DNA of 64,000 nucleotides from Pseudomonas sp. PSKL.D1 (GTDB lineage Bacteria; Pseudomonadota; Gammaproteobacteria; Pseudomonadales; Pseudomonadaceae): positions 2,714,001 to 2,778,000 of the forward strand of contig NZ_CP118607.1 in assembly GCF_028898945.1 (NCBI RefSeq), written 5' to 3'. The notes beneath the pieces are model-generated. The model worked only from the letters and a program-made list of their open reading frames with translations, was not told the DNA's origin and did no database searches. The first letter of the stretch is position 1. Every line of letters begins with the position of its first letter. Shown piece by piece: positions 1-64,000 of the stretch. The position numbers and the translations under genes were made by a program.

Positions 1-2998
1 CAAGCAGGTAGCGCGTCAGCTGTTCGTCATCCTGAGTCAAGTGACGCAACTCGTTCAGGTTGAACCCGCTTGACCGGGGAGGTGCAGCGGGCTGCGGTTG
101 CCCGGCCGACGGCAGGTGAGCCTTTAGGGTGCGCAGGCCGATAGGTTTGAACAGGCATTCGTCCATGCCGCTGGCCAGGCAGCGTGCACGCTCCTCGGCC
201 TGTGCATTGGCGGTGACGCCGATGATCCGGCAGGCGGGCAAATTGCGCTCATGCTCCAGCTGGCGGATTGTGCGCGTCAGCGCGTGGCCGTCCATCACAG
301 GCATGCTGCAGTCAGTGATCACCAGGTCAAAGGCCATTTCCTGCCAGAGTTTCAGGGCTTGTTCACCCTGTTCAGCCAAGGTCACCTGATGGCCCAGCGT
401 GGTCAGCTGCTTTTGTAGCAACAGCAGGTTGGCGGGGTAGTCGTCCACCACCAGAACATGCAGCGGGCCACCTTCGCTGCGCGGGGTTTCCCTTTCATCT
501 TCGGCGGGAGCAGGGGCCTGAACGGTAGCCACTTGCAGTTGAACGTGCACGCGTGTACCCACACTTTCAACGCTCTGCAGCTCCAGCGTCCCCCCCATCA
601 ATTCGGCCAGGCTGCGGCTGATCACCAGGCCCAGGCCGGCGCCTTGCCGTGCGCGTGGGCCTTCTGCCTGCACGAAAGCGTTGAAAAGGCGCGCCTGGTC
701 GGCAGCGCCAATGCCAATGCCGGTATCACGCACGCTCAGCGTCACACGCACAGTACCGTCCGCTTCCACGGGCGCCAGGTGCAGATGGGTTTGCACCTCA
801 CCCCGGTCCGTGAACTTGATGGCATTGCTAAGCAGGTTGGACAGGATCTGCTTGATGCGCAGCGGGTCGGCCAGCACCCAGACCGGCCCGTCGGGGACTT
901 CACTCTGCAAGTGCAACCCTTTGATCCGCGCGTTGCCGTCGAATACCCGCACAGTGCCGCGCACCAGTTCGACCAGGTCGGTAGCTACCGGTTGCAGGGT
1001 CAAGTGGCCGGATTCGATGCGTGATATGTCAAGAATGTCGCCGATCAGGCCCAGCAAGCCGATGGCCGATTCATGGGCGGTTTGCAGGGCCCGGGCATCG
1101 CAATGGCCGTCGCGGCTGTCCTCCAGGGCCAGCTCCAGTAGGCCGATCACCGCATTCATTGGCGTACGGATTTCGTGGCTCATCGTGGCCAGGAAGGTGC
1201 TCTTGGTGTGGCTGGCCTGCTCTGCATCGTCCTTGGCCTGGCGCAGTTGTTCAAGCAAACCGCGGCTGAGCGCCAGTTGTGCCTGCAGGGCCCGTTGGGC
1301 CTCGGTGCGCTGGTGAATGAGCTTGCGCAGGTAGCTGTTCCAGAACACCACACCGGCCAGCAACAGGGCAGACAGCACCAGCACCTGCAACACCAGCGTG
1401 CGGTAGTTGCGCCAGGGGCTGTCGCTGACCAGCGCGCTGGTACGCCAGCGGGTGATCAGTTGGTCCAGCTCTTCAGGCGGTATGCTCAACAGCGCCTTGT
1501 CCAGAATCGCCTGCAGTTGCGGCTGGCCGGGTGCCACCGCAAAGGCGGCGACGGCGGGATCTTCGCCCAGGACACTGGCAATGCGCAATTGGTCCTTGAA
1601 CACGTGGTTGATGTAGTACGTAGCATTGATCAGGCTGCTGTAGGCCACGTCTGCGTTACCATTGGCCACGGCTTCCATCAGCCCCAGCGGGTTGTTCGCC
1701 TCGACCACCCTGGCCTTGGGGAACTGGCGTTCGATATCGCTGCGCAGCGGGGAGCCGCGCAACAAGGCCACCCGTTGCCCATCAAGGTTGCGGGTTTGCT
1801 GTGGCCAGGTGCCGTCGCTACGGGTAACCAGCACGCGCGGGCTTACCAGATAGGGGCGGGTGTAGCGCACTTGCGTGGCGCGTTCGGCGCCATAGCCCAA
1901 GGCACCTATCATTTGGGCTTCGCCCCGGGCCACCTGTTCGATCATGCGTTGTACGTTGTCCCGCTCGACAAACGTGAATTGCAGGCCCGTGCGCAGGGTG
2001 ATCTGCTTGAGCAAGTCGATGGTGATGCCGTTGGCCCGCTGCTGGTCGTCATTGAAAGTCAGCGGTGCCAGCGCACTGTCGAACAACACACTGACGGTGG
2101 GGTGCTCCTTGATCCAGGTTTCTTCTTCCTCCGACAGCACAGAAAGGTGGCGCTCCAGCAGCAGGCTGGTGTTGCCGCTGGTCCAGCGACGCAGGATGCT
2201 CAGGCGTTCGCTCTCGGTAATGCGTGACAACGCGGTGTCGACCAAGCGGCGCAGGCGGGGGTTATCGTTGGCCAGGGCGAAGGCGAAGCTGCCCGGTGGC
2301 ACCTGGCAAAAATGGTCGATTTTCATGGTGCCCTGGTAACTTTTGCCAATCAGGTAGTCAGTACTGATGGCATCGCCCAGGTAGGCGTCGGCTTCGCCCA
2401 GTTCGACGGCTGCAAGGCCGGCCAGCGTGGAACGGTACAGGCTCAACTGCGCGTTGGGGTACAGGTTGCGAACCGTTGTGGCTGGCAGGTAATGGTCGAC
2501 CATCGCCAGGCGCAGGCCTTCCAGTGCCCGGTTGTTCTTTAGTGAAAGGCCTTCACGGGTCACGATGACCGGAAGGTCGTCCGCATAGGGCTGGCTGAGG
2601 CTGAGCTGGGCGTCGGCCGCCTCAAAACCGTTGGAACTACCGAGCAGGTCGATCCTGCCCTCGCGCAAGGCGTTGATTGCCTCGTGACGGCTGGCAAAGC
2701 GCTGCACTTCGATTTCGACCCCCAACTGATCGGAAATGAGCCCGGCAATGTCGGCGCTCAGCCCCTCGTAATCGGCGGGGCTGATGTTGATTTCGAAAGG
2801 TGGGTAGTCTGGCCGGGAGCTGCCTAGCCGCAACACCTCACGCCGCTCAAGCCATTGCCTGTCCTGGGCATCCAGGCGCAAGGGCTTGGTCGCGCTTACG
2901 GCCCTTGCCAGCAAGTGGCGTGGCTCGGCATCGGTCTGAGCTGCCAGCTGGCTGCTCAGGCCGAGTGTGAGCAGGAGCACGGCGAGGAGGCGCATCAT
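1..2998 (-). CDS. Hybrid sensor histidine kinase, BvgS/EvgS type (C-terminus cut by window edge)
   Basis: Reading the minus strand from the ATG at 2998 gives about 999 codons with no stop before the window edge. A short signal peptide is followed by two tandem periplasmic substrate-binding (SBP_bac_3-like) domains, roughly residues 45-260 and 285-510. A membrane segment lies near 533-551. A HisKA domain follows with SHEIRTP (His near residue 607), then a HATPase domain with NLLSNAIKFTD near 720. A receiver domain begins near 848, with its phospho-Asp in DLVITDCSMP near 893. This order is that of BvgS/EvgS phosphorelay kinases, which normally end in an Hpt domain that would lie left of the window. 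The adjacent LuxR-type regulator is the likely partner. The inducing signal cannot be read from the sequence. Confidence 0.9.
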   Translation of the reverse strand, partial: MMRLLAVLLLTLGLSSQLAAQTDAEPRHLLARAVSATKPLRLDAQDRQWLERREVLRLGSSRPDYPPFEINISPADYEGLSADIAGLISDQLGVEIEVQRFASRHEAINALREGRIDLLGSSNGFEAADAQLSLSQPYADDLPVIVTREGLSLKNNRALEGLRLAMVDHYLPATTVRNLYPNAQLSLYRSTLAGLAAVELGEADAYLGDAISTDYLIGKSYQGTMKIDHFCQVPPGSFAFALANDNPRLRRLVDTALSRITESERLSILRRWTSGNTSLLLERHLSVLSEEEETWIKEHPTVSVLFDSALAPLTFNDDQQRANGITIDLLKQITLRTGLQFTFVERDNVQRMIEQVARGEAQMIGALGYGAERATQVRYTRPYLVSPRVLVTRSDGTWPQQTRNLDGQRVALLRGSPLRSDIERQFPKARVVEANNPLGLMEAVANGNADVAYSSLINATYYINHVFKDQLRIASVLGEDPAVAAFAVAPGQPQLQAILDKALLSIPPEELDQLITRWRTSALVSDSPWRNYRTLVLQVLVLSALLLAGVVFWNSYLRKLIHQRTEAQRALQAQLALSRGLLEQLRQAKDDAEQASHTKSTFLATMSHEIRTPMNAVIGLLELALEDSRDGHCDARALQTAHESAIGLLGLIGDILDISRIESGHLTLQPVATDLVELVRGTVRVFDGNARIKGLHLQSEVPDGPVWVLADPLRIKQILSNLLSNAIKFTDRGEVQTHLHLAPVEADGTVRVTLSVRDTGIGIGAADQARLFNAFVQAEGPRARQGAGLGLVISRSLAELMGGTLELQSVESVGTRVHVQLQVATVQAPAPAEDERETPRSEGGPLHVLVVDDYPANLLLLQKQLTTLGHQVTLAEQGEQALKLWQEMAFDLVITDCSMPVMDGHALTRTIRQLEHERNLPACRIIGVTANAQAEERARCLASGMDECLFKPIGLRTLKAHLPSAGQPQPAAPPRSSGFNLNELRHLTQDDEQLTRYLL

Positions 2999-3011
2999 GG
3001 CGGCGAAGCGC

Positions 3012-3626
3012 CTATTGCACGTTGTTTCGCTTGGCCAGGTCTACCATTTCCACCAGCGATTCGGTCTTGAGCTTGTCCATGATACGGCCCCGGTAGGTGC
3101 TGATGGTTTTGGCGCTGAGGTTCATGCAGGTGCCGATGTTTTTGTTGTTCTCACCCCGGGCGAGCCTGCGTAGCACTTCCATTTCACGGTTCGACAGGCT
3201 GCCTAACCGGGTATTCTCGCTCTCCAGCGTGTTGCTGTTGACCGACATCTGCGGGAACGTGGAGTAGCCTTTGATCAGTGCCTTGAGGGCAAAAATCAGC
3301 GCGTCGTGGTCTTCGTCCTTGGTCACGAAAGCACCGATGCCGGCATCCAGGCAGCGGCGTACGTAAAGGTCGGTGGCTTGCCCGGTCAGCACCATGATCT
3401 TGGGGGAGGGCTCTAGTTGCTGAAGGCGTTTGATCACTTCCATGCCATCCAGGCCTGGCAGGCCGATATCCAGGACCACCACATCGGGGCGCAGTTCACG
3501 CGCCACCTGCGCCACTTCACTGCCATTGCCCACTTCGCCAACGATACGAAAACGTTCACGCTCGAGCAGCACGCGCAAGGAAATTCTGACAATGGGGTGG
3601 TCGTCGACGATCAGCACGGTTGTCAT
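3012..3626 (-). CDS. LuxR-family response regulator (BvgA/EvgA-like)
   Basis: 204 aa. The start at 3626 is preceded by an AGGAG Shine-Dalgarno; an upstream in-frame start gives 31 extra residues without family character. The N-terminal receiver has the acidic pair in VLIVDDHP and the phospho-acceptor Asp53 in VVVLDIGLPG. The C-terminal LuxR/GerE helix-turn-helix spans about residues 140-200 (LSNREMEVLRRLARGENNKN). It sits 13 bp upstream of the hybrid kinase on the same strand, so the two form a two-component pair. Phosphotransfer from the kinase's Hpt domain is expected from the family. The regulon is unknown. Confidence 0.9.
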   Translation of the reverse strand: MTTVLIVDDHPIVRISLRVLLERERFRIVGEVGNGSEVAQVARELRPDVVVLDIGLPGLDGMEVIKRLQQLEPSPKIMVLTGQATDLYVRRCLDAGIGAFVTKDEDHDALIFALKALIKGYSTFPQMSVNSNTLESENTRLGSLSNREMEVLRRLARGENNKNIGTCMNLSAKTISTYRGRIMDKLKTESLVEMVDLAKRNNVQ

Positions 3627-3845
3627 GTTTAAAGCTCCTGTCGGAAGATGGTCCGTTTCCTTGTGTTTATCGGAAACATGTCTGCAAGGACTTTCTGTCG
3701 CGCAGCACGATACGACCATTCCGGACCTTTGGTAATGGCGAGTATAGATCTGTTGAATGTCCGCAGGCGTGTTGGGGAAAATTCCTACAAAAAGCAGGCT
3801 ACAGGCGCCGTCACCCTTGCAGTGACGGTGCCTTGGGGAGGTCGG

Positions 3846-4088
3846 TCAAGCGCACGCGTTGTGGGCTTTGACCACGCGCTGTGTAGAAGCAGGGTTATTG
3901 GCCAGCGCCTGGCCTACGCGTGTGGGGCGGGCCGTGAGCTGCCCGCCGCAGTTGGGGCAGCGGCCCTGAAAACGGGTTTGCGCGCAGTTGCGGCAGAAGG
4001 TGCACTCGAACGAGCAGATCAACGCATCGGGGCTGTCACCCGGCAGGTCGACATCGCAGCATTCACAGTTGGGGCGTAGCGCCAGCAT
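3846..4088 (-). CDS. DUF1272-family small cysteine-rich protein
   Basis: 80 aa, starting at MLALRPNCECCDVDLP with an AGGAG ribosome-binding site just upstream. It has several Cys pairs (CECC, CSFEC, CRNC, CPNCGG), the signature of the DUF1272 family, presumably zinc-binding. It lies 64 bp downstream of cobM on the same strand and may be read through from that operon, though nothing links it to cobalamin. No biochemical function is established for this family. Confidence 0.8.
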   Translation of the reverse strand: MLALRPNCECCDVDLPGDSPDALICSFECTFCRNCAQTRFQGRCPNCGGQLTARPTRVGQALANNPASTQRVVKAHNACA

Positions 4089-4152
4089 GGGCAAGACTCC
4101 TGGTTGTCGTGAGAAGTTGAGTCTGCAATGTGACCCGTGCCGGTGGCAACGG

Positions 4153-4905
4153 TCATTCACTTGGCCGATAAAGGTGCGCGTGGCCAGCGCGGTACAGCGC
4201 CGATGCCGCGAACGGCGCGTCGCCCAGCACATGGCCCACCAGAATCAGTGCGGTACGGCGAAAGCCTTTGGCGGCCACCCCGGCAACGATATCGCCCAAC
4301 GTGCCGCGCACCCAGTCCTGGTCCGGCCAGGTGGCCCTGTGCACCACGGCGATCGGGCAGTCGGCGCCATAATGCGGCAGCAGTTCTTCCACGATGCGTG
4401 GCAGGTGCTTGACCCCCAGGTGAATGGCCAGCGTGCTGCCATGCCGGGCCAGATCGCCCAGTTGCTCGCCGGGCGGCATGGGCGAGCTGTCGCCGAAGCG
4501 GGTGAGAATCACGGTTTGGGCAATGTCCGGCAACGTCAGCTCGCAGCCGAGCAGGGCGGCGCTGGCAGCGGTGGCGGTCACGCCGGGGATGATCTGGTAA
4601 TCGATACCCAGCGCTTGCAAGTGGCGGATCTGTTCACCGATGGCGCCGTACAGGCTTGGGTCGCCACTGTGTACACGGGCCACATCCTGGCCTTTGTCAT
4701 GGGCCGTGCGCATGGCGTCGATGATCTGTTGCAGGTGCAGTTCGGCACTGTTGATGACAACCTCGGCCTGATGGCCTTCCAGTACTGCCGCCGGTACCAG
4801 CGAGCCTGCATAAATGATCACCGGGCACTGGCGTATCAGGCGTTGCCCCTTGACTGTGATCAGTTCGGGGTCGCCGGGGCCGGCGCCGATGAAATAGACG
4901 GTCAT
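4153..4905 (-). CDS. cobM: Precorrin-4 C11-methyltransferase
   Basis: 250 aa. The start is taken at MTVYFIGAGPGDPELIT, the canonical N-terminus of this SAM-dependent tetrapyrrole methylase family; earlier in-frame residues are not family-like. The glycine-rich GAGPGDPELIT loop and the downstream HSGDPSLYG and IIPGVTA motifs fit CobM. It methylates precorrin-4 at C-11 in aerobic cobalamin synthesis. It is the last cobalamin gene of the leftward cbtB-cbtA-cobE-cobM group, so the upstream riboswitch probably controls it. Confidence 0.93.
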   Translation of the reverse strand: MTVYFIGAGPGDPELITVKGQRLIRQCPVIIYAGSLVPAAVLEGHQAEVVINSAELHLQQIIDAMRTAHDKGQDVARVHSGDPSLYGAIGEQIRHLQALGIDYQIIPGVTATAASAALLGCELTLPDIAQTVILTRFGDSSPMPPGEQLGDLARHGSTLAIHLGVKHLPRIVEELLPHYGADCPIAVVHRATWPDQDWVRGTLGDIVAGVAAKGFRRTALILVGHVLGDAPFAASALYRAGHAHLYRPSE

Positions 4906-4939
4906 GGAAAGTCTCTTGCAGGGGAGTGGAGTAAGGCGA

Positions 4940-5338
4940 TTATCCGCCGTAGGCCAGGGCGAGGGTAGCGGGGCCAAGGGTTTGTCGCGTCACCAGCAGG
5001 TGGCTTGCGGGGTGTTGCTGCCGCGCCAGTGCAAGCGCACTGCTTTCGGCAACGCCCCAACAACCACTGTTGGCGTAGGCAACCGCCGAGCGGTGGCTGA
5101 GCTGGGGTTCGAATGCCAGCAGTTGAGCGGCACTGAATGTGACCAATGGCAGGGCGAAATGCCGGGCCAGTTCCAGCAGGCCCGGCTCATCGGCCTTGAG
5201 GTCGATGCTGGCGATGCCTTGCAGCGCGGTCTGCGACAGGCCGTGATGTTTCAGGGCCTGTCGCAGCAAGGTGTCGAGTGTCTTGGCCGGGCAGCCTCGA
5301 CGGCAACCAAAGCCCGCGTACAGGTTTTGTATCGTCAC
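4940..5338 (-). CDS. cobE: Cobalamin biosynthesis protein CobE (CbiG C-terminal domain family)
   Basis: 132 aa. It resembles the CobE/CbiG C-terminal domain: AGFGCRRGCPAKTL near the start, SIDLKADEPGL in the middle. It begins with GTG and overlaps the cbtA stop (GTGA), so it is translationally coupled. It lies 34 bp before cobM. The family is required for corrin-ring assembly in aerobic-pathway organisms, but its exact reaction is poorly defined. Confidence 0.85.
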   Translation of the reverse strand: MTIQNLYAGFGCRRGCPAKTLDTLLRQALKHHGLSQTALQGIASIDLKADEPGLLELARHFALPLVTFSAAQLLAFEPQLSHRSAVAYANSGCWGVAESSALALARQQHPASHLLVTRQTLGPATLALAYGG

Positions 5339-6027
5339 GCTTGGCTGGCGCGGCGATACAGCCAGGCGCTGAGCAGGCCCAAGGCTACCCAGAAGGCGGC
5401 ATTGGTGACCCAGGAGGCGATCATGAACTGGGTTTCCAGGGCTTCGGGCGCCAGGCTTTCATGCACGTCCGGTTGAGGCGCGCCGATGATGTGGGGAATC
5501 AGCAGCAGCACCGCACCCAGTGCCTTGAACAGCCAATGCCGGGCAAAAACCAGCAGCGCCAGGCCCGCGGCGGTGGCGGCGGCGGTGCCTGCCCACCAGC
5601 TTTGCCGTTGGCCCAGGTCGGCGGCGGCGGTGCCGGGCAGCTCGGGTGGCAGGCCCAGCGTAGGGGCCAGGCAGAACACTGCGAAGCCGGCCAGGCCCCA
5701 CAGGGCGCCGGTGCTGACGCGGCCAGGCTCGCGCAGGCTGTAGAGGGCTGCCAGAATCAGTGCAAAACCGACCGCGACCACCAGGTTGCCGCCTGTTGTA
5801 GACAGCACGCGCTGCCAGCCGTCTTCCGGCGCCCAGGCTTCTGGGCTGTGTTCATGGGCGGCTACGGCTTCGTCCCCGTGGCTGTGATGTTCGGCGGCAG
5901 GGGCTGCGCTCTCGAAGGTTTCCGCTTCCAGAATGAGCGGGGCCACCCAGAAGCTTTGCAGCAGCGTCAGCAGCAGTGCGGCCAGCAGGCCGCTGAACCC
6001 GGCGGTGCGGGCGATACGCGTGATCAT
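5335..6027 (-). CDS. cbtA: CbtA-family cobalt transporter subunit
   Basis: 230 aa integral membrane protein with about five hydrophobic segments and an acidic, His-rich loop near residues 40-60 (AAEHHSHGDEAVAAHEH), plausible for metal handling. CbtA is known as a predicted cobalt transporter found with CbtB under B12 riboswitches. Here it follows cbtB by 9 bp and overlaps cobE. The context supports supplying cobalt for corrin synthesis. Confidence 0.9.
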   Translation of the reverse strand: MITRIARTAGFSGLLAALLLTLLQSFWVAPLILEAETFESAAPAAEHHSHGDEAVAAHEHSPEAWAPEDGWQRVLSTTGGNLVVAVGFALILAALYSLREPGRVSTGALWGLAGFAVFCLAPTLGLPPELPGTAAADLGQRQSWWAGTAAATAAGLALLVFARHWLFKALGAVLLLIPHIIGAPQPDVHESLAPEALETQFMIASWVTNAAFWVALGLLSAWLYRRASQA

Positions 6028-6036
6028 GGTCAGGCC

Positions 6037-6222
6037 TCAGTGGCAGGGGAAGGCGGCGCTGTGGCGGGTGTCGTGGGCAGCGTTGTGTACGGCTTCGATG
6101 TGCGAGAAGCCGGCAAAGTAGACCAGGCACAGGCCCAGCAGGCTGGCGCCGACGGCGATGACCAGGCGTTGGCTGAGGGTGACGGGGGTGGTGATGCTGT
6201 GTTTGGCGCTGGTGATGGGCAT
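6037..6222 (-). CDS. cbtB: CbtB-family cobalt transporter subunit
   Basis: 61 aa, starting MPITSAKHSITTPV. One central membrane helix is followed by the diagnostic C-terminal histidine motif HNAAHDTRHSAAFPCH. This is the small CbtB partner of CbtA. It is the first gene after the cobalamin riboswitch (about 6345-6555), so its expression should fall when cobalamin is abundant. Confidence 0.9.
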   Translation of the reverse strand: MPITSAKHSITTPVTLSQRLVIAVGASLLGLCLVYFAGFSHIEAVHNAAHDTRHSAAFPCH

Positions 6223-6344
6223 GGCGCAGTCCTCTGCTTTGCTTTTCTTGTGGGCAAATGGTGGCAGCAGACACGCGCGGCAGCCCCGGGTGCAGGGCAC
6301 CCGAGGGTATGCGACAGCGCCCGCCCACCGCGGGGTGTTCATTG

Positions 6345-6555
6345 AACGCCAGGCCGGTCTCCGGGCTTGCGAGGAAGGAGAGGGGCTCCTTGGCATGCAT
6401 CGCCTTCCCATGCCGTACTGCGTGGCACAGTGGTTGTGATGCATCGCTCGCTTACCGTTGCGGGGGCAGCACCGGGTTTGTCCGGCCCTGAATGTGGGCC
6501 TGCGACGCACCGGTTTCCCGTTTCACCCCCGATGGGGGCACCTGAACGCAGGGTG
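6345..6555 (-). promoter_or_regulatory. Cobalamin (AdoCbl) riboswitch upstream of cbtB
   Basis: On the minus strand the sequence contains the B12-box core: GGTGCTGCCCCCGCAACGGT near 6450-6470 and AAGCCCGGAGACCGGCCTGG near 6350-6370, in the order and spacing of the cobalamin riboswitch aptamer. About 125 nt separate the aptamer from the cbtB start and could hold the expression platform. By family knowledge, ligand binding would lower expression of cbtB-cbtA-cobE-cobM. Confidence 0.92.
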
Positions 6556-6649
6556 TAAGGAGAGCACGGGGCACGATTTCCGTCAATTGTGCGATGCGAT
6601 CGAGTGCGCGTAGCGCCAAGGCCTTTGTTTTTGCTTTTTGCTTTTTGCT

Positions 6650-7332
6650 TTTAAGCGCGCGGTAATTCAGGCGCCGCAGATTGCGACTTCAGGAGGCTGA
6701 ACGCAGGCGTCTGGAGGGCCAGGGTGCGTAGCACCCCTTCGGCGTTAGCCGAAGGCGCGAGATGTAGGCTTGCGTAGCAAGTCGTAGGCCGCGCGGGCCT
6801 GGAAGGCGCCGGAGTGAGGGGACCCCGGAGCGCAGCGCAGGGGCCGGATGATGGGAGCCGGGGTTTTTGGTTACTTTTTGCCCAGTCAAAAAGTAACCCG
6901 CCGTAAGGGCGGAAAGGTGAGTGTGCGCCGGTGCTGCAGCTGAGGATTGACGCGGTATCAATGCCCACGTGCCTTAATCTCTAAGCCAGAAGCCAGAAGC
7001 CAATACAATTGTTTTGACAGCACCGTTAGCATTCATTGGCGATGGCGACGCCAAGTCACCTTTCCGCCCTTACGGCGGGTCACTTTTTGTCAAACGCGAC
7101 AAAAAGTAACCAAAAAACGCTGGCTCCCGTCATCCGGCCCCTGCGCTGCGCTCCGGGGTCCCCTCACTCCGGCGCCCTCCGGGCCCGCGCGGCCTACGGT
7201 TTGCTACGCAAACCTACATCTCGCGCCTTCGGCTAACGCCGAAGGGGTGCTGCGCACCCTGGCCCTCCAGACGCCTGCGTTCGGCCTCCTGAAGTCGCCG
7301 TCCGCGTCGCCTGAACTACCGCGCGCTTAGAA
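6650..7332. repeat. 680-bp inverted-repeat element, copy 1
   Basis: Two arms of about 250 bp (near 6652-6902 and 7066-7330) are imperfect reverse complements of each other around a unique centre. Each arm ends at a GCGCGCGGTA/TACCGCGCGC edge and contains the AAAAAGTAAC motif at its inner end. Both arms give overlapping open frames with the same low-complexity peptides, a known source of spurious Pseudomonas ORF calls. No start signal or protein domain supports coding, so I treat it as a non-coding repeat. Copy 2 lies 834 bp further on. Confidence 0.85.
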
Positions 7333-7411
7333 GCAAAAGCAAAATCGGGTTTGGGTTACGGCAGCATATTCATGCCCATTCAGTTGAGGTGGTTTATACA
7401 CTCGTGATCCT

Positions 7412-7487
7412 CTTGCTTCTTGCTTCTTGCTTCTTGCTTCTTGCTTCTTGCTTCTTGCCTTTGCCTTTGCTTTTGCTTTTGCTTTTA
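7412..7487. repeat. Short tandem repeats (TTGCTTC heptamers, then TTTTGC hexamers)
   Basis: A run of TTGCTTC heptamers from about 7412 to 7458 passes into TTTGCC/TTTTGC hexamers, all pyrimidine-rich on the plus strand. It fills the junction between the two 680-bp elements. Shorter TTTTTGC and AGCAAA runs sit at the other outer edges (6630-6650, 7331-7345, 8164-8187). It is non-coding and prone to slippage. Confidence 0.9.
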
Positions 7488-8166
7488 AGCGCGCGGTAGT
7501 TCAGGCGACGGAGATTGCGACTTCAGGAGGCCGAACGCAGGCGTCTGGAGGGCCAGGGTGCGTAGCACCCCTTCGGCGTTAGCCGAAGGCGCGAGATGTA
7601 GGCTTGCGTAGCAAGTCGTAGGCCGCGCGGGCCTGGAAGGCGCCGGAGTGAGGGGACCCCGGAGCGCAGCGCAGGGGCCGGATGATGGGAGCCGGGGTTT
7701 TTGGTTACTTTTTGCCCAGTCAAAAAGTAACCCGCCGTAAGGGCGGAAAGGTGAGTGTGCGCCGGTGCTGCAGCTGAGGATTGACGCGGTATCAATGCCC
7801 ACGTGCCTTAATCTCTAAGCCAGAAGCCAGAAGCCAATACAATTGTTTTGACAGCACCGTTAGCATTCATTGGCGATGGCGACGCCAAGTCACCTTTCCG
7901 CCCTTACGGCGGGTCACTTTTTGTCAAACGCGACAAAAAGTAACCAAAAAACGCTGGCTCCCGTCATCCGGCCCCTGCGCTGCGCTCCGGGGTCCCCTCA
8001 CTCCGGCGCCCTCCGGGCCCGCGCGGCCTACGGTTTGCTACGCAAACCTACATCTCGCGCCTTCGGCTAACGCCGAAGGGGTGCTGCGCACCCTGGCCCT
8101 CCAGACGCCTGCGTTCGGCCTCCTGAAGTCGCCGTCCGCGTCGCCTGAACTACCGCGCACTTAGAA
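7484..8166. repeat. 680-bp inverted-repeat element, copy 2
   Basis: Same structure as copy 1 at a constant offset of 834 bp. The unique centre (around 7780-7900) looks identical in both copies, and only scattered differences appear in the arms. The two copies are in direct orientation, separated by about 150 bp including the short tandem repeats. Near identity including the centre implies a recent duplication or gene conversion. Confidence 0.85.
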
Positions 8167-8299
8167 GCAAAAGCAAAAGCAAAAACAAACGCGCATGTAA
8201 CGGCACAAAGCGGTGTATCGCAGGGCGCAGTGGGCGAACAGGGCCCGCACTCCAGCACGCCAACAGTTGACCACCCGCCACCCCCCGCGTAGCCTTGCC

Positions 8300-8485
8300 A
8301 GTTCGAGGTTCTTCGGCCCAGCCGAAGCTAAGACGGGAACGCGGTCAATGCCGCGGCTGCCCCCGCAACTGTAAGCACCCCAATGGATCGACAGAGCCAC
8401 TGCGCCCCGCGCGGGAAGGCGTCATCCCTCCGGCACCGCAAATGCCGGATTGGTGCAAGCCAGGAGACCTGCCTCGTGACGATTT
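8300..8485 (+). promoter_or_regulatory. Cobalamin riboswitch upstream of cobW
   Basis: The plus strand carries the B12 aptamer core GGCTGCCCCCGCAACTGTAA near 8356 and GCAAGCCAGGAGACCTGCCT near 8455, correctly ordered. It lies about 105 nt upstream of the cobW start. It is the second, divergent B12 riboswitch of this locus and should make cobW-cobN and the chelatase genes cobalamin-repressed. Confidence 0.93.
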
Positions 8486-8589
8486 CGACTTTCAACCGGG
8501 CGGGGTGATCCGGTGGCGAACACGCCCGGCCAGGCTGGCCCGCGGCTGTCGTGCCGCATGCCCGCGCCAACCTGCCAAGGGCACCGCGC

Positions 8590-9657
8590 ATGAAAACACT
8601 GGCCAAACTCCCCGTCACCATCGTTACCGGCTTCCTCGGTTCGGGCAAAACCACCTTGCTGCGCCATATGCTCGACAACGCCCAGGGCCGCCGCATCGCG
8701 GTCATCGTCAACGAGTTCGGCGAACTCGGCATCGACGGCGAAATCCTCAAACAGTGCAGCATCGGCTGCACCGAAGAAGAAGCCAGCGGCCGCGTGTACG
8801 AGCTGGCCAATGGCTGCCTGTGCTGCACCGTGCAGGAAGAATTCTTCCCGGTGATGCGCGAACTCGTCGCCCGCCGTGGCGATTTGGACCACATTCTGAT
8901 CGAAACCAGCGGCCTGGCCCTGCCCAAGCCCCTGGTACAAGCCTTCCAGTGGCCCGAAATCCGCAATGCCTGCACCGTCGACGCGGTGATCACCGTGGTC
9001 GACAGCCCGGCCGTGGCTGCCGGCACCTTCGCCGCCTACCCGGACCAGGTCGATGCCCAGCGTAAACTCGACCCCAACCTGGACCACGAGTCGCCACTGC
9101 ACGAACTGTTCGCCGACCAACTGGCCAGCGCCGACCTGGTGGTGTTGAACAAGGCCGACCTGATCGACGCCGAAGGCCTGGCCAAGGTGCGCGCCGAAGT
9201 GGCAGAAGAACTGCCCCCGGCGGTTAAAGTGATCGAGGCCAGCAGCGGCAAGCTGCCCCTGGAGGTGCTGCTGGGCCTGGGCGCGGAATCGGAAGCCCAC
9301 ATTGACGGCCGCCGCACGCACCACGACTCGCACCACGATGGCGATGACCATGACGACCATGACCACGACGCCTTCGATTCCATCTCCATCGACCTGCCCG
9401 AGGCCGATGAAAGCCTGCTGCTCGACGCCCTGACTCAGCTGGTTGTGGAGTTCGGCATCCTGCGTGCAAAAGGCTTCGCAGCCATCCCCGGCAAGCCGAT
9501 GCGCCTGCTGGTACAGGGTGTGGGCACGCGTTTCGACAAGCACTTCGACCGCGCCTGGCGCCCTGACGAGCCGCGTATCACCCGCCTGGTGCTGATCGGC
9601 CAGGACCTGGACGCCGCCCAACTGGAAGCGCGCCTGCGCCAAGCCCTGGGCGCCTGA
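8590..9657 (+). CDS. cobW: CobW-family GTPase, cobalamin biosynthesis
   Basis: 355 aa from MKTLAKLPVTIVTGFLGSGKTT; the 13 residues encoded further upstream lack family character. Walker A is GFLGSGKTT at residues 14-22. The metal-binding GCLCCT motif lies near 76-81. NKADLI is the guanine-specificity motif. A His/Asp-rich stretch lies near 243-262, and a CobW C-terminal domain follows. CobW proteins are G3E GTPases proposed to deliver cobalt to the CobNST-type chelatase. The gene is first after the riboswitch and 3 bp before cobN. Confidence 0.93.
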   Translation: MKTLAKLPVTIVTGFLGSGKTTLLRHMLDNAQGRRIAVIVNEFGELGIDGEILKQCSIGCTEEEASGRVYELANGCLCCTVQEEFFPVMRELVARRGDLDHILIETSGLALPKPLVQAFQWPEIRNACTVDAVITVVDSPAVAAGTFAAYPDQVDAQRKLDPNLDHESPLHELFADQLASADLVVLNKADLIDAEGLAKVRAEVAEELPPAVKVIEASSGKLPLEVLLGLGAESEAHIDGRRTHHDSHHDGDDHDDHDHDAFDSISIDLPEADESLLLDALTQLVVEFGILRAKGFAAIPGKPMRLLVQGVGTRFDKHFDRAWRPDEPRITRLVLIGQDLDAAQLEARLRQALGA

Positions 9658-9660
9658 CCC

Positions 9661-12600
9661 ATGCACCTGCTGCGGACCCAGCCCGGCGGCTTTGTGCCGG
9701 ACGACAGCATTGCCGACCTTGGCCAGACACCCGCCGAGCTGGTGATTCTCTGCAGCGGCGATTCGCACCTGGCGTTGCTCGCCGAAACGGCCGAGCAACT
9801 GCCGGACGATTACCCCAGCCTGCGCCTGGCCAACCCTATGCAGGTGCAGAACCATGCCTCGGTCGACCTGTATGTCGACCAGGTGCTGCGCCACGCCAAG
9901 GTCATTCTGGTGTCGTTGCACGGCGGCGTCGGTTACTGGCGCTATGGCGTTGAGCAACTGGTGGAATTGGCTGCCCGGGGCGTGCAACTGATCCTGGTGC
10001 CCGGTGACGACCGCCCCGATCCCGAGCTGACCGGCCTGGGTAACGTACGGGGCGAGGCGGCCGAACGCCTTTGGCATTACTTGCGCCAGGGCGGCAAGGC
10101 TAACGCTGTCAGCCTGTTCCATTGCCTGGCCAGCCAGTGGCTTGGCCGTGACTACACCTGGGACGAGCCGCAACCGCTGCCACGCACCACCGTGTATCAC
10201 CCGGCCAAACCCAGCGCAGTGCTGGAAGATTGGTACGGGCAGTGGCACCCGCAACAGCCGGTGGCGCCGCTGCTGTTTTACCGTTCGCACCTGCAGGCAG
10301 CCAACACCGCCTTTATTGACGTGTTCTGCGAGCGTTTGCAGGCGGCCGGGCTGAACCCGCTGCCCATTGCCGTGGCCAGCCTGAAGGAAAGCGCCTGCCT
10401 GGAGCAAGTCGAACACTGGCTGGACGAGGTAGGTGCCGAGGTGCTGATCAACACCACCGGCTTTGCCCTGTCGAGCCCGGAGCGCCCCAACTTGCGCCCG
10501 TTCCGGCGGGACATTGCGGTGCTGCAGGCCATCTGCGCGCAGGACAACCAGCCCGGCTGGGAAGCCAGCGAGCAGGGCCTGGGCGCGCGGGACCTGGCCA
10601 TGCACATTGCCCTGCCGGAACTCGACGGCCGCATCATCACCCGGCCGGTGAGCTTCAAGGACATGGCGTGGCGCAGCGAGCGCAGCCAGTCCGATGTGGT
10701 CTGCTACCGCGCCCACTCCGAGCGCATGGACTTTGTCGCCGAACTGGCCCGGCGCTGGGTGGAGCTCGCCCGCTTGCCCAACGAGCAAAAACGCGTGGCG
10801 CTGGTACTGGCCAACTACCCGACGCGTGATGGCCGCATCGGCAACGGGGTAGGGCTGGACACCCCGGCCGCTGCGCTCAACATCCTCATGGCATTGCGGG
10901 ACGATGGCTATCCGTTGGGCGACCTGCCCGCCACCGGCACCGCGCTTATCCACCAGCTGCTGGGCGGTGTGACCAACGACCTCGATCACCTCGACCAGCG
11001 CCCCTGCGCCCAGAGCCTGAGCCTCGCCGATTACCAGGCGGCCTTTAACCAGTTGCCGGCGGCCAATCGCCAGGCGGTGCTGGAGCGTTGGGGGCCACCC
11101 GAGCAAGACCCGATGCACCGCAACGGCCGGCTGATGGTAGCGGGGCTGCGCTATGGCCTGACCTTCGTCGGCATCCAGCCGGCACGCGGCTATCAGGTCG
11201 ACCCCAGCGCGGTGTACCACGACCCCGACCTGGTACCGCCCCACGGCTACCTGGCCTTCCATTTCTGGCTGCGTCACGCCTTTGCCGCCGATGCGGTGAT
11301 CCATGTGGGCAAACACGGCAACCTCGAATGGCTGCCCGGCAAAGGGGTGGGCCTGTCGAATGAATGCTGGCCGGACGCCTTGCTGGGCCCGTTGCCGAAC
11401 ATCTACCCGTTCATCGTCAATGATCCGGGCGAGGGAGCCCAGGCCAAGCGTCGCACTCAGGCCGTGATCATCGACCACCTGATGCCGCCGCTGACCCGCG
11501 CCGAAACCTACGGCCCCTTGCGCCATCTGGAGCAGTTGGCCGACGAGTTCTACGAGGCGCAGATGCTCGACCCGCGCCGCGCCCGCGAGTTGCAGCGCGA
11601 CATTCTGGAGTTGGTCAAGGCCAACCACATCGACCGCGAACTGCAACTGGAAGGCCAGCTGGACGACGCGGCCATCTGGCTGCCGCGTCTGGACACCTAC
11701 CTGTGCGACCTCAAGGAGTCGCAGATTCGCGATGGCCTGCATGTGTTTGGCCAGGCCCCGCAAGGGCGCCTGCGCATCGACACGTTGCTGGCCTTGCTGC
11801 GGGTGGACCGTGCGGACGGCAAGGGCGGCAACGCCAGCCTGCTGCGGGCACTGGCCAAGGCATTGACGCCCGGGTTCGACCCGCTTGACTGCGACCTCGG
11901 CCAGCCATGGCCTGGCCCGCGCCCAGCCAGGTTGCAGGCAGTGAATGACGCACCGTGGCGCACGTGCGGCGACACCCGTGAGCGTTTGGAACTGCTCGCG
12001 CTGCAGGTGATCGAGCAGGCACTGGAAGGCGTCCTGCAGTTGCCCGCCGAGGTTCAATGGCAGCCGGTGCAGGCCGTGGTCGACGCGCTGCTTGAGCATG
12101 TGGCGCCGAACCTCGACGCGTGTGGCGCAGCCGAAATGAACGGCCTGTTGGCGGCGTTGGGCGGGCGCTTCGTGCCCGCCGGCCCCAGCGGCGCCCCCAG
12201 CCGTGGCCGGCTCGATGTGCTGCCCACAGGCCGCAATTTTTACACGGTCGATGTGCGTAATTTGCCCACCACTACGGCCTGGCGGCTGGGTTTTGCTTCG
12301 GCAAACCTGATTCTGGAGCGGCATCTGCAGGACCATGGCGACCACCTGCGCCAGCTTGGCCTGTCGGTGTGGGGCACGGCCACCATGCGTACCGGCGGCG
12401 ATGACATTGCCCAGGCGATGGCCTTGATGGGCGTGCGGCCTGTCTGGGCAACTGGCAGCCAGCGTGTTGACGATTTCGAGATCTTGCCGTTGAGCCTGCT
12501 GGACCGCCCGCGGGTCGACGTGACCCTGCGCGTGTCGGGCTTTTTCCGCGACGCCTTTGGCAACCTGATCCGGCTGTTTGACGCCGCCGTGCAGGCCGTG

Positions 12601-13422
12601 GCGGCACTGGACGAGCCGGACGATCTCAACCCGCTGGCTGCCCGCGTGCGCAGCGAACGTGCCACATTGCTGGCACAGGGCGTGGCCAGTGACCAGGCGG
12701 CGCGCCAGGCAGGCTGGCGGGTGTTCGGCGCCAAACCGGGCGCCTATGGCGCCGGCGTGCAGAACGCCATCGATGGCCGCCTGTGGCACAACCGCGACGA
12801 CCTGGCCGAGGTGTACCTGAACCACGGCGGCTACGCCTACGGTGCCAGCGATGAAGGCACCCCGGCACGTGCCCAGTTTGCCCGGCGCCTGAGCCAGGTG
12901 CAGGCCGTGCTGCAGAACCAGGACAATCACGAGCACGACCTGCTTGACTCCAACGATTACTACCAGTTTCAGGGCGGCATGCTGGCGGCGTCGGAAACCT
13001 TGGCCGGCACAGCGGTGGCCAGTTACCACGGCGACCACAGCCAGGCCGACCGGCCACGTATCCGCACCCTGAAGGAAGAGCTTAACCGCGTGATCCGGGC
13101 CCGAGCGCTGAACCCCAAATGGATCGACGGGGCGAAACGCCATGGCTACAAAGGTGCGTTCGAACTGGCGGCGACCGTCGACAACCTGTTCGCCTTCGAC
13201 GCCACCACGCACCTGATCGACGACCATCATTACCAGTCGCTGGCCGACGCTTACGTGCTCGACCCGGCGACCCGCGATTTCATGCGCGAGCACAACCCCG
13301 AGGCCCTGCGCGACCTCACCGAGCGCTTGCTGGAGGCCCAGCAGCGCGGGCTGTGGGAAGCGCCTGGCGATTATCGCCAGGCCCTGGAGGAGCAACTGCT
13401 CGACGGCGAGGAACAGGCTTGA
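9661..13422 (+). CDS. cobN: Cobaltochelatase subunit CobN
   Basis: 1253 aa, the usual length for CobN. The long CobN/magnesium-chelatase H-type domain is recognisable from HVGKHGNLEWLPGKG, FIVNDPGEGAQAKRR and, near the C-terminus, HGGYAYGASDEGTPAR. It is the large subunit that inserts cobalt into hydrogenobyrinic acid a,c-diamide using an ATPase pair. It starts 3 bp after the cobW stop and is followed 1 bp later by an AAA+ ATPase gene. Confidence 0.95.
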   Translation: MHLLRTQPGGFVPDDSIADLGQTPAELVILCSGDSHLALLAETAEQLPDDYPSLRLANPMQVQNHASVDLYVDQVLRHAKVILVSLHGGVGYWRYGVEQLVELAARGVQLILVPGDDRPDPELTGLGNVRGEAAERLWHYLRQGGKANAVSLFHCLASQWLGRDYTWDEPQPLPRTTVYHPAKPSAVLEDWYGQWHPQQPVAPLLFYRSHLQAANTAFIDVFCERLQAAGLNPLPIAVASLKESACLEQVEHWLDEVGAEVLINTTGFALSSPERPNLRPFRRDIAVLQAICAQDNQPGWEASEQGLGARDLAMHIALPELDGRIITRPVSFKDMAWRSERSQSDVVCYRAHSERMDFVAELARRWVELARLPNEQKRVALVLANYPTRDGRIGNGVGLDTPAAALNILMALRDDGYPLGDLPATGTALIHQLLGGVTNDLDHLDQRPCAQSLSLADYQAAFNQLPAANRQAVLERWGPPEQDPMHRNGRLMVAGLRYGLTFVGIQPARGYQVDPSAVYHDPDLVPPHGYLAFHFWLRHAFAADAVIHVGKHGNLEWLPGKGVGLSNECWPDALLGPLPNIYPFIVNDPGEGAQAKRRTQAVIIDHLMPPLTRAETYGPLRHLEQLADEFYEAQMLDPRRARELQRDILELVKANHIDRELQLEGQLDDAAIWLPRLDTYLCDLKESQIRDGLHVFGQAPQGRLRIDTLLALLRVDRADGKGGNASLLRALAKALTPGFDPLDCDLGQPWPGPRPARLQAVNDAPWRTCGDTRERLELLALQVIEQALEGVLQLPAEVQWQPVQAVVDALLEHVAPNLDACGAAEMNGLLAALGGRFVPAGPSGAPSRGRLDVLPTGRNFYTVDVRNLPTTTAWRLGFASANLILERHLQDHGDHLRQLGLSVWGTATMRTGGDDIAQAMALMGVRPVWATGSQRVDDFEILPLSLLDRPRVDVTLRVSGFFRDAFGNLIRLFDAAVQAVAALDEPDDLNPLAARVRSERATLLAQGVASDQAARQAGWRVFGAKPGAYGAGVQNAIDGRLWHNRDDLAEVYLNHGGYAYGASDEGTPARAQFARRLSQVQAVLQNQDNHEHDLLDSNDYYQFQGGMLAASETLAGTAVASYHGDHSQADRPRIRTLKEELNRVIRARALNPKWIDGAKRHGYKGAFELAATVDNLFAFDATTHLIDDHHYQSLADAYVLDPATRDFMREHNPEALRDLTERLLEAQQRGLWEAPGDYRQALEEQLLDGEEQA

Positions 13423-13423
13423 G

Positions 13424-14425
13424 ATGAGTGAACCCGTGCAATTTCCACTGGCGGCCGTGGTGGGCGCCGACGAGCTCAAGCTCGCCCTGTGCCTGACGGC
13501 CATCGACCCGAAAATTGGCGGCGTGCTGATCGAAGGCCCCCGTGGCATGGCCAAAAGTACCTTGGCGCGGGGCTTGGCCGACCTGCTGGGCGAAGGGCCT
13601 TTCGTGACGCTGCCGCTTGGCGCCAGTGAAGAGCGCCTGATAGGCACGCTCGACCTTGACGCCGCGCTCGGGCAAGGCAAGGCACAGTTTTCGCCCGGCG
13701 TGTTGGCCCAGGCCGATGGCGGCGTACTGTATGTCGACGAGGTCAATCTGTTGCCCGACGCGCTGGTTGACCTGCTGCTGGACGTGGCTGCCAGCGGCAC
13801 CAACCGCATCGAGCGTGACGGGATTTCACACCGCCACAGCGCCCGTTTCGTGCTGATCGGTACCATGAACCCCGAAGAAGGCGAACTGCGCCCGCAACTG
13901 CTCGACCGTTTTGGCCTGAACGTTGTACTTGAAGGTTTGCCAGCACCCGAAGCGCGCCAGCAGATCATTCGCCGGCGGCTGGCGTTCGACACCGACCCGC
14001 AGGCCTTTTGCGAACAGTGGGCTGCGGCCCAGGCTGAGCTGCGTGAACGCTGCCAGGCTGGCCGGCAAAGGCTGGCCGGTATCGCGCTGGACGACCAGGC
14101 TCTGGCCTGGATCACCGAGCGCTGCTTTGCCGCGGGCGTCGATGGGCTGCGTGCCGACCTGGTCTGGCTGCGCGCAGCCAGGGCACATTGCGCCTGGCGC
14201 GGCGGGCAGGCGATTGAGCAGGGCGATGTCGAGGCGGTGGCTGAGTTTGCCTTGCGCCACCGGCGTCGCGTACCGCCAGCTGCCGACACACCGCAGGCAC
14301 CGCCGCCCGCTACAGCCGGTGGCGCACAGGATCAGGGCGGGCAGGGGAACTGGGGCGAAATGCCAGCGCAACCCACAGGCAGCGGCGCCCGGCGCGAGGT
14401 GCCGAACTGGGCAAAAAAGCCCTGA
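13424..14425 (+). CDS. AAA+ chelatase ATPase (ChlI/BchI-like), probable partner of CobN
   Basis: 333 aa. Walker A is GPRGMAKST at residues 38-46. The Walker B region reads GVLYVDEVNLLPD, and sensor motif GTMNPEEGELRPQLLDRFG follows, all typical of Mg-chelatase I subunits. A Pro/Ala-rich tail starts near residue 285. It begins 1 bp after the cobN stop. Many pseudomonads use a ChlI/ChlD-like pair with CobN in place of CobS/CobT, and this arrangement fits that. The role in cobalt chelation is inferred from context. Confidence 0.88.
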   Translation: MSEPVQFPLAAVVGADELKLALCLTAIDPKIGGVLIEGPRGMAKSTLARGLADLLGEGPFVTLPLGASEERLIGTLDLDAALGQGKAQFSPGVLAQADGGVLYVDEVNLLPDALVDLLLDVAASGTNRIERDGISHRHSARFVLIGTMNPEEGELRPQLLDRFGLNVVLEGLPAPEARQQIIRRRLAFDTDPQAFCEQWAAAQAELRERCQAGRQRLAGIALDDQALAWITERCFAAGVDGLRADLVWLRAARAHCAWRGGQAIEQGDVEAVAEFALRHRRRVPPAADTPQAPPPATAGGAQDQGGQGNWGEMPAQPTGSGARREVPNWAKKP

Positions 14426-14460
14426 GCATCCCCCCGCAAGGCCAGCGCGGGGAGGGTGCC

Positions 14461-15093
14461 ATGCCCCGTGCTGGCAAGCTGACCGGAAACCGCTCTGGGC
14501 GCACGCGCAAGGCCGCTTCGGGTAAGGTCGCCTGGCTGCCGACCTTACTCAAAGGGCGGCCGAAAGGGCGTGAGGACCTGCGTTGGCAGCAGCGGCAGGG
14601 GCAGCCCCCAGCATTGTGGCTGGTGATCGTGGATGCGTCGGCATCAACCCGGCGCCATCAGGCGTTGGCTGAAACCAAAGGCCTGCTCGGCGAACTGTTT
14701 GACTTGGCGTACCGCCAGCGGGCAAGGCTTGCCTTGATGACCGCCAGCGGTGCGGCGCCACGCTGGCAACGGCATGGTTTGAAGGCCTCGGCGGCGCTTC
14801 AGCCCTGGCTGCACGCCTTGGGGGCTGGCGGCGGTACACCCTTGCTGGCGGGCATCGAGCAGGCCCGGTGCTGGCTGCAGGCGCGTCAGAAAGCGCACCC
14901 TCAAGAGCCACAACGGTGCCTGGTGTTTACCGATGGCCGCTTGCAGCGCTGGAATGCGGTTGCACCCCTGCCGTGCGCCACGCTGTTGGTCGACATGGAA
15001 TTGGCGCCGGTTCGAATCGGCCGGGCGCGGCAATTGGCTGAACAATTAGGCGCCGAGTATCAGCACCTGCAACAGTTCAAGCTAAAACAATAA
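14461..15093 (+). CDS. VWA-domain protein, ChlD-like chelatase subunit
   Basis: 210 aa with a von Willebrand factor A fold. The MIDAS motif is in LVIVDASAST, the conserved Thr region in GAGGGTPLLAGI, and LVFTDGR is the third metal-binding segment. Mg-chelatase D subunits are longer and carry an AAA module; here the AAA and VWA parts are on separate genes. It lies 35 bp downstream of the AAA+ gene, so the two probably act as the ATPase complex for CobN. Confidence 0.85.
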   Translation: MPRAGKLTGNRSGRTRKAASGKVAWLPTLLKGRPKGREDLRWQQRQGQPPALWLVIVDASASTRRHQALAETKGLLGELFDLAYRQRARLALMTASGAAPRWQRHGLKASAALQPWLHALGAGGGTPLLAGIEQARCWLQARQKAHPQEPQRCLVFTDGRLQRWNAVAPLPCATLLVDMELAPVRIGRARQLAEQLGAEYQHLQQFKLKQ

Positions 15094-15199
15094 GCGCAGG
15101 GTGCGCGACAGTATGTCGCATTAAGAAAGTTGCCTGGCATGGCACTTTGAAGTTGCAGCAGTGCGTGCAGGGCACGCACTTGCAGCGTGAATACAGGCG

Positions 15200-15466
15200 T
15201 TACTTCGGCATGCTCCACGGTTGCAGGTCATAGCCTTTCTGCGACAATTCGGCGCGCACTTCTTCAATCAGGCTGGCCCATTGCGCCGGGTCGGAATAGA
15301 TGCGCGAAGACACTTGCTTGCTGCCAATGCGGGTGCTGGTGCGGTCGATTACGGCCAGGCTCAGTTCACCCGTACCGTTAGGGGCATCCCAAGCCACACA
15401 CTGGAAAGGTTCGAACGCGTGGTCGGCAATCAGCAGAGCTTCGTTGACACGCAGCGGGGCATTCAT
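15200..15466 (-). CDS. Small conserved hypothetical protein
   Basis: 88 aa, soluble, no signal peptide. I do not recognise a named domain. It contains FQCVAWDAPNGTGEL and a charged C-terminal half. It faces the chelatase operon tail to tail with about 100 bp between them. It has an ATG start with GAGAGACCG just upstream. The coding call rests on an even, gapless amino-acid composition and clear strand isolation. Confidence 0.65.
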   Translation of the reverse strand: MNAPLRVNEALLIADHAFEPFQCVAWDAPNGTGELSLAVIDRTSTRIGSKQVSSRIYSDPAQWASLIEEVRAELSQKGYDLQPWSMPK

Positions 15467-15640
15467 GGTTCGGTCTCTCTATGGTCCCAAACAGCAAAAT
15501 AAAGTCCGCGTTACTGCAACGTCGCGTCAGGTTAGTGCGAACTGCAGTGCGGGGTTAATCGTACTGATGCTCCGAGTAATGGGTGGAGTCACACAGCGGT
15601 TGTAAATATTTTTTGCTGGGCAAACGTTTTCGTGATGCCG

Positions 15641-15665
15641 CGGCGCGTGTGACGCCGTTTTTTTT
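15641..15665 (+). terminator. Hairpin plus T-run in the leader upstream of the sigma-54 regulator
   Basis: CGGCG and CGCCG separated by 7 nt at 15641-15657 are followed directly by a run of eight T on the plus strand. This looks like an intrinsic terminator. No plus-strand gene ends nearby, so it would stop a short leader or small RNA about 145 nt before the regulator start. The rest of the 15467-15809 interval shows no gene. Confidence 0.45.
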
Positions 15666-15809
15666 GAAAAATTCCCGAGTGTTATTAATACGAAACACAT
15701 CGGCAGACAGACGGTCGTGGGCAGCGTCAAGTTCGTTGCTACTGTTAAGTGGGCGCCGCAACTTACTGTTTTCACGTAAAAAACCACAAATTGGCGCCAA
15801 GGAACGGTC

Positions 15810-17135
15810 ATGCACGATACCGCCTCCCTACGCCGCTTGCTCATCGTCGACCCTTGCGACGATTGCCACCGTCTACTGCCAGGCCTGGAAAGCGCCGGCT
15901 GGGATGTTCACAGCTGTAGCCTGGACCTGGCGCTGGAGCACCGTTGCGATATCGGGCTATTGCGCCTGCACGAGTCGCACTTGCGCCACCCCGACGCGGT
16001 CAAGGACATGATCAAACGCAGCAATACCGAGTGGATTGCCGTGCTTGACCCCGAACAGCTGCGCACGCCCAATGTGGGGGATTTTGTGTGCGAGTGGTTT
16101 TTCGACTTTCACACCTTGCCGTTCGACGTTTCCCGCGTGCTGGTGACGCTGGGGCGTGCCTTCGGCATGGCGCGGTTGCGCGGTAAAGGCGTTGCGCCGG
16201 TCAATGGCCAGGAACACGAACTGTTGGGTGACAGCCGGCCGATCCTTGAGCTGCGCAAGTTGCTGGGCAAGTTGGCGCCTACCGAGTCGCCGGTGTTGAT
16301 TCGCGGGGAGAGCGGTACCGGCAAGGAACTGGTTGCCCGTACGTTGCACCGCCAATCCCAGCGCCGTGAGATGCCGTTCATTGCCATCAATTGCGGGGCG
16401 ATACCTGAACACCTGATCCAGTCGGAACTGTTCGGGCATGAAAAGGGCGCATTTACCGGTGCGCATCAGCGCAAGGTCGGGCGTATCGAAGCGGCGCATG
16501 GTGGCACCTTGTTTCTTGACGAAATCGGCGACCTGCCGCTGGAGCTACAAGCCAACTTGCTGCGTTTTTTGCAGGAAAAGCACATTGAGCGGGTGGGCAG
16601 CAGCCAGCCGATAGCGGTGGATGTCAGGGTTTTGGCAGCCACCCACGTGGACCTCGAAAAGGCCATCGAGCACGGCCGCTTCCGTGAAGACCTTTACTAC
16701 CGGCTGAACGTGCTGCAAGTGGTGACCGCGCCATTGCGTGATCGCCATGGTGACTTGTCGATGCTGGCCAACCACTTTTCCCACTTTTATAGCCTGGAAA
16801 CCGGCCGCCGGCCGCGTACGTTCAGCGACCATGCGCTGGCTGCCATGGGCCGGCATAATTGGCCCGGCAACGTGCGCGAACTGGCCAACCGGGTACGGCG
16901 CGGGCTGGTGCTGGCGGAGGGGCGCCAGATCGAGGCTCAGGACCTTGGGCTGCATGTGCTGGAGCAGGAAGAGCAGCCGCTGGGCACCCTGGAAGACTAC
17001 AAGCACCGGGCCGAGCGCCAAGCGCTGTGTGATGTGCTGGACCGGCACAGCAACAACATGAGCATTGCGGCCAAGGTGCTGGGGGTGTCACGGCCCACGT
17101 TCTATCGGTTGTTACACAAGCACCAGATTCGGTAA
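15810..17135 (+). CDS. Sigma-54-dependent transcriptional activator with VpsR-like N-terminus
   Basis: 441 aa, start preceded by AAGGAA. Residues 1-130 form an atypical receiver-like domain (RRLLIVDPCDDCHRLLP) resembling the VpsR/FleQ type; the usual phospho-Asp pocket is not obvious. The AAA+ domain follows with Walker A GESGTGKE near 167, an intact sigma-54 contact loop GAFTGA near 213, and Walker B GGTLFLDEIGDLP. A Fis-type helix-turn-helix ends the protein (NMSIAAKVLGVSRPTFYRLL). The nearest large transcription unit is fapABCDEF, whose first gene has a sigma-54-like promoter, so control of fap is a reasonable inference. Confidence 0.9.
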   Translation: MHDTASLRRLLIVDPCDDCHRLLPGLESAGWDVHSCSLDLALEHRCDIGLLRLHESHLRHPDAVKDMIKRSNTEWIAVLDPEQLRTPNVGDFVCEWFFDFHTLPFDVSRVLVTLGRAFGMARLRGKGVAPVNGQEHELLGDSRPILELRKLLGKLAPTESPVLIRGESGTGKELVARTLHRQSQRREMPFIAINCGAIPEHLIQSELFGHEKGAFTGAHQRKVGRIEAAHGGTLFLDEIGDLPLELQANLLRFLQEKHIERVGSSQPIAVDVRVLAATHVDLEKAIEHGRFREDLYYRLNVLQVVTAPLRDRHGDLSMLANHFSHFYSLETGRRPRTFSDHALAAMGRHNWPGNVRELANRVRRGLVLAEGRQIEAQDLGLHVLEQEEQPLGTLEDYKHRAERQALCDVLDRHSNNMSIAAKVLGVSRPTFYRLLHKHQIR

Positions 17136-17161
17136 GGGCCTTATCGCGAAGCAAGGCCCTT
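17134..17161. terminator. Hairpin between convergent genes
   Basis: AAGGGCCTT at 17134-17142 and its exact complement AAGGCCCTT at 17153-17161 form a 9-bp stem. It overlaps the stop codon of the sigma-54 regulator and lies 8 bp from the stop of the sulfatase-fold gene. No long T-run follows on either strand, so it may be a weak bidirectional terminator. Confidence 0.55.
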
Positions 17162-17168
17162 GAACGCA

Positions 17169-19370
17169 TCAACTTGATTGTGCGATATGCCCGTCAGCCA
17201 TTTCCTCGGTCGGCTCTTCTTCGCCCGGCAACGCTGTGATCACGCTGAAGTCACTGACTTCCACTTCACCCCCGCCATACCCCAGCAAATGGAAGGAAAA
17301 CGCCTTGCGCACGGTCGGGTTGTCGAAACCGAACTCCATCTCCAGCGGCTTATCCGCCGTTACCCGCACTTCCTCGGGTAACCCCAGCGGCACATCCTGT
17401 TCCATTTCCTTGGCCTTGAGCTGAATGTAGGCCGCTTGCCGCGGGTCCAGCGCACGTACCTTGACGCGCACGCGGGTGTGCGAGCCTTGCGGCATTTCCA
17501 GGTACTGGGCGCCGATCAGGTTGTCTGCCCAGTCATCGCGAATGCGCGCCTGCAGCTGGATGGCCGACGGCCCGCCAAACTGGTAGCGCAGGTTGAGCGG
17601 GGTTTGCAGCAATGACTGATCGAGCACCCCGGCGAGCGCTGCGACTTGCGGGCCGAGGGTTGAGTCCCCCGTGCCAAGGTACTTGGCCTGGTCGGCGATG
17701 AACCCCTTGCTCTCGTACCGCCGGCAACGTTGCTGGAAGTCACATTCCGCCAGCACGCCCTGGCCGTTGTGGTAGCGCAGCATGCCATTGGTGAACGACA
17801 CCATCTCGCGCCCGCTGTCGTACTCGCGGTACAGCGAGCGCCCGGCGAGTGCCACCGGGATGGGCAGGGCGAAGTAGTCGAGCAGGGAGGTGGCCAGGTC
17901 AACGTGGCCGTAGGTGCCTTGCTTGATGCGGGGCAGTTGCGCTTGCTCAGGTGCCAGCGTGAGGTTGAAGCCCCACGAGGATGCCAGCCGTACCCCGTCG
18001 ATGCCATGGGATTCGTCAGAGGTCACGACTACCAGCGTGTCCTGAAGCACACCTTGGCGCTCAAGGTTGTCGAGGAATGCGCCGACGGCGTCGTCCAGAT
18101 AGGCCACGGCAGCCTGTTTGGCGGTGTCGTAGCGTTCAAGGTACTCGGCAGGCGCGGAATAAGGCTGGTGGGTGCCGACGGTGAGCAGGGTGAGCATCCA
18201 GGGCTGGCCTTGCTGGCGCAGTTGGCCCACGTAGTCCAGCGCGCCCTCGAAGAACGCCCGGTCATCCTTGCCCCAGGGGAACTCCAGGTAGTTTTCGTTG
18301 CTGAACCATTCCAGGCCATGCACCGCATCAAAGCCGATGTGCGGCATGATGCGGTCCTTGGCCATGAAGCGCAGGCCGGCGCCTTGCAGGTAATGCGTGG
18401 TGAAGCCGGCCTGGCGCAACTGGGCGGGCAGGCAGGCCTGGTTGCGCTGCTGCTGGGTCAGCAGCTCCATGCCTTTTGGGGTGCCGTTGGCCAGCTTGTC
18501 ATAGTCGCCGCAGAGCATGGCATACAGGCCGCGGATGGTCTGATGGGTGTGCAGCACGTAATCTGGCGTGTTCATGCCGCGTTCGGCCCAGCGGCTAAGG
18601 TTGGGCATGAGCGATTCGTCAAAACGGCTGTGCAGGGCCTGACGGTTAGGGCTCAGATAGGCGCCAGGGATGCCTTCGAGCGTGATCACCAGCAGGTTGC
18701 GGGCACTGCCGGGGGCGCCCAGCAGTTTCTGGCCATGCAAGTCAGATTGGGTCAGGCCGGCACTGGGCAGCGGGGAGACGGGCCGGGTTTGGCCGGCCCA
18801 GTCCATTGCCGTGTGCTGCAGGGTGTTCAGGCCAGCGGACAGCAGCTGGTGTTGCAGGTTGTACTGCCGCCATTGTTCCGCTTCGGAGGGCAGCCATTGC
18901 TGGGCGCCCCAGTGCAGGGCGAACAGCGCGGCGGGTAACGCCAGCACCTTGCGCGGCAGGGGGGCGGGCTTGTTGGCTCGGCCATGCCACACGCTCAACA
19001 GCCAGGCAACCAGGCCACAGGCCATCAACCCGGGCAGCCACGGGTGAGCCAGACCACCGCCGGTGGAATTTTCCATGAACTGTGGGTCGAACAGGTAACC
19101 GAGGTCGGCACTGGTCGGCAGCCGGCCAACCGCGCTCACCAGCTCGGCGGATGCCAGCCACAACGCAGCGCCGGCCAGCAACACGGGCAGGGCCAGCCAC
19201 CAGCGCGCGCGGTGCAAGAGCACCAGCAACAGGCTGCCGAGTGCGAGGTCGGACAGGTAGCCGAACGGGTTGGACCACCCCAGCAGCGCACGCGCAACCA
19301 GCGGTATCAGCAAGACCAGTGTTGCCAAGGCAACGAGCCGGGCGTGTGGGTGGCCGAACAGGTTCTTCAC
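17169..19370 (-). CDS. LTA synthase/sulfatase-fold membrane enzyme
   Basis: 733 aa. About five N-terminal membrane helices (residues 8-160) are followed by a large periplasmic alkaline-phosphatase/sulfatase-fold domain. Motifs include LLVITLEGIPGAYLSP, HTHQTIRGLYAMLCGDY (probable catalytic Thr) and VVTSDESHGIDG (metal ligands). The C-terminal 130 residues form an extra beta-rich domain not found in minimal LTA synthases. Family members transfer phosphoglycerol or phosphoethanolamine to envelope glycans or lipids. The substrate here is unknown. It follows the fap operon on the same strand. Confidence 0.8.
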   Translation of the reverse strand: MKNLFGHPHARLVALATLVLLIPLVARALLGWSNPFGYLSDLALGSLLLVLLHRARWWLALPVLLAGAALWLASAELVSAVGRLPTSADLGYLFDPQFMENSTGGGLAHPWLPGLMACGLVAWLLSVWHGRANKPAPLPRKVLALPAALFALHWGAQQWLPSEAEQWRQYNLQHQLLSAGLNTLQHTAMDWAGQTRPVSPLPSAGLTQSDLHGQKLLGAPGSARNLLVITLEGIPGAYLSPNRQALHSRFDESLMPNLSRWAERGMNTPDYVLHTHQTIRGLYAMLCGDYDKLANGTPKGMELLTQQQRNQACLPAQLRQAGFTTHYLQGAGLRFMAKDRIMPHIGFDAVHGLEWFSNENYLEFPWGKDDRAFFEGALDYVGQLRQQGQPWMLTLLTVGTHQPYSAPAEYLERYDTAKQAAVAYLDDAVGAFLDNLERQGVLQDTLVVVTSDESHGIDGVRLASSWGFNLTLAPEQAQLPRIKQGTYGHVDLATSLLDYFALPIPVALAGRSLYREYDSGREMVSFTNGMLRYHNGQGVLAECDFQQRCRRYESKGFIADQAKYLGTGDSTLGPQVAALAGVLDQSLLQTPLNLRYQFGGPSAIQLQARIRDDWADNLIGAQYLEMPQGSHTRVRVKVRALDPRQAAYIQLKAKEMEQDVPLGLPEEVRVTADKPLEMEFGFDNPTVRKAFSFHLLGYGGGEVEVSDFSVITALPGEEEPTEEMADGHIAQSS

Positions 19371-19470
19371 GAAAACTTTCCTTGAATGCCATCAGAACGT
19401 CACGAAACTGTGCGCAATGATAACAGCCCAAGGTCGGTAAAACGGTTGCCTACAAGCCTGGTAACCATTT

Positions 19471-19494
19471 GCCGGGCCTTGTTGCAGACCCGGC
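19471..19494 (-). terminator. Hairpin downstream of fapF
   Basis: GCCGGGCC and GACCCGGC form an 8-bp stem (one G-U) starting 12 bp after the fapF stop. The minus-strand continuation is AAATGG, with no good T-run, so it is a weak terminator or an mRNA 3' stabiliser for the fap transcript. Confidence 0.45.
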
Positions 19495-19505
19495 ACGGGG
19501 GACTA

Positions 19506-20783
19506 TCAGAAGTAGTAGGGGAACTTGAGGCTGAAGGAGAAATCGGGCGCGTCGTCTGTGAGGCCGATCGACAGGTTGGGCACGATGGTCAGGTTGTTGC
19601 TGGCTGCGAAGGTCATGCCGATGTTGAAGTTGGCGGCGTTGTAGTCACTGTTGGAAATCGACTGCCAGTCACCGCCGTCGGGCTTGATCTTGCTCTTGCT
19701 GGCGAACTGGTCGGTGACCGAGAACGACATACTCATTTTTTCGTTCAGGGCAAAGGCGATACCGCCGCCGATTTGCCAGGAATCACCCAGTTTCACGTCA
19801 CCCGGCACCTTGGTGTTGACGGTGGGGCTGATATCGCTGAACGAGTCTTCCATGTTGTAGGTGTACGACAGGCTGCCGAACAATACCGCCGGGTCGAAGG
19901 TCTTGACCAGCGAGATGCCGGGGGTAATGGCCCAGACGCCGTTGCCGCTGGGCAGGTCTTCGGGCACTGCCAGGTTGTCGTTGGTGGAGTTCTGGATCAG
20001 TTTGATGCCGTAAGGGTCCTTGCCGGTCGGGGCCTTCACGCGCAAGGTGGCGACGGCATCGGGCCAGGTTTCGTCCTCGTCGAGGAACTTGTAGGCCACC
20101 CCGAAGTTGACGTCGCCAATGATGGGGTCACGGGTGACCGTGGCGTCCGACGTGGTGTTGGCAGCGCCGCCCGCACCGCCCGAGGAATAGGTGGATTCGC
20201 GGTAAACGATCGGTACGTTGACGTCGAACTGCCAACGCTGGTCGAGGTTGTAGCGGGCGGTGAGGTCCAGGGTCCAGTTGTCGGCCTTGATGCGGTCGAT
20301 GTTGATGTTGCCGAGGAAGATCGAATCCAGCGCCAGAAAACCGTTGAGCACCAGGGCGCGGGTGTCGTAGTGGGTGTAGGTCAGGCCGGTTTCGACACTG
20401 AACTTGCCGCCACCGAAGAAGCCGCTGGCCTCTTCATACAGGTTGGACACGCTCTGGGCCGGCTGGGAATCGTCCTGCAGCGACTGGCCGTAGGAACTGC
20501 CGGTGGTGCCGGGGGCGCCGGACGCCACGGTTTGTGCGCCTTTGACACCTTCGGCGGGGGATTTGGTCAGGCGCCGTGGGGCAGGGGCGGGCGGGGCTTC
20601 CTCGACTTGGCGCAGGCGCTGTTCCAGCACCATCAGCGCGTTCTGCTGCTGCTCGTAACGTTGTTTAAGCTGAATGAGTTCTTGTTTAAGCGCTTCGACT
20701 TGGGGGTCAGCGGCGTGGACCAGGGTGGCCGGAGCCAGGGTACTCAGACAAACGATAACGCGTAACCGAGAAAAACCGTGCAT
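19506..20783 (-). CDS. fapF: Fap amyloid secretion channel FapF
   Basis: 425 aa. A signal peptide (cut after VHAA) is followed by a heptad-like coiled coil at residues 27-60 ([20 protein letters not shown]), a proline-rich linker, and a C-terminal outer-membrane beta-barrel ending in aromatic FPYYF. This matches FapF, the trimeric outer-membrane channel with a periplasmic coiled coil that exports FapB, FapC and FapE. It is last in the operon, followed by a hairpin. Confidence 0.92.
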
Positions 20784-20829
20784 GGGTTAGCCGTCCCTTC
20801 TGACTACATACGATGAGACTGAGCGTAGA

Positions 20830-21576
20830 TCAGTATCCGAGGTTGCGAAGGCCTTTGAGCTGATCCAGGTTGGTGCTCATTCCACCCGCTGTCGGGGCAT
20901 TGTCCCGCAGCACGACATTGAGCGAGGTCAGGTTGCTGACCCGGTTGCTGGCGCCAAGCAGGGTGGTGTTCTGCATCAGGCCACCCTGGCCAAGGCGCTG
21001 CATGGCGCTGCCCTGATTGTTGTTGGCGATGATGTTCAGCGAAACCCCGTTGCCGGTGGAGGACACGCTCAGCGAGCCTGCGTCATTGTTGCCCGTCAGC
21101 GTGGAGCCCGCCGCCAACGCCTGGCCCTGTTGCTGTATGGCCGGGGCCTCATTGGCCTTGGTGACGTTGATGTCGACGTTGTTGTGGGCCGTGTTGTAAT
21201 CACCCGCCGCGCGTACCACCTGCGTAACGCCTTCGGTGGTGCTCAGGCCGGCGCCGCCGCTGACGGTGCCGGTGCCCGCGCTTTGGGTCTGGCTGGTGCC
21301 GCTGCCTTTTTCGTCGATCATCGACACATAGAACTGCGGTTTGATGGTGGTTTGCTGCACCTGCAGCGAGGTGCGGGCGCCAATCACGTCGCCGTTGGCG
21401 TTCTGCCAGGTGCTGGACATCACGATGCCGAAGCTCACAATGCGCCCGGGCATTACGTAGCGCCCGCGCAATTGCGCCAGTTCATGGTCTTTGAGCTCGA
21501 TCGGTTTCAGTGGCTCTGCCGTGGCCGGCAGGCTGGCGGCCAGGCAAATGGCGGCCAGCCAGGTGGTAGTCTTCAT
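20830..21576 (-). CDS. fapE: Fap amyloid minor component FapE
   Basis: 248 aa with a clear signal peptide (MKTTTWLAAICLAASLPATA). The mature part is rich in Asn/Gln/Ser/Gly and repeats such as NIIANNNQGSAMQRLGQGG. It sits between fapD and fapF, the position of FapE in all described fap operons. FapE is an exported minor component of the fibre. It has no Cys in the mature region. Confidence 0.9.
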   Translation of the reverse strand: MKTTTWLAAICLAASLPATAEPLKPIELKDHELAQLRGRYVMPGRIVSFGIVMSSTWQNANGDVIGARTSLQVQQTTIKPQFYVSMIDEKGSGTSQTQSAGTGTVSGGAGLSTTEGVTQVVRAAGDYNTAHNNVDINVTKANEAPAIQQQGQALAAGSTLTGNNDAGSLSVSSTGNGVSLNIIANNNQGSAMQRLGQGGLMQNTTLLGASNRVSNLTSLNVVLRDNAPTAGGMSTNLDQLKGLRNLGY

Positions 21577-21609
21577 GGGGATGCTCCCGGAGGGTGGTGC
21601 CCATTGGTG

Positions 21610-22290
21610 TCAGAAGAAGTCGCTCTGAATGAAGCCGAAGTCCATCAGTTCGGCGTCCTGCACCGGTGTGAAACTGTTCACCCGGTTCTTGGCCGAGAGC
21701 GGCAGCGGCGGTTCGAGCAGCACGTTGTTCTTGTCGTAACCCTGGCCGATGACGGCGAAGATGATGCCGTTCCAGCCCTTGAGGAAATCTTCGACCTTGT
21801 AGCGCTTGTGGCCGAGTACCGGGTCGCCGACGTACACCCAGCCTTTGTCGACCCGCTGCATGACCACAAAGTGCTTGTAGCCGCGCACGTCCATCAGCAC
21901 CACCACCGGAATGCGCACGCTGTTGAGCGCATCGGGGGCCACCCGGTAGCCACGGGCGCGCATGCCCAGGCTTTCGACGTAGCGCTTCATGTCGAGCATC
22001 GAGAAGCCCTGCGTACGCACCAGGTCCTGGTCGGCGTGCTCCAGCATGCCTTCGATGATCTGGTGCTCGTCCACGTCAAGCCAGTAGGCCTGGCGCAGGA
22101 TGGTTGCCAGCGCCGCGGCGCCGCAACTGAAGTCGGTTTTTTGCTGCACCAGGTCAGCGAACTTGCGTTCGCGGATGCTCTGGATGGGTTTGTAGATCAC
22201 GGCGCCCCCCGGCAGAACGGAAAGCGGCATCTGGGCGGCTTCGCTGACACTGGCCACACACAGCAGGAATGCCAAGGCGATAATGCGCAT
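21610..22290 (-). CDS. fapD: C39-like cysteine peptidase FapD
   Basis: 226 aa from MRIIALAFLLCVASVSEA, a signal peptide. The peptidase C39 core is visible: QKTDFSCGAAALATIL (catalytic Cys), YKHFVVMQRV (His) and VGDPVLG (Asp). FapD is the periplasmic protease of the Fap system and is needed for fibre secretion. It follows fapC after a strong intercistronic hairpin. Confidence 0.93.
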   Translation of the reverse strand: MRIIALAFLLCVASVSEAAQMPLSVLPGGAVIYKPIQSIRERKFADLVQQKTDFSCGAAALATILRQAYWLDVDEHQIIEGMLEHADQDLVRTQGFSMLDMKRYVESLGMRARGYRVAPDALNSVRIPVVVLMDVRGYKHFVVMQRVDKGWVYVGDPVLGHKRYKVEDFLKGWNGIIFAVIGQGYDKNNVLLEPPLPLSAKNRVNSFTPVQDAELMDFGFIQSDFF

Positions 22291-22336
22291 GTTCGACGCC
22301 CCCTGTTTCTTCTTATGGTTGGCCGGCTTGCAGAAA

Positions 22337-22356
22337 GAGGCCCCCGAAGGGGCCTC
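22337..22356 (-). terminator. Intercistronic hairpin between fapC and fapD
   Basis: On the minus strand GAGGCCCC-TTCG-GGGGCCTC forms a perfect 8-bp stem with a UUCG tetraloop, 11 bp after the fapC stop, followed by TTTCTG. It may act as a leaky terminator or a 3' stabiliser. Either would give the abundant subunit FapC more expression than FapD, FapE and FapF. Confidence 0.65.
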
Positions 22357-22366
22357 CCGCCTGCCG

Positions 22367-23851
22367 TTACATCGAGGTGTTGGAGATGGCCAGCGAGTTG
22401 CTTTGCTGGTTGCCCACACCGGCTGCCACGTTCACGCCCAGGTTGCCGCTGCCGCCATTGACCGAACCACTGAGGGTTGCGGTGTTGGTTACAGGGTTGG
22501 CCCAGCCGGTCGGGGTCAGCACTTGCCACGAGACAGTGTTGCTCATGCTGTACTCGCTAGCCTCGCTGTAGCTCTTCGAGATGCTGTCCGACGATTGCGA
22601 AGCTTTTTCGCCGGATTTCTCGAAGGCCGAGGCGTTGGCTTTTTCCCATGCCGACTCGTGTGCCTTCTCGTAGGAAGAATCGCGAGACTTGTCATAAGAC
22701 GAGTCGCGAGTGCTGCTACGCGAAGAGTCATACGCCTTGTCGAAGTTCGAGCTGTAGGACTTGTCGAACGACGAGTTGCTGGCAGACTCGTGCGACGTAT
22801 CGATCGATGCGTCTACCGAGGCATTCAGGTCGGCGTCGAACTCCGAGCTGCGCGAACGGGTGAAGTTGCCGAAGGTTTGCGACGAAGAAGCGCTGCCCGA
22901 AGCACTGGCGTCGAGCGATGCGTTCAGCGAAGCACTGGAGGACGAGCTGTGATCACGGCTGGACGAACCGCTGGCATCCCAGTTGTTCGAACCGCTGGCA
23001 GTCATGCTGTTGGTGGAGCTGGAGCTGCTGCTGTTCGAGCCGCTGGCGGTCATGCTGCTAGACCCGCTGGAGCTGCTGCTCTTCGACCCGCTGGCGCTGC
23101 TTTCGCTGGAACCCGCCACGCTGAAGCTCGAGCTGGAGCTCTTGTCGACGCTGGCGTCAAACGAGCCAGACTTCGACGCCGAACCGCTCTTGCTTACAGT
23201 CAGCGACAAAGTGTCGATGGTGTAGGTACGGTCAGCATAGTTGTTGACCACCAGGCCAGGGCCATTCTGGTCGGCAGAGGCGGTCGCCTTGGAGGTACCC
23301 ATCGGCGCACTGTTGTTGGCAATGGCCATGGTGTTTTTCTGCTGGTTCAGGTCGCCACCGGCAATGTTGATACCGACGTTGCCGCTGCTGCCATCAGCCG
23401 AGCCACTCATCACAGCCGAGCTTTGAGTGGAGAAGTTGGTGACCTTGTTGTTGTTGCTGTACTGCTTGACGCTGGCGGTCGCTTCGGACGAACCGAAGAC
23501 GAAGCTGTTGTCCAGGGCAGAGTTGTCGGACGCGGTGTTGGCAATGGCCGCTGCGTTGTCCTGTTGGTTGCCGTTACCGGCCGCGACGTTGACACCGACG
23601 TTGCCGCTGGCGCCGGTGGCGGAGCTGCTCATTTCAGCTTCGTTGACGGTGCCTTCGTTGTAGATGCGGTTACCGGTGCTTCTTTGCGAGTCGGTAGCCT
23701 TCGCGGTGGCGCTGGTGTAGATCTGTTTTGGAGGAGGGTTGTGGTGGCCATTATGGCCTCCACGCCGATCGTTCTGATCCGCTTGTGCAGCAACAGCCAT
23801 GACCGCAGCAATTGCGAAAACCAGAGGCTTGAGTGCCATCGAGGGTTTCAT
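22367..23851 (-). CDS. fapC: Major Fap amyloid subunit FapC
   Basis: 494 aa with a signal peptide ending near MAVAAQA. Three imperfect amyloid repeats are visible: GASGNVGVNVAAGNGNQQDN, GSSGNVGINIAGGDLNQQKN and GGSGNLGVNVAAGVGNQQSN. R1 and R2 are close together. R2 and R3 are separated by a very long linker (about residues 205-430) of Ser runs and then SSYDKS/SFDKSYSSNFDKA-like units. There is no cysteine in the whole protein, so the CxxC reported at the C-terminus of other FapC proteins is absent. It is the main fibre protein by family knowledge. Confidence 0.93.
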   Translation of the reverse strand: MKPSMALKPLVFAIAAVMAVAAQADQNDRRGGHNGHHNPPPKQIYTSATAKATDSQRSTGNRIYNEGTVNEAEMSSSATGASGNVGVNVAAGNGNQQDNAAAIANTASDNSALDNSFVFGSSEATASVKQYSNNNKVTNFSTQSSAVMSGSADGSSGNVGINIAGGDLNQQKNTMAIANNSAPMGTSKATASADQNGPGLVVNNYADRTYTIDTLSLTVSKSGSASKSGSFDASVDKSSSSSFSVAGSSESSASGSKSSSSSGSSSMTASGSNSSSSSSTNSMTASGSNNWDASGSSSRDHSSSSSASLNASLDASASGSASSSQTFGNFTRSRSSEFDADLNASVDASIDTSHESASNSSFDKSYSSNFDKAYDSSRSSTRDSSYDKSRDSSYEKAHESAWEKANASAFEKSGEKASQSSDSISKSYSEASEYSMSNTVSWQVLTPTGWANPVTNTATLSGSVNGGSGNLGVNVAAGVGNQQSNSLAISNTSM

Positions 23852-23901
23852 GGTGTTTCTCCGTCTTTTTTAGGTTAAGTGTTGTTCTTACCTGTTGCGG
23901 G

Positions 23902-24474
23902 TCAGTTCGCGACCCTTACGCTCAGGGTGTTAGCCGTCTGGTTCCCCACCCCGGCGCTCTGATTCAACTGGATCACCCCACGGCTACCGGTGAATGCCTG
24001 GTCACCCGTGGTGACCTGGCGATGGCCGGGTATGGAGCCAGTTGGATCGGAGCTGTTGATCAGCGCCACGTTCTGCTGCATGAGGACGCTGTCATCAATA
24101 CTTTGTGGTTCTGTGCTCAGGCCGATGCGCAGGGCATTGGCTTGCTGGTTGCTGGTGCCGGCACTCTGGTTCACGCCCAGTGCGCCGCTGCCATGGCTGA
24201 AGGAACTGCCCTGGATGTTGGCCTGGGCATCGATGGCCGGGTCCACCACGCTGAACCGGCGCTGGCGGATATCGGTGGTGGCCTGGGCACCGGGGCCGGT
24301 GGCGAAGGCGCGGGCGTTGGCTTGTTGCTGCAGGTCGCCGGCTGCCTGGTTGAGGGAGAAGTTGCCCTGGTAGAGGGCGCCGGAATTGTCGATGGTGGCG
24401 TTGTCGATCACCGGGCCTTGGGCCAGGGCGGTGGTACTGCACAACGCGGCGAGGATGAGCAGGGTGTGCCTCAT
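23902..24474 (-). CDS. fapB: Fap amyloid nucleator/minor subunit FapB
   Basis: 190 aa with a signal peptide (MRHTLLILAALCSTTALAQG). It contains three repeat-like segments with NQ-A-N signatures (SLNQAAGDLQQQANA, GVNQSAGTSNQQANALRI, QLNQSAGVGNQTANTLSVRV). It resembles FapC repeats but has short linkers, which is the FapB pattern. FapB is thought to nucleate FapC. It starts 1 bp from the fapA stop. Confidence 0.92.
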   Translation of the reverse strand: MRHTLLILAALCSTTALAQGPVIDNATIDNSGALYQGNFSLNQAAGDLQQQANARAFATGPGAQATTDIRQRRFSVVDPAIDAQANIQGSSFSHGSGALGVNQSAGTSNQQANALRIGLSTEPQSIDDSVLMQQNVALINSSDPTGSIPGHRQVTTGDQAFTGSRGVIQLNQSAGVGNQTANTLSVRVAN

Positions 24475-24475
24475 C

Positions 24476-24913
24476 TCACTTGCCTCCGGTCAGGATCTGC
24501 AGCGGCGCCAGGCCACGCTGCACGCTGGAGTTGACCATGTTGCTGATGCCGTTGCCGCCGCCTGCGGCGCGGCCGCTGGCCATATTGGGCAATTGCGTCT
24601 GGTTGCCAATGTTGCCGCCCAGGTTGTTGGTCTGCTGGGTGACCATGTTGCTGATGCCGGCCCCGCTGGTAATGCCCGCGAAGTCGCCGTCGCTCAGCTC
24701 GTTGGTTTGCTTGAGGATGTGGGCGGAGGGGTTGGCATTGGCGGTGGTCGGGTAGGGGTCAGGTGCGAGGGGGGCGCGGTAGGCGATGCGCGGTTGCACG
24801 TCGCGGGTGATGACGATGATCCCGTTGTCGGCCTGGGCCGACAGACTCAAGGTGGACCCCAGGGCGCAACTGAGCAGTAGCAGGCGATGGATGCCTTTGT
24901 CGAATTTCCCCAC
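24476..24913 (-). CDS. fapA: FapA, regulator of Fap fibre composition
   Basis: 145 aa with a GTG start at 24913. This start gives a proper signal peptide (GIHRLLLLSCALGSTLSLSAQA) and has AAGGAA 9 nt upstream; an earlier ATG at 25003 would add 30 non-signal residues. The mature part has Asn/Gln-rich SNMVTQQTNNLGGNIGNQTQ. FapA is the first gene of fap operons, and its loss is known to change the FapB/FapC balance in fibres. Confidence 0.85.
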   Translation of the reverse strand: MGKFDKGIHRLLLLSCALGSTLSLSAQADNGIIVITRDVQPRIAYRAPLAPDPYPTTANANPSAHILKQTNELSDGDFAGITSGAGISNMVTQQTNNLGGNIGNQTQLPNMASGRAAGGGNGISNMVNSSVQRGLAPLQILTGGK

Positions 24914-24966
24914 GATGGCAATTCCTTCTTCAGATCGCTGGGCCTGTCGGGCGTTGCGAGTGAGAG

Positions 24967-24982
24967 AGCAGAAGCCGTGCCG
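24967..24982 (-). promoter_or_regulatory. Sigma-54 promoter for fapABCDEF
   Basis: Minus strand reads CGGCACGGCTTCTGCT. Against the consensus TGGCACG-N4-TTGCT each box has one mismatch, and the GG and GC elements are 12 nt apart, as sigma-54 requires. The predicted transcript start is near 24955, about 42 nt before the fapA GTG. A gene for a sigma-54 activator lies at 15810-17135. Confidence 0.65.
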
Positions 24983-25078
24983 GTTTTGGGTTTTCCAAGC
25001 CATTCAATGACTTGCGAAAACTGATCGTGGTTGTCGGTTTTTTGTTGTAATACGCCTGAGACAGTTTTTGCGCCAAAC

Positions 25079-25100
25079 GCCTGCAAGCCCGTTTGCAGGC
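25079..25100. promoter_or_regulatory. Inverted repeat upstream of the fap promoter, candidate enhancer site
   Basis: GCCTGCAA-N6-TTGCAGGC, a perfect 8-bp inverted repeat centred about 108 bp upstream of the -24 element. Sigma-54 activators usually bind paired sites 80-150 bp upstream, so this is a candidate binding site for the 15810-17135 protein. It could also be a hairpin near the end of the preceding gene (stop at 25212). Confidence 0.45.
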
Positions 25101-25211
25101 CTGCCAAAAGGCCATTTTGCCACTGTGTTTCACCGATTTGACACTTCCCCCGAATGGGGGGCAACAGCGCGCATTTACGGGGAATTGCGCCCACACGGGT
25201 GTTTCAATGGG

Positions 25212-25763
25212 TTAACACTCGGTTGCGCAGTCGGGCTGTTTTCCGTCCAGAAGGCGCTGAACAGCGCTCAGCGCTGCAGCACTGCGCGCTGGCCAGTCAC
25301 CGTCAATAATCTGCAGCGGCTGGCGGTGTTTTTGCAACCAGTTCAGGCTGTCGTCAAAGAACGCCTGGCGGTCGCGCAGGTCGGGCTGGCTGCGCTGGCC
25401 ATCGGCAACCCACCCAACGCCTTGCGGGCTGAGCAGCAGGTGCAGGTCGTAATGGCGTGCCAGCAGCGCCTGCTCCAGCCAGGCAGGGCAGCCCTGGAAC
25501 AGGGCGTGGCTCCAGAGCATGTTGCTGAGCAGGTGGGTGTCAAGAATCAGCAACTCGGGCGCCTGCTGGCGCGCCTGGTCTTCCCAGGCCAGTTGCCCGC
25601 GGGCGATGGGGCCGATGTCGGCGTAGCAGGTGTCGCGGCACTCCTGGTCAATGAAATGGCGCACGTACTCGGCTACCACCACACCACCGAAGTGCTGCTG
25701 GATTTCCCCGCTGAGCCAGCTCTTGCCACTGGACTCCGGGCCGCACAGCACCAGCACCTTCAT
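25212..25763 (-). CDS. NadR-like nicotinamide riboside kinase (AAA_28 family)
   Basis: 183 aa. Walker A is GPESSGKSWL at residues 8-17, followed by VVVAEYVRHFID, a typical AAA_28/NadR kinase-domain sequence. There is no NadR HTH or NMN adenylyltransferase domain. It overlaps the pnuC stop (ATGA), so the transporter and the kinase are translationally coupled. It presumably phosphorylates nicotinamide riboside imported by PnuC into NMN for NAD salvage. Confidence 0.85.
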   Translation of the reverse strand: MKVLVLCGPESSGKSWLSGEIQQHFGGVVVAEYVRHFIDQECRDTCYADIGPIARGQLAWEDQARQQAPELLILDTHLLSNMLWSHALFQGCPAWLEQALLARHYDLHLLLSPQGVGWVADGQRSQPDLRDRQAFFDDSLNWLQKHRQPLQIIDGDWPARSAAALSAVQRLLDGKQPDCATEC

Positions 25764-26326
25764 GGCTGCACCAGCGCCGGATCACGGCGCCATTCCAGCC
25801 AGCCGCGCACGGCAATTACGGTGAGCACGGCGAAGAAGCCGGCAGTGAAGTACAGCTGCTGGTGCAGGTACTGGCCTACGTAGACCACGTCCACCACTAC
25901 CCACAACGGCCAGCACTGCAGGCGCTTTTGCGCCATCCACAGTTGAGCCACAAGGCTGAAGCCGGTCAGCGTGGCGTCCAGCCAGGGCAGTGCTGCGTCA
26001 GTCCACTGGGCCATGGCGGCGCCCAAGGCCAAGCTGACCAGCACACCGCCGGCCAGGCCGGTGAGCAAAGCCTGGTGGGATAAGCGGGACACCACACGCG
26101 CATCGGCGCTGCGGCCTGGGCGCTTCCACTGCCACCAGCCATATACCTGCAGCACCGCATAGGCCAGTTGCAGCAGCATGCCCGAATACAGCTTCACCTC
26201 GTAGAACAGCCAGCCGTAGATGAGCACCATCACCAGGCCAATTGGCCAGCACCAGGCGTTTTGCTTGACGGTAAGCCAGACGGCAGTGACGCCGAGTACG
26301 GCGGCGAAGAGTTCGAGGCCGGACAT
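25760..26326 (-). CDS. pnuC: Nicotinamide riboside transporter PnuC
   Basis: 188 aa, with about seven short membrane helices. The family signatures WCWPIGLVMVLIYGWLFYE and YAVLQVYGWWQW are plain, as is WVVVDVVYVGQYL near the C-terminus. PnuC is a facilitative vitamin transporter whose specificity is often indicated by a neighbouring kinase. The coupled NadR-like kinase points to nicotinamide riboside and not thiamine. Confidence 0.92.
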   Translation of the reverse strand: MSGLELFAAVLGVTAVWLTVKQNAWCWPIGLVMVLIYGWLFYEVKLYSGMLLQLAYAVLQVYGWWQWKRPGRSADARVVSRLSHQALLTGLAGGVLVSLALGAAMAQWTDAALPWLDATLTGFSLVAQLWMAQKRLQCWPLWVVVDVVYVGQYLHQQLYFTAGFFAVLTVIAVRGWLEWRRDPALVQP

Positions 26327-26403
26327 CGGCGATCCTTGGAATACGGGAGGGCCGCGATTGTAGCCTGCCCGTGCAGGCAGGAGTAGCCGTCAGCGCATGT
26401 CGA

Positions 26404-28038
26404 TCAAACCCTGAACTGACGCAGCACGTGCTCCAATTGCTCGCTCAGGCGCCCCAGCTCCACACCGGCGTCACTCGACTGGCGTGCCGCATCGGCGGTT
26501 TGTTGCGACAGCCCGGCGGTGTCCAGCACATTGCGGTTTATTTCCTCGACCACATGGGCCTGCTGCAGGGTTGCGCTGGCAATCGAGGCATTGAGCGCGG
26601 TGAGGCTGTGCAGGGCCTGGCTGATGGCGTCCAGGCTCGAGCCGGCCACACGTGCCTGCTCGACGGTTTGGCGCGACGCTTCGCTGCTGGTATCGATGGC
26701 CTTTACCGCAGCGTCCGACTGGCCCTGCAGGTGCTCGATCATGGTGTGGATTTCGGCGGTCGACTGGGCGGTGCGCTGGGCCAGCAGGCGCACTTCGTCG
26801 GCGACTACGGCAAAGCCCCGGCCTTGTTCGCCAGCGCGGGCGGCTTCGATGGCCGCGTTCAGGGCGAGCAGGTTGGTCTGTTCGGCGATAGAGCGGATCA
26901 CGTCCAGTACGCCGCCGATTTTGGTGCTGTGCCCTGCCAGTTCGCGGATGACCTGCACGGCCTGGTCGATGGTCATCGATAATCGATCAATCTGCTGCAG
27001 GCTGCCGTGAATGGCCTGCTGGCCGTGCTCTACCTGCTGCTGGGCCGCGCGCATTTCCCCTGCGGCCTGCTCGGCAGTTTTGGCCACGTCCTGCACGGCA
27101 TAGGTGACTTCGTTGACGGCAGTGGCCACCTGGTCCATTTGCAGCGACTGTTGCGCACTGTGCTGCTGGGCAGCGCAAGCATTGTCGCCCACTTGGCCGG
27201 CGGACTGCGCCAGCGCATGGGCCGCGCCCTGCAGTTGGCCGACCACGCCCTGCAACTTGCCGTTGAACCGGTTGAAATGTTCGCCCAGGTGGGTGATTTC
27301 ATCGCGGCCATGGGTGTCCAGCCGGCGGCTCAGGTCGCTTTCGCCGCTGGCAATGTTACCCATGGCCTGCACGGCTTCCTGCAAGGGCTTGGCAATGCTG
27401 CGGGTAATCAGCAGCACCACCAGGGCCAGCAACAAGGCGATGCCCAGGCCGACCAGCCCCGCGTCACGCAGCTGGCGGGCAAATTCAGCCTGTACGTCAT
27501 CCACGTAAACCCCGGAACCGATGATCCAGCCCCACGGTTTGAACAATTGAATGTAGGACGTCTTGGCCACCGGCTCGGTGGCGCCGGGCTTGGGCCAGCG
27601 GTAGTCGACCGGGCCGGCACCCTGGCTGCGGGCGAGGGCCACCATTTCGTTGAACACGGCAAAACCGTCCGGATCGCGGATGGCCGACAGGTCCTGGCCA
27701 TCGAGCTTGGGGTTGGCCGGGTGCATGATCATCTTCGGGCCAAGGTCGTTGATCCAGAAGTAATCGTTCTGGTCGTACCGCAACGCCCGCACCACTTGCA
27801 GTGCCTGTTGCTGGGCAGCTTCGCGGCTGAGTGTGCCAGCAGCCTCCAGGCCCTGGTAATAGGCCAGCACACCCGCGGCCGTTTGTACCACATGGCGCGT
27901 TTTCTCGGCTTTGGCCTGGTAAAGGTCGCCATGAATCTGGCGCAGCATCAACAGCCCCAGCACCACCAGCATGCCCACCGCAACCACCAGAATCAGCCAC
28001 AGACGGCGGCTGATCGACATCGACCTCAAGGTTTTCAT
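26404..28038 (-). CDS. Methyl-accepting chemotaxis protein with single Cache (sCache_2) sensor
   Basis: 544 aa. The start at 28038 has GGAG at the right distance; an in-frame GTG three codons earlier is possible. An N-terminal helix (12-35) is followed by a periplasmic sCache domain of about 150 residues ([34 protein letters not shown]). A second membrane helix and HAMP precede the signalling domain with the hairpin tip [17 protein letters not shown]. It resembles McpP-type receptors for small organic acids, but ligand specificity is not readable. Confidence 0.92.
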
Positions 28039-28335
28039 CCAGGGCACTCCGCATTGTTCTTTTTATTCATGCGCATCCAAGCACGCTTTGCCGCAGCCCC
28101 CCACCCGACCAATGGCTAAGTGCCAGTTCTGGCCTAGTCTGCAACCTGTGGTGCAAGCCTTTGCAAAGCGCCTTTGATAGGATCTCGGCCGCACAAGATG
28201 AAACCTTTAGGCCGGTGAACTTTTCCGCTGGCGTTGCACCCAACGGTCGCTGTAAAACGGCCGCGCCGTGAGTGGCAATTACACGTAAATCAAGAACAAG
28301 GGGCCTGCAAGCAGCAGCGCTTCAACGGGGGAATG

Positions 28336-29166
28336 ATGGATTTGTGGACTGCCTTGCAGGCAATCATCTTAGGCGTGGTCGAAGGGCTGACGGAGTTCTT
28401 GCCCATTTCGAGTACCGGGCACCAGATCATCGTCGCCGACCTGATCGACTTTGGGGGCGAACGTGCCATTGCGTTCAACATCATCATTCAGCTGGCGGCG
28501 ATCCTGGCGGTGGTGTGGGAGTTTCGGCGCAAGATTTTCGACGTGGTGTTCGGCCTGACCAGCCAACCGGCGGCACGGCGCTTTACCGGTAACCTGCTGC
28601 TGGCATTCATGCCGGCCGTGGTGCTGGGTGTGCTGTTTGCCGACTTGATCCACGAGTACCTGTTCAACCCGATCACGGTGGCCGCTGCGCTGGTAGTGGG
28701 TGGGGTGATCATGCTCTGGGCCGAGCGCCGCACGCACCGCGTTGATGTCGACCATGTAGATGACATGCGCTGGTCCCATGCACTGAAGATCGGCTTCATA
28801 CAGTGCCTGGCCATGATTCCGGGCACTTCGCGCTCCGGCTCGACCATCATTGGCGGCTTGTTGTTTGGCCTGTCGCGCAAGGCGGCCACCGAGTTTTCGT
28901 TCTTCCTGGCGATGCCGACCATGGTGGGGGCTGCAGTGTATTCGGGTTACAAGTACCGCGACCTGTTCCAGCCGAGTGACCTGCCGGTGTTTGCCATCGG
29001 CTTCGTGACCTCGTTCATTTTTGCGATGATCGCGGTACGGGGCTTGCTCAAGTTCATTGCCAACCATAGCTATGCGGTGTTCGCCTGGTATCGCATTGCC
29101 TTCGGATTGCTGATTCTGGCGACCTGGCAGTTTGGTTGGGTCAACTGGTCGACGGCGCACGGTTGA
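28336..29166 (+). CDS. uppP: Undecaprenyl-diphosphatase
   Basis: 276 aa from [10 protein letters not shown]; another ATG lies one codon earlier. BacA/UppP motifs are intact: [17 protein letters not shown] near the N-terminus and [10 protein letters not shown] in the middle, with eight or so membrane helices. It recycles undecaprenyl pyrophosphate for peptidoglycan synthesis. The 297-bp gap to the divergent chemoreceptor holds the promoters; I see no other gene in it. Confidence 0.95.
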
Positions 29167-29167
29167 A

Positions 29168-29548
29168 ATGGCACGTGAAACCGAAATGCGCCTGAAGTTG
29201 CTTGCGCTGGCCATGTTATGCCTATTGCCGGTTATTGGCGCTGTGCGGATGGCGTTGAACGGCCAGTGGCTGCCGTTGGGTTTGTACCCCGCGGCCAGCC
29301 TGGTGTGCCTGCTGCTGTACTGGCAGGACAAGCGCCAGGCACGCGAACAGGCGTGGCGCACGCCGGAGAAGGTGCTGCATGCCAGTGAGCTGCTGGGCGG
29401 CTGGCCTGGCGCACTGGTTGCCCAGCAGGTGTTCCGGCACAAGACGCGCAAGGTGTCCTATCAGCTCGTGTGCTGGGGGATTGTGGGGTTGCACCAGGTG
29501 TTTTGGGTGGATTATCTGTTTCTGGGCGGGCGCTTTTTACCCGGCTGA
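29168..29548 (+). CDS. DUF1294 membrane protein
   Basis: 126 aa. Two N-terminal hydrophobic segments and the DUF1294 core are visible: YWQDKRQAREQAWRTPE, HASELLGGWPGALVAQQVFRH and VLGHK-like KTRKVSYQ, ending in two aromatic hydrophobic segments. It starts 1 bp after the uppP stop, so the two are probably co-transcribed. Some family members carry an N-terminal cold-shock domain, which is absent here. Function unknown. Confidence 0.85.
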   Translation: MARETEMRLKLLALAMLCLLPVIGAVRMALNGQWLPLGLYPAASLVCLLLYWQDKRQAREQAWRTPEKVLHASELLGGWPGALVAQQVFRHKTRKVSYQLVCWGIVGLHQVFWVDYLFLGGRFLPG

Positions 29549-29569
29549 AGCCGGTTGTGGGCGGGTAAA

Positions 29570-29929
29570 CTAGATCACCAAGCCCAGCTGTACCCGCTTC
29601 GGCAGCTTGCGTACCACCAGTTGGTGCGACCGTTGCAGCAGGTCACACAGCTCCTCGCGCCCCATGGGGTAGGGCGGCGCCATGATCACCCACTTGGCTC
29701 GCGCCAGATAAGGCGCGGGCCGCACGCCTGGCCTGTCGCAATAGCCGAGAAACAGCTCATCGGCCACCTTGAACGCCAGGCCGTCACCGTTAAGCCCGAT
29801 CAGCGCGAACATCTTGTTGCCCGCCACCGAAAACACCCGGATGCCGCCCCATTTGTAGTCTTCCTGCGCACCGGGCAGGTTCAGGCAGAAGGCTGCCACT
29901 TGGGCTTCTGTCATGTGTTTTTCAGACAT
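29570..29929 (-). CDS. MmcQ/YjbR family protein
   Basis: 119 aa. The start at 29929 is preceded by GGAG; a TTG seven codons earlier is less likely. Family features include LPGAQEDYKWGGIRVFSVAGNKMFALIG and the C-terminal SHQLVVRKLPKR. YjbR proteins have a CyaY-like/MotA_N-like DNA-binding fold of unknown role. It starts inside the last codons of the LysR gene (8-bp overlap), suggesting coupling. Confidence 0.88.
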   Translation of the reverse strand: MSEKHMTEAQVAAFCLNLPGAQEDYKWGGIRVFSVAGNKMFALIGLNGDGLAFKVADELFLGYCDRPGVRPAPYLARAKWVIMAPPYPMGREELCDLLQRSHQLVVRKLPKRVQLGLVI

Positions 29930-30824
29930 AACGCTCTCCACACGCTTCAAATGACGCTGCCAAATGGTCTATCCATGCCCGTACGGCCGGCAGCAGCCCG
30001 CGCCGATGCGGGTATACCGCCTGCAAGTAGCCACCGGGCAATGACCAGTCTGGCAACAACCGCACCAGTTCGCCGCGCTCAAGTTCTTCTTCGCAAAACA
30101 TGCTGGGCAATGCGGTAAAGCCAAGGCCTGCCCTGACGGCGGCATTGCGCACCACGAAGTCATCGATGGCCAGCCTGGGTTCCAGGGCGATCTCCTGCTG
30201 CCGGCCATTGGGCCCCAGCAAACGAAAATGCACCAGCCGGTCAGCCTCGGCAGCGCCCAACACCGGCAACGTGGCCAGTTCGGACGGATCACGCACATGG
30301 TCGGCAAAGCCCGGCGCGGCCACCAGCTGCATTTGTGCCTGGCGCAGGCGGCGGGTGACCAACGCCGGGTCTTCGTCACCCAGGTCACGCACACGCAAGG
30401 CCACGTCGATGCCCTCGGAAATCAGATCGACCCGGCGGTTGAGCAGCACCATGTCCAGTTGCACCTGCGGGTACTGTTCCAGAAACCGGCTGATCACGCC
30501 CGGCAAAAAGGCATGGGCGAGGGCTACCGGGCAGGAAACCCGTAGCCGCCCGCGCGGCTCACTGCTCATGCTGGCCACGACTTCATCGGCCGCTTCTGCC
30601 TCCAGCAGCATGGCCTGGCAATGGTGCAGGTAGCGTTCGCCCACGGCCGTGAGCTTCAACTGGCGGGTGGTGCGCTGCAACAGCCGGGTACCGAGGCGCT
30701 CTTCCAGCTCGGCGATGCGCCGCGACAGGCGTGACTTGGGGATGCCCAACTGGCGGCCCGCCGCAGCGAAACCGCCGGCTTCGACCACCTGGGCGAAGTA
30801 GAAAAGGTCGTTGAGGTCTTGCAT
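29922..30824 (-). CDS. LysR-family transcriptional regulator
   Basis: 300 aa from MQDLNDLFYFAQVVEAGGF. The winged HTH spans residues 1-60 (AAAGRQLGIPKSRLSRRIAELEERLG), and a LysR substrate-binding domain follows. It is divergent from azoR with a 131-bp intergenic region, the usual layout for a LysR regulator and its target, so it probably controls azoR. The effector is unknown. Confidence 0.93.
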   Translation of the reverse strand: MQDLNDLFYFAQVVEAGGFAAAGRQLGIPKSRLSRRIAELEERLGTRLLQRTTRQLKLTAVGERYLHHCQAMLLEAEAADEVVASMSSEPRGRLRVSCPVALAHAFLPGVISRFLEQYPQVQLDMVLLNRRVDLISEGIDVALRVRDLGDEDPALVTRRLRQAQMQLVAAPGFADHVRDPSELATLPVLGAAEADRLVHFRLLGPNGRQQEIALEPRLAIDDFVVRNAAVRAGLGFTALPSMFCEEELERGELVRLLPDWSLPGGYLQAVYPHRRGLLPAVRAWIDHLAASFEACGERYV

Positions 30825-30955
30825 GGTCGTCTCACTGTTCCACACATAGGACAAACTAACGCATTTTCACCCTCTTTTCAGTCATTCGCCACCCCGGTAG
30901 CATCCTCCCCATCGTGATCGCCCAACGCCGCGGTCTTCATTCACAGGAGAGTCCC

Positions 30956-31567
30956 ATGAAACTGTTGCACATCGATTCGAGCATCCTGGGCGACAATTCC
31001 GCCTCCCGCCAGCTGAGCCAGGAAGTGGTTCAGGCCTGGAAAGCCGCCGACCCGAGCATTGAAGTGGTCTACCGTGACCTGGCTGCCGATGCCATCGCCC
31101 ACTTCTCGTCCGCTACCCTGGTGGCGGCCGGCACTCCGGAAGAGGCCCGTGACGCAGCACAGGCCTTCGAAGCCAAGCTGAGCGCCGAAACGCTGGAAGA
31201 ATTCCTGGCCGCCGACGCCGTGGTGATCGGGGCGCCGATGTACAACTTCAGCGTGCCGACCCAGCTCAAGGCCTGGATCGACCGCGTGGCGGTAGCTGGC
31301 AAGACTTTCCGTTACACCGAAGCCGGGCCTGAAGGCCTGTGCGGTGACAAGAAAGTCGTGCTGGTGTCCACTGCTGGTGGGCTGCACGCCGGCCAGCCAA
31401 CCGGCGTTGGCCACGAAGACTTCCTCAAGGTGTTCCTGGGCTTCATCGGCATCACTGATGTGGAAGTGGTGCGCGCCCACGGCCTGGCCTACGGCCCAGA
31501 GCACCGTAGCAAGGCCATCGATGCCGCCCAGGCACAGATTGCCGGTGAGCTGTTTGCTGTAGCCTGA
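30956..31567 (+). CDS. azoR: FMN-dependent NADH-azoreductase
   Basis: 203 aa from [20 protein letters not shown], with AGGAGA upstream. It has the flavodoxin-like fold, with [19 protein letters not shown] and the TAGGLHAG loop near residue 140. AzoR reduces quinones and azo compounds with NADH through FMN. It is divergently transcribed from a LysR regulator. Confidence 0.94.
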
Positions 31568-31575
31568 CGTGCCCT

Positions 31576-31615
31576 CGCGGCAAGCCCGAACCCTGGCAGG
31601 GGCGGGCTTGCCGCG
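31576..31615 (+). terminator. Strong hairpin downstream of azoR
   Basis: CGCGGCAAGCCCG at 31576-31588 and its exact complement at 31603-31615 form a 13-bp stem, 8 bp after the azoR stop. No T-run follows, so it may act as a REP-like 3' stabiliser or a Rho-independent-like pause. Confidence 0.55.
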
Positions 31616-31721
31616 TAATGGCCCTCACATGTATTGCATTTCATCCAGTTTTCATCTGCCCCCCGCCCAAACACTCCTATCCTGACGCTATCCCTTCGCC
31701 CCCGTGCGGAATCGTCGGTCG

Positions 31722-32765
31722 ATGAACACCCCCCGCTGTTTACTGGCCCTGCTGCTCGGCTGCCTGTTGGGCAATGCCGAGGCTGCCCCGTGGGTGACCG
31801 GCCTGCACCACATGACGTTCGCCGACCCCGTTGATGCCCGCCCGATGCAGGCACTGGCCTTCTACCCGGCGCAAGGCACGCCCCGCAGCATCCGTATTGA
31901 CGGCTATCCCCTCGACGTTGCCGAAGAAGCCCCGGCCGCACTCGGGCAGTTCCCGCTGTTGGTGCTGTCTCATGGCAACACCGGCAGCCCGCTGGCCTTG
32001 CACTACCTGGCCACCGCGCTGGCGAGGCGGGGGTTTGTGGTGGTGGCGGTGGTGCACCCCGGCGACAATGCACGGGACCATAGCCGCCTGGGCACGTTGA
32101 GCAACCTGTATGGGCGCCCGTTGCAACTGAGTGCCGCCATCACGGCCGCCCGTGCCGACAAGCTGCTGGGTCCGTACTTGAACGCGGGCAAGGTGGGGGT
32201 GATTGGTTATTCTGCAGGCGGCGAGACAGCGTTGATCCTGACGGGCGCCCAACCGGACTTGGACCGCCTGCGCCAGTACTGCCTTGAACGCCCCAACGAT
32301 GCCGATGCCTGCAAGACCCATGGTGTACTGATCGCCGACCGCAGCGAGCTGACACCCAAGGCGGACCCCCGTGTAGGCGCGGTGATGTTGATGGCGCCGC
32401 TGAGCCTGATGTTTGGCCGCCACGCCCTGGCCAGCGTGCAGGTGCCGGCGCTGATCTACAGCGGAGACAGCGACCAGTTGCTGGCCCTGGACCGCAATGC
32501 CGAAGCGCTGGCGCGCAAGCTGCCGGTCACCCCGGACTACCGCTTGCTGGCAGGCGCGGGGCATTTTGTGTTCATGGCGCGTTGTGACGAAGAGCAATGG
32601 GCGCGGATGCCGGCCTTGTGCAAGGATGCCGAGGGTGTGGACCGCCGTCACATCCACCACTCGCTGCAGCGCGACACCGCCACGTTCTTCAGCCAGGCAC
32701 TGGGCGCGCCTGAGCCTGCCGAGCGTTCAGCCGCGACCGCTGCGCCGCGCCAACAGCAACGTTAG
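31722..32765 (+). CDS. Secreted alpha/beta hydrolase (dienelactone/PAF-acetylhydrolase-like)
   Basis: 347 aa with a signal peptide (MNTPRCLLALLLGCLLGNAEA). The mature protein has the alpha/beta-hydrolase oxyanion region LVLSHGNTGSPLALHYLA and the nucleophile elbow GYSAGGETAL. The acid region is YSGDSDQLL, and the His is in LAGAGHFVFM. The arrangement resembles putative dienelactone hydrolases. The substrate is unknown. Its 3' end overlaps the end of the convergent MFS gene by 39 bp. Confidence 0.85.
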   Translation: MNTPRCLLALLLGCLLGNAEAAPWVTGLHHMTFADPVDARPMQALAFYPAQGTPRSIRIDGYPLDVAEEAPAALGQFPLLVLSHGNTGSPLALHYLATALARRGFVVVAVVHPGDNARDHSRLGTLSNLYGRPLQLSAAITAARADKLLGPYLNAGKVGVIGYSAGGETALILTGAQPDLDRLRQYCLERPNDADACKTHGVLIADRSELTPKADPRVGAVMLMAPLSLMFGRHALASVQVPALIYSGDSDQLLALDRNAEALARKLPVTPDYRLLAGAGHFVFMARCDEEQWARMPALCKDAEGVDRRHIHHSLQRDTATFFSQALGAPEPAERSAATAAPRQQQR

Positions 32766-33920
32766 CCCCACGCCAGCCAGGGCCAGCAAGGCCGCCACAC
32801 AGAAGATCGAGGCATAACCCAGGTGTACCGCTACGGCGCCCATTATCGGGCCGGCGATGGCCAGCGCCATGTCGAAGAACACGGCGTACGCGCCCAACCC
32901 GGCGCCCCGGCTGCTGCTCGGCACCTGCCTGATTGCCTCTACACCCAACGCTGGGTACACCAGCGACAAACCAAAGCCGGTGAGGCCTGCACCCACCAAC
33001 GCCCACGCCGGTGAAGGGGCGAGCCACAGCAGGCTCAAGCCGACCACCTCGGTGGCCATGCAGGTGATGGCCACGTTGTAGCCGCCAAAGCGGTTGACTG
33101 CGTTGACGAACAGCAGGCGCGAAATGATGAAGCACACGCCGAATGCGCTGAGGCACAAGGCGGCGCCGGCCCAGCCGCGTTCCAGGTAATACAGCGTGAC
33201 GAACGTGGTCAAGGTGCCATAGCCGATGGACGCCAGCGTCAGGCCCAGGCCGCAAGGGGCGACGCGGCCGAAGGCGGACCAGAATGGCAGGCGCTCACCC
33301 CGGACCACTACGACGTCCGGCCGCTTGCGCAACACCAGCATGGCGACCAGCGCCAACACCAGCAGAACAGGCCCAAGCACGCTGAAACCCACGGCATCGA
33401 CCGCCAGCACACCCACAGGAGCACCGATGGCAATGGCACCGTAGGAAGCGATACCGTTCCAGGAAATGACCCGGGCAGTATGCTCCGGCCCCACTTGGTT
33501 GATGCCCCAGCTCAACGTGGCAACGCCGATCAAGCCTTGTGCAAGGCCGAGCAGCAAACGGCCCGCCAGCAACAGCGCCAGGCTGAGCAGGGGGGCGGTC
33601 AGCGTCCAGGCCGAAAGCAGTGTCAACACTCCGCAGGCAGCGATACCCAGCAGGCCGTAGCCGATCGCCTTTTTGCCGCCCAGCGTGTCGGCCACCCGCC
33701 CGGCAAAGGGGCGGCTGAGCAAGGTGGCGAGGTATTGCACGCCGATGGTCACCCCGGCTATCACGGCGCCATAACCCAGCTGGTCGTGCACATGGCTGGG
33801 CAACACCGCAATTGGCAGGCCGATGCAGAGGAAGGCAATGAACGTGTAGAAGACGATCGAGAGGATTTGCAGGGTTACGTTGAAGGTGCTGCTGGCGGGG
33901 GCGGGCTGTTGCGCGGTCAT
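32727..33920 (-). CDS. MFS transporter (YhhS-like)
   Basis: 397 aa with 12 predicted membrane helices. The motif between helices 2 and 3 reads GRVADTLGGKKAI, matching the MFS motif A pattern. The overall pattern resembles YhhS/arabinose-efflux-type transporters. The substrate is unknown. The 3' end overlaps the convergent hydrolase gene. Confidence 0.88.
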   Translation of the reverse strand: MTAQQPAPASSTFNVTLQILSIVFYTFIAFLCIGLPIAVLPSHVHDQLGYGAVIAGVTIGVQYLATLLSRPFAGRVADTLGGKKAIGYGLLGIAACGVLTLLSAWTLTAPLLSLALLLAGRLLLGLAQGLIGVATLSWGINQVGPEHTARVISWNGIASYGAIAIGAPVGVLAVDAVGFSVLGPVLLVLALVAMLVLRKRPDVVVVRGERLPFWSAFGRVAPCGLGLTLASIGYGTLTTFVTLYYLERGWAGAALCLSAFGVCFIISRLLFVNAVNRFGGYNVAITCMATEVVGLSLLWLAPSPAWALVGAGLTGFGLSLVYPALGVEAIRQVPSSSRGAGLGAYAVFFDMALAIAGPIMGAVAVHLGYASIFCVAALLALAGVGLTLLLARRSGRG

Positions 33921-34042
33921 GGGCTCGTTCGCGGGTGGGCGGTTGGGCGTGACCTAATCATGGACGGTGTGGCAGGGAAATGAAAGCTGGCTAACGAATT
34001 ATTCATCCGGGGAGCGTCAGCCTGCGTGATGGTGGTGGGGCT

Positions 34043-34105
34043 ATCGCGGATAAATCCGCTCCTACAGGGATCGCGCGCCCATGTAGGAGCGGATTTATCC
34101 GCGAT
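34043..34105. repeat. REP pair (BIME-like), P. putida type
   Basis: ATCGCGGATAAATCCGCTCCTACA at 34043-34066 is repeated in inverted orientation at 34082-34105 (24 bp perfect), separated by 15 bp. This is the common P. putida intergenic REP, itself containing an internal palindrome. It lies 17 bp past the ybiT stop and between convergent transcription directions. Confidence 0.88.
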
Positions 34106-34122
34106 GAAGCAGCTCAGCTATT

Positions 34123-35709
34123 TCAGACCAGTACGCCCTGGCTACGCAGGTAATCGTCGTAGGTACCGCTGAAGTCCACCACGCCATCAGGCGTCAGCTC
34201 GATGATGCGGGTAGCCAGCGACGACACGAACTCACGGTCATGGCTCACGAACAGCAGGGTGCCCGGGTAGTTTTCCAGCGCGAGGTTCAGCGCTTCGATC
34301 GATTCCATGTCCAGGTGGTTGGTCGGTTCGTCCATCACCAGTACGTTCGGCTTTTGCAGGATCAGCTTGCCGAACAGCATGCGGCCCTGTTCACCACCGG
34401 AAATCACCTTGACCGACTTGAGGATCTCGTCGTTCGAGAACAGCATGCGGCCCAGGGTGCCACGGATTACCTGCTCGCCGGAGGTCCACTGGCCCATCCA
34501 GTCGAACAGGGTCACGTCGTCTTCGAAGTCGTGCGCATGGTCCTGGGCGTAGTAACCCACTTCAGCGCTGTCGGTCCATTTGACTTCGCCCTTGTCCGGC
34601 GCCGTTTCACCCACCAGGGTGCGCAGCAAGGTGGTTTTACCGATGCCGTTGGGGCCGATGATGGCAACGCGCTCGCCGGCTTCGATGGTAAAGCTGAAGT
34701 CCTTGAACAGCACCTTGTCGTCGAAGGCCTTGGCCATTTTCTCGACCACTACGGCTTGACGGTGCAGCTTCTTGGTTTGCTCAAAGCGGATGAACGGGCT
34801 GACACGGCTGGACGGCTTGACCTCGGCCAGCTGGATCTTGTCGATCTGCTTGGCCCGCGAGGTGGCCTGCTTGGCCTTGGAGGCGTTGGCCGAGAAGCGG
34901 CTGACGAAGGTTTGCAGCTCGGCGATCTGGGCCTTTTTCTTGGCGTTGTCCGAGAGCAACTGCTCGCGCGACTGGGTGGCCGCGGTCATGTACTCGTCGT
35001 AGTTGCCCGGGAACAGGCGCAGCTCACCGTAGTCCAGGTCGGCCATGTGGGTGCAGACGCTGTTCAGGAAGTGCCGGTCGTGGGAAATGATCACCATGGT
35101 GCTGTTGCGCGCGGTGAGGATGGTTTCCAGCCAGCGGATGGTGTTGATGTCCAGGTGGTTGGTTGGCTCGTCGAGCAGCAGCACGTCCGGGTCCGAGAAC
35201 AGGGCCTGGGCCAGCAGCACACGCAGCTTCCAGCCCGGCGCCACTTCGCTCATGGGGCCGAAGTGCTGTTCCAGGGGGATGCCCAGGCCCAGCAGCAGTT
35301 CACCGGCACGCGATTCGGCGGTGTAGCCGTCCATTTCGGCGAATTCGGTTTCCAGCTCGGCGACGGCCATGCCGTCTTCTTCGGTCATTTCCGGCAGCGA
35401 GTAGATGCGATCGCGCTCGGCCTTGACCTTCCACAGCTGGCCGTGGCCCATGATCACGGTGTCGATCACGGTGAATTCTTCGTAGGCGAACTGGTCTTGG
35501 CGCAGTTTGCCCAGGCGGGTGTTCGGCTCGAGCATGACCTGGCCACCGGACGGCTCCAGGTCGCCGCCGAGGATTTTCATGAAGGTCGACTTGCCGCAAC
35601 CGTTGGCGCCGATCAGGCCGTAGCGGTTGCCGTTGTTGAATTTGACCGAGACGTTTTCGAACAGGGGCTTGGAGCCGAACTGCATCGTGATATTAGCGGT
35701 GGAGATCAA
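34123..35709 (-). CDS. ybiT: ABC-F family ATPase YbiT
   Basis: 528 aa, two ABC nucleotide-binding domains without membrane segments. Walker A is GANGCGKST in the first domain and GPNGIGKTT in the second. Both have [22 protein letters not shown]alker B and the interdomain linker of ABC-F proteins. These act on the ribosome. It starts with TTG ([12 protein letters not shown]) only 20 bp downstream of the prophage integrase stop, so its native upstream region has been displaced by the prophage. Confidence 0.92.
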
Positions 35710-35729
35710 GGAGCTTACCTATCAATAAC

Positions 35730-36923
35730 TTACGTGACTTCTTCGCAGCTACGGACCAATTTCGGACCAATCTGGAGCTTTTCCAGCTCCTGCCAGTCGT
35801 TGGACGAGTTAATCCAGCGCGCATAAGTCGATAAGAGCATCTGCACGCTATGCCCGAGCTGTTGGGCGATAAATGCGGGGTTGAGACCAGACATTAAGCA
35901 TATTGTCGCATAGGTGTGGCGGCAGTTATACGGGGGACGGTACCTGATCCCCAAACCTTTGAGGATCGGGCGCCACTGGTGGTGCACATCCGAAGTCTGT
36001 TTAACGTACTCTCCATTCTTCCCGGGCGGGAAGACGAACGGCGATTCGGTGAATTGCCCTTTGCCCTGCCTGCGGCGCTCTGCATACTGCTTGGCGAACT
36101 CCAGGGCGTGAAGCGCCCTGTCGTTGAGCAGTACAAACCTATCCCTCCCAGTCTTTGTCCTTTCCTCAACCACTCCAAGCGCGATAGTCCGACGGACGTG
36201 AATAGTCTTTTTGACCATGTCGACCGTATCCCAGCGCAGAGCCAGGCCTTCCGACAGCCGCAGACCAGTGAAGAACATGAACTCAAAGAAGGCAGCGTAA
36301 ATCTGGCTTGGCCAATGCTTGTGCTTGTAGAGCTCGGCAATGATCGCGTTGGCTTCTTCCAGCGTGAGCGGGTCGACTTCCTTCTTGGACCTGGCTGGGA
36401 GCTGGATAACCTCTGCTGGGTTTCGAGTGATCAGCCCATCCAGAACCGCCGAGCGCAAGATTGTCGACAGCTTGACCATTGCGTTGCGCTTTACCGATGG
36501 AGATGTCCATTCGGTCGAGGCGACGATCCGCCGAAGCAGGGTGGAGGTGATCAGATCGATGCGCACCAGCGCTAGGCTTGGCACCCAATACAGGTTGAGT
36601 GTGCCCTTGTAGTTAAGCCTGGTACCGGCGGCGATTTCCCGGCTGTCCAGCCATAGCTGGGCGTATTCGCCGAATGCTGGAACACCGCCCAAGACAGCGG
36701 AGGAGCTTGGGAACAGCTCCGCGTATTTGTCGTGATCGAGCAGGTTGAGCTTGATCAGGCTATTTACTTTATCGCGAAGCTGGGATGCAGCTTTGATGCC
36801 TTTTTGTGTCGGGGGATAGGGAAGGGTTTCACTTCGGCGAGTACCTTCCCACATGAACCTGAGGCGGAGCGAGCCGTAGTGGACGTCGATCCCTGGGGGT
36901 AAATCCATTGGCTTTCCAGCCAT
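35730..36923 (-). CDS. int: Prophage tyrosine integrase
   Basis: 397 aa. The N-terminal arm-binding domain (residues 1-70, LPPGIDVHYGSLRLRFMWEG) is of the Rac/DUF3596 type, followed by a core-binding domain. In the catalytic domain, FFTGLRLSEGLALRW holds the first Arg, NCRHTYAT the Arg/His box, QQLGHS the second His, and LLSTYARW the nucleophile Tyr. RBS AGAGG precedes the start. It marks the left edge of the prophage, and its 5' part overlaps the excisionase gene by 160 bp. Confidence 0.95.
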   Translation of the reverse strand: MAGKPMDLPPGIDVHYGSLRLRFMWEGTRRSETLPYPPTQKGIKAASQLRDKVNSLIKLNLLDHDKYAELFPSSSAVLGGVPAFGEYAQLWLDSREIAAGTRLNYKGTLNLYWVPSLALVRIDLITSTLLRRIVASTEWTSPSVKRNAMVKLSTILRSAVLDGLITRNPAEVIQLPARSKKEVDPLTLEEANAIIAELYKHKHWPSQIYAAFFEFMFFTGLRLSEGLALRWDTVDMVKKTIHVRRTIALGVVEERTKTGRDRFVLLNDRALHALEFAKQYAERRRQGKGQFTESPFVFPPGKNGEYVKQTSDVHHQWRPILKGLGIRYRPPYNCRHTYATICLMSGLNPAFIAQQLGHSVQMLLSTYARWINSSNDWQELEKLQIGPKLVRSCEEVT

Positions 36924-37096
36924 TCGTCGTACCTCTTTTTACTGTAAATGATCCGGCCGCCGTGCTTCATCCAGACGCCTTCGGGGATTGCACCGCGCAG
37001 ACGCCTTCCCTCCAAGGCCCTTTTTGTGCAGCCGAGAAGGTCGGCCATACGCTGCTCGGTGACCTTGTCGATGTCTTCTGAAGCTTCAGTTTCCAT
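36764..37096 (-). CDS. Excisionase-like DNA-binding protein
   Basis: 110 aa from METEASEDIDKVTEQRMADLL. A winged-helix, MerR/AlpA-like N-terminal half (RMADLLGCTKRALEGRRLRGAIPEG, GGRIIYSKKRYDEWLE) is typical of phage excisionases. The basic C-terminal half (residues 65-110) is encoded in the stretch that overlaps the start of int in another frame. Excisionase just upstream of int matches its expected role as directionality factor. Confidence 0.8.
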   Translation of the reverse strand: METEASEDIDKVTEQRMADLLGCTKRALEGRRLRGAIPEGVWMKHGGRIIYSKKRYDEWLESQWIYPQGSTSTTARSASGSCGKVLAEVKPFPIPRHKKASKLHPSFAIK

Positions 37097-37106
37097 AATT
37101 CTGCCC

Positions 37107-37283
37107 TCAGGCGGTGAAGTGGTACCCGACCGTAGCCGCTCTGGCTGCTTCCTCGGTGCGGAACATGAGCTGAGTTTTGCTGATCCGGCCATAGGACTCA
37201 TATTCCGCATCGACCCACCAGGCACCGAACTTTCGGTACGGCTCGCCGAGGATCTTCGTGACGTAGCAGTCGATCAGGTTCAT
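37107..37283 (-). CDS. Small phage protein, unknown
   Basis: 58 aa, MNLIDCYVTKILGEPYRKFG. Aromatic and charged, no recognised domain. The pattern 'YESYGRISKTQLMFRTEEAA' suggests a small alpha-beta fold. It ends 10 bp before the excisionase start. Confidence 0.7.
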   Translation of the reverse strand: MNLIDCYVTKILGEPYRKFGAWWVDAEYESYGRISKTQLMFRTEEAARAATVGYHFTA

Positions 37284-37321
37284 GGATGGTCTCCACGCCG
37301 CCGGTGGCGGCAGGTTGGTGG

Positions 37322-37873
37322 TCAGGCCAGCAGCACGTCGCGCACGACTTCCCAGAGTCGGGCGGCAGGCCATTGGTAGCGGTTGAAGTCCGTGTCCGGC
37401 TGTATGCCGTGGCGGCAAGTGGAGTGGGCGCCGCGCGGGTATTCGTCGCGCTTCTGCATGATGGTGGCGACTCTTCCGTCACCGCCTGGCTCGGTGCGGT
37501 GATAGTCATACGCGGCAGTCCGGTACTCGCCGCCCGCGTAAATCAGGTCGGTGCCCTGGTGGACCATGTCGGCTCGCCCATCTGGCGTCCATGGTCGCCC
37601 GCCGCCCCGCTGGCGCTCACCTTCGTGCAGATACATCACGAACTCGCCTTCGGCATGACGCAGAGGTTCGTAGCGGTGGTTGATCTGTTCGCCTACAAGA
37701 ACGCGAGACACAAAGCTGAAGCGGTGGTCGTGGATGGCGGAGTGTTCGAAGCAGGTGCGCCGGGGCAATTCGGGGTGCCAAACATGCAGGCGCTGCTCGC
37801 CCTGCAGCTGGACCTGAACGAAGCCCAGGCCGTGGAGCGTAATTTTGTCCGTCATCACGTCGTCGATGATCAT
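37322..37873 (-). CDS. Hypothetical phage protein
   Basis: 183 aa from MIIDDVMTDKITLHGLGFVQ with GGAGAG upstream. It is rich in His and aromatic residues (LHVWHPELPRRTCFEHSAIHDHRFSF), which suggests a cupin-like or metal-binding fold, but I cannot assign one. A second cluster lies near 130-145 (RTAAYDYHRTEPGG). It is part of the leftward small-gene operon. Confidence 0.75.
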   Translation of the reverse strand: MIIDDVMTDKITLHGLGFVQVQLQGEQRLHVWHPELPRRTCFEHSAIHDHRFSFVSRVLVGEQINHRYEPLRHAEGEFVMYLHEGERQRGGGRPWTPDGRADMVHQGTDLIYAGGEYRTAAYDYHRTEPGGDGRVATIMQKRDEYPRGAHSTCRHGIQPDTDFNRYQWPAARLWEVVRDVLLA

Positions 37874-37935
37874 GGCAATAGCTCTCCATACCCGCGCGTG
37901 TGGGCGGGCTTGAGTAGTAGGGGTAGGGATAGGGG

Positions 37936-38343
37936 TTAGGCTGCTGGCGCGACTGACTCTTGCCACTCAGTGATGTCGGCGCCAAAGTCCTTGCTGGTGA
38001 ACGTGATGTTTCCGAAAGGCCAGCGATAGATGAACGGCCCGGTGCGCTCGCAGCTGGCCAGGACACTGCCGCAGGACAGCCGGATGTCGATCCGGTCTAG
38101 CGCTGGATCTTCGTCTGGATCTGGCGGGCACCAATTGCCTACGGCCTTGCGGACCCGCTCGACAACGTCATCGATCTCGAACCCGCCGCGAGATGAGCCT
38201 ACAAGTGATGCGACCCGCCACATCCCGGTTTGCCAGCGGTCTTTCCTGACCAGTGCTCCGTCTTCGCGGAATTCGTAATCTTCAACCTTGGCGTCGCGGA
38301 ATTCAGGTCGGCGGAAATCCAGTTCGGTTACTTCACGGCTCAT
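37936..38343 (-). CDS. Hypothetical phage protein
   Basis: 135 aa from MSREVTELDFRRPEFRDAK. Its start overlaps the stop of a 17-codon frame (ATGA). Acidic, no recognised domain. It contains a WRVASLVGSSRGGFEIDD segment and a C-terminal FGNITFTSKDFG. Confidence 0.72.
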   Translation of the reverse strand: MSREVTELDFRRPEFRDAKVEDYEFREDGALVRKDRWQTGMWRVASLVGSSRGGFEIDDVVERVRKAVGNWCPPDPDEDPALDRIDIRLSCGSVLASCERTGPFIYRWPFGNITFTSKDFGADITEWQESVAPAA

Positions 38344-38393
38344 CGCGGCCCCCTGTATACCAGGTAGGCCATGTACATCAGGGGCAGGATCAT
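38340..38393 (-). CDS. 17-residue hydrophobic micro-ORF
   Basis: MILPLMYMAYLVYRGPR, preceded by GGAGG at 8 nt. Its ATG overlaps the stop of the upstream gene (ends 38390) and its stop overlaps the ATG of the downstream gene (starts 38343), both as ATGA. It may be a tiny membrane peptide or a translational relay between its neighbours. Confidence 0.5.
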   Translation of the reverse strand: MILPLMYMAYLVYRGPR

Positions 38394-38617
38394 GGGCGCA
38401 CCTCCGTGCCATTGTCCCGGTCTTTCACGCAGAACAGCTGGTAGCCTTTCGGCGTGTTCTCTGGCGCCCGGGCAGCCTCAACTACTGCATTGATGTCGTC
38501 CGTGCCCAGGTCGTTCGAATTGACGAAGAATGTGCGCCGGCCGGTCCTGGGGTTTGGGTGCATGGCCATGGCCGGGGAAAAGCCGATCACTCGGTACTCC
38601 ATGATGAACACGGTCAT
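38390..38617 (-). CDS. Small phage protein, unknown
   Basis: 75 aa from MTVFIMEYRVIGFSPAMAMH. No recognised domain. Basic, with FFVNSNDLGTDDINAVVEAA in the middle. It overlaps the upstream DUF2591 gene by ATGA and the downstream micro-ORF by ATGA. Confidence 0.72.
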   Translation of the reverse strand: MTVFIMEYRVIGFSPAMAMHPNPRTGRRTFFVNSNDLGTDDINAVVEAARAPENTPKGYQLFCVKDRDNGTEVRP

Positions 38618-39033
38618 GACATGAGCTCCTTCGGCACCTGGACGGTATCGCCGAGCTTGGCCTGCGCTACAGCCCGGCAAGCGGCAGTTAACGCGTTAGG
38701 TCCGCCGCCGCTTGGGAGCTCCTGCTGACCGCTTGGCTTGCACACATACGCGCACCAGTACTCGCCGGTTGGGCTGCGACTGAAGCCGCTTCCATTGAAG
38801 CTGGTTTGAACGTGATGCTTGTCAATCAGCGGCCCGCCCAGCGCCCAGTCTTCCCAAGGGTTGTAGCGCTTGGTGTACTCCAAGACGGCGCCCATCTTCC
38901 GAGAGAAAACGCGCCACCCTGTGCCGTACTGCGGCTCTACTAGGTAAAGTTCAAGGCCTTCCGCCTTGCCAACGGCCCACCCCAGCGCCTCGCCGGCCAG
39001 ATCTGCCGTCTTCACTTCGATCAGGTCGGTCAT
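38614..39033 (-). CDS. DUF2591 (NinX-like) phage protein
   Basis: 139 aa. N-terminal MTDLIEVKTADLAGEALGWAV followed by Trp-rich YNPWEDWALGGPLIDKHHV and a C-terminal PNALTAACRAVAQAKLGDTV matches the DUF2591/NinX-type phage family of unknown function. It is stitched by ATGA overlaps to both neighbours. Confidence 0.82.
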   Translation of the reverse strand: MTDLIEVKTADLAGEALGWAVGKAEGLELYLVEPQYGTGWRVFSRKMGAVLEYTKRYNPWEDWALGGPLIDKHHVQTSFNGSGFSRSPTGEYWCAYVCKPSGQQELPSGGGPNALTAACRAVAQAKLGDTVQVPKELMS

Positions 39034-39365
39034 GGCATCAGGCTCCCAATCGCGGCGGCTGCGCGCACGATCGCCCTATGCGGCGACGGGTCAGAAATCG
39101 ATCCTGATGCCAGCCCCTTGTTGTAGTAGGCGATGGCGCCACCAGCTGTGAAATTCACCATCATGTTGAGGCTCATCGCCAGGCTGAACGCATCCCCGTC
39201 GTCAATCAGCGGGCGCCAGTAGAGCCACTTCGATGCAGGTGATTGAGGCTCCGGGATGACTTTTCGCAGAAACGATCCTTGGAATACATCCTCATCGGTC
39301 CAGCGCACCTCAAACCCTGCAGCCTTGGCCGCAAGGCGCAAAAGTTCTTGATCCTGCTCAGTCAC
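39030..39365 (-). CDS. Phage protein distantly similar to DUF2591
   Basis: 111 aa from MTEQDQELLRLAAKAAGFEV. It has WRPLIDDGDAFSLAMSLNM and a C-terminal SPHRAIVRAAAAIGSLMP, a pattern shared by many phage proteins on digital-display-like fold terms only; I assign no function. ATGA overlaps on both sides. Confidence 0.72.
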   Translation of the reverse strand: MTEQDQELLRLAAKAAGFEVRWTDEDVFQGSFLRKVIPEPQSPASKWLYWRPLIDDGDAFSLAMSLNMMVNFTAGGAIAYYNKGLASGSISDPSPHRAIVRAAAAIGSLMP

Positions 39366-39613
39366 AGCTGATACCTCTCATCAATCCAGCGCCCAGGCGC
39401 CAGAGCGGGTGTAGGTTCGGGTTGGGTTTCGTGCGGGGAGAGCTGGCGCTCGTTGCCTGCCTGCAGCTGGCTGTCGGGGATGCAGCTGATGCCGACCCCA
39501 TTCAGCAGGTAGCAAGTGACGCCGCGCTGGCTGTCGTGCTGAACGTCGATGACGTTCTCGGTTGCGCTGGCGCCGGTGGCCAGCAGCAGGAGGCAGAGGG
39601 CGAGGCGGGTCAT
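39362..39613 (-). CDS. Small exported phage protein
   Basis: 83 aa with a signal peptide (MTRLALCLLLLATGASA). The mature part has two Cys (TCYLLNGVGISCIPDSQ) that could form a disulfide, then a Pro/Glu-rich tail. It is an exported product of a prophage left operon, possibly a lysogenic conversion factor. The function is unknown. Confidence 0.72.
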   Translation of the reverse strand: MTRLALCLLLLATGASATENVIDVQHDSQRGVTCYLLNGVGISCIPDSQLQAGNERQLSPHETQPEPTPALAPGRWIDERYQL

Positions 39614-40050
39614 TGGCTCACCTGCTGGATGTTGGAATCGACCCAGTTGCGCATGCGCTGCCATCGCCTTTCGGGCGTGTCCGGCACCAGCTTCCAGCGA
39701 CCGGCGGCATCCTGCACAAACTCGCCCGGGTTATCGTCGTTCTCATAGACGATCTCGGCAGCCAGCGCCTCAGCAATGCCGAAGGCCTGAGCCACGCTCT
39801 CACGGTCATGAGGGTCAATCTTGCTCATGTCAAGGCCGCGCTTGGCGCCGATAGCGCCGAGTGTGCAGAACTCGCCGTCGGCCTCTAGCTTGTCGGTCAC
39901 CAAGCGCTTGTCGGGCATAGCATCCAGCGCGTCGCGCAACTCAGCCAAGAAGGCTTGGCCACGCTTGCCCCTGATGGCTGATGCGACGGCGCCCCGCCAG
40001 CAGATGAGACCCCAGCCACCACAGTCGTCGCTGTATCCGCTGCGGCTCAT
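39610..40050 (-). CDS. Hypothetical phage protein
   Basis: 146 aa from MSRSGYSDDCGGWGLICWRG. It resembles uncharacterised phage proteins with RGKRGQAFLAELRDALDAMP near residue 30 and a charged C-terminal half. ATGA overlaps on both sides place it in the leftward operon. Confidence 0.75.
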   Translation of the reverse strand: MSRSGYSDDCGGWGLICWRGAVASAIRGKRGQAFLAELRDALDAMPDKRLVTDKLEADGEFCTLGAIGAKRGLDMSKIDPHDRESVAQAFGIAEALAAEIVYENDDNPGEFVQDAAGRWKLVPDTPERRWQRMRNWVDSNIQQVSQ

Positions 40051-40376
40051 GGCTTCACCTTGTGGCGAACCCAAACGCAGATCGGACCGTCCTCGGTGTC
40101 GTGGATTGAGAAGGTGAACCAGCCATCACCGGCCGGCTTGCTGGGCTGCCAAGGCGTGCAGTCATAGTCGCCGCCGGCGTCGAGCCATTCCGCGTTCAGC
40201 TCTTCAGGACCGTCGTTTTCCATCTCGACCACGCAGTACTCCAGGCCGTGCTCGCCGAACCAGCTGAACGGCAGTGCGCATTCGTCGCCATCGTCTGGCC
40301 AGGCCGGGTGGGTCCAGAAGCCGTATTCGTCGCGCTCCACCTGCAGCGGCTGGATCAGTTGCTTTTCTTCAGGCAT
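40047..40376 (-). CDS. Acidic hypothetical phage protein
   Basis: 109 aa from MPEEKQLIQPLQVERDEYGF, start chosen for AAGGA upstream; an ATG seven codons earlier exists. Strongly acidic (pI low), Trp-rich (HPAWPDDGDECALPFSWFGE, CTPWQPSKPAGDGWFTF). No recognised domain. It is the first gene after the break at 40377-40541. Confidence 0.72.
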   Translation of the reverse strand: MPEEKQLIQPLQVERDEYGFWTHPAWPDDGDECALPFSWFGEHGLEYCVVEMENDGPEELNAEWLDAGGDYDCTPWQPSKPAGDGWFTFSIHDTEDGPICVWVRHKVKP

Positions 40377-40541
40377 GACTTCGTCCTTGGCCGCCATATC
40401 GCGGCAGTTAATAGATGGGAGAGGGAATTGCCGATTGTCCGATTCGGCTCACAGATCGGCTCGGCGGATTTGCGGAAAATCGGGCGTTCGCTATGGTGGC
40501 AATTAACCACCTAACTACAACTAAAGTCGTAGGAGAACGGC

Positions 40542-40841
40542 ATGCGAATTAGAGGTGATGTCTTTTGGGCCTGGGCTGACCCGTCGCTTCATCACCGCAC
40601 TCACGACGAGACGCTCAACGACGGGACATACATTGATGTTCAGGTGCGACTGTCGCGGACAGGCAGCACGCAGATGTTCATCGGCGTGTACGCGCCGAGT
40701 GGCATGGCCATCCATGAGGAGGCCTTTGATTCTCGACCTGGCGAGTCGATGACCAGGGCTCTTGCTTGGGGCGTGGGCCGTGCCCGCCGAGTTGCCACCG
40801 AAGGTCTGCCTGCTTCCGACCTGCTCTCTGCCTCGAAATAG
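40542..40841 (+). CDS. Hypothetical protein on the opposite strand (moron-like)
   Basis: 99 aa from MRIRGDVFWAWADPSLHHRT, with GTAGGAGAACGGC upstream. No recognised domain; contains DGTYIDVQVRLSRTGSTQMF and a C-terminal helix. It is the only rightward gene inside 13 kb of leftward phage genes. A plausible own promoter (TTGCGG-N16-TATGGT near 40469-40496) lies before it. It may be expressed in the lysogen. Confidence 0.72.
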   Translation: MRIRGDVFWAWADPSLHHRTHDETLNDGTYIDVQVRLSRTGSTQMFIGVYAPSGMAIHEEAFDSRPGESMTRALAWGVGRARRVATEGLPASDLLSASK

Positions 40842-40897
40842 ATGGGGCAGGGGTTACAGTTGGGTGGAGTACAAATGTGCTCCATACGTCAGGCTGG

Positions 40898-41563
40898 CTA
40901 TCGGGTGGTGTTCGGCTGAATCGCGAGACCCCTGACGGCTTCGCTGTAGATGTACTTGATCTTGTCCCAAGGGATGATGTGGCGCTGGCCGTACTCACCC
41001 TCGCCATCGCATATCTCGCAGCCTTCTACCGCCTCATCCAGTTCGCGGCATTCCGGGCATTCCTGGGTGACTTCCAGCTTGAACTCACCTAGCAGCAGTG
41101 CCTTGGCGCCGTTCTCGGCTGTGAGCCGCTTGGGCATTAGGCAGTATCCGTCAGGGATGGATACCAAGGGTCCAACAGGGACAACCGGCAGCCCAGTCTC
41201 GGCCGCATCCCGCTCTGCCTCTTCTTTGTTCCACCAGAAGGCAGTACCAACCATCCAGGCTATAGGCTCGGGGTTGGGCTGCGGGGCTGGCTGAGTGAAT
41301 TCAAGGAATTCCGGCTTGAAGCCGGCGCGCTGCTTGATGGCCATGAGCAGCGAGGCAACCGAGACACCTGCGCCGAAGGTGGTGGCTGGCGGCAGCTTCA
41401 CGGCGCACGGGGTTACTTGCGGCACCTCGGCAGCTTCGACGGCTTTGTTGATCTCCGCCCAGGCTGCAGGGCCAAGGCTCATTTCAGCTTTGATGCGGTC
41501 TATGACCCACATCGGCAGGATGGCCAGTTTTTCGGTATTGGTGGATCGGGCTTCTTTGGCCAT
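40898..41563 (-). CDS. Hypothetical phage protein with C-terminal zinc-ribbon-like cysteines
   Basis: 221 aa from MAKEARSTNTEKLAILPMWV. The C-terminus carries ECPECRELDEAVEGCEICDG, four Cys in two CxxC pairs, like a DnaJ-type or Lar-like zinc ribbon. The middle holds AWMVGTAFWWNKEEAERDA, seen in uncharacterised phage proteins. It lies 10 bp after the retroelement reverse transcriptase and could be co-transcribed. Confidence 0.75.
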   Translation of the reverse strand: MAKEARSTNTEKLAILPMWVIDRIKAEMSLGPAAWAEINKAVEAAEVPQVTPCAVKLPPATTFGAGVSVASLLMAIKQRAGFKPEFLEFTQPAPQPNPEPIAWMVGTAFWWNKEEAERDAAETGLPVVPVGPLVSIPDGYCLMPKRLTAENGAKALLLGEFKLEVTQECPECRELDEAVEGCEICDGEGEYGQRHIIPWDKIKYIYSEAVRGLAIQPNTTR

Positions 41564-41572
41564 GTTGAGTCC

Positions 41573-42730
41573 TCAGCGTTTCGGATAGGTTTGTGTCAAC
41601 GTTCCGTTGACCGAGTGACCTCGTCGCAGAACAAGATTGGCCAGTGCGGCGCGGTCTTTCTGACTATGACTGGCCTGACCAAGTAGGCCGAAATAGCTGT
41701 TGGCCGTCTCTCGTAGGCTCTCTGCTGATGCTGCTGCGGTTCGCTTCAAGGCCTGAGCAACCGACTTTTTGCGAGTGGTTCGGCGCCAGGGCTTAATCAC
41801 ATGCCCGACGAAGTCCACGCCACGGTCAATTGGCTGCAGGATGGTCTTCGAAGGATTTAGCCTTACGCCCAGGCTGGGCAGGAAGTCTTCGATCTGCCGG
41901 AGCCAGTCATTCAACTGTTGTGGCGACTCATGCAGCAGCACGAAGTCGTCGACGTAGCGGATGTAGTGCTTGGCCTTGAGAGTGTGCTTGCAGAACTTGT
42001 CCAGGGCGTCGAGGTAGACGTTGGCGAAGAATTGCGAAGATAGGTTGCCGATGGGTAGGCCGAGGTATGCAGGCTGTGCCGTGAGGCGCTTGTGCTGCGG
42101 CACCCGGTTGAATAGGTGCGCAGGGCTGCGCTCGGTGTAGCTCTCGCGCGGGTCGTGCATAAGCACCTGCAGGGCCAGTTGCCTGAACCATGGGTCGTCG
42201 ATGCGGCTTGACAGTTGCCGGGCCAGCACGCGCTTATCGATAGACACGAAGAAGTTGGCCAGATCGCACTTGAGGTAGAAGCCAGGCCTCGACCAGTTCT
42301 GCGTCTGGCTACGAATCTTCGCCTCCATTCGCTTACCGGCGTACAGCGTGCCGCGTCCTGGGATACAGGCGCAGCTGTCCGCTATGAAGCTGCGTTCGAT
42401 GGCGGGGCCGATACGGTTGTACAGCAGGTGGTGCACGATACGGTCGCGGAAGTCGGCGGCCCACACCTCGCGGGCCTTTGGCCGGGTGACCACAAAGCAG
42501 ATTGAGCGACCCGGTCGGTATGTTCCGGCCTGGAGATCGTCGAATAGGTCGAGGAGATTGATCTCCATGTCTACCTCGAAGCGTCGGGCACTCGCGGTGT
42601 TCCGCTTGTGTCGTCGGCAGTCGTAGTAGGCCTGGGCCAATTCCTCGAAGGTGAAGCTCGCAACGGGCGAATCTGCGGACGGGGCGGACGAGACGCTCGA
42701 CGTCCTTGTCGTTGTTGTTGAGCCAGCCAT
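41573..42730 (-). CDS. Diversity-generating retroelement reverse transcriptase
   Basis: 385 aa if started at the ATG at 42730; the only other upstream in-frame start is TTG at 42736. N-terminal FTFEELAQAYYDCRRHKRN aligns with the start of the BPP-1 Brt enzyme. RT motifs: catalytic Asp near 157 in KCDLANFFVSID, the DGR-type IGNLSSQ (residues 227-233) in place of the retron/intron QGxxxSP, and YVDD at 259-262 in RYVDDFVLL. No RNase H or maturase domain. It copies the template RNA with adenine-specific errors. Its first 20 codons lie inside the template repeat. Confidence 0.93.
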   Translation of the reverse strand: MAGSTTTTRTSSVSSAPSADSPVASFTFEELAQAYYDCRRHKRNTASARRFEVDMEINLLDLFDDLQAGTYRPGRSICFVVTRPKAREVWAADFRDRIVHHLLYNRIGPAIERSFIADSCACIPGRGTLYAGKRMEAKIRSQTQNWSRPGFYLKCDLANFFVSIDKRVLARQLSSRIDDPWFRQLALQVLMHDPRESYTERSPAHLFNRVPQHKRLTAQPAYLGLPIGNLSSQFFANVYLDALDKFCKHTLKAKHYIRYVDDFVLLHESPQQLNDWLRQIEDFLPSLGVRLNPSKTILQPIDRGVDFVGHVIKPWRRTTRKKSVAQALKRTAAASAESLRETANSYFGLLGQASHSQKDRAALANLVLRRGHSVNGTLTQTYPKR

Positions 42731-42773
42731 CCTCAAAGTCCATGTTGTAGGCGTTGTTGGCGGAGAACTGCGA
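42670..42773 (-). repeat. DGR template repeat (TR)
   Basis: 104 nt on the minus strand. It reads as SQFSANNAYNMDFEDGWLNN... then DKDVERLVRPVRR; the AAC (Asn) codon density is typical of templates. It shares its invariant ends with the variable repeats at 43345-43451, 44043-44143 and 47665-47768. The GC-rich 3' end (CTCGTCCGCCCCGTCCGCAG) is identical in all four and is the likely initiation-of-mutagenic-homology segment. It overlaps the 5' end of the RT gene and is 155 bp from avd. Confidence 0.95.
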
Positions 42774-42928
42774 CCTATCGTGCTATCTACGTCGCCAGGA
42801 CGATTGCTCAGCCTGGAAACTGCGCCGGACCTACCGGAATCTGCTGGTGGTATCCGTGGTGCGCATGGCGGTGATCACAGATCAGCGGCACGACCAGATT
42901 CAGCGCACAGGCAGGAGGGCCGTAACCC

Positions 42929-43282
42929 TCAAGCAGCGGGCGCGGTTGCGGATTTTTTCCAGGCATTTGCCTGTCGGCCTACGGAGGCCGTGAGCTTCAT
43001 TGCCTTGGCGTGCTGACCCTTGCTTATCAGGCCCTTGTTGGTGAGGGCGCGCAGCAGGTAGTTCAGCATCCATACGCTTTCGAGCAGAAGGTTCAGGTGC
43101 GGGAGCTTGTCCCGTGCCATGTTGGCGCGACCAATCAGCACCAGAGCTTGCAGGCATTCGTCCCGGATCTTCGAGCCGACGACCTGCTTGATGTCGCGCG
43201 GGATGTTTCGAACCAGGTCGAGTGAAAGGCCAAGCAGTTCCTCGGCCACCTTGTGTATTTCGAGCTCTGTGTGCAGGGCCAT
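42929..43282 (-). CDS. avd: Avd-like accessory variability determinant
   Basis: 117 aa, preceded by AGGAGG. All-helical and basic: EIHKVAEELLGLSLDLVRNI, ECLQALVLIGRANMARDKLP, LLESVWMLNYLLRALTNKGL, then SKGQHAKAMKLTASVGRQ, matching the four-helix bundle of the bAvd family. Avd forms a pentamer that binds DGR RT and template RNA and is required for mutagenic retrohoming. It lies between target 1 and the template repeat. Confidence 0.9.
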   Translation of the reverse strand: MALHTELEIHKVAEELLGLSLDLVRNIPRDIKQVVGSKIRDECLQALVLIGRANMARDKLPHLNLLLESVWMLNYLLRALTNKGLISKGQHAKAMKLTASVGRQANAWKKSATAPAA

Positions 43283-43301
43283 CCTGGCCTCCTAAAAGCG
43301 A

Positions 43302-43317
43302 GGGCGCCGAGGCGCCC
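43302..43317. other. Hairpin/cruciform just downstream of variable repeat 1
   Basis: GGGCGCC-GA-GGCGCCC, a 7-bp inverted repeat starting 18 bp past the target 1 stop. DGRs such as BPP-1 carry a short inverted repeat just 3' of the variable repeat that promotes target recognition; this sits where that element should be. Confidence 0.6.
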
Positions 43318-43334
43318 AGGAATGAAGAATTGGA

Positions 43335-43910
43335 TTACGAAATAAATCTGCGGACGGGGCGGACGAGACGCTCGACGCCCTTGGCGTCGTGGCTGCCGAG
43401 CCAGCCACCCTCAAAGCCCATGAGGTAGGCGCTGTGGGCGGAGAACTGCGAAGACGACCAGTGATAGGCCTTTTCGAAAAGTTCTGGCACGTTCGCCTCG
43501 GCCACCTGCAACTCACGGCGGGCGGGCAGATAGAAGTCGTTGTGCCCGTCGGCAGTGAATTCGCTAGCCAACTTGGCAGCCGGGTGAGAATTGCTATCGG
43601 CCAGCAGCGCCCGGGTATTGGAAAGGCCGTCACTCATGCTGGAGGCGCCTTCGCATTCCTCGCCGCGACCACCCCATTCGGCGCGAACCTGCTCGGTCAG
43701 CAAAGGAACGATCAGGTAGTAGTCCGGCGCACCATTCTCTCCGCGCACCAGGCCAGCGTTGTAACCACCTTGCCCGGGCCAGTACGAGCCCAGGGCAGGC
43801 ACATCGGAAGGCGCTGCATCAAGCGCCGCATAGTTGAGCAGGCGGTCGAATTCGCGCTGGATAATTCGGGACGCCACATTGGCGTCAATGCTGATGTTGA
43901 CTTGCTCCAT
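43335..43910 (-). CDS. DGR target protein 1, DUF1566/C-type-lectin-like
   Basis: 191 aa. The N-terminal helix region (MEQVNISIDANVASRII) is followed by a C-type-lectin-like DUF1566 domain: FTADGHNDFYLPARRELQVA and YHWSSSQFSAHSAYLMGFEGGW, ending in ERLVRPVRR. The last 36 residues are encoded by the variable repeat 43345-43451. It has no signal peptide. The motif ASSMSDGLSNTRA is shared with the other two targets. Diversified residues in this fold form a ligand-binding face. The ligand is unknown. Confidence 0.9.
   Translation of the reverse strand: MEQVNISIDANVASRIIQREFDRLLNYAALDAAPSDVPALGSYWPGQGGYNAGLVRGENGAPDYYLIVPLLTEQVRAEWGGRGEECEGASSMSDGLSNTRALLADSNSHPAAKLASEFTADGHNDFYLPARRELQVAEANVPELFEKAYHWSSSQFSAHSAYLMGFEGGWLGSHDAKGVERLVRPVRRFIS
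43345..43451 (-). repeat. DGR variable repeat 1 (VR1)
   Basis: 107 nt, aligned with the 104-nt template with one in-frame 3-nt insertion. Eleven substitutions, all at template adenines: AAC to CAC, AGC, CTC, GGC, AGC, CAC; GAC to GGC twice; GAT to GGT. Both ends are identical to the template. Confidence 0.95.
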
Positions 43911-44026
43911 GGGGTGCTCCTGATGGAAATAGGTGCAGGCGGCCGGCGCTTCCCGGCGCGCTTCTGGTCTGAACGTCGTCCTGACGAACCCGGAATCACC
44001 TGCGAAGAAAGGAATGAAGGAGTGAA

Positions 44027-44503
44027 TTACTGAAGGATGAGGCTGCGGACGGGGCGGACGAGACGCTCGACGTCCTTGCCGATGCTGGTGAGCCAGCCAG
44101 CCTCAAAGCCCAAGCAGTAGGCGAGGTTGGCGGAGAACTGCGAACTCAGCCAGTGGAAGCGATCTTCGCGCAAGGTCACTAGGCCCTCAGCCTTGGCTGC
44201 CATCAGCAACTGACCTTCCAGGCAAGACGGGATGAACGCGCCCAGTTCCAGCGCCTTGGTGGCGATCAAGCTGCCGGCTTCGGCCATGGCGTGGGTATTG
44301 GCCTCGCCGTCGCTGTAGCTGCTAGCGCCCTTGATCTCGACGCCGTACTCGCCCCAGGCGCCTTCGAACTCTTCAGGCATCAGCACCAGGGCGCGCTCTT
44401 GGTCGTTCAGCCAGTAGCGGGTAACGAAGATGCCACCAGCCAGCATCTGACCGCGTTCAGGCAGGTCAGCGGCGGCAATGGATTGCAGTACAGATTGGGT
44501 CAT
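44027..44503 (-). CDS. DGR target protein 2, DUF1566/C-type-lectin-like
   Basis: 158 aa from MTQSVLQSIAAADLPERGQM, with GGAGAA upstream. The shared ASSYSDGEANTHA motif is present. The lectin-like C-terminus reads FHWLSSQFSANLAYCLGFEAGW and ends SLILQ. The variable repeat 44043-44143 encodes the last part. Of the three targets it has the least standard DUF1566 core (FIPSCLEGQLLMAA in place of FYLPxxxEL). No signal peptide. Confidence 0.88.
   Translation of the reverse strand: MTQSVLQSIAAADLPERGQMLAGGIFVTRYWLNDQERALVLMPEEFEGAWGEYGVEIKGASSYSDGEANTHAMAEAGSLIATKALELGAFIPSCLEGQLLMAAKAEGLVTLREDRFHWLSSQFSANLAYCLGFEAGWLTSIGKDVERLVRPVRSLILQ
44043..44143 (-). repeat. DGR variable repeat 2 (VR2)
   Basis: 101 nt with no gaps against the template. 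Eleven substitutions, all at template adenines: AAC to CTC, TGC, ACC, AGC, ATC; ATG to TTG; GAC to GGC twice; GAT to GCT. The 3' homology ends at CGCAG, 3 nt earlier than in VR1 and VR3. I found no hairpin within 30 bp downstream. Confidence 0.95.
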
Positions 44504-44574
44504 GACTTTCTCCAGGGTGTAAGCCGCCCTCCATGGCTGGTGGCGGTGACTTGATAATTCGTGGGGTGGGCCAG

Positions 44575-44763
44575 TTACTTCAGGATGGCTCTTGCGCATG
44601 CCTGGATCTCAATCCAGAGCGACGACGAGGGCCGCGCTTCGTACTTGACGAGCGCACCGGCGATCCGCATAGCCAGATCTTCTTTGCTACCGGTTGGCAG
44701 CGATGGCGGCTGATGGGCAAGCTGGATCGGCAAATCGTATTGCCCGGGCAGGTCGATTCGCAT
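44575..44763 (-). CDS. Small phage protein, unknown
   Basis: 62 aa from MRIDLPGQYDLPIQLAHQPP, with AAGGAG 9 nt upstream. No recognised domain. It lies between target 2 and the helix-turn-helix protein gene in the leftward operon. Confidence 0.68.
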   Translation of the reverse strand: MRIDLPGQYDLPIQLAHQPPSLPTGSKEDLAMRIAGALVKYEARPSSSLWIEIQACARAILK

Positions 44764-44838
44764 CGCTGGCTCCTTCGTGCAATCCGCTTGGCGGAAGGTG
44801 GAATTGTTCTTGTCTTCGGCGCTGGCGGACCTGGAACT

Positions 44839-45357
44839 TCAGATTGGACCGTCGCATCGCTTGCCCTCAGCTTTGGGGTAATCGACGCCGAACAGATCAA
44901 TGATCCGACAGAATTTGCGGTCGGATATACCAAGCTTGATCTTCGCCTGGGTGCGGTTCAGGCCCGCATCGCGCAACTCGACGACCTGCGCAGCCAGGAC
45001 TTTGTCAGCTTCAGGGTCTGCATAAACCCTATTCTTCTCGCCTCGACCTCGGTTTGGGTCGGGCCTGAAGCAGAAGCATCCCTCCATAGCTGCACGGTAC
45101 AGCGTGGTCTGAGCCAGGCCGGTGTGCCTCATGGCCTCGGCGTAAGTCATGGTCTTGGCGAGCTTGCGCAACTCGGCCAGTTGTTCCTGGCGCTTCTGCG
45201 CCTTCAGCCCTAGTGGCTTCGGCTGTATGGCGCGCACCTGCTCGATGTCGCGATGCGGACGGTGCGGCACGTACTGGAAGCCTTCGAGCACGATGATGCT
45301 GCCTCCAGAGGCAAGGAAGGCCGCTTGTGCGGCCTCTAGGTCGATGGATTGGTTCAT
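44839..45357 (-). CDS. Phage DNA-binding-like protein
   Basis: 172 aa from MNQSIDLEAAQAAFLASGGS. The middle, LAELRKLAKTMTYAEAMRHT followed by GLAQTTLYRAAMEG, reads as a helix-turn-helix; a second HTH-like segment is LNRTQAKIKLGISDRKFCRI. Probable regulatory or replication accessory protein. It is 7 bp from the Gp157-like gene. Confidence 0.75.
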   Translation of the reverse strand: MNQSIDLEAAQAAFLASGGSIIVLEGFQYVPHRPHRDIEQVRAIQPKPLGLKAQKRQEQLAELRKLAKTMTYAEAMRHTGLAQTTLYRAAMEGCFCFRPDPNRGRGEKNRVYADPEADKVLAAQVVELRDAGLNRTQAKIKLGISDRKFCRIIDLFGVDYPKAEGKRCDGPI

Positions 45358-45364
45358 GCCTGCC

Positions 45365-45928
45365 TCACTTGATGCGGATCGAGCTCTCGCCGCGCTCAAG
45401 ATGCGCCCAGGCTGGCTCGGGGATGAGTTCGTCTTCGCAGTCCTCGCCGGCGGCCATGCGCTTTCGTACGTCCTCGTTGTGCTCGCGGTCAGCCTTGAGC
45501 TTGGCGGCGATAGCGCTCTTGTCCGGTGTGATCTTGGTAGTCACCGAAGTAAGGTCGTCTGGTACCGCATCCTCGTTGTCGACGATCACCTTTTCTTTTC
45601 CGGCAACCAGGCTGATGGTGAACAGCGGCCGCTTGATTGACTTGATGTTGGCCGCATCCATGTTGCGGCGCAGGTAGTCGGTTATGGCGGTAACGCTGTT
45701 GGCCTTGATGCGCTTCAGCTCGTTGAGGCGGTTTATCTCAGCGTCAATGGCGCCGATGTCACCCTCGATGTTCCGGCGCAGCATCACGATGTTGTCGGCC
45801 TTCACTTCGAATTCGCCCTGAATACCGGCCATGGTGTCCTGAATGGCCTGCTTCAGGCCTTCGTCATCGGTGTCGCACATAGCGGCCAGTTCGGCCATCT
45901 GGCCGGTGAGTGCGTAGAGCTGGGTCAT
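45365..45928 (-). CDS. Siphovirus Gp157-like protein
   Basis: 187 aa. The N-terminal MTQLYALTGQMAELAAMCDT, a coiled coil (IEGDIGAIDAEINRLNELKR) and the tail TDYLRRNMDAANIKSIKRPLF match the Gp157 family, linked in Streptococcus phage Sfi21 to phage resistance and usually found beside recombination genes. It overlaps the annealing-protein gene by ATGA. Confidence 0.88.
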   Translation of the reverse strand: MTQLYALTGQMAELAAMCDTDDEGLKQAIQDTMAGIQGEFEVKADNIVMLRRNIEGDIGAIDAEINRLNELKRIKANSVTAITDYLRRNMDAANIKSIKRPLFTISLVAGKEKVIVDNEDAVPDDLTSVTTKITPDKSAIAAKLKADREHNEDVRKRMAAGEDCEDELIPEPAWAHLERGESSIRIK

Positions 45929-46656
45929 ACTGCAGCCTCCTGCGGTTTGCCGGTTTCGAGGTTTTTCAGTTCAAGGGAGATGCGCGCGGCGCCTTTCTCA
46001 TCCTTACGGCCAATGAGCTTACGCACTGCATGGTCGTGGATTTTCTTGCGCTCGTGCGGCGTTGCGGCGCTTTGCATCAGGCCAATGGTCTCCTTGATGT
46101 AGTCAAGGCGCTCTTGCTGCTGTCGCTCAATCTCTGCCTGCTTGTCTTCGGCTTGCTCGATAGCCTGCTCGGCTTGCAGCTGCTGGACGTAGTTCTGATC
46201 ATCGAACATGCCCAGGAACACATCGGCACTGAAGCCCAACATGGAAAGGGCTTTCTTGATGGCGTCGGTCAGCGATTTCTTTGGCGCCTCGCCATCTGTG
46301 GTCATGCCGTAGTTGGTCTTGTACTGATACCGTGTGCACCCGTACTGCTCGATCTCACCGCGCTGGCCGTCCTGTACGAACCACAGGCAGATCTTGACGG
46401 TGTGGCCGATCTCGCGGCCAATGCAGGTGCGCTTGTCACCTTCTCCGGCGTAGATCTCGTGGCCGTCATCGAAGCGCTCTTCGATAATCTTCCAGCCCCA
46501 ACCGATGCCAACTGGCCCAAACAACTCGGTGGCCTTCATGACCATAGCGGTGCCGTTCAGGCTGGTGATCTGCTGGCCGCCGACCTTGGCGTCCTTGGTG
46601 TATCGGGTGTCGGTCGTCTGGACCTTCTCCCAGATGCTCATGTTGGTGGTGGACAT
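45925..46656 (-). CDS. Rad52/Sak-like single-strand annealing protein
   Basis: 243 aa. TELFGPVGIGWGWKIIEERF and APKKSLTDAIKKALSMLGFS, then ADVFLGMFDD, are characteristic of Rad52-family phage annealing proteins (Sak-like). The C-terminal 80 residues are a charged coiled coil. It would anneal ssDNA in phage recombination. The family call is by motif memory; ERF-type is the alternative. Confidence 0.8.
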   Translation of the reverse strand: MSTTNMSIWEKVQTTDTRYTKDAKVGGQQITSLNGTAMVMKATELFGPVGIGWGWKIIEERFDDGHEIYAGEGDKRTCIGREIGHTVKICLWFVQDGQRGEIEQYGCTRYQYKTNYGMTTDGEAPKKSLTDAIKKALSMLGFSADVFLGMFDDQNYVQQLQAEQAIEQAEDKQAEIERQQQERLDYIKETIGLMQSAATPHERKKIHDHAVRKLIGRKDEKGAARISLELKNLETGKPQEAAV

Positions 46657-46832
46657 TGGAAAACCTCGCGCCAGGCCGGCGCCGTCAGTTGGAATAGGGA
46701 ATGCCAGGTCACCCAGACACGGAGGAAAGTTCCAGGCCCTGGCTGCGGTGGATGGTTGCGCGCTCTCGCCGCTTACGCTCCCGAAGGGGTACGGTTATCC
46801 CCGATGGGGCCCGCCGTGCTCGGGTGCGTGAA

Positions 46833-46946
46833 TCAGGAAGTGATGCTGCCGGCCCAGGCGCTCGCAAGCATCCAGGCGGTGCAGATGAGGAGGGCGGCGA
46901 ATCTGCCGCGCCAGAATGCCCAGCGCCTCTCTTGCTTACGGTTCAT
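46833..46946 (-). CDS. 37-residue membrane peptide
   Basis: MNRKQERRWAFWRGRFAALL followed by a hydrophobic helix and a short tail. The positively charged N-terminus plus one membrane segment is typical of small phage membrane peptides. Its ATG overlaps the upstream gene's stop (ATGA). The 176-bp gap to the annealing-protein gene shows no other gene. Confidence 0.55.
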   Translation of the reverse strand: MNRKQERRWAFWRGRFAALLICTAWMLASAWAGSITS

Positions 46947-47137
46947 GGCCTCACACGGATGGCGATGCGGCGACCTTTCATGGTGACGCCAAGGCTACGC
47001 GTCAGGCTCTGCACCATCGTATTGCGGGGCAGGCCTACGGCCTCGCTGAACGAAAGACCGAAGCTGATCACTGCCAGGCTGCGCTCGATCTGCTCAAGCT
47101 GTTCGTCAATCAAGGACTTCACAGGCGCAGTACTCAT
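46943..47137 (-). CDS. Small phage protein, unknown
   Basis: 64 aa from MSTAPVKSLIDEQLEQIERS. The start is chosen for its ATGA overlap with the upstream gene. SFGLSFSEAVGLPRNTMVQS suggests a short helix-turn-helix. No named family. Confidence 0.65.
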   Translation of the reverse strand: MSTAPVKSLIDEQLEQIERSLAVISFGLSFSEAVGLPRNTMVQSLTRSLGVTMKGRRIAIRVRP

Positions 47138-47364
47138 GCGACTCTCCCTTTTGTGGTCATCCATTGCTGGTGGTCAGCGATAACAAATCGGTTAAGCCGT
47201 TCCTTGTAGTGACGCTGTTCTGGCAGGTCTATCGCTCCTACAAGTCCGGCCAGGTCGATGGCGGTGTCTAGCTCGGCGCGAAGCACATCCGTGAACCGTT
47301 CCCTTGCCCATTCAAACCGCGACTCAATGAAGTCGACTACGTCCTGCCTGGTTTTCTTGTTCAT
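47134..47364 (-). CDS. Small phage protein, unknown
   Basis: 76 aa from MNKKTRQDVVDFIESRFEWA. Helical, mixed charge. ATGA overlaps on both sides. No recognised domain. Confidence 0.68.
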   Translation of the reverse strand: MNKKTRQDVVDFIESRFEWARERFTDVLRAELDTAIDLAGLVGAIDLPEQRHYKERLNRFVIADHQQWMTTKGRVA

Positions 47365-47519
47365 GCTGCCTCCGGCTCATCTTGCGCAGCCTTCACCGGG
47401 CAGCGCTTCAGGTGTTGCATCAAGGCGAACTGATTGCATGGCTGAACCCCACACCAGGGGCATTCGAGCGAGTCGTCGTCCGGTTCAAGCCTGTGGTTGC
47501 CAAGGTATGGGCAGGCCAT
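47361..47519 (-). CDS. Small zinc-finger-like phage protein
   Basis: 52 aa from MACPYLGNHRLEPDDDSLEC, preceded by AAGGAGG. Cys/His arrangement CPWCGVQPC followed by HLKRCP is consistent with a small zinc finger. First of the small-gene run downstream of target 3. Confidence 0.7.
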   Translation of the reverse strand: MACPYLGNHRLEPDDDSLECPWCGVQPCNQFALMQHLKRCPVKAAQDEPEAA

Positions 47520-47623
47520 GAAGCCTCCTTTGCTGACGACCGCATTGATCAGGCGCCGAGCGCCAGTGACCAAGCTGGGCGTGAAAAGCCAGCTCGGCGC
47601 CTGTCAATGCGGTCGAAGAAAGA

Positions 47624-47640
47624 GCCCCGCAGAGCGGGGC
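47624..47640. other. Hairpin/cruciform just downstream of variable repeat 3
   Basis: GCCCCGC-AGA-GCGGGGC, a 7-bp perfect inverted repeat 15 bp past the target 3 stop, at a position equivalent to the one after VR1. On the minus strand it is followed by TCTTTCTT, so it may also act as a terminator. Confidence 0.6.
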
Positions 47641-47654
47641 ATTGAAGGAATGAA

Positions 47655-48137
47655 TTACTGAAGGAATCTGCGGACGGGGCGGACGAGACGCTCGACGCCC
47701 TTGCCGAGGCCGTAGAGCCAGCCACCCTCAAAGTGCATGAAGTAGGCGCTGTAGGCGGAGAACTGCGAAGATGACCAGTAGTACCAGTCGATTGCGAACG
47801 ACTCCGGCAAAAACTGCCAGGCGTGGTGCAGTTCGCCAATCGAAGGCAGGTAGAAGTCGGCGTGGCCGTCGGCGGTGTAGCCAGCTGCAGCGATAGCAGC
47901 GGGGTGCTTGCCTTCACGGCCAACCAGCACCTCAGTGTTGGCCCGGCCATCAGTCCGGCTCACAGCCTCAACCTTTACGCCGTAGTCGCCGTAAGCGTGG
48001 CGACCCGGCACATCTTCAACAGCAAAGATGATGTGACAGAGACCTTCAGGGTACTGGCGGATACCGCCGTAGATGCCGCCTTGGACTGGCCAGATTTCGC
48101 CGATGGCCGGCGGGGTCAGCTTCTGTTCTGCGTTCAT
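47655..48137 (-). CDS. DGR target protein 3, DUF1566/C-type-lectin-like
   Basis: 160 aa from MNAEQKLTPPAIGEIWPVQG. It has the shared AVSRTDGRANTEV motif, then YTADGHADFYLPSIGELHHA and YYWSSSQFSAYSAYFMHFEGGW, ending ERLVRPVRRFLQ. It is closest to target 1 in the C-terminal half. The variable repeat is 47665-47768. It lies 3.5 kb upstream of the other targets, with recombination genes between, yet its variable repeat is fully adenine-diversified. No signal peptide. Confidence 0.9.
   Translation of the reverse strand: MNAEQKLTPPAIGEIWPVQGGIYGGIRQYPEGLCHIIFAVEDVPGRHAYGDYGVKVEAVSRTDGRANTEVLVGREGKHPAAIAAAGYTADGHADFYLPSIGELHHAWQFLPESFAIDWYYWSSSQFSAYSAYFMHFEGGWLYGLGKGVERLVRPVRRFLQ
47665..47768 (-). 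repeat. DGR variable repeat 3 (VR3)
   Basis: 104 nt with no gaps against the template. Thirteen substitutions: twelve at template adenines, and one G to C (template GAC, VR3 CAC in the codon after ATG). The ends are identical to the template. Confidence 0.95.
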
Positions 48138-48397
48138 GGGGTGTTCCTGTGTCGGGTGGGGTAGGGTGCATCGGGGTGTGATCTGCGCGGAAGGCAAGCC
48201 CCGCTTGGCGCCTGAGAGTGCGCCCCCTCAAGCCACGCTCCGGTGATTACTCACTGCCTGGTCGTGGTCTCGCTTTCTTCCCGAGGTTGCGAACCCTCGT
48301 GTCTCGGCTAGGTGCCAGCGCCTTAATGTCTGCTGGCGGTTTCAGATCACACTCCGATGCAGCCTGCGATGGGGAGCAGGGTATCGGGCAGTTAACG

Positions 48398-48784
48398 TCA
48401 GGCTGACGTGGCGGATTCTTCTTTATGCGCCCGGTGGTAGCCCGACTCGAAGAAAGCTTGCTGCTCCTCGTCTCGGCCATCCCTTTTCCACTCTTCAGTG
48501 GAGCGGTGGATAATCTCTCCGTTATGGGCTGTGCGGCGATCCTTTGGGCTGTCGTGATAGGCCCGATAACCGTCGATCCAAGCCTTCGCGTCTTTTCGGC
48601 GAGGAACGTCCGCAAACCCGCTTTTGGTGTTGTTGCCGCTGTAGTGACCGCCAACGACGCGCTTACCTTCCGCGTCGAGGATGTGCCAGGAGGCGATCCA
48701 GTTGTGATGCGCGCACGAACCCCACAAGCACAGGCGCCAAACATAAGCGCGCTCGTTGCTGATCTTGAAGCCCTTGTATTCCAT
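48398..48784 (-). CDS. Hypothetical phage protein
   Basis: 128 aa from MEYKGFKISNERAYVWRLCL, with AGAGG upstream. The N-terminal YKGFKISNER and WIASWHILDAEGKRV pattern with a HYSGNNTKSGF loop is common in uncharacterised phage proteins. The C-terminus is charged. The 260-bp interval between it and target 3 shows no convincing gene. Confidence 0.72.
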   Translation of the reverse strand: MEYKGFKISNERAYVWRLCLWGSCAHHNWIASWHILDAEGKRVVGGHYSGNNTKSGFADVPRRKDAKAWIDGYRAYHDSPKDRRTAHNGEIIHRSTEEWKRDGRDEEQQAFFESGYHRAHKEESATSA

Positions 48785-48955
48785 CGCGTTGCCTCTAGGG
48801 CGGTTGATTTCCCGTCTGGCCCTGTCGCCAAGGCCAGCCAGTGAAATCTTTTCCCACATTACCGCCAGGGTGGCGGGGCGCATTGCATGCCCGGGTCGTT
48901 CTCTCAGTTCAGGCGTTTCACCTTCGTCAGCCGTACAGGGTGATCCCTGTCGTGG

Positions 48956-48971
48956 GCAGCCTTTCGGGGCT
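48956..48971 (-). promoter_or_regulatory. BoxB-like hairpin of a possible nut site
   Basis: On the minus strand CAGCC-CCGAAA-GGCTG, a 5-bp stem with a GAAA-containing loop, lies about 55 nt downstream of the boxA-like sequence. Together they resemble a lambdoid nut site in the early left leader. No N-like gene is certain; an Arg-rich 60-codon frame with a TTG start (48904-49086) spans the leader but lacks an RBS. Confidence 0.35.
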
Positions 48972-49025
48972 GTCTGGCGCCGGTCGCCGGTAGAGGCAAT
49001 GCGGTCTGTTGGTTGTTGCGCTGGC

Positions 49026-49038
49026 TTTTAAAGAGCGG
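49026..49038 (-). promoter_or_regulatory. BoxA-like antitermination sequence
   Basis: Minus strand CCGCTCTTTAAAA at 49026-49038 matches the boxA consensus (CGCTCTTA / TGCTCTTTAACA). It is about 45 nt after the predicted start of leftward transcription. Confidence 0.45.
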
Positions 49039-49084
49039 TGGCTGCTTTCGCTGCCGGCCGGGTGGTGTGCGCCGGCTGTGAGGC

Positions 49085-49125
49085 AAATATGTACCACCGG
49101 TTCACGGTAGTCAAGTACCAAAAGT
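49085..49125 (-). promoter_or_regulatory. Early left promoter (PL) with overlapping operator
   Basis: Minus strand TTGACT (-35), 17-bp spacer, CATATT (-10) near 49085-49115. The spacer holds an imperfect palindrome, ACTACCG-TGAAC-CGGTGGT. Just upstream TGTACTTTTGGTAC matches operators at 50837 and 50861 (TGTACTTnnnGTTC). This is the expected site of repressor control over the leftward operon, including the DGR. Confidence 0.55.
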
Positions 49126-49146
49126 ACACATTTTTTGTTCGGGCAC

Positions 49147-49170
49147 AAAAAAGCCCGCGCTAGGCGGGCT
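49147..49170 (-). terminator. Intrinsic terminator after the XhlA-like gene
   Basis: Minus strand AGCCCGCCTAGCGCGGGCTT followed by TTTT, a 7-bp GC stem plus a T-run, 20 bp after the stop of the upstream gene. It insulates the lysogenic (repressor) transcript from the left promoter region. Confidence 0.85.
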
Positions 49171-49189
49171 TCGTGTTCGGCGTTTAGGG

Positions 49190-49573
49190 CTACTGGCCCA
49201 GGGTTTTCATAATGGGGGAGAGGTACTGCTGCGCAAGCCACCAAAGACCGCCAAGGACTGAGCCAGTCACCGCGGTAAGACCAATGAGCGCCCAAACAGC
49301 GAGCTGGCCTTTTGTGACCATATGGCTAGTGATGTTCGCGAGGGTGACCTCAGCAGATTTTGCGGAGACCTTTAGCTCGGAAACATCGGAGCCGATCATC
49401 TTGGCTTCAGCCTTCAGATCAGCGATGTCCCTACGCATGTACTCGATATGGCTTTCGAGCTTTGCTACGCGAGCTTCCAATTCTGATCCTCCGCCGCCTC
49501 CGCCAGTACCATCATAGCCGTTGTCGCCGGCGTGTCGGCGTGGGAACTGGCTAATATTTGACTTATTCGTCAT
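49190..49573 (-). CDS. XhlA-like membrane protein with coiled coil
   Basis: 127 aa. A low-complexity N-terminus (Gly run) is followed by a coiled coil (LEARVAKLESHIEYMRRDIA, DLKAEAKMIGSDVSELK) and one C-terminal membrane helix (GLTAVTGSVLGGLWWLA). The plan resembles XhlA/hemolysin-type phage proteins. It is encoded in the repressor transcript, so it may act in the lysogen (for example in exclusion), which is inferred. Confidence 0.75.
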   Translation of the reverse strand: MTNKSNISQFPRRHAGDNGYDGTGGGGGGSELEARVAKLESHIEYMRRDIADLKAEAKMIGSDVSELKVSAKSAEVTLANITSHMVTKGQLAVWALIGLTAVTGSVLGGLWWLAQQYLSPIMKTLGQ

Positions 49574-49856
49574 CTTGATCCTTGGTCTTGATCCATGTCC
49601 ACACCCGAGATGCAGAAATCATCCTAGCGTGACCGCAACAGTTGCAGTTAAGCCAGAAAAACCAATTTTCCAGATCCTCATCTCTCGGGTCTGGAATTGC
49701 CAGTAGATTTGGCTGATTGTCCGGATTTAAAACTAGATCGTGCTCGCCATCTGCGCAGTCGCAGGCCATAGGCACTCGGAATGCCTCTAGAAAATCTCGA
49801 ACCTGATGCTCAGTAATAGCTAGAGTTTCGTCGACGATGTTTTCAGGGTCTTGCAT
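49563..49856 (-). CDS. Hypothetical lysogenic-operon protein with Cys-rich centre
   Basis: 97 aa from MQDPENIVDETLAITEHQVR, with GGAGAG upstream. Acidic, with MACDCADGEH and WLNCNCCGHARM, likely metal-binding. It overlaps the XhlA-like gene by 11 bp and is in the CI transcript. No named family. Confidence 0.7.
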   Translation of the reverse strand: MQDPENIVDETLAITEHQVRDFLEAFRVPMACDCADGEHDLVLNPDNQPNLLAIPDPRDEDLENWFFWLNCNCCGHARMISASRVWTWIKTKDQDDE

Positions 49857-49898
49857 CAAGCTCTCCGCGCTTGGCACGCTTTGAATTATCAACGGTGG

Positions 49899-50138
49899 TT
49901 ATCTAGGCCTGTGAAGCCTGTTAAGGAACCAATCCTTCACGGCCGACAGCCCGAATACCGCGAAGAAAGACGCCACATAGAGGGCGAAGTAGGCAAGCTC
50001 TGCCCAGCTACCGTGCTGTCGATGGAGCCATCCGTCCAGCCACCAGACAAGAACAGCAAGGGCGGCGAAAACCAGAAACGCCAGCGTCCATGCGTGCTTT
50101 TCATGTGCGTCGTAAACCTTCTTCTCTGCTGGGGTCAT
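49899..50138 (-). CDS. Two-helix membrane protein downstream of the repressor
   Basis: 79 aa from MTPAEKKVYDAHEKHAWTLA. Two membrane helices (LAFLVFAALAVLVWWLDGWL and AYFALYVASFFAVFGLSAV) with a basic C-terminus. Located 1 bp after the repressor gene and co-transcribed with it, so probably expressed in the lysogen. Superinfection exclusion is possible but unproven. Confidence 0.7.
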   Translation of the reverse strand: MTPAEKKVYDAHEKHAWTLAFLVFAALAVLVWWLDGWLHRQHGSWAELAYFALYVASFFAVFGLSAVKDWFLNRLHRPR

Positions 50139-50139
50139 T

Positions 50140-50811
50140 TCACTTTTCCTTGCTCTCCAGGCCGGCTCCATGAACCTTCTCACTTCTACGCTTCTGGACA
50201 AGCGTGGTTATTGCCTGGATCTCTTCAGGGTCCATCGCCTGGTAGACGGCAGCCTCCAGCACAGAATCCAACAGTATTAGGATCTCTGTTGCGTGCTTCT
50301 GGCATCCAACCACCTGCCGCGCAATTGACTCAGCCTCTTCCTTGTCCATAGCGGAAAGAGCTGTCAGTACTCGGTGAATCCTGGCAAACATCGGCACGCC
50401 GGCGATCACTTTTTCTAGAAATTCAGCGTCTTTATTGGACTCGACAAACAGATCTACCCCGGCCCTCGGCCCGGCGGCCGGAATGGCCGACCCATCCGCA
50501 GCGCTGACCGCGGCAAAAACTGGGCCTACAGCAGCTCCGATCATAAATGGCAGCGCACCTGCGCCATCCCGCATTGGTCCACGCCCGTACTCCAGCCACT
50601 CAGCCCGAACCTTGAGAGCATCGGCCAGAGCAAGCATTTTTGCGCCACCGGGCATTGCTTCACCGTTTAGCCATTTACTGCTCGCCTTTGGTGTCACCCC
50701 GGCAATTTTCGCCAAACGAGCACCAGCTCCCCACGACTGGATGTCGTTGGCTGCAAGAGCTTCACGTAGGCGAGCCGCGAAAGACTCGCGGACTTCTTCT
50801 ATTTGAACCAT
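50140..50811 (-). CDS. CI-like phage repressor without a peptidase domain
   Basis: 223 aa if started at [15 protein letters not shown] (50811); an ATG at 50856 would place the start inside the operator region. The HTH is clear: [20 protein letters not shown], then [18 protein letters not shown]. The C-terminal half lacks the Ser-Lys autoprotease motifs of S24 repressors. It faces the cro-like gene across an 85-bp operator/promoter region. No Shine-Dalgarno is visible, as in leaderless lambda cI mRNA. Confidence 0.82.
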
Positions 50812-50831
50812 AGGTTCAATGTCGCACGCGC

Positions 50832-50874
50832 TTGCATGTACTTTCAGTTCCGACATAATATGTACTTGCAGTTC
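50832..50874 (+). promoter_or_regulatory. Right promoter (PR) and two repressor operators
   Basis: TTGCAT at 50832, 16-bp spacer, CATAAT at 50854-50859 form the promoter for cro. TGTACTTTCAGTTC (50837-50850) and TGTACTTGCAGTTC (50861-50874) are near-identical 14-bp sites, 24 bp apart, one in the spacer and one over the start. A related site lies at PL. Confidence 0.65.
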
Positions 50875-50896
50875 ATATTCTCTGTTGGAGGCCCAA

Positions 50897-51136
50897 ATGC
50901 AGGCACTCAAGAAGGCAATCGATGACGCGGGCGGGGTATCCGCCGTAGCGCTCGCTTGCGGGAAAACGCCGCGCGCCGTCTACAAGTGGCTCGCAGCTGG
51001 ATGTCTCCCGCGCACCGAATACACCGGTGAAACCAAGTACGCCGCAAAAATCGCTTCTTTGGCCAAGGCCAATGGCAAGGCGTTCAAACCTGCGCGACTG
51101 CTTGCCGACGCCGCGCCCACAAAAACCGCAGCTTAA
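50897..51136 (+). CDS. Cro-like repressor
   Basis: 79 aa from [20 protein letters not shown], with GGAGG upstream. The YdaS/Cro-type HTH is [20 protein letters not shown] with the recognition helix TPRAVYKWL. The first gene rightward of PR, divergent from the CI-like gene, the position of cro. Confidence 0.85.
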
Positions 51137-51161
51137 CCACCTACCAGGAGCAGTACCCGCA

Positions 51162-51356
51162 ATGAGCGACCTGACACGCCCCAGCAAAAAGAACATCAAT
51201 CAGATGAAGGTCCTTCTGGACGACGAGTTTGATGGACTTCTGGAGTGCGCCGCACAGATCCACGGAACCAAGAAGGCCGTACTGGCTCGCGAAGTCCTGA
51301 AGTCCTGGCTGCTTGATGTTGTTGGAAATTCTATCCGCGACGACCGTGCGGCCTGA
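51162..51356 (+). CDS. Small ribbon-helix-helix-like early protein
   Basis: 64 aa from MSDLTRPSKKNINQMKVLLD, AGGAG 10 nt upstream. DDEFDGLLECAAQIHGTKKA followed by VLAREVLKSW resembles the helix pair of ribbon-helix-helix regulators. It sits where lambdoid phages have cII, but no CII motif is visible. Confidence 0.7.
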   Translation: MSDLTRPSKKNINQMKVLLDDEFDGLLECAAQIHGTKKAVLAREVLKSWLLDVVGNSIRDDRAA

Positions 51357-51405
51357 AGCGAATCCGTAGGGACCCAGTAAGGACCCGACAGGGACCGGAG
51401 GCGAT

Positions 51406-51597
51406 ATGCCAGAAGAACGAGGCATGGAGCTTGGCGAGCTGCTTGACCCAGGTGAGTTGGAGTTGCTGGAAGCCGAAGCGGCGAAGCGGGGGATGACCCC
51501 AAGCGATCTAGCCAAGCTCGGGATTCAGCAGGAACTGACCAGGCGAACAAGGCCAAGAGCAATGAGCGGAACGATTCAAGCGTTTCGCAGGCGGTAG
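51406..51597 (+). CDS. Small early phage protein, unknown
   Basis: 63 aa from MPEERGMELGELLDPGELEL, with GGAGG upstream. Acidic N-terminal helix and basic Arg-rich C-terminus; TPSDLAKLGIQQEL could be a short HTH. No named family. Confidence 0.65.
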   Translation: MPEERGMELGELLDPGELELLEAEAAKRGMTPSDLAKLGIQQELTRRTRPRAMSGTIQAFRRR

Positions 51598-51617
51598 GAA
51601 GCCCGGTAAGCGGGCAT

Positions 51618-51643
51618 GAAAAAGCCGACGTACGAGGTCGGCT
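51618..51643 (-). terminator. Leftward terminator between the cII-position gene and O
   Basis: AGCCGAC-N7-GTCGGCT hairpin at 51623-51643, followed on the minus strand by TTTTTCATG. It points opposite to the surrounding genes. A short leftward transcript started within the first codons of O would end here, as oop RNA does in lambda. Confidence 0.5.
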
Positions 51644-51673
51644 CATTCGATACAGCAGTTGATGGAGTAGATC

Positions 51674-52534
51674 ATGACAAACATCGTTCCACTACGCAAC
51701 ACCGGGGGGTTTACCCGGATGGACAATCAGCTGATGGATGCACTGGCGGCGGTTCACCTGTCGCCATCTGAGTTCAAGACCCTGCACGCGATCACCCGAC
51801 TGACCATTGGCTTCAACCAGGCTGACCGTCGCATCACTGCAGACGAAATCGCCAAGCGCACCAACATCCGTCCGCAGCACGTGTCGACTGCCATCAGCAA
51901 CCTGTTGGCCCGTCGTGTGCTGTACCGGGTTGGCGGCAGCCGAGGCCAGATCGGTATATGCGATCCGTCGGAATGGGTATTCGAAGAGCCGAAGAAGGAG
52001 ATGTTGAGTGAACGGAAATCCGTTGACTCAACGGAAAACGGTTCAACCAACAACGTAACGAAACTCCCGATTTCCGTTGGTTGCCATCTTTATAGTAAAG
52101 ACAAACCCCAAGTAACTCTTCCTTCGGAAGAGATTACTTCCCCCCCAACGGTTGATCCGGCTCCCAGGGCTGAGCGTAAAACTCCGTTTGGGCTGAACAA
52201 CCTGCTGGCCGACAACCCCCACCAGGTTCCCGAGCAGCTGCTGACCGACTGGCTGGCCCAGCGCAAGGCGAAGAAGGCCGCAGTGACTGCCACCGTCTGG
52301 TCAACCGTGAACGCCGAACTGGCCAAGTGTGCCGAGGCCGGCGTCAGCGCAGAAGCAGCGATCACGGAGGCCCTGTCTGCCGGATGGCAAGGGTTCAAGG
52401 CCTCCTGGGTGATGAGCCGCCTGAAGGACTCCGTGCCGCCAGCCGCTCGGGCGCGCAGTAACCACCACGGCTTTGCTGAGCGCGATTACCACGCTGGGCT
52501 GATTGAGCGGGAGGATGGTTCGTATGGGTTCTGA
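51674..52534 (+). CDS. Phage replication protein O-like
   Basis: 286 aa. The N-terminal winged-helix domain (FTRMDNQLMDALAAVHLSPS, EFKTLHAITRLTIGFNQ, RITADEIAKRTNI) matches Phage_rep_O. The C-terminal part has WLAQRKAKKAAVTATVW, as in other Pseudomonas O-like proteins. It would bind the phage origin, probably within or near this gene. It overlaps the DnaC-like gene by 11 bp. Confidence 0.9.
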   Translation: MTNIVPLRNTGGFTRMDNQLMDALAAVHLSPSEFKTLHAITRLTIGFNQADRRITADEIAKRTNIRPQHVSTAISNLLARRVLYRVGGSRGQIGICDPSEWVFEEPKKEMLSERKSVDSTENGSTNNVTKLPISVGCHLYSKDKPQVTLPSEEITSPPTVDPAPRAERKTPFGLNNLLADNPHQVPEQLLTDWLAQRKAKKAAVTATVWSTVNAELAKCAEAGVSAEAAITEALSAGWQGFKASWVMSRLKDSVPPAARARSNHHGFAERDYHAGLIEREDGSYGF

Positions 52535-53318
52535 AAAGGTCGTTCGCCTGCCAAGCGTTACTGCACCACAGCAAACCAGCATTGCGGTCTGTGAGGAGCA
52601 CGGCGAGTACCGCTGCACCGTAACCCGCGTCCTGAGTCGTACGTTCAGTTCGCCATGCCCGGCCTGCAAGGCTGCTCAGCTTGCCAAAGAGCGCGCTGAA
52701 GCCGTCGAGCGCCAACGGCATGAGCTGGCTTGGAAGATGGGTGATGCCCTGATTCCGAAGCGATTCAAGGGCAAGACGTTCGAAACCTATCGCGGTGTCA
52801 ACCAAGGCCAAGCAAAGGCGCTGGCGCGCTGCCAGCTGTACGTCGAACAGTTCCAGCAAAACCTCCAGGCTGGTCGCTGCGTGATCATGGTTGGAAACCC
52901 GGGCACCGGGAAGACACACCTTGGCGTCTCGATTGCCCAGGCAGTCATGGCTACCACCGAGTACACCGCTGCTTACCGAACCCTCGGAGGCATTCTGCAA
53001 TCCATTCGAGCGACCTTCGACGGTAGTTCTGGCCAGAGCGAGGGAAGCATCATCGACGCCTTGGTACGCCCAACGCTGCTGGTGCTGGATGAAGTCGGTG
53101 CCAGCAAAGAGGCGCCCAGCGAGTTCGAACTGTCGCGCCTGTTCTCGATCATCAACGGCCGGTACGAGCGCATGTTGCCGACCATTGTGATTTCCAATCT
53201 GGATACCAGTGAGCTGGCGACGGCCATGGGTGAGCGTTCCGCTGACCGCCTGCGCGAGGGCGGGGTAATCGTCCTCCCGTTCACTTGGGAGTCGCATCGC
53301 GGCAAGGAGAATACCTGA
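52524..53318 (+). CDS. DnaC-like helicase loader (P analogue)
   Basis: 264 aa with the start at 52524, preceded by GGGAGG. An N-terminal zinc-ribbon-like segment has Cys pairs (CEEHGEYRC, CPACKAAQ). The ATPase has Walker A GNPGTGKTHLG near residue 130 and Walker B LLVLDEVGA. It would load the host DnaB helicase at the phage origin with the O-like protein. Confidence 0.9.
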   Translation: MGSEKVVRLPSVTAPQQTSIAVCEEHGEYRCTVTRVLSRTFSSPCPACKAAQLAKERAEAVERQRHELAWKMGDALIPKRFKGKTFETYRGVNQGQAKALARCQLYVEQFQQNLQAGRCVIMVGNPGTGKTHLGVSIAQAVMATTEYTAAYRTLGGILQSIRATFDGSSGQSEGSIIDALVRPTLLVLDEVGASKEAPSEFELSRLFSIINGRYERMLPTIVISNLDTSELATAMGERSADRLREGGVIVLPFTWESHRGKENT

Positions 53319-53449
53319 TGAAGCGCGTATGGACCGTAATAGTCGGCACCAAGTCTTTCCAGATGGTGCTGATGGAAGGCGCCTTGGATTGCGCCGGTGC
53401 GCGCCGTGAGGCTGAGCTGATCTGGCCAGGCTGTGAGGTGGCGGAATGA
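53318..53449 (+). CDS. 43-residue early protein
   Basis: MKRVWTVIVGTKSFQMVLME and 23 further residues ending CEVAE. Start and stop overlap both neighbours (TGATG, ATGA), so translational coupling supports it. No named family. Confidence 0.6.
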   Translation: MKRVWTVIVGTKSFQMVLMEGALDCAGARREAELIWPGCEVAE

Positions 53450-53619
53450 TCATGCGATTCCATTGCAGAACCTGCCTTGAGCGGTTCATCCCCTCTCAAT
53501 TTAACCATGCAACAAGCCAGTGCCTGAAGTGCCGAAGGGATCAGCGCATAGCTGATGCCATGAAGGTCGTCTTTGAAGAAGAGATAAAAAATAAAGCTGC
53601 TGAGGAGATGGTCAGATGA
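53446..53619 (+). CDS. 57-residue zinc-finger protein
   Basis: MIMRFHCRTCLERFIPSQFN and 37 further residues. CRTC...CLKC spacing is that of a small zinc ribbon, followed by a charged helix. It overlaps ninB by ATGA. Confidence 0.68.
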   Translation: MIMRFHCRTCLERFIPSQFNHATSQCLKCRRDQRIADAMKVVFEEEIKNKAAEEMVR

Positions 53620-54020
53620 GCCTCCCATCATTTCCACTCCGCACCGAGCAAGACCGTGCCCGGGCAATCCTGATCCTGCAGAAGGTCGATCTGACCAAGG
53701 GTATCACTTGGACCATGCGCGAAGAGGTCCGCAGCGACGCTCAGAACCGCCGCATGTGGGCGATGCTCCGCGACATCAGCCGCCAGGTTGAATGGTACGG
53801 CCAGAAGCTGAGCGACGAGGACTGGAAGCACATCTTCAGCGCCTCGGTCGAGAAACAGCGTGCCGTGCCGGGCCTGGATGGCGGCTTCGTGGTTCTGGGC
53901 GTATCCACCCGCCGCAAGTCCAAGAAGTGGTTCAACGACATGTTCCTGGTGATGGAGGCGTTCGCCGCCGAGCGTGGAGTGAAATTCACCACTGCTGACC
54001 ACTGGGGGATTGCCGCATGA
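53616..54020 (+). CDS. ninB: NinB recombination protein
   Basis: 134 aa. SDAQNRRMWAMLRDISRQVE, EDWKHIFSASVEKQRAVPGL and the C-terminal EAFAAERGVKFTTADHW are diagnostic of NinB (Orf), which binds ssDNA and replaces RecFOR in phage recombination. It overlaps ninG by ATGA. Confidence 0.93.
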   Translation: MSLPSFPLRTEQDRARAILILQKVDLTKGITWTMREEVRSDAQNRRMWAMLRDISRQVEWYGQKLSDEDWKHIFSASVEKQRAVPGLDGGFVVLGVSTRRKSKKWFNDMFLVMEAFAAERGVKFTTADHWGIAA

Positions 54021-54613
54021 TCAAGGCGAAGCCGAAGAAGTGCAGGGCGCCCGGCTGCGACAACCGGTTTACGCCAACCATGACCACTCAGAAGGTGTGC
54101 AGCATCGCCTGTGCCAAGGCCATGGCCAAAGACCCGAAGCTACAGAAGATCGCGGCCAAGGCCATCACCAAGCAGGCCCGGCAGGAGCTGCAGGAGCGCC
54201 GAGAGAAGCTGAAGACCCGCCGCGAGCACATGGCCGAGACGCAGGCAGCGTTCAACGCCTACATCCGTGAACGCGACGCCGGCCTGCCGTGCATCAGCTG
54301 CGACTCGTGCCCGAGCGATCACGACCTCATCACCGGCAGCCGCTGGGACGCCGGGCATTACCGGTCGGTGGGCGCCTGTCCGGAGCTGCGCTTTGAGCCG
54401 CTGAACGTCCACCGCCAGTGCGTGAAGTGCAACCGCAACCTTTCTGGCAACGCCATCGAGTACCGCATCCGCCTGGTGAAGCGAATCGGCGCCGATGCCG
54501 TGGAGTGGCTGGAAGGCCCGCACGCTGCCTGCAAATACACCATCGAAGACTTGAAGGCCATCAAGGTCCTTTACCTGGCCAAGACCAAAGGTTTGAGGAA
54601 GGAGGCAGCATGA
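54017..54613 (+). CDS. ninG: NinG (Rap) Holliday-junction nuclease
   Basis: 198 aa. N-terminal zinc-finger Cys (CRAPGCDNRF...CSIAC), coiled coil, then ITGSRWDAGHYRSVGACPEL and NVHRQCVKCNRNLSGNAIEY, the HNH-like NinG core. Rap cleaves branched recombination intermediates. Follows ninB as in lambdoid nin regions. Confidence 0.93.
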   Translation: MIKAKPKKCRAPGCDNRFTPTMTTQKVCSIACAKAMAKDPKLQKIAAKAITKQARQELQERREKLKTRREHMAETQAAFNAYIRERDAGLPCISCDSCPSDHDLITGSRWDAGHYRSVGACPELRFEPLNVHRQCVKCNRNLSGNAIEYRIRLVKRIGADAVEWLEGPHAACKYTIEDLKAIKVLYLAKTKGLRKEAA

Positions 54614-54756
54614 CGCCCGGAATCGGAATGCTGGCCCTGGCCGTGCTGTTTGCTGTGTCGGGCGCTGCTGCATCTTGGGCTGGCACGCTGCGCCGGAAAC
54701 GCTTTAGCGAAGAACTGCTGTTGAAGAACAAACGAATCCAGGGGGAACAACCATGA
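54610..54756 (+). CDS. 48-residue membrane protein
   Basis: MTPGIGMLALAVLFAVSGAA is a membrane helix followed by a basic tail ending GEQP. It overlaps ninG by ATGA and the next gene by ATGA. Unknown function. Confidence 0.7.
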   Translation: MTPGIGMLALAVLFAVSGAAASWAGTLRRKRFSEELLLKNKRIQGEQP

Positions 54757-55424
54757 AACTGATCAGTGCACGCCAGGCCTGGCACGATGCATTGCATGAA
54801 AGTCGCGCCTCCGTCATGGCTGTGGCAGCCGAGCAAGCAAGGCTTGGCAAGAAGTCAGGCGGCGGCGACGAAAAGGTGATCGTGTTCCTTGAGAATGAGA
54901 ATGGACGGGAGGTGGCCAAGTCCTATTCGGTGCGCCGCGAAGGCATTCAAGAGAGCAGGCCTGGTAATCGTCTAACCGAATCCCGGTGCGCGCACATGCT
55001 CGTTGCTGGCCTGATCATGCAGGCAATTGACAGCCTGCCGAAGTCAGTTCGTCACTTGGGGCACTTCCTGTATTCGCCACTTGCTACCGGGATGGACCTC
55101 TCAATCGCCCATGGTCTGGTGTGGCTGGCATCTGGCCTTGACTCGTTGCCGGAGCGCAAGCGCGAGCGCGCTTACTGGATGGCCATGGCGGCGCTTCAGT
55201 CGCACAAGCGAGCAGTGCAGGGGCGAGATGGATTTGGCCCGGGCGAGGTGTGCATTTTCGTTGAAGAGCGCACTGGCGTGCGTATGGACCCTCACAACTG
55301 GGTTCGGGATTGGTCTTCAATCTGGGAGCAGCTTGCCAACAAAGTGGATGGATTTGATGCTGATGCATTGAGCCCTGTAGCCGCTGTGGTGAACGACCTG
55401 AAGGCGCGCGAACAGGCTGCTTGA
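54753..55424 (+). CDS. Probable late antiterminator (Q-position) protein
   Basis: 223 aa. I recognise no Q family in it, but it is the last early gene, directly before a promoter and terminator that look like PR'-tR'. It is basic, helical and has LVAGLIMQAIDSLPKSVRHL plus DLSIAHGLVWLASGLDSLPE in the middle. The role is inferred from position only. Its stop codon lies inside the -35 of the late promoter. Confidence 0.6.
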   Translation: MKLISARQAWHDALHESRASVMAVAAEQARLGKKSGGGDEKVIVFLENENGREVAKSYSVRREGIQESRPGNRLTESRCAHMLVAGLIMQAIDSLPKSVRHLGHFLYSPLATGMDLSIAHGLVWLASGLDSLPERKRERAYWMAMAALQSHKRAVQGRDGFGPGEVCIFVEERTGVRMDPHNWVRDWSSIWEQLANKVDGFDADALSPVAAVVNDLKAREQAA

Positions 55425-55449
55425 CTGTTTGAGTAGTGTTTGGCACTAT
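55421..55449 (+). promoter_or_regulatory. Late promoter candidate (PR'-like)
   Basis: TTGACT at 55421-55426, a 17-bp spacer and CACTAT at 55444-55449. Transcription would start near 55456 and meet a terminator 26 nt later, the architecture of lambdoid Q-controlled late promoters. Confidence 0.55.
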
Positions 55450-55481
55450 TTTGCCATCTTGCGGTTTTACCGCTTCCGACA

Positions 55482-55507
55482 AGCCCAGCCATCGCGCTGG
55501 GCTTTTT
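55482..55507 (+). terminator. Terminator downstream of the late promoter (tR'-like)
   Basis: AGCCCAGC-CATCGC-GCTGGGCT with TTTTTT: 8-bp stem and T-run at 55482-55507, just after the late promoter and before the lysis genes. Confidence 0.88.
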
Positions 55508-55520
55508 TGTTGGTGCCTAC

Positions 55521-55790
55521 ATGACTCGATCCACCAGCTGGAGCTGCCTTGCGCTGTCCCTGGCCCTGATCAGCTACGTCATGCACCGCGACATCAGCGC
55601 CAACATCTTCTTGGCCACCTTCTTCATCATCCAGGGCCTGCAAGGCGGGCAGCTCAGTGCGGACAACCGGGATCGAATCAGCTTCATGCTACTGATCCTC
55701 TCCGCCGGTATCGCCGTGTTCGCTACCTGGTGCCTTCTGAATGGAATCGATCTGGGGAAGCCCCAGGCATTCGGATCAAGACCTAAATAG
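55521..55790 (+). CDS. Small membrane protein (late operon, possible holin)
   Basis: 89 aa from MTRSTSWSCLALSLALISYV. Three hydrophobic segments. Weak GGTG upstream. Precedes two holin-like genes; may be an antiholin or a lysis accessory, which is inferred. Confidence 0.65.
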   Translation: MTRSTSWSCLALSLALISYVMHRDISANIFLATFFIIQGLQGGQLSADNRDRISFMLLILSAGIAVFATWCLLNGIDLGKPQAFGSRPK

Positions 55791-55799
55791 GACATAAGC

Positions 55800-56192
55800 A
55801 TGGCAGACGCTTTGACCACGCCAGCCGCATGCATGACGGTGGGCGCGAGTGGTGTTGCCCTGGCGAGTTGCCTGCCAAGCATCGACCTCAACGCGGTGGT
55901 GTGTGCCTTTGGTGGCGCATTCCTATTCATCCTGTGGGCGAAAGACATCAGCATCTGGCAGCGCTTGGGGTATCTGGTTGTGGGCTGGATCGGGGGTTAC
56001 TACGGTGCCGCCGAGATTCTGGCTCAGGCCTGGACGCGCACCAGTGGCATATCCGCATTCGCCTGCGGCCTTCTGACGGTGCTGGTCTCCATCAGCATCC
56101 TTGAATCGGCTCAGACCGGCGAACTGCCAAAGTGGACCAAGGCCATCCCCGGCCTGTTCGGACGGCTGTTCTCCAAGCGAGATGCCCCATGA
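55800..56192 (+). CDS. Phage holin family protein (Phage_holin_8-like)
   Basis: 130 aa. GASGVALASCLPSIDLNAVV followed by FGGAFLFILWAKDISIWQRL and GYLVVGWIGGYYGAAEIL matches putative holin family members. About four membrane segments. Overlaps the next gene by ATGA. Confidence 0.82.
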   Translation: MADALTTPAACMTVGASGVALASCLPSIDLNAVVCAFGGAFLFILWAKDISIWQRLGYLVVGWIGGYYGAAEILAQAWTRTSGISAFACGLLTVLVSISILESAQTGELPKWTKAIPGLFGRLFSKRDAP

Positions 56193-56485
56193 CCACGCTC
56201 GTGTCCATTGCGCAGGCCATCTTCTGTGGCGGCCTGTGCTTCGTGATCGCGTTCCTCTACAAGCGCGGTGACTCGCGCTACAAGTTCATGCCCAGCCTGT
56301 GCGCCTTCGGCCTTGCATCATTGTTCGGCCAGCAGTGGCTGAGCCTCATTGCCCGAGCGCTGTACACCGGAGCATGGCCTGAGGTCTCGCCGTACAACAC
56401 CATGATCTTCGGCATCCTGTTCCTGCTGGTCGTTCGGGCTCGTGGGAATGTGGCCAGGATCTTTGAGCTGAGAAAGAAGGGCTGA
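56189..56485 (+). CDS. Putative 3TM holin (Phage_holin_3-like)
   Basis: 98 aa. Three membrane helices, the first two separated by YKRGDSRYKFMPSLCA, characteristic of Phage_holin_3. ATGA overlap with the upstream holin-like gene; a pair of holin-type genes is common. No endolysin gene is in the window. Confidence 0.82.
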   Translation: MTTLVSIAQAIFCGGLCFVIAFLYKRGDSRYKFMPSLCAFGLASLFGQQWLSLIARALYTGAWPEVSPYNTMIFGILFLLVVRARGNVARIFELRKKG

Positions 56486-56490
56486 GCCAA

Positions 56491-56979
56491 ATGGCGTTCA
56501 TGGTCGCAGATGACATCTCTGAGCTGATCAAGGCTGGCTTGATATGGCGCGCAGAGCATTCATGGAGCATGGCCGCTGACGCCACTCTTCATTTCGGCTT
56601 CATAACTAGTCAGCGCGACATGATTGCCCTGGCTCGTGAGTACTTCACGTTCAGCACTGGTATTCGCGTTGAGCTGTTCGCGGCCACCTTCACTGGTGGT
56701 TCGGCGGCCAAGACCATCAACCGCAAGCTCGCCCTGAAAGACTCGGCACCGCCTGTTCAGTTCATACAGGGCGTAACGCCTAGCGCTCTCGGCACCCCGA
56801 TCACAGGATTTGAACTGCAAAGCACGTCTTCGAACAGGGTGCAGAAGAACGGAGAGAACGAGGCTCTGATCCATCCGCCACAGACCTCCTACGTCATCCG
56901 CGTGACAAACACCGGCACTGGCAACCAACTATTCACTTTCTCGGTCGACTACCGAGAAAAGATTCACGGCGAGTATTGA
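56491..56979 (+). CDS. Hypothetical late phage protein
   Basis: 162 aa from MAFMVADDISELIKAGLIWR. The C-terminal half is beta-rich and Asn/Thr-rich (SYVIRVTNTGTGNQLFTFSV), suggesting a virion component. No named family. It ends 2 bp before the terminase small subunit gene. Confidence 0.72.
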   Translation: MAFMVADDISELIKAGLIWRAEHSWSMAADATLHFGFITSQRDMIALAREYFTFSTGIRVELFAATFTGGSAAKTINRKLALKDSAPPVQFIQGVTPSALGTPITGFELQSTSSNRVQKNGENEALIHPPQTSYVIRVTNTGTGNQLFTFSVDYREKIHGEY

Positions 56980-56981
56980 GA

Positions 56982-57428
56982 ATGGCAGCTGGGCGCCCGA
57001 CAAAGTACAAGGCCGAGTACGTGAAAACGGCCAAGGCACTGGCAAAGCTGGGCGCCACCAATCCGGAAATGGCCGAAGCATTCGGCGTATCTTTATCCAC
57101 ACTAAAGTTGTGGGTTGTACAGCACGCTGAATTTTCGGCCGCCATAAAACTAGGCAAGGATGTTGCTGACGAGCGAGTGGTAGATGCCTTGTACAACCGC
57201 GCAATGGGCTACTCCCACGAAGACACTGATGTCCGAGTTGTGGATGGCGCCGTGGTTCTAACGCCACTTATGAAGCACTACCCGCCGGATACAGGTGCTG
57301 CCATCTTCTGGCTCAAAAACCGGCGCCCTGATGAGTGGCGCGACAAACAAGAGATCGAGCACAGCGGCAACATCGCGCTGACCGACCGTATCCTGGCTGC
57401 CAGAAAGCGTGCAAAACCAGAAGACTGA
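56982..57428 (+). CDS. Terminase small subunit
   Basis: 148 aa from MAAGRPTKYKAEYVKTAKAL. N-terminal HTH (NPEMAEAFGVSLSTLKLWV) then KLGKDVADERVVDALYNRAM and IFWLKNRRPDEWRDKQEIEH, characteristic of the phage TerS. It recognises the packaging site. It overlaps the large subunit by 20 bp. Confidence 0.9.
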   Translation: MAAGRPTKYKAEYVKTAKALAKLGATNPEMAEAFGVSLSTLKLWVVQHAEFSAAIKLGKDVADERVVDALYNRAMGYSHEDTDVRVVDGAVVLTPLMKHYPPDTGAAIFWLKNRRPDEWRDKQEIEHSGNIALTDRILAARKRAKPED

Positions 57429-58881
57429 CCCGGAAGCGCTGCTTGCCGAGGACATGGGGCGGTTCTTCTACGATCCGCTTGGCTGGGTTATGTACGCTTT
57501 CGACTGGGGGCAAGGCGAGCTTGAGGGTTTCGATGGCCCTGATGAGTGGCAGCGGGACTTCCTGAGTGACTGGGGCGCCGCGATCCGTATCAATAACTTC
57601 GACGGCATGAAGCCGGTTGAGGCTTACCGGGCTGCAACCAGTTCGGGGCACGGTATCGGCAAGTCTGCGCTGTCGTCATGGATCATCCTGTACATCATGA
57701 GCACCAGGCCCCAGTCCAAGGGTGTGGTCACTGCGAATACCGGCGAGCAGTTGCGCACCAAGACTTGGGGTGAGCTTGGGAAGTGGAAGAAGCGCTGCAT
57801 TACCGGTCACTGGTTCGAGTACAACAACGGCAAGGGAAACATGAACATCTACCATCCTGCGTATGGCGAGAGCTGGCGCGTGGATGGACAGACCTGCCGC
57901 GAAGAGAACAGTGAGTCATTTGCCGGCCTGCACGCGGCAACATCGTCGCCCTGGTATCTGTTCGACGAGGCGTCTGCGGTCCCGGACAAGATATGGGAGG
58001 TTGCCGAAGGCGGCCTTACTGATGGCGAGCCTTTCTGGTTCGTGTTCGGCAACCCTACTCGAAACACCGGTCGTTTCCGTGAGTGCTGGCGGAAGTTCAG
58101 GCATCGCTGGAAGACCCGGCAGATCGATAGCCGGCAGGCCAAGATGACCAACAAGGAGCTCATCAAGCAATGGGCTTCTGACTACGGTGAGGACTCGGAC
58201 TTCTTCAAGGTACGTGTTCGCGGGCTTTTCCCTTCCTCATCCGACCTTCAGTTCATCGGCACAGGTCTGGTGGACGCGGCAATGGGCCGGGTTGTCACTG
58301 AGTCCATGGTGAGCCATGCGCCGGTAGTGATTGGGGTTGACCCGTCATGGTCGGGCGAAGACGAATTCGCCATCTACCTGCGGCAGGGCCTCCACAGCAA
58401 GCTGATTGCCACATATCAGAAGTCTGACGATGACGTGCTAATGGCTCAGCGTATCGCTCAGCTTGAGGATCAGTACAAGGCCGATGCGGTGTTTGTCGAC
58501 TTCGGCTACGGCACTGGCATCGTCAGCGCAGGTCGAGCCATGGGTCGCAACTGGACGCTTGTGCAGTTCGGAAGCGCTTCCAGCGATCCAGGCATGCTCA
58601 ACAAGCGCGGCGAGATCTGGAACGCCATGAAAGAGTGGTTGAAAGCAGGTGGCGAGCTCAACGACCAGCAGACCGCTGACGAGATCTCAGCCCCCGAATA
58701 CCGAGTGAAGCTCGACGGAAAGATCGTTCTTGAAGACAAGGCGGAGCTCAAAAAGCGCGCCGGTATAAGCCCAAACCGTGCAGACGCACTTGCGCTCACG
58801 TTCTCCTTCCCCGTGGTCAAGAAATCCTTCTACGCCGGGAATGGCGGACATACATCCCATTACGACCCATTCAACAGTTGA
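57409..58881 (+). CDS. Terminase large subunit
   Basis: 490 aa with a GTG start. The ATPase has Walker A-like ATSSGHGIGKSAL near residue 85 and Walker B WYLFDEASAV. A nuclease domain follows with IGVDPSWSGEDEF and DAVFVDFGYGTG providing Asp metal ligands. It packages DNA into the podoviral head. Confidence 0.93.
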   Translation: MQNQKTDPEALLAEDMGRFFYDPLGWVMYAFDWGQGELEGFDGPDEWQRDFLSDWGAAIRINNFDGMKPVEAYRAATSSGHGIGKSALSSWIILYIMSTRPQSKGVVTANTGEQLRTKTWGELGKWKKRCITGHWFEYNNGKGNMNIYHPAYGESWRVDGQTCREENSESFAGLHAATSSPWYLFDEASAVPDKIWEVAEGGLTDGEPFWFVFGNPTRNTGRFRECWRKFRHRWKTRQIDSRQAKMTNKELIKQWASDYGEDSDFFKVRVRGLFPSSSDLQFIGTGLVDAAMGRVVTESMVSHAPVVIGVDPSWSGEDEFAIYLRQGLHSKLIATYQKSDDDVLMAQRIAQLEDQYKADAVFVDFGYGTGIVSAGRAMGRNWTLVQFGSASSDPGMLNKRGEIWNAMKEWLKAGGELNDQQTADEISAPEYRVKLDGKIVLEDKAELKKRAGISPNRADALALTFSFPVVKKSFYAGNGGHTSHYDPFNS

Positions 58882-58891
58882 GGTAACGGCC

Positions 58892-59188
58892 ATGTGTGGT
58901 GGCGGCGGACTTGGAAAACTTGTTGGCCAAGGCATCAATGCGATGTTCTTGGGCACCACTGATGCAGCTGGTCTGACCGGCGAAGGATCGATGTTTGATC
59001 CGGATCAGGGTCTTGAAATGTCATACCAGTCGGAAACAGCACAATCGACTAACGTCGCCAGCGATGTGCAGGCCGCCCGCGACGACGAGAAGCGCCGCCG
59101 AGCGGCTGCTGCTGGCCTTTCCAGCACCATCCTTGGCGGCTCGATGGCTGGCACCCAGACCGCAACCAAGACTCTTCTCGGACAGTGA
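58892..59188 (+). CDS. Small late phage protein, BPP-1-type position
   Basis: 98 aa from MCGGGGLGKLVGQGINAMFL, with GAGG upstream. Gly-rich N-terminus and an Ala/Arg-rich C-terminus (RDDEKRRRAAAAGLSSTILG). Between TerL and portal as in related podoviruses; function unknown. Confidence 0.72.
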   Translation: MCGGGGLGKLVGQGINAMFLGTTDAAGLTGEGSMFDPDQGLEMSYQSETAQSTNVASDVQAARDDEKRRRAAAAGLSSTILGGSMAGTQTATKTLLGQ

Positions 59189-59190
59189 CC

Positions 59191-60879
59191 ATGGAAGACA
59201 CCCCGCGCCGCCGCGCTGAAAAGCGCCTATCGATGCTCAAGAATGAGCGCACGTCGTGGGAAGCCAACTGGAGAGAGCTTTCCGACTTCATCCAGCCCAT
59301 GAGGTCGCGCCTGCTGTGCGATCAGCAGGCCAACAAGGGTGATCGACGTAACAACAAGATCATCAACAACGAGGCCACGGAGGATGCACTGGCGCTTGCT
59401 GCTGGCATGATGAGCGGACTTACCTCGCGCTCTCGCCCATGGTTCAACCTCGAGATCAAGTCTCACGAGGATATGGAGTTCGGACCGGTCAAGGACTGGC
59501 TCTACGAGGCGACAGAGCGTGTCCGCGCTGCATTCCTGCGCTCGAACTTCTACAACTGCATGCACGTTTCCTATCTCGAAATGGGCGTGTTCGGCACCGG
59601 TGCAGTGTGGATTGACCAAGATCCGGACAAAGTAATCGCTTGCGAGGCGTTCACCGCTGGCGAGTACTACGTAGCCAATGGTTCGGACGGCAAGGCGAAC
59701 ACCTTCTACCGCGAGTTCAAGCTGACCGCCGCGCAGATGGCCGAGCGGTTCGGCGAGGCAAGCTTGAGCGACCAAGCCAAGAACGCGCTCAGGGAGAGCA
59801 GACAGGACCAGTGGTTTGACTGCGTGCAGATGGTCGAGACGAACCCTGACTATGTGCCTAGCTCCCAGATCAGTAAACGGCTCGCGTTCATCGGGCTTGT
59901 TTGGGAGAAGACTTCACCATCTGACAAGGTGCTTGAGCACAAGGGCTACCACGAATTCCCTGTTGCGGTAATGCGCTGGGACGCCCTGCCAGGCGACTGC
60001 TACGGCACTGGCCCGGGGCGCAACTGCATGGGCGATGTGAAAGCGCTACAGCTCTATGAGCGCGCATCAGCCCGTATGGCCGAGACTGGCGCTAATCCAG
60101 CCGTTCAGGCTCCTGCTGCTCTTCGCGGTCAGCCGTCTTCAATGCTCCCGGGCGGCGTTACCTACGTTGACCAGGTTGGGTCTCAGAACTCAATCCTACC
60201 CATCTACCAGCCCAACTATGGATGGATGCAGGCGCTGGAAGCCAAGATTCAGCAGATCACCGCACGCATTCGCAGGTCGTTCTTCACTGACCTGTTCCTG
60301 ATGATCAGCCAGATGGACGATGTCAGGACCGCAACAGAGATCGTTGCGCGCAAGGAAGAGAAGATGTCCATGCTTGGGCCTGTGGTCGAGCGCATCGACT
60401 TCGAAGGCCTGGATGTGATCGTGGATCGCACCGTTGGGATCATGATCCGTCAATCCGTTCCAATCTGGGCTGGGATCATTGACGCGGAGCCTTGGCTTCC
60501 TGAGCCTCCCGAAGAGCTTGGTGATTCCGAGATCGAGGCCGACTATGTGTCGATCCTTGCTCAGGCCCAGAAAGCTCAAGCTGTGGTTGGCCTTGAGCGA
60601 TTCGCAAGCACCATCGGTAATCTCAGTGGCGTATTCCCCGAAGCGCGGGACAAATTCAACGCTGACCAGTGGATCGACGAGTACGCCGAGGCCGCAGGTG
60701 TTGTGCCGACCGTGGTGCGTGGCGACGAAGAAGTCGACGCGATTCGCCAGCAGCGCGCCCAGCAGCAACAAGCCCAAGCCCTTCAGGAGCAGATCAACCA
60801 GGGCATTCAGGGGGCCAAGCTCCTTTCCGAAACCCAGATCACCCCGGACAACGTTCTGGGCCGAATGACTGGAGCCTAA
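59191..60879 (+). CDS. Portal protein (head-to-tail connector, podovirus type)
   Basis: 562 aa. N-terminal SMLKNERTSWEANWRELSDF, MMSGLTSRSRPWFNLEI and GTGAVWIDQD match the bacteriophage head-to-tail connecting protein family of podoviruses. The dodecameric portal passes DNA. A C-terminal Gln-rich coil (RQQRAQQQQAQALQEQINQG) follows. It ends 1 bp before the next gene. Confidence 0.92.
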   Translation: MEDTPRRRAEKRLSMLKNERTSWEANWRELSDFIQPMRSRLLCDQQANKGDRRNNKIINNEATEDALALAAGMMSGLTSRSRPWFNLEIKSHEDMEFGPVKDWLYEATERVRAAFLRSNFYNCMHVSYLEMGVFGTGAVWIDQDPDKVIACEAFTAGEYYVANGSDGKANTFYREFKLTAAQMAERFGEASLSDQAKNALRESRQDQWFDCVQMVETNPDYVPSSQISKRLAFIGLVWEKTSPSDKVLEHKGYHEFPVAVMRWDALPGDCYGTGPGRNCMGDVKALQLYERASARMAETGANPAVQAPAALRGQPSSMLPGGVTYVDQVGSQNSILPIYQPNYGWMQALEAKIQQITARIRRSFFTDLFLMISQMDDVRTATEIVARKEEKMSMLGPVVERIDFEGLDVIVDRTVGIMIRQSVPIWAGIIDAEPWLPEPPEELGDSEIEADYVSILAQAQKAQAVVGLERFASTIGNLSGVFPEARDKFNADQWIDEYAEAAGVVPTVVRGDEEVDAIRQQRAQQQQAQALQEQINQGIQGAKLLSETQITPDNVLGRMTGA

Positions 60880-61185
60880 ATGACAGATGACGAACTGATC
60901 CTGCAACAGCTGCAGGAGGAAGCGGCGCGCCTGTCGCAAAGGCAGGCAGACGATGACCTGAAGTGGCTCATGGGCACGCCGGTCGGCCGCCGGATCACCT
61001 GGCGATTGCTGGAGAGGGCGCGTGTATTTGCCTCCACCTTTGACCAGCACGCCGGCGTCATGAGCTTCAACGAAGGGCTCCGCAGTCATGGCCTGCAACT
61101 GCTTTCCGAAATCAACCGCCTGTGCCCCCACCAGTACTCGGTGATGGCTCAGGAAAACATCCAGAAACCTGAGGAACAACCATGA
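60880..61185 (+). CDS. Bbp19-family phage protein
   Basis: 101 aa from MTDDELILQQLQEEAARLSQ. DDLKWLMGTPVGRRITWRLL then ARVFASTFDQHAGVMSFNEG matches the Bbp19 family named after Bordetella phage BPP-1. It overlaps the next gene by ATGA. Confidence 0.8.
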   Translation: MTDDELILQQLQEEAARLSQRQADDDLKWLMGTPVGRRITWRLLERARVFASTFDQHAGVMSFNEGLRSHGLQLLSEINRLCPHQYSVMAQENIQKPEEQP

Positions 61186-61901
61186 ACCCATTCGTGCATT
61201 TGCGCCTGGGCCATTTCTTGATGAGCGAAGCCGGTGCCGATGGCGCAGCTGCTGGTGCTTCCGCAGAGCCAGCCGCAGTTACGACTGAGCCTGATGCCAC
61301 TTCTCAGCCAGCAGCAGCGAGGCACGAATCCCTTCTGACCGACCCTGCCGCGCAGTCCGGCGCGGAGCCTGCGGCGGACAAACCAAATGTCGATGGCGAG
61401 CAACAGCAGCAAACGCAGGTACCAGAAAAGTACGAGTTCACCAACTTGCCCGAGGGCTACACCCTCGACGAGGCAGCGGCAGGCGAGTGGTCGGAAACGT
61501 TCAAGGACTTGGGCCTTACCCAAGAGCAGGTCGACAAGCTGGTCGCTGCCGACGCGAAACGAAGCGCCGCGCAAGGCCAGGCCTACCAAAGCCAGATCGC
61601 AGAAGCCCACAAGCAGCAGGTTGGCCAGTGGATTGGTCAGCTGAGGGCAGACCCTGAGTTCGGCGGCGCGAAGTTCGCCGAGAACGTTGGTGTTGCTCAG
61701 CAGGCCCTCGCTGCCTACGGCTCCCCAGAACTCAACCAGTTCCTCAAGGAAACAGGTCTCGGATCGCATCCGGCCTTGATCAAAGCATTCCATAAGGCCG
61801 GCCTGGAGCTGGGCGAAGGAAGGTTGCACCGCACCACCACTGAAGTCCCCGCCGAGCGCTCGCTGGCGGATCGGATGTACCCCAACTACGCCAAAAACTA
61901 A
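61182..61901 (+). CDS. Putative scaffolding protein
   Basis: 239 aa. A low-complexity Ala/Glu/Gln-rich N-terminal half is followed by VPEKYEFTNLPEGYTLDEAA and a helical C-terminus with LGSHPALIKAFHKAGLELGE. This is the pattern of phage scaffold proteins upstream of the major capsid gene. Confidence 0.8.
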   Translation: MNPFVHLRLGHFLMSEAGADGAAAGASAEPAAVTTEPDATSQPAAARHESLLTDPAAQSGAEPAADKPNVDGEQQQQTQVPEKYEFTNLPEGYTLDEAAAGEWSETFKDLGLTQEQVDKLVAADAKRSAAQGQAYQSQIAEAHKQQVGQWIGQLRADPEFGGAKFAENVGVAQQALAAYGSPELNQFLKETGLGSHPALIKAFHKAGLELGEGRLHRTTTEVPAERSLADRMYPNYAKN

Positions 61902-61913
61902 GGAGCGCCCACT

Positions 61914-62918
61914 ATGGCCACCATTGGCAACACCCTTCCTACGCTGCTCGATGTAGCGAAACGACTGAACCCGGATGGCGGCGGCATCATGCCGATTGCA
62001 GAGCTGCTGTCCCAAGAAAACGAAATGCTGCTCGACATGCCCTGGTACGAAGGCAACTTGCCGACCGGCTCGCGCATCACCACCCGCACCGGCCTGCCGG
62101 ATGTGATCTACCGCAAGCTGAATGCCGGTGTTCCGCCGAGCAAGTCGACTACTGCGCAGGTGGACGAGGCTTGCGGCATCCTCGAAGCTCGCGGCCAAGT
62201 GGACGTTGACCTGGCGATGCTCAACGGCAACACCGCCAGCTTCCGCCTGTCCGAATCGCGAGCCTTCATGGAGGCGATGAACCAGGCAATGCAGCGCGGC
62301 GTGATGTACGGCAATACCGATGTGACTCCCGAGTCGTTCACCGGCATCTCGCCGCGCTTCAACACTGTCAACACCGCGACCGCAGCCACTGCAGCAAACG
62401 TGATTGACGCCGGCGGCACCGGCTCGTCCAACACCTCCATCTGGCTGATTGGCTGGGGCGAGAACACTGTGCACGGGATCTACCCGAAAGGATCGCAGGC
62501 AGGCCTGGTGCACAAAGACCTGGGCGAGGGCGATGCTTTTGACGCCAGTCAGAACCGCTTCCGCGCTCTGATGGACCAGTACCAGTGGAAGGCCGGCATC
62601 GCGGTCAAGGACTGGCGCTACATCGTGCGCATCGCGAACATCGATGTGACCACCCTGACCAAGAACGCCGCTTCTGGCGCCGACATCATCGACCTGATGA
62701 CTCAGGCGCTCGAACTGATTCAGGGCCTGACCGGTGTAACTCCGGTGTTCTACGTGTCTCGCCGCATCCGTTCGTTCCTGCGTCGCCAGACCGTCAACAA
62801 GGTTGCGGCCAGCACCCTGACCTACGAGAACGTCTCGGGCAAGCCTGCCCTGATGTTCGGCGAAGTCCCGGTGCGTCGTGTCGACGCCATCCTCAACACC
62901 GAAGCCCGCGTGGTTTAA
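61914..62918 (+). CDS. Major capsid protein (BPP-1-like)
   Basis: 334 aa from MATIGNTLPTLLDVAKRLNP. An HK97-fold coat protein with DMPWYEGNLPTGSRITTRTG near the N-terminus and SRRIRSFLRRQTVNKVAAS near the C-terminus, of the kind found with Bbp16/Bbp19 proteins. RBS AAGGAG. Confidence 0.9.
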   Translation: MATIGNTLPTLLDVAKRLNPDGGGIMPIAELLSQENEMLLDMPWYEGNLPTGSRITTRTGLPDVIYRKLNAGVPPSKSTTAQVDEACGILEARGQVDVDLAMLNGNTASFRLSESRAFMEAMNQAMQRGVMYGNTDVTPESFTGISPRFNTVNTATAATAANVIDAGGTGSSNTSIWLIGWGENTVHGIYPKGSQAGLVHKDLGEGDAFDASQNRFRALMDQYQWKAGIAVKDWRYIVRIANIDVTTLTKNAASGADIIDLMTQALELIQGLTGVTPVFYVSRRIRSFLRRQTVNKVAASTLTYENVSGKPALMFGEVPVRRVDAILNTEARVV

Positions 62919-62928
62919 GGAGCCGACC

Positions 62929-63387
62929 ATGTACGTCGACAAGCAAGCCGAGTTCTCGGACAGCCAGGCGGTAACCGCTACCGCTGTTTCCACCAACATC
63001 TACGACCTGTATCCGCGCGGAAACGCCGTCAATACCAACGTCACCCGTGACATTGGCGTTGGTGAGGATATCTACCTGGTCGTTCAGTGCGACACCACCG
63101 CGACCGCCGCCGGCGCAGCGACCGTCACCGTCACTCTCGAGTCGTCCTCGACCGCTGACCTGGCGACCACGCCAACCGTGCACTTCGCATCGGCTGCGCT
63201 GGCCCTGGCCAACCTCAGTGGCGGCACCACGCTCTTGGCGATCAAGCTGCCGGCTGGCAGCTACAACCGCTACGTTGGCGTGCGCTACACCGTCGCCACT
63301 GGCCCTCTGACTGCCGGTGCGTTCTCCGCCTTCCTCGCCAAAGACATCCAGGCGTTCCGCGCCTATGTCAAAGGCTACAACTTCTGA
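62929..63387 (+). CDS. Bbp16-family capsid cement protein
   Basis: 152 aa from MYVDKQAEFSDSQAVTATAV, the N-terminus of the Bbp16 cement family. Beta-rich (TVTVTLESSSTADLATTPTV). Directly after the capsid gene with AAGGAG upstream. Confidence 0.88.
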   Translation: MYVDKQAEFSDSQAVTATAVSTNIYDLYPRGNAVNTNVTRDIGVGEDIYLVVQCDTTATAAGAATVTVTLESSSTADLATTPTVHFASAALALANLSGGTTLLAIKLPAGSYNRYVGVRYTVATGPLTAGAFSAFLAKDIQAFRAYVKGYNF

Positions 63388-63397
63388 GGATTGACGC

Positions 63398-63577
63398 ATG
63401 GCCAAGAAAGCAGAACCGCAGAAAACCAGTACCGCAAAGCTGTGCGAGGTACTGGAGATCAGCTACATCAACGACCGCCTGTGCCAGCCGGGCGAACAGG
63501 TGATGTACGACCCTGGCGAGGATGGCCAGATCGGCAACAACCTGCGCGTCATCGAGGAAGAAGACAGCGCAGCCTGA
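63398..63577 (+). CDS. Small virion-module protein
   Basis: 59 aa from MAKKAEPQKTSTAKLCEVLE; ISYINDRLCQPGEQVMYDPG suggests a small barrel. Immediately before a terminator. No named family. Confidence 0.7.
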   Translation: MAKKAEPQKTSTAKLCEVLEISYINDRLCQPGEQVMYDPGEDGQIGNNLRVIEEEDSAA

Positions 63578-63594
63578 TCCGCACGCAAAACCTC

Positions 63595-63617
63595 AAGGGC
63601 CCTTCGGGGCCCTTTTT
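63595..63617 (+). terminator. Intrinsic terminator after the capsid module
   Basis: AAGGGCCC-TTCG-GGGCCCTT then TTT: an 8-bp stem with a UUCG tetraloop 17 bp after the last stop. It separates the highly expressed capsid genes from the tail genes. Confidence 0.85.
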
Positions 63618-63633
63618 CATTGGAGCTTCGCCC

Positions 63634-64000
63634 ATGTCGTCGGTGATTGAAATTTGCAACATGGCACTGTCCAACATTGGTGCCAGCAGGCGTATCGACG
63701 ACCTGGATGAAGATAGCCAGGAAGCCGAGCAGTGCAGCCTGTTCTATGTGCATGCCAGGGACTTCGTGCTGCGCTCTGATTGCGAATGGGCATTCGCTAC
63801 AGCCTTTGCTGCGCTTGCAGAGGTGGCGGATAACCCAGACCCCGTATTCCCCTATGCCTACGCCATGCCGAACGACTGCATGCGCATCCGGCGCATCGTC
63901 AATCCAGTGCTGGATGCCAGCTACTTCACCCGCATCCATTGCTACGGCAATCCACCGCAGATACCTGAGATCAAATTCCGTGTGGTCAATGGATCGAGCC
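63634..64000 (+). CDS. Tail tubular protein A-like head-tail protein (cut by window edge)
   Basis: 122 codons in the window, no stop. MSSVIEICNMALSNIGASRR, then DLDEDSQEAEQCSLFYVHAR and DFVLRSDCEWAFAT is the N-terminus of the podoviral tubular/gp4-like adaptor family, which joins the portal to the tail. The remainder lies past 64000. Confidence 0.85.
   Translation, partial: MSSVIEICNMALSNIGASRRIDDLDEDSQEAEQCSLFYVHARDFVLRSDCEWAFATAFAALAEVADNPDPVFPYAYAMPNDCMRIRRIVNPVLDASYFTRIHCYGNPPQIPEIKFRVVNGSS

Follow-up and report, generated by a model that had tools for sequence, protein, structure and literature searches.

A one-template, three-target diversity-generating retroelement of a Pseudomonas prophage with a likely permuted template RNA

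The priming model of diversity-generating retroelements (DGRs) rests, in the available text, on the phage BPP-1 element (brt, avd, TR, mtd; Rfam Phage_DGR, RF03022), with structured RNA 3′ of the template; the accessible part of one report describes this RNA as a structured spacer 3′ of the template repeat, TR (PMC12875486). In BPP-1 there is no gap between avd and TR, the 144 nt between TR and brt match Phage_DGR, and the single target is a tail gene. Elements in which one template likewise serves several targets are described in the available sections on Treponema denticola and Stenotrophomonas, where the targets are not described as early-region phage genes (PMC10743442, PMC6642488). Closer in lineage is the DGR of Burkholderia phage Magia (MT701587; reverse transcriptase (RT) identity 63%), which shares with the present locus the structured RNA RT-15 and Avd, and in whose early region two lectin-fold targets are annotated. 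The accessible text on Magia names targets in genes 47 and 57 and does not discuss the RNA (PMC7883833).

The window analysed here comprises 64,000 nucleotides of the Pseudomonas sp. PSKL.D1 genome (NZ_CP118607.1, positions 2,714,001 to 2,778,000). An earlier note on this DNA had proposed a three-target DGR in a prophage, and the proposal was borne out: an RT, Avd, one TR and three target genes ending in variable repeats (VRs) are all located on the minus strand within 41573-48137 (Table 1). In a search of the whole genome with the TR region (131 nt), TR and the three VRs were found at E 1e-30 or better, and the next-best matches had E values of at least 0.19 and covered at most 32 bases. The identification of the element as a prophage DGR with one template and three targets is supported. 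It shares with BPP-1 a related RT, Avd, a single TR, adenine-specific VRs and the order avd-TR-RT, but here RT-15 separates avd from TR, the RT coding region adjoins TR without a spacer, and the three targets belong to the early region.

Table 1. Components of the element, in positions of the window.
Feature	Position	Strand	Basis or remark
DGR reverse transcriptase (IGNLSSQ, YVDD)	41573..42736	-	conserved part from ~42655; phrog_1423, RVT_1, 8ub7, alignment
Long-range helix 3′ arm CAGAUUC, TR 3′ end	42669..42675	-	helix/covariation analysis
Template repeat, TR core (101 nt, 24 A)	42673..42773	-	repeat alignment
RT-15 structured RNA (RF03018), between avd and TR	42771..42945	-	159.9 bits, gathering 82, E 6e-39
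Long-range helix 5′ arm GAAUCUG, within RT-15, unpaired in Rfam model	42895..42901	-	Rfam model and helix/covariation analysis
avd accessory protein gene	42929..43282	-	bAvd PF22296 55 bits, cutoff 40; phrog_3206
Target 1 (191 aa), C-type-lectin-like	43335..43910	-	predicted fold
VR1 (104 nt, 3-nt insertion)	43348..43451	-	TR/VR alignment
Target 2 (158 aa)	44027..44503	-	phrog_4245 E 2e-22; aligned with other targets
VR2	44043..44143	-	TR/VR alignment
Target 3, distal (160 aa), C-type-lectin-like	47655..48137	-	predicted fold
VR3	47668..47768	-	TR/VR alignment

The RT, described earlier as DGR-type, was supported as such, and no profile outside the DGR clade, which would have spoken against the earlier note, was obtained. 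It matches phrog_1423, a phage reverse-transcriptase family (E 5e-116), scores above the Pfam cutoff for RVT_1, and is 32% identical to BPP-1 brt; among solved structures it comes closest to 8ub7 (E 3e-39), which we take to be the BPP-1 DGR enzyme. TR overlaps the RT open reading frame at its 5′ end. The Avd-like protein was likewise confirmed by its Pfam and PHROG matches; its NCBIfam Avd score of 47 bits lies under the cutoff of 80, and a PDB sequence search with Avd and target 1 gave no match at E ≤1.

The differences between TR and the VRs are concentrated at template adenines, as had been claimed, with 34 of 35 substitutions at such positions. VR2 differs from TR at 11 sites, all A, and VR3 at 13 sites, of which 12 are A and one is not, while VR1 carries a 3-nt insertion and 11 differences, all at A when the gap is placed so as to minimise non-A changes. 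The VRs of related prophages also vary almost solely at adenines, a pattern whose lack would have spoken against the earlier note. Among near-identical relatives, with duplicates excluded, the VRs differ at 138 of 261 adenine sites vs 4 of 647 other sites. Across 264 VRs of relatives, changes were observed at 45.7% of A vs 0.25-0.77% of C, G and T, the VRs having been detected by symmetric scoring at ≥70% identity with trimmed ends, in a repeat of an earlier scan that favoured A mismatches; the first spectrum omitted 10 VRs that were split or shorter than 85 nt, and such counts, here as for the helix described below, come from related sequences and do not represent independent events. Moreover, VRs track their own TR between phages: in loci with RT identity ≥75%, non-A deviations match the TR of the same locus in 1336 of 1349 cases. 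Mutagenic retrohoming onto the three targets is predicted from these sequence footprints.

The presence of several targets is not new. Related loci that extend at least 8.9 kb upstream number 112; at least two VRs were found in 94 and at least three in 27 of these, when matches with more than three non-A mismatches were dropped and fetched loci reached at most ~9 kb upstream. Two tandem targets with an optional distal one are the usual arrangement in this lineage. The three targets of the earlier note stand, and the claim that such a number is less usual is weak, since multi-target DGRs are in print and common among related loci; three targets as a novelty was rejected on the same ground.

RT-15 is absent from the earlier note. 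The match covers the whole Rfam model and exceeds its gathering cutoff. RT-15 was found in all 17 scanned loci with RT identity ≥57%, and in just 2 of 19 more distant loci. The Rfam entry lists it as an sRNA gene with AAUCUG unpaired, whereas we regard it as part of the DGR template RNA, with the motif paired with the TR end. In the journals covered, a search for the names RT-15 RNA, RF03018, Phage_DGR and RF03022 returned no paper, and a link of RT-15 to DGRs may already be published.

The conserved GAAUCUG of RT-15 pairs with the TR 3′ end, and the pairing is accompanied by compensatory changes. In an alignment of 70 of 120 regions, from which near-duplicates had been removed, 89.8% of cells were paired and both sides had changed in 39 cells, vs 7.4 (sd 2.4) in shuffled and 4-14 in slid controls; the helix was missing in 4 of the 70 rows. 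In distant loci, helices of at least 8 bp were present in 5 of 13 vs 0.6% of swapped pairs, and in some distant DGRs such a helix is formed by other sequences. Taken singly, six of 15 other loci (L063, L067, L072, L077, L099 and L100) have a helix length reached at most 6 times in 200 shuffles; the length is not exceptional in the remaining nine (L061, L066, L071, L074, L082, L094, L095, L096 and L098), nor in the window, where 34 of 200 shuffles reach it. Of 229 VRs, 224 lose their homology to TR 1-8 nt beyond the base at which the helix begins, and in 51 of 123 loci the longest helix between TR and its flank is located elsewhere. Duplex energies were dropped as support for the helix: among the 15 distant loci and the window only L099 stood out (1/200) and L100 weakly (21/200), the 13 other distant loci and the window being unremarkable. 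The same helix is not claimed for BPP-1, where comparing the TR end with the spacer in that single sequence yielded a match of 7 bp, a length that other candidates may share, and folding spacer and TR end together left the matter undecided.

These observations are best described by a DGR in which one template serves three targets, the RNA is held by pairing of the 5′ RT-15 with the TR 3′ end, and three small proteins, C-type-lectin-like by predicted fold, are rewritten; we give this reading a probability of about two in three. The RT and Avd would bind an RNA spanning RT-15 through TR, and the helix would carry RT-15 to the TR 3′ end, the putative site where cDNA synthesis begins. The cDNA, miscopied at A, would then replace the 3′ end of each target, tandem and distal alike. 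By comparison with relatives, the template RNA is likely permuted, that is, folded from the opposite side to the textbook phage system, and priming would be carried out by the RNA containing RT-15. The targets may be intracellular proteins that bind, in variable fashion, molecules of the host or of rival phages, either in the lysogen or at an early stage of infection, and not tail adhesins.

The same locus might instead be BPP-1-like, with a priming spacer concealed 3′ of TR within the coding sequence of the RT; RT-15 would then be a leader in its own right, serving to regulate translation of the RT or to halt reverse transcription. Such an arrangement would agree with the 3′ spacer and the stop signal in the 3′ end of the avd mRNA in the accessible account of BPP-1 (PMC12875486), with the 17-nt overlap of RT-15 and the avd end, and with an RT frame open through TR in 88 of 130 loci. 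We consider it unlikely, because the pairing of RT-15 with the TR 3′ end shows covariation, a Phage_DGR (RF03022) search of 35000-52000 of the window gave no match at E ≤0.5, and no synonymous constraint was detected at RT codons 1-45, where mean fourfold diversity was 0.49, 0.58 and 0.44 vs 0.50 overall (121 of 131 RTs, from 168 loci) and thus higher than the 0.40-0.41 of some later RT stretches. A recently inactivated remnant with an old VR pattern is highly improbable. The insertion in VR1, the non-A change in VR3 and the core loss that occurs in relatives would fit a remnant, as would the window TR, which has GACGTC in place of the AACAAC of 12 alignable relatives and has lost three adenines. 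However, the RT, avd, RT-15 and all three targets are open and of full length, and the GTC peculiar to the window is present in each of the three VRs, which fits copying after TR had changed.

The targets themselves could be virion-borne receptor-binding add-ons that alter host range, as Mtd does, despite their early-region genes. According to the accessible text of one survey, tail proteins make up most of the targets of phage DGRs in several clades (PMC8144416). The earlier note had called all three targets DUF1566/C-type-lectin-like. A C-type-lectin fold around the VR is predicted by the models, which cover targets 1 and 3 and resemble the C-terminal domain of Lcl, itself a surface adhesin, and target 2 aligns with the other targets. 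The DUF1566 label, which the available text also gives to the Stenotrophomonas SKA14 targets (PMC6642488), did not hold: Lcl_C/DUF1566 (PF07603) scored 20.6 and 20.3 bits for targets 1 and 3 vs a cutoff of 34.9, and the Pfam search gave no such match for target 2. Viral structure matches (E ≤0.001) number 16, of which 3 were inspected, and the remaining 13 include long proteins named tail fiber. Against a place in the virion, the targets are encoded in the early region, between integrase and repressor, and an early-region position recurs in the annotated relatives inspected; the prophage has a separate tail-spike gene, in which no VR was found with TR as query. Targets 1-3 of the window also have no strongly hydrophobic stretch (maximum 19-residue hydropathy 0.60-1.20), although, among 253 targets of relatives, 27 reach 1.6 and an N-terminal 10-mer of at least 2.0 occurs in 61, some perhaps through wrong start codons. 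A virion role is, on balance, rather doubtful.

Beyond the intracellular three-target reading of this locus, we tentatively suggest, at slightly less than even odds, a class of DGRs whose template RNA is turned inside out. Its 5′ RT-15 would clamp the TR 3′ end by a helix of 7-10 bp, with its sequence rewritten in distant lineages, start cDNA there and replace the BPP-1 3′ spacer, and the class would diversify pairs or triplets of early intracellular phage proteins. If so, it would represent a phage-borne hypervariable recognition system working within the cell. It would also give an orphan RNA family a function and allow the template boundaries of other DGRs to be located; if the RNA can sit on the opposite side, the rule would lie in its pairing with the TR 3′ end, whatever the order of the parts. 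Hypervariable early-region targets of temperate phages would make testable what non-tail DGRs do.

A hairpin just behind the VR, a trait of BPP-1-type DGRs, occurs in the window after VR1 and VR3 and is absent after VR2. A hairpin conserved behind each VR was not supported in general, as the relatives' 3′ flanks fold no better than random: in loci with RT identity ≥75%, the 70 nt downstream gave means of -17.7, -13.6 and -14.9 kcal/mol vs -19.3 for random 70-mers of the same loci, and no clear shared motif was found after the VRs. The Pseudomonas phages Cruim01, Haboob, LPPA56, VB_PaD_phPA-G and SC_8_H2H8_2017 share the RT lineage (68-77%), RT-15 and, by our scan, VRs, and their targets are annotated as hypothetical proteins or unannotated. 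The same scan of Magia identified three VRs, the third within gene 46.

The earlier note had proposed a diversity-generating retroelement (DGR) with three targets in a prophage, and this identity was borne out on the core features tested, with the exception of a 3' spacer of the type known from the Bordetella phage BPP-1. All parts lie on the minus strand and are transcribed in the order target 3, about 3 kb of other genes, target 2, target 1, avd (accessory protein), the structured RNA RT-15 (RF03018), the template repeat (TR) and the reverse transcriptase (RT). The intervening 3 kb encode an exonuclease-family protein (phrog_7838), a Gp157/Gam-like protein and an HTH protein. Because the integrase is located downstream and a repressor-like gene upstream, with replication, terminase, head-tail adaptor and head genes on the plus strand to the right and the tail, lysis and tail-spike genes of the same prophage past the window end, the DGR is part of the early leftward region of the prophage. 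When the genome was searched with the TR, the three variable repeats (VR1-VR3) that end the targets were the sole matches, and the tail-spike gene carried no VR. An intracellular role of the targets is suggested by their place in the gene order and by the absence of a tail link.

Features of the DGR and of its prophage surroundings (window positions)
Feature	Position	Strand	Location relative to the DGR
Target 3	48137-47655	minus	
Target 2	44503-44027	minus	
Target 1	43910-43335	minus	
avd	43282-42929	minus	
RT-15 (Rfam RNA)	42945-42771	minus	
TR	42773-42673	minus	
RT	42736-41573	minus	
Integrase	36923-35730		downstream
Repressor-like gene	50910-50140		upstream

Compared with the 101-nt TR, VR2 and, beyond a 3-nt insertion, VR1 were each characterized by 11 changes, all at adenines, and 12 of the 13 changes in VR3 were at adenines. 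Adenine occurs in 16 of the 33 TR codons, only one of which (AAG) can become a stop through A changes, and the computed coding potential with all A free is about 3 × 10^13 proteins. In place of the AACAAC of 12 alignable close relatives, the TR has GACGTC, a loss of three adenines. All three VRs carry GTC, a pattern that copying of each VR after the TR change would produce; independent A changes could be an alternative source of the shared triplet. Among the related loci, VRs carried the base of their own TR at 1336 of 1349 non-A deviations from the group consensus (136 of 139 in distal targets), although these are not independent events. One extra codon is present in VR1 (43348-43451) and two in target 2 of a related locus (L101, 3622-4104), at or close to the part of the template that is rich in AAC; RT slippage is a possible cause of such length changes.

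The relatives comprised the best 80 of more than 80 RTs from bacterial genomes, the best 80 of more than 80 from IMG/VR, and phage records; 168 loci were scanned for VRs. In a symmetric search covering 264 VRs, the share of TR positions that differed in the VR was 45.7% for A, compared with 0.25% for C, 0.59% for G and 0.77% for T. The adenine-specific variation among related prophages that the earlier note expected was also found in pairs differing by at most 3% over 300 nt upstream of the VR. Seven of these 17 comparisons contained no difference and look like duplicates; in the other ten, changes had occurred at 138 of 261 A sites, at 4 of 647 sites with other bases and at 20 of 3000 sites upstream of the VR. 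Target 1 of L101 and L109 was identical across 459 nt outside the VR, with 12 changes in the 100 nt inside, all 12 at A sites. Similarly, when target 2 was compared between the phages Aurca01 and Medea1, 4 of 498 sites differed outside the VR; inside it, 15 of 32 template-A sites and 0 of 73 others did. Both records (L185, 5875-7183; L186, 4875-6183) hold two tandem targets, whose VRs differ from the template of Pseudomonas phage Cruim01 at A only, and the only RT sequence in either whole record is a 59-residue remnant. These targets may be orphans whose DGR core has been lost, or a co-resident DGR may serve them in trans. Two tandem target-like genes are also found in vB_Pae_U7 (L184, 4267-5462), a phage record for which the search with the RT gave no match.

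Among 112 loci with at least 8.9 kb upstream, 67 had two VRs, 26 three, one four, nine one and nine none. Usually two targets stand in tandem no more than 1.7 kb upstream of the RT, and 30 further distal VRs lie 2.1-9.2 kb upstream. The RT was detected at E 1e-80 or better in 10 of 149 genomes of the window's genus, the genome of the window counted. In the Burkholderia phage Magia (L006, 6903-7367), a third VR lies inside gene 46, which is not among the targets named in the available part of its genome announcement (PMC7883833).

The best-supported new point is that the template RNA is built from the 5' side. RT-15 was matched in the window, 7/7 related phages, 8/8 selected bacterial loci and L061, that is, in 17/17 scanned loci with RT identity of at least 57%, and in 2 of 19 more distant loci. 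By coordinates its 3' end is the TR start, and in Magia and phPA-G it comes after the gene annotated as Avd. In BPP-1, by contrast, the same search matched the Phage_DGR RNA (RF03022) in the interval from TR to brt, and avd and TR adjoin; this spacer separates TR from brt, whereas the window TR runs into the 5' end of the RT ORF. In 88 of 130 relatives the RT frame (41573-42773 in the window) stays open upstream across the TR. The available part of one source states that the BPP-1 spacer recruits RT and Avd and that an adenine in it primes cDNA (PMC12875486). A spacer hidden in the RT gene should leave conserved synonymous sites there; across 121 RTs, the RT start showed no such conservation: within the conserved part, 4-fold diversity was 0.49 in codons 1-15, 0.58 in codons 16-30 and 0.44 in codons 31-45, and the overall mean was 0.50. 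Judging from its position and from BPP-1, the RT-15-containing RNA may itself prime cDNA synthesis.

In the consensus fold of 70 loci, the conserved GAAUCUG of RT-15, unpaired in the Rfam model, pairs with CAGAUUC at the TR 3' end. In a second alignment 89.8% of helix cells pair, and 39 cells changed on both sides vs 7.4 (sd 2.4) after shuffling, a value reached in 0 of 500 shuffles; slid versions of the helix gave 4-14. Pair 126/449 occurs as GC (39), AU (10), UA (10) and CG (5). In loci with CGCAGAT, 224 of the 229 VRs lose homology to the TR 1-8 nt beyond the first helix base. Pairing of the TR end over at least 7 bp involved the 5' flank in 95 and the 3' flank in 12 of 139 loci, relatedness not removed. 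Taken by itself, the window gives an unremarkable match (34/200 shuffles), and the longest TR/flank helix lies elsewhere in 51 of 123 loci, 21 of these with 9 bp. Four of the 70 rows lack the helix (L043, L054, L060, L105), and in all but L105 no VR was found either. In L105, whose RT is 95% identical to that of the window, RT-15 is missing and VR-like sequence precedes the RT (around its start, 3148-3537); the arrangement suggests a deletion from a target VR to the TR, with the VR joined to the RT gene. Taken as a whole, a mechanism with a 5'-side template RNA and A-mutagenic rewriting of three early-region targets is given a probability of about 0.65, a value set by the absence of the helix from some distant loci.

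Of the 13 loci in which RT identity was below 55%, 5 had helices of at least 8 bp, vs 0.6% of combinations with main-lineage flanks; in the shuffle test, 9 of 15 loci other than the window were not exceptional. The Watson-Crick helix measures 10 bp in L067 (GCATCATTTG with CAAATGATGC), 9 bp in L099 and 8 bp each in L072, L077 and L100, and its 5' arm precedes the TR start by 148 nt in L067, 195 nt in L077 and 121 nt in L099. The RT-15 profile had no match in L072, L077 and L100. In these three loci and L099, the TR lies 13-30 nt before the RT and its end also pairs with the 5' flank; their 5' RNAs may represent undescribed families.
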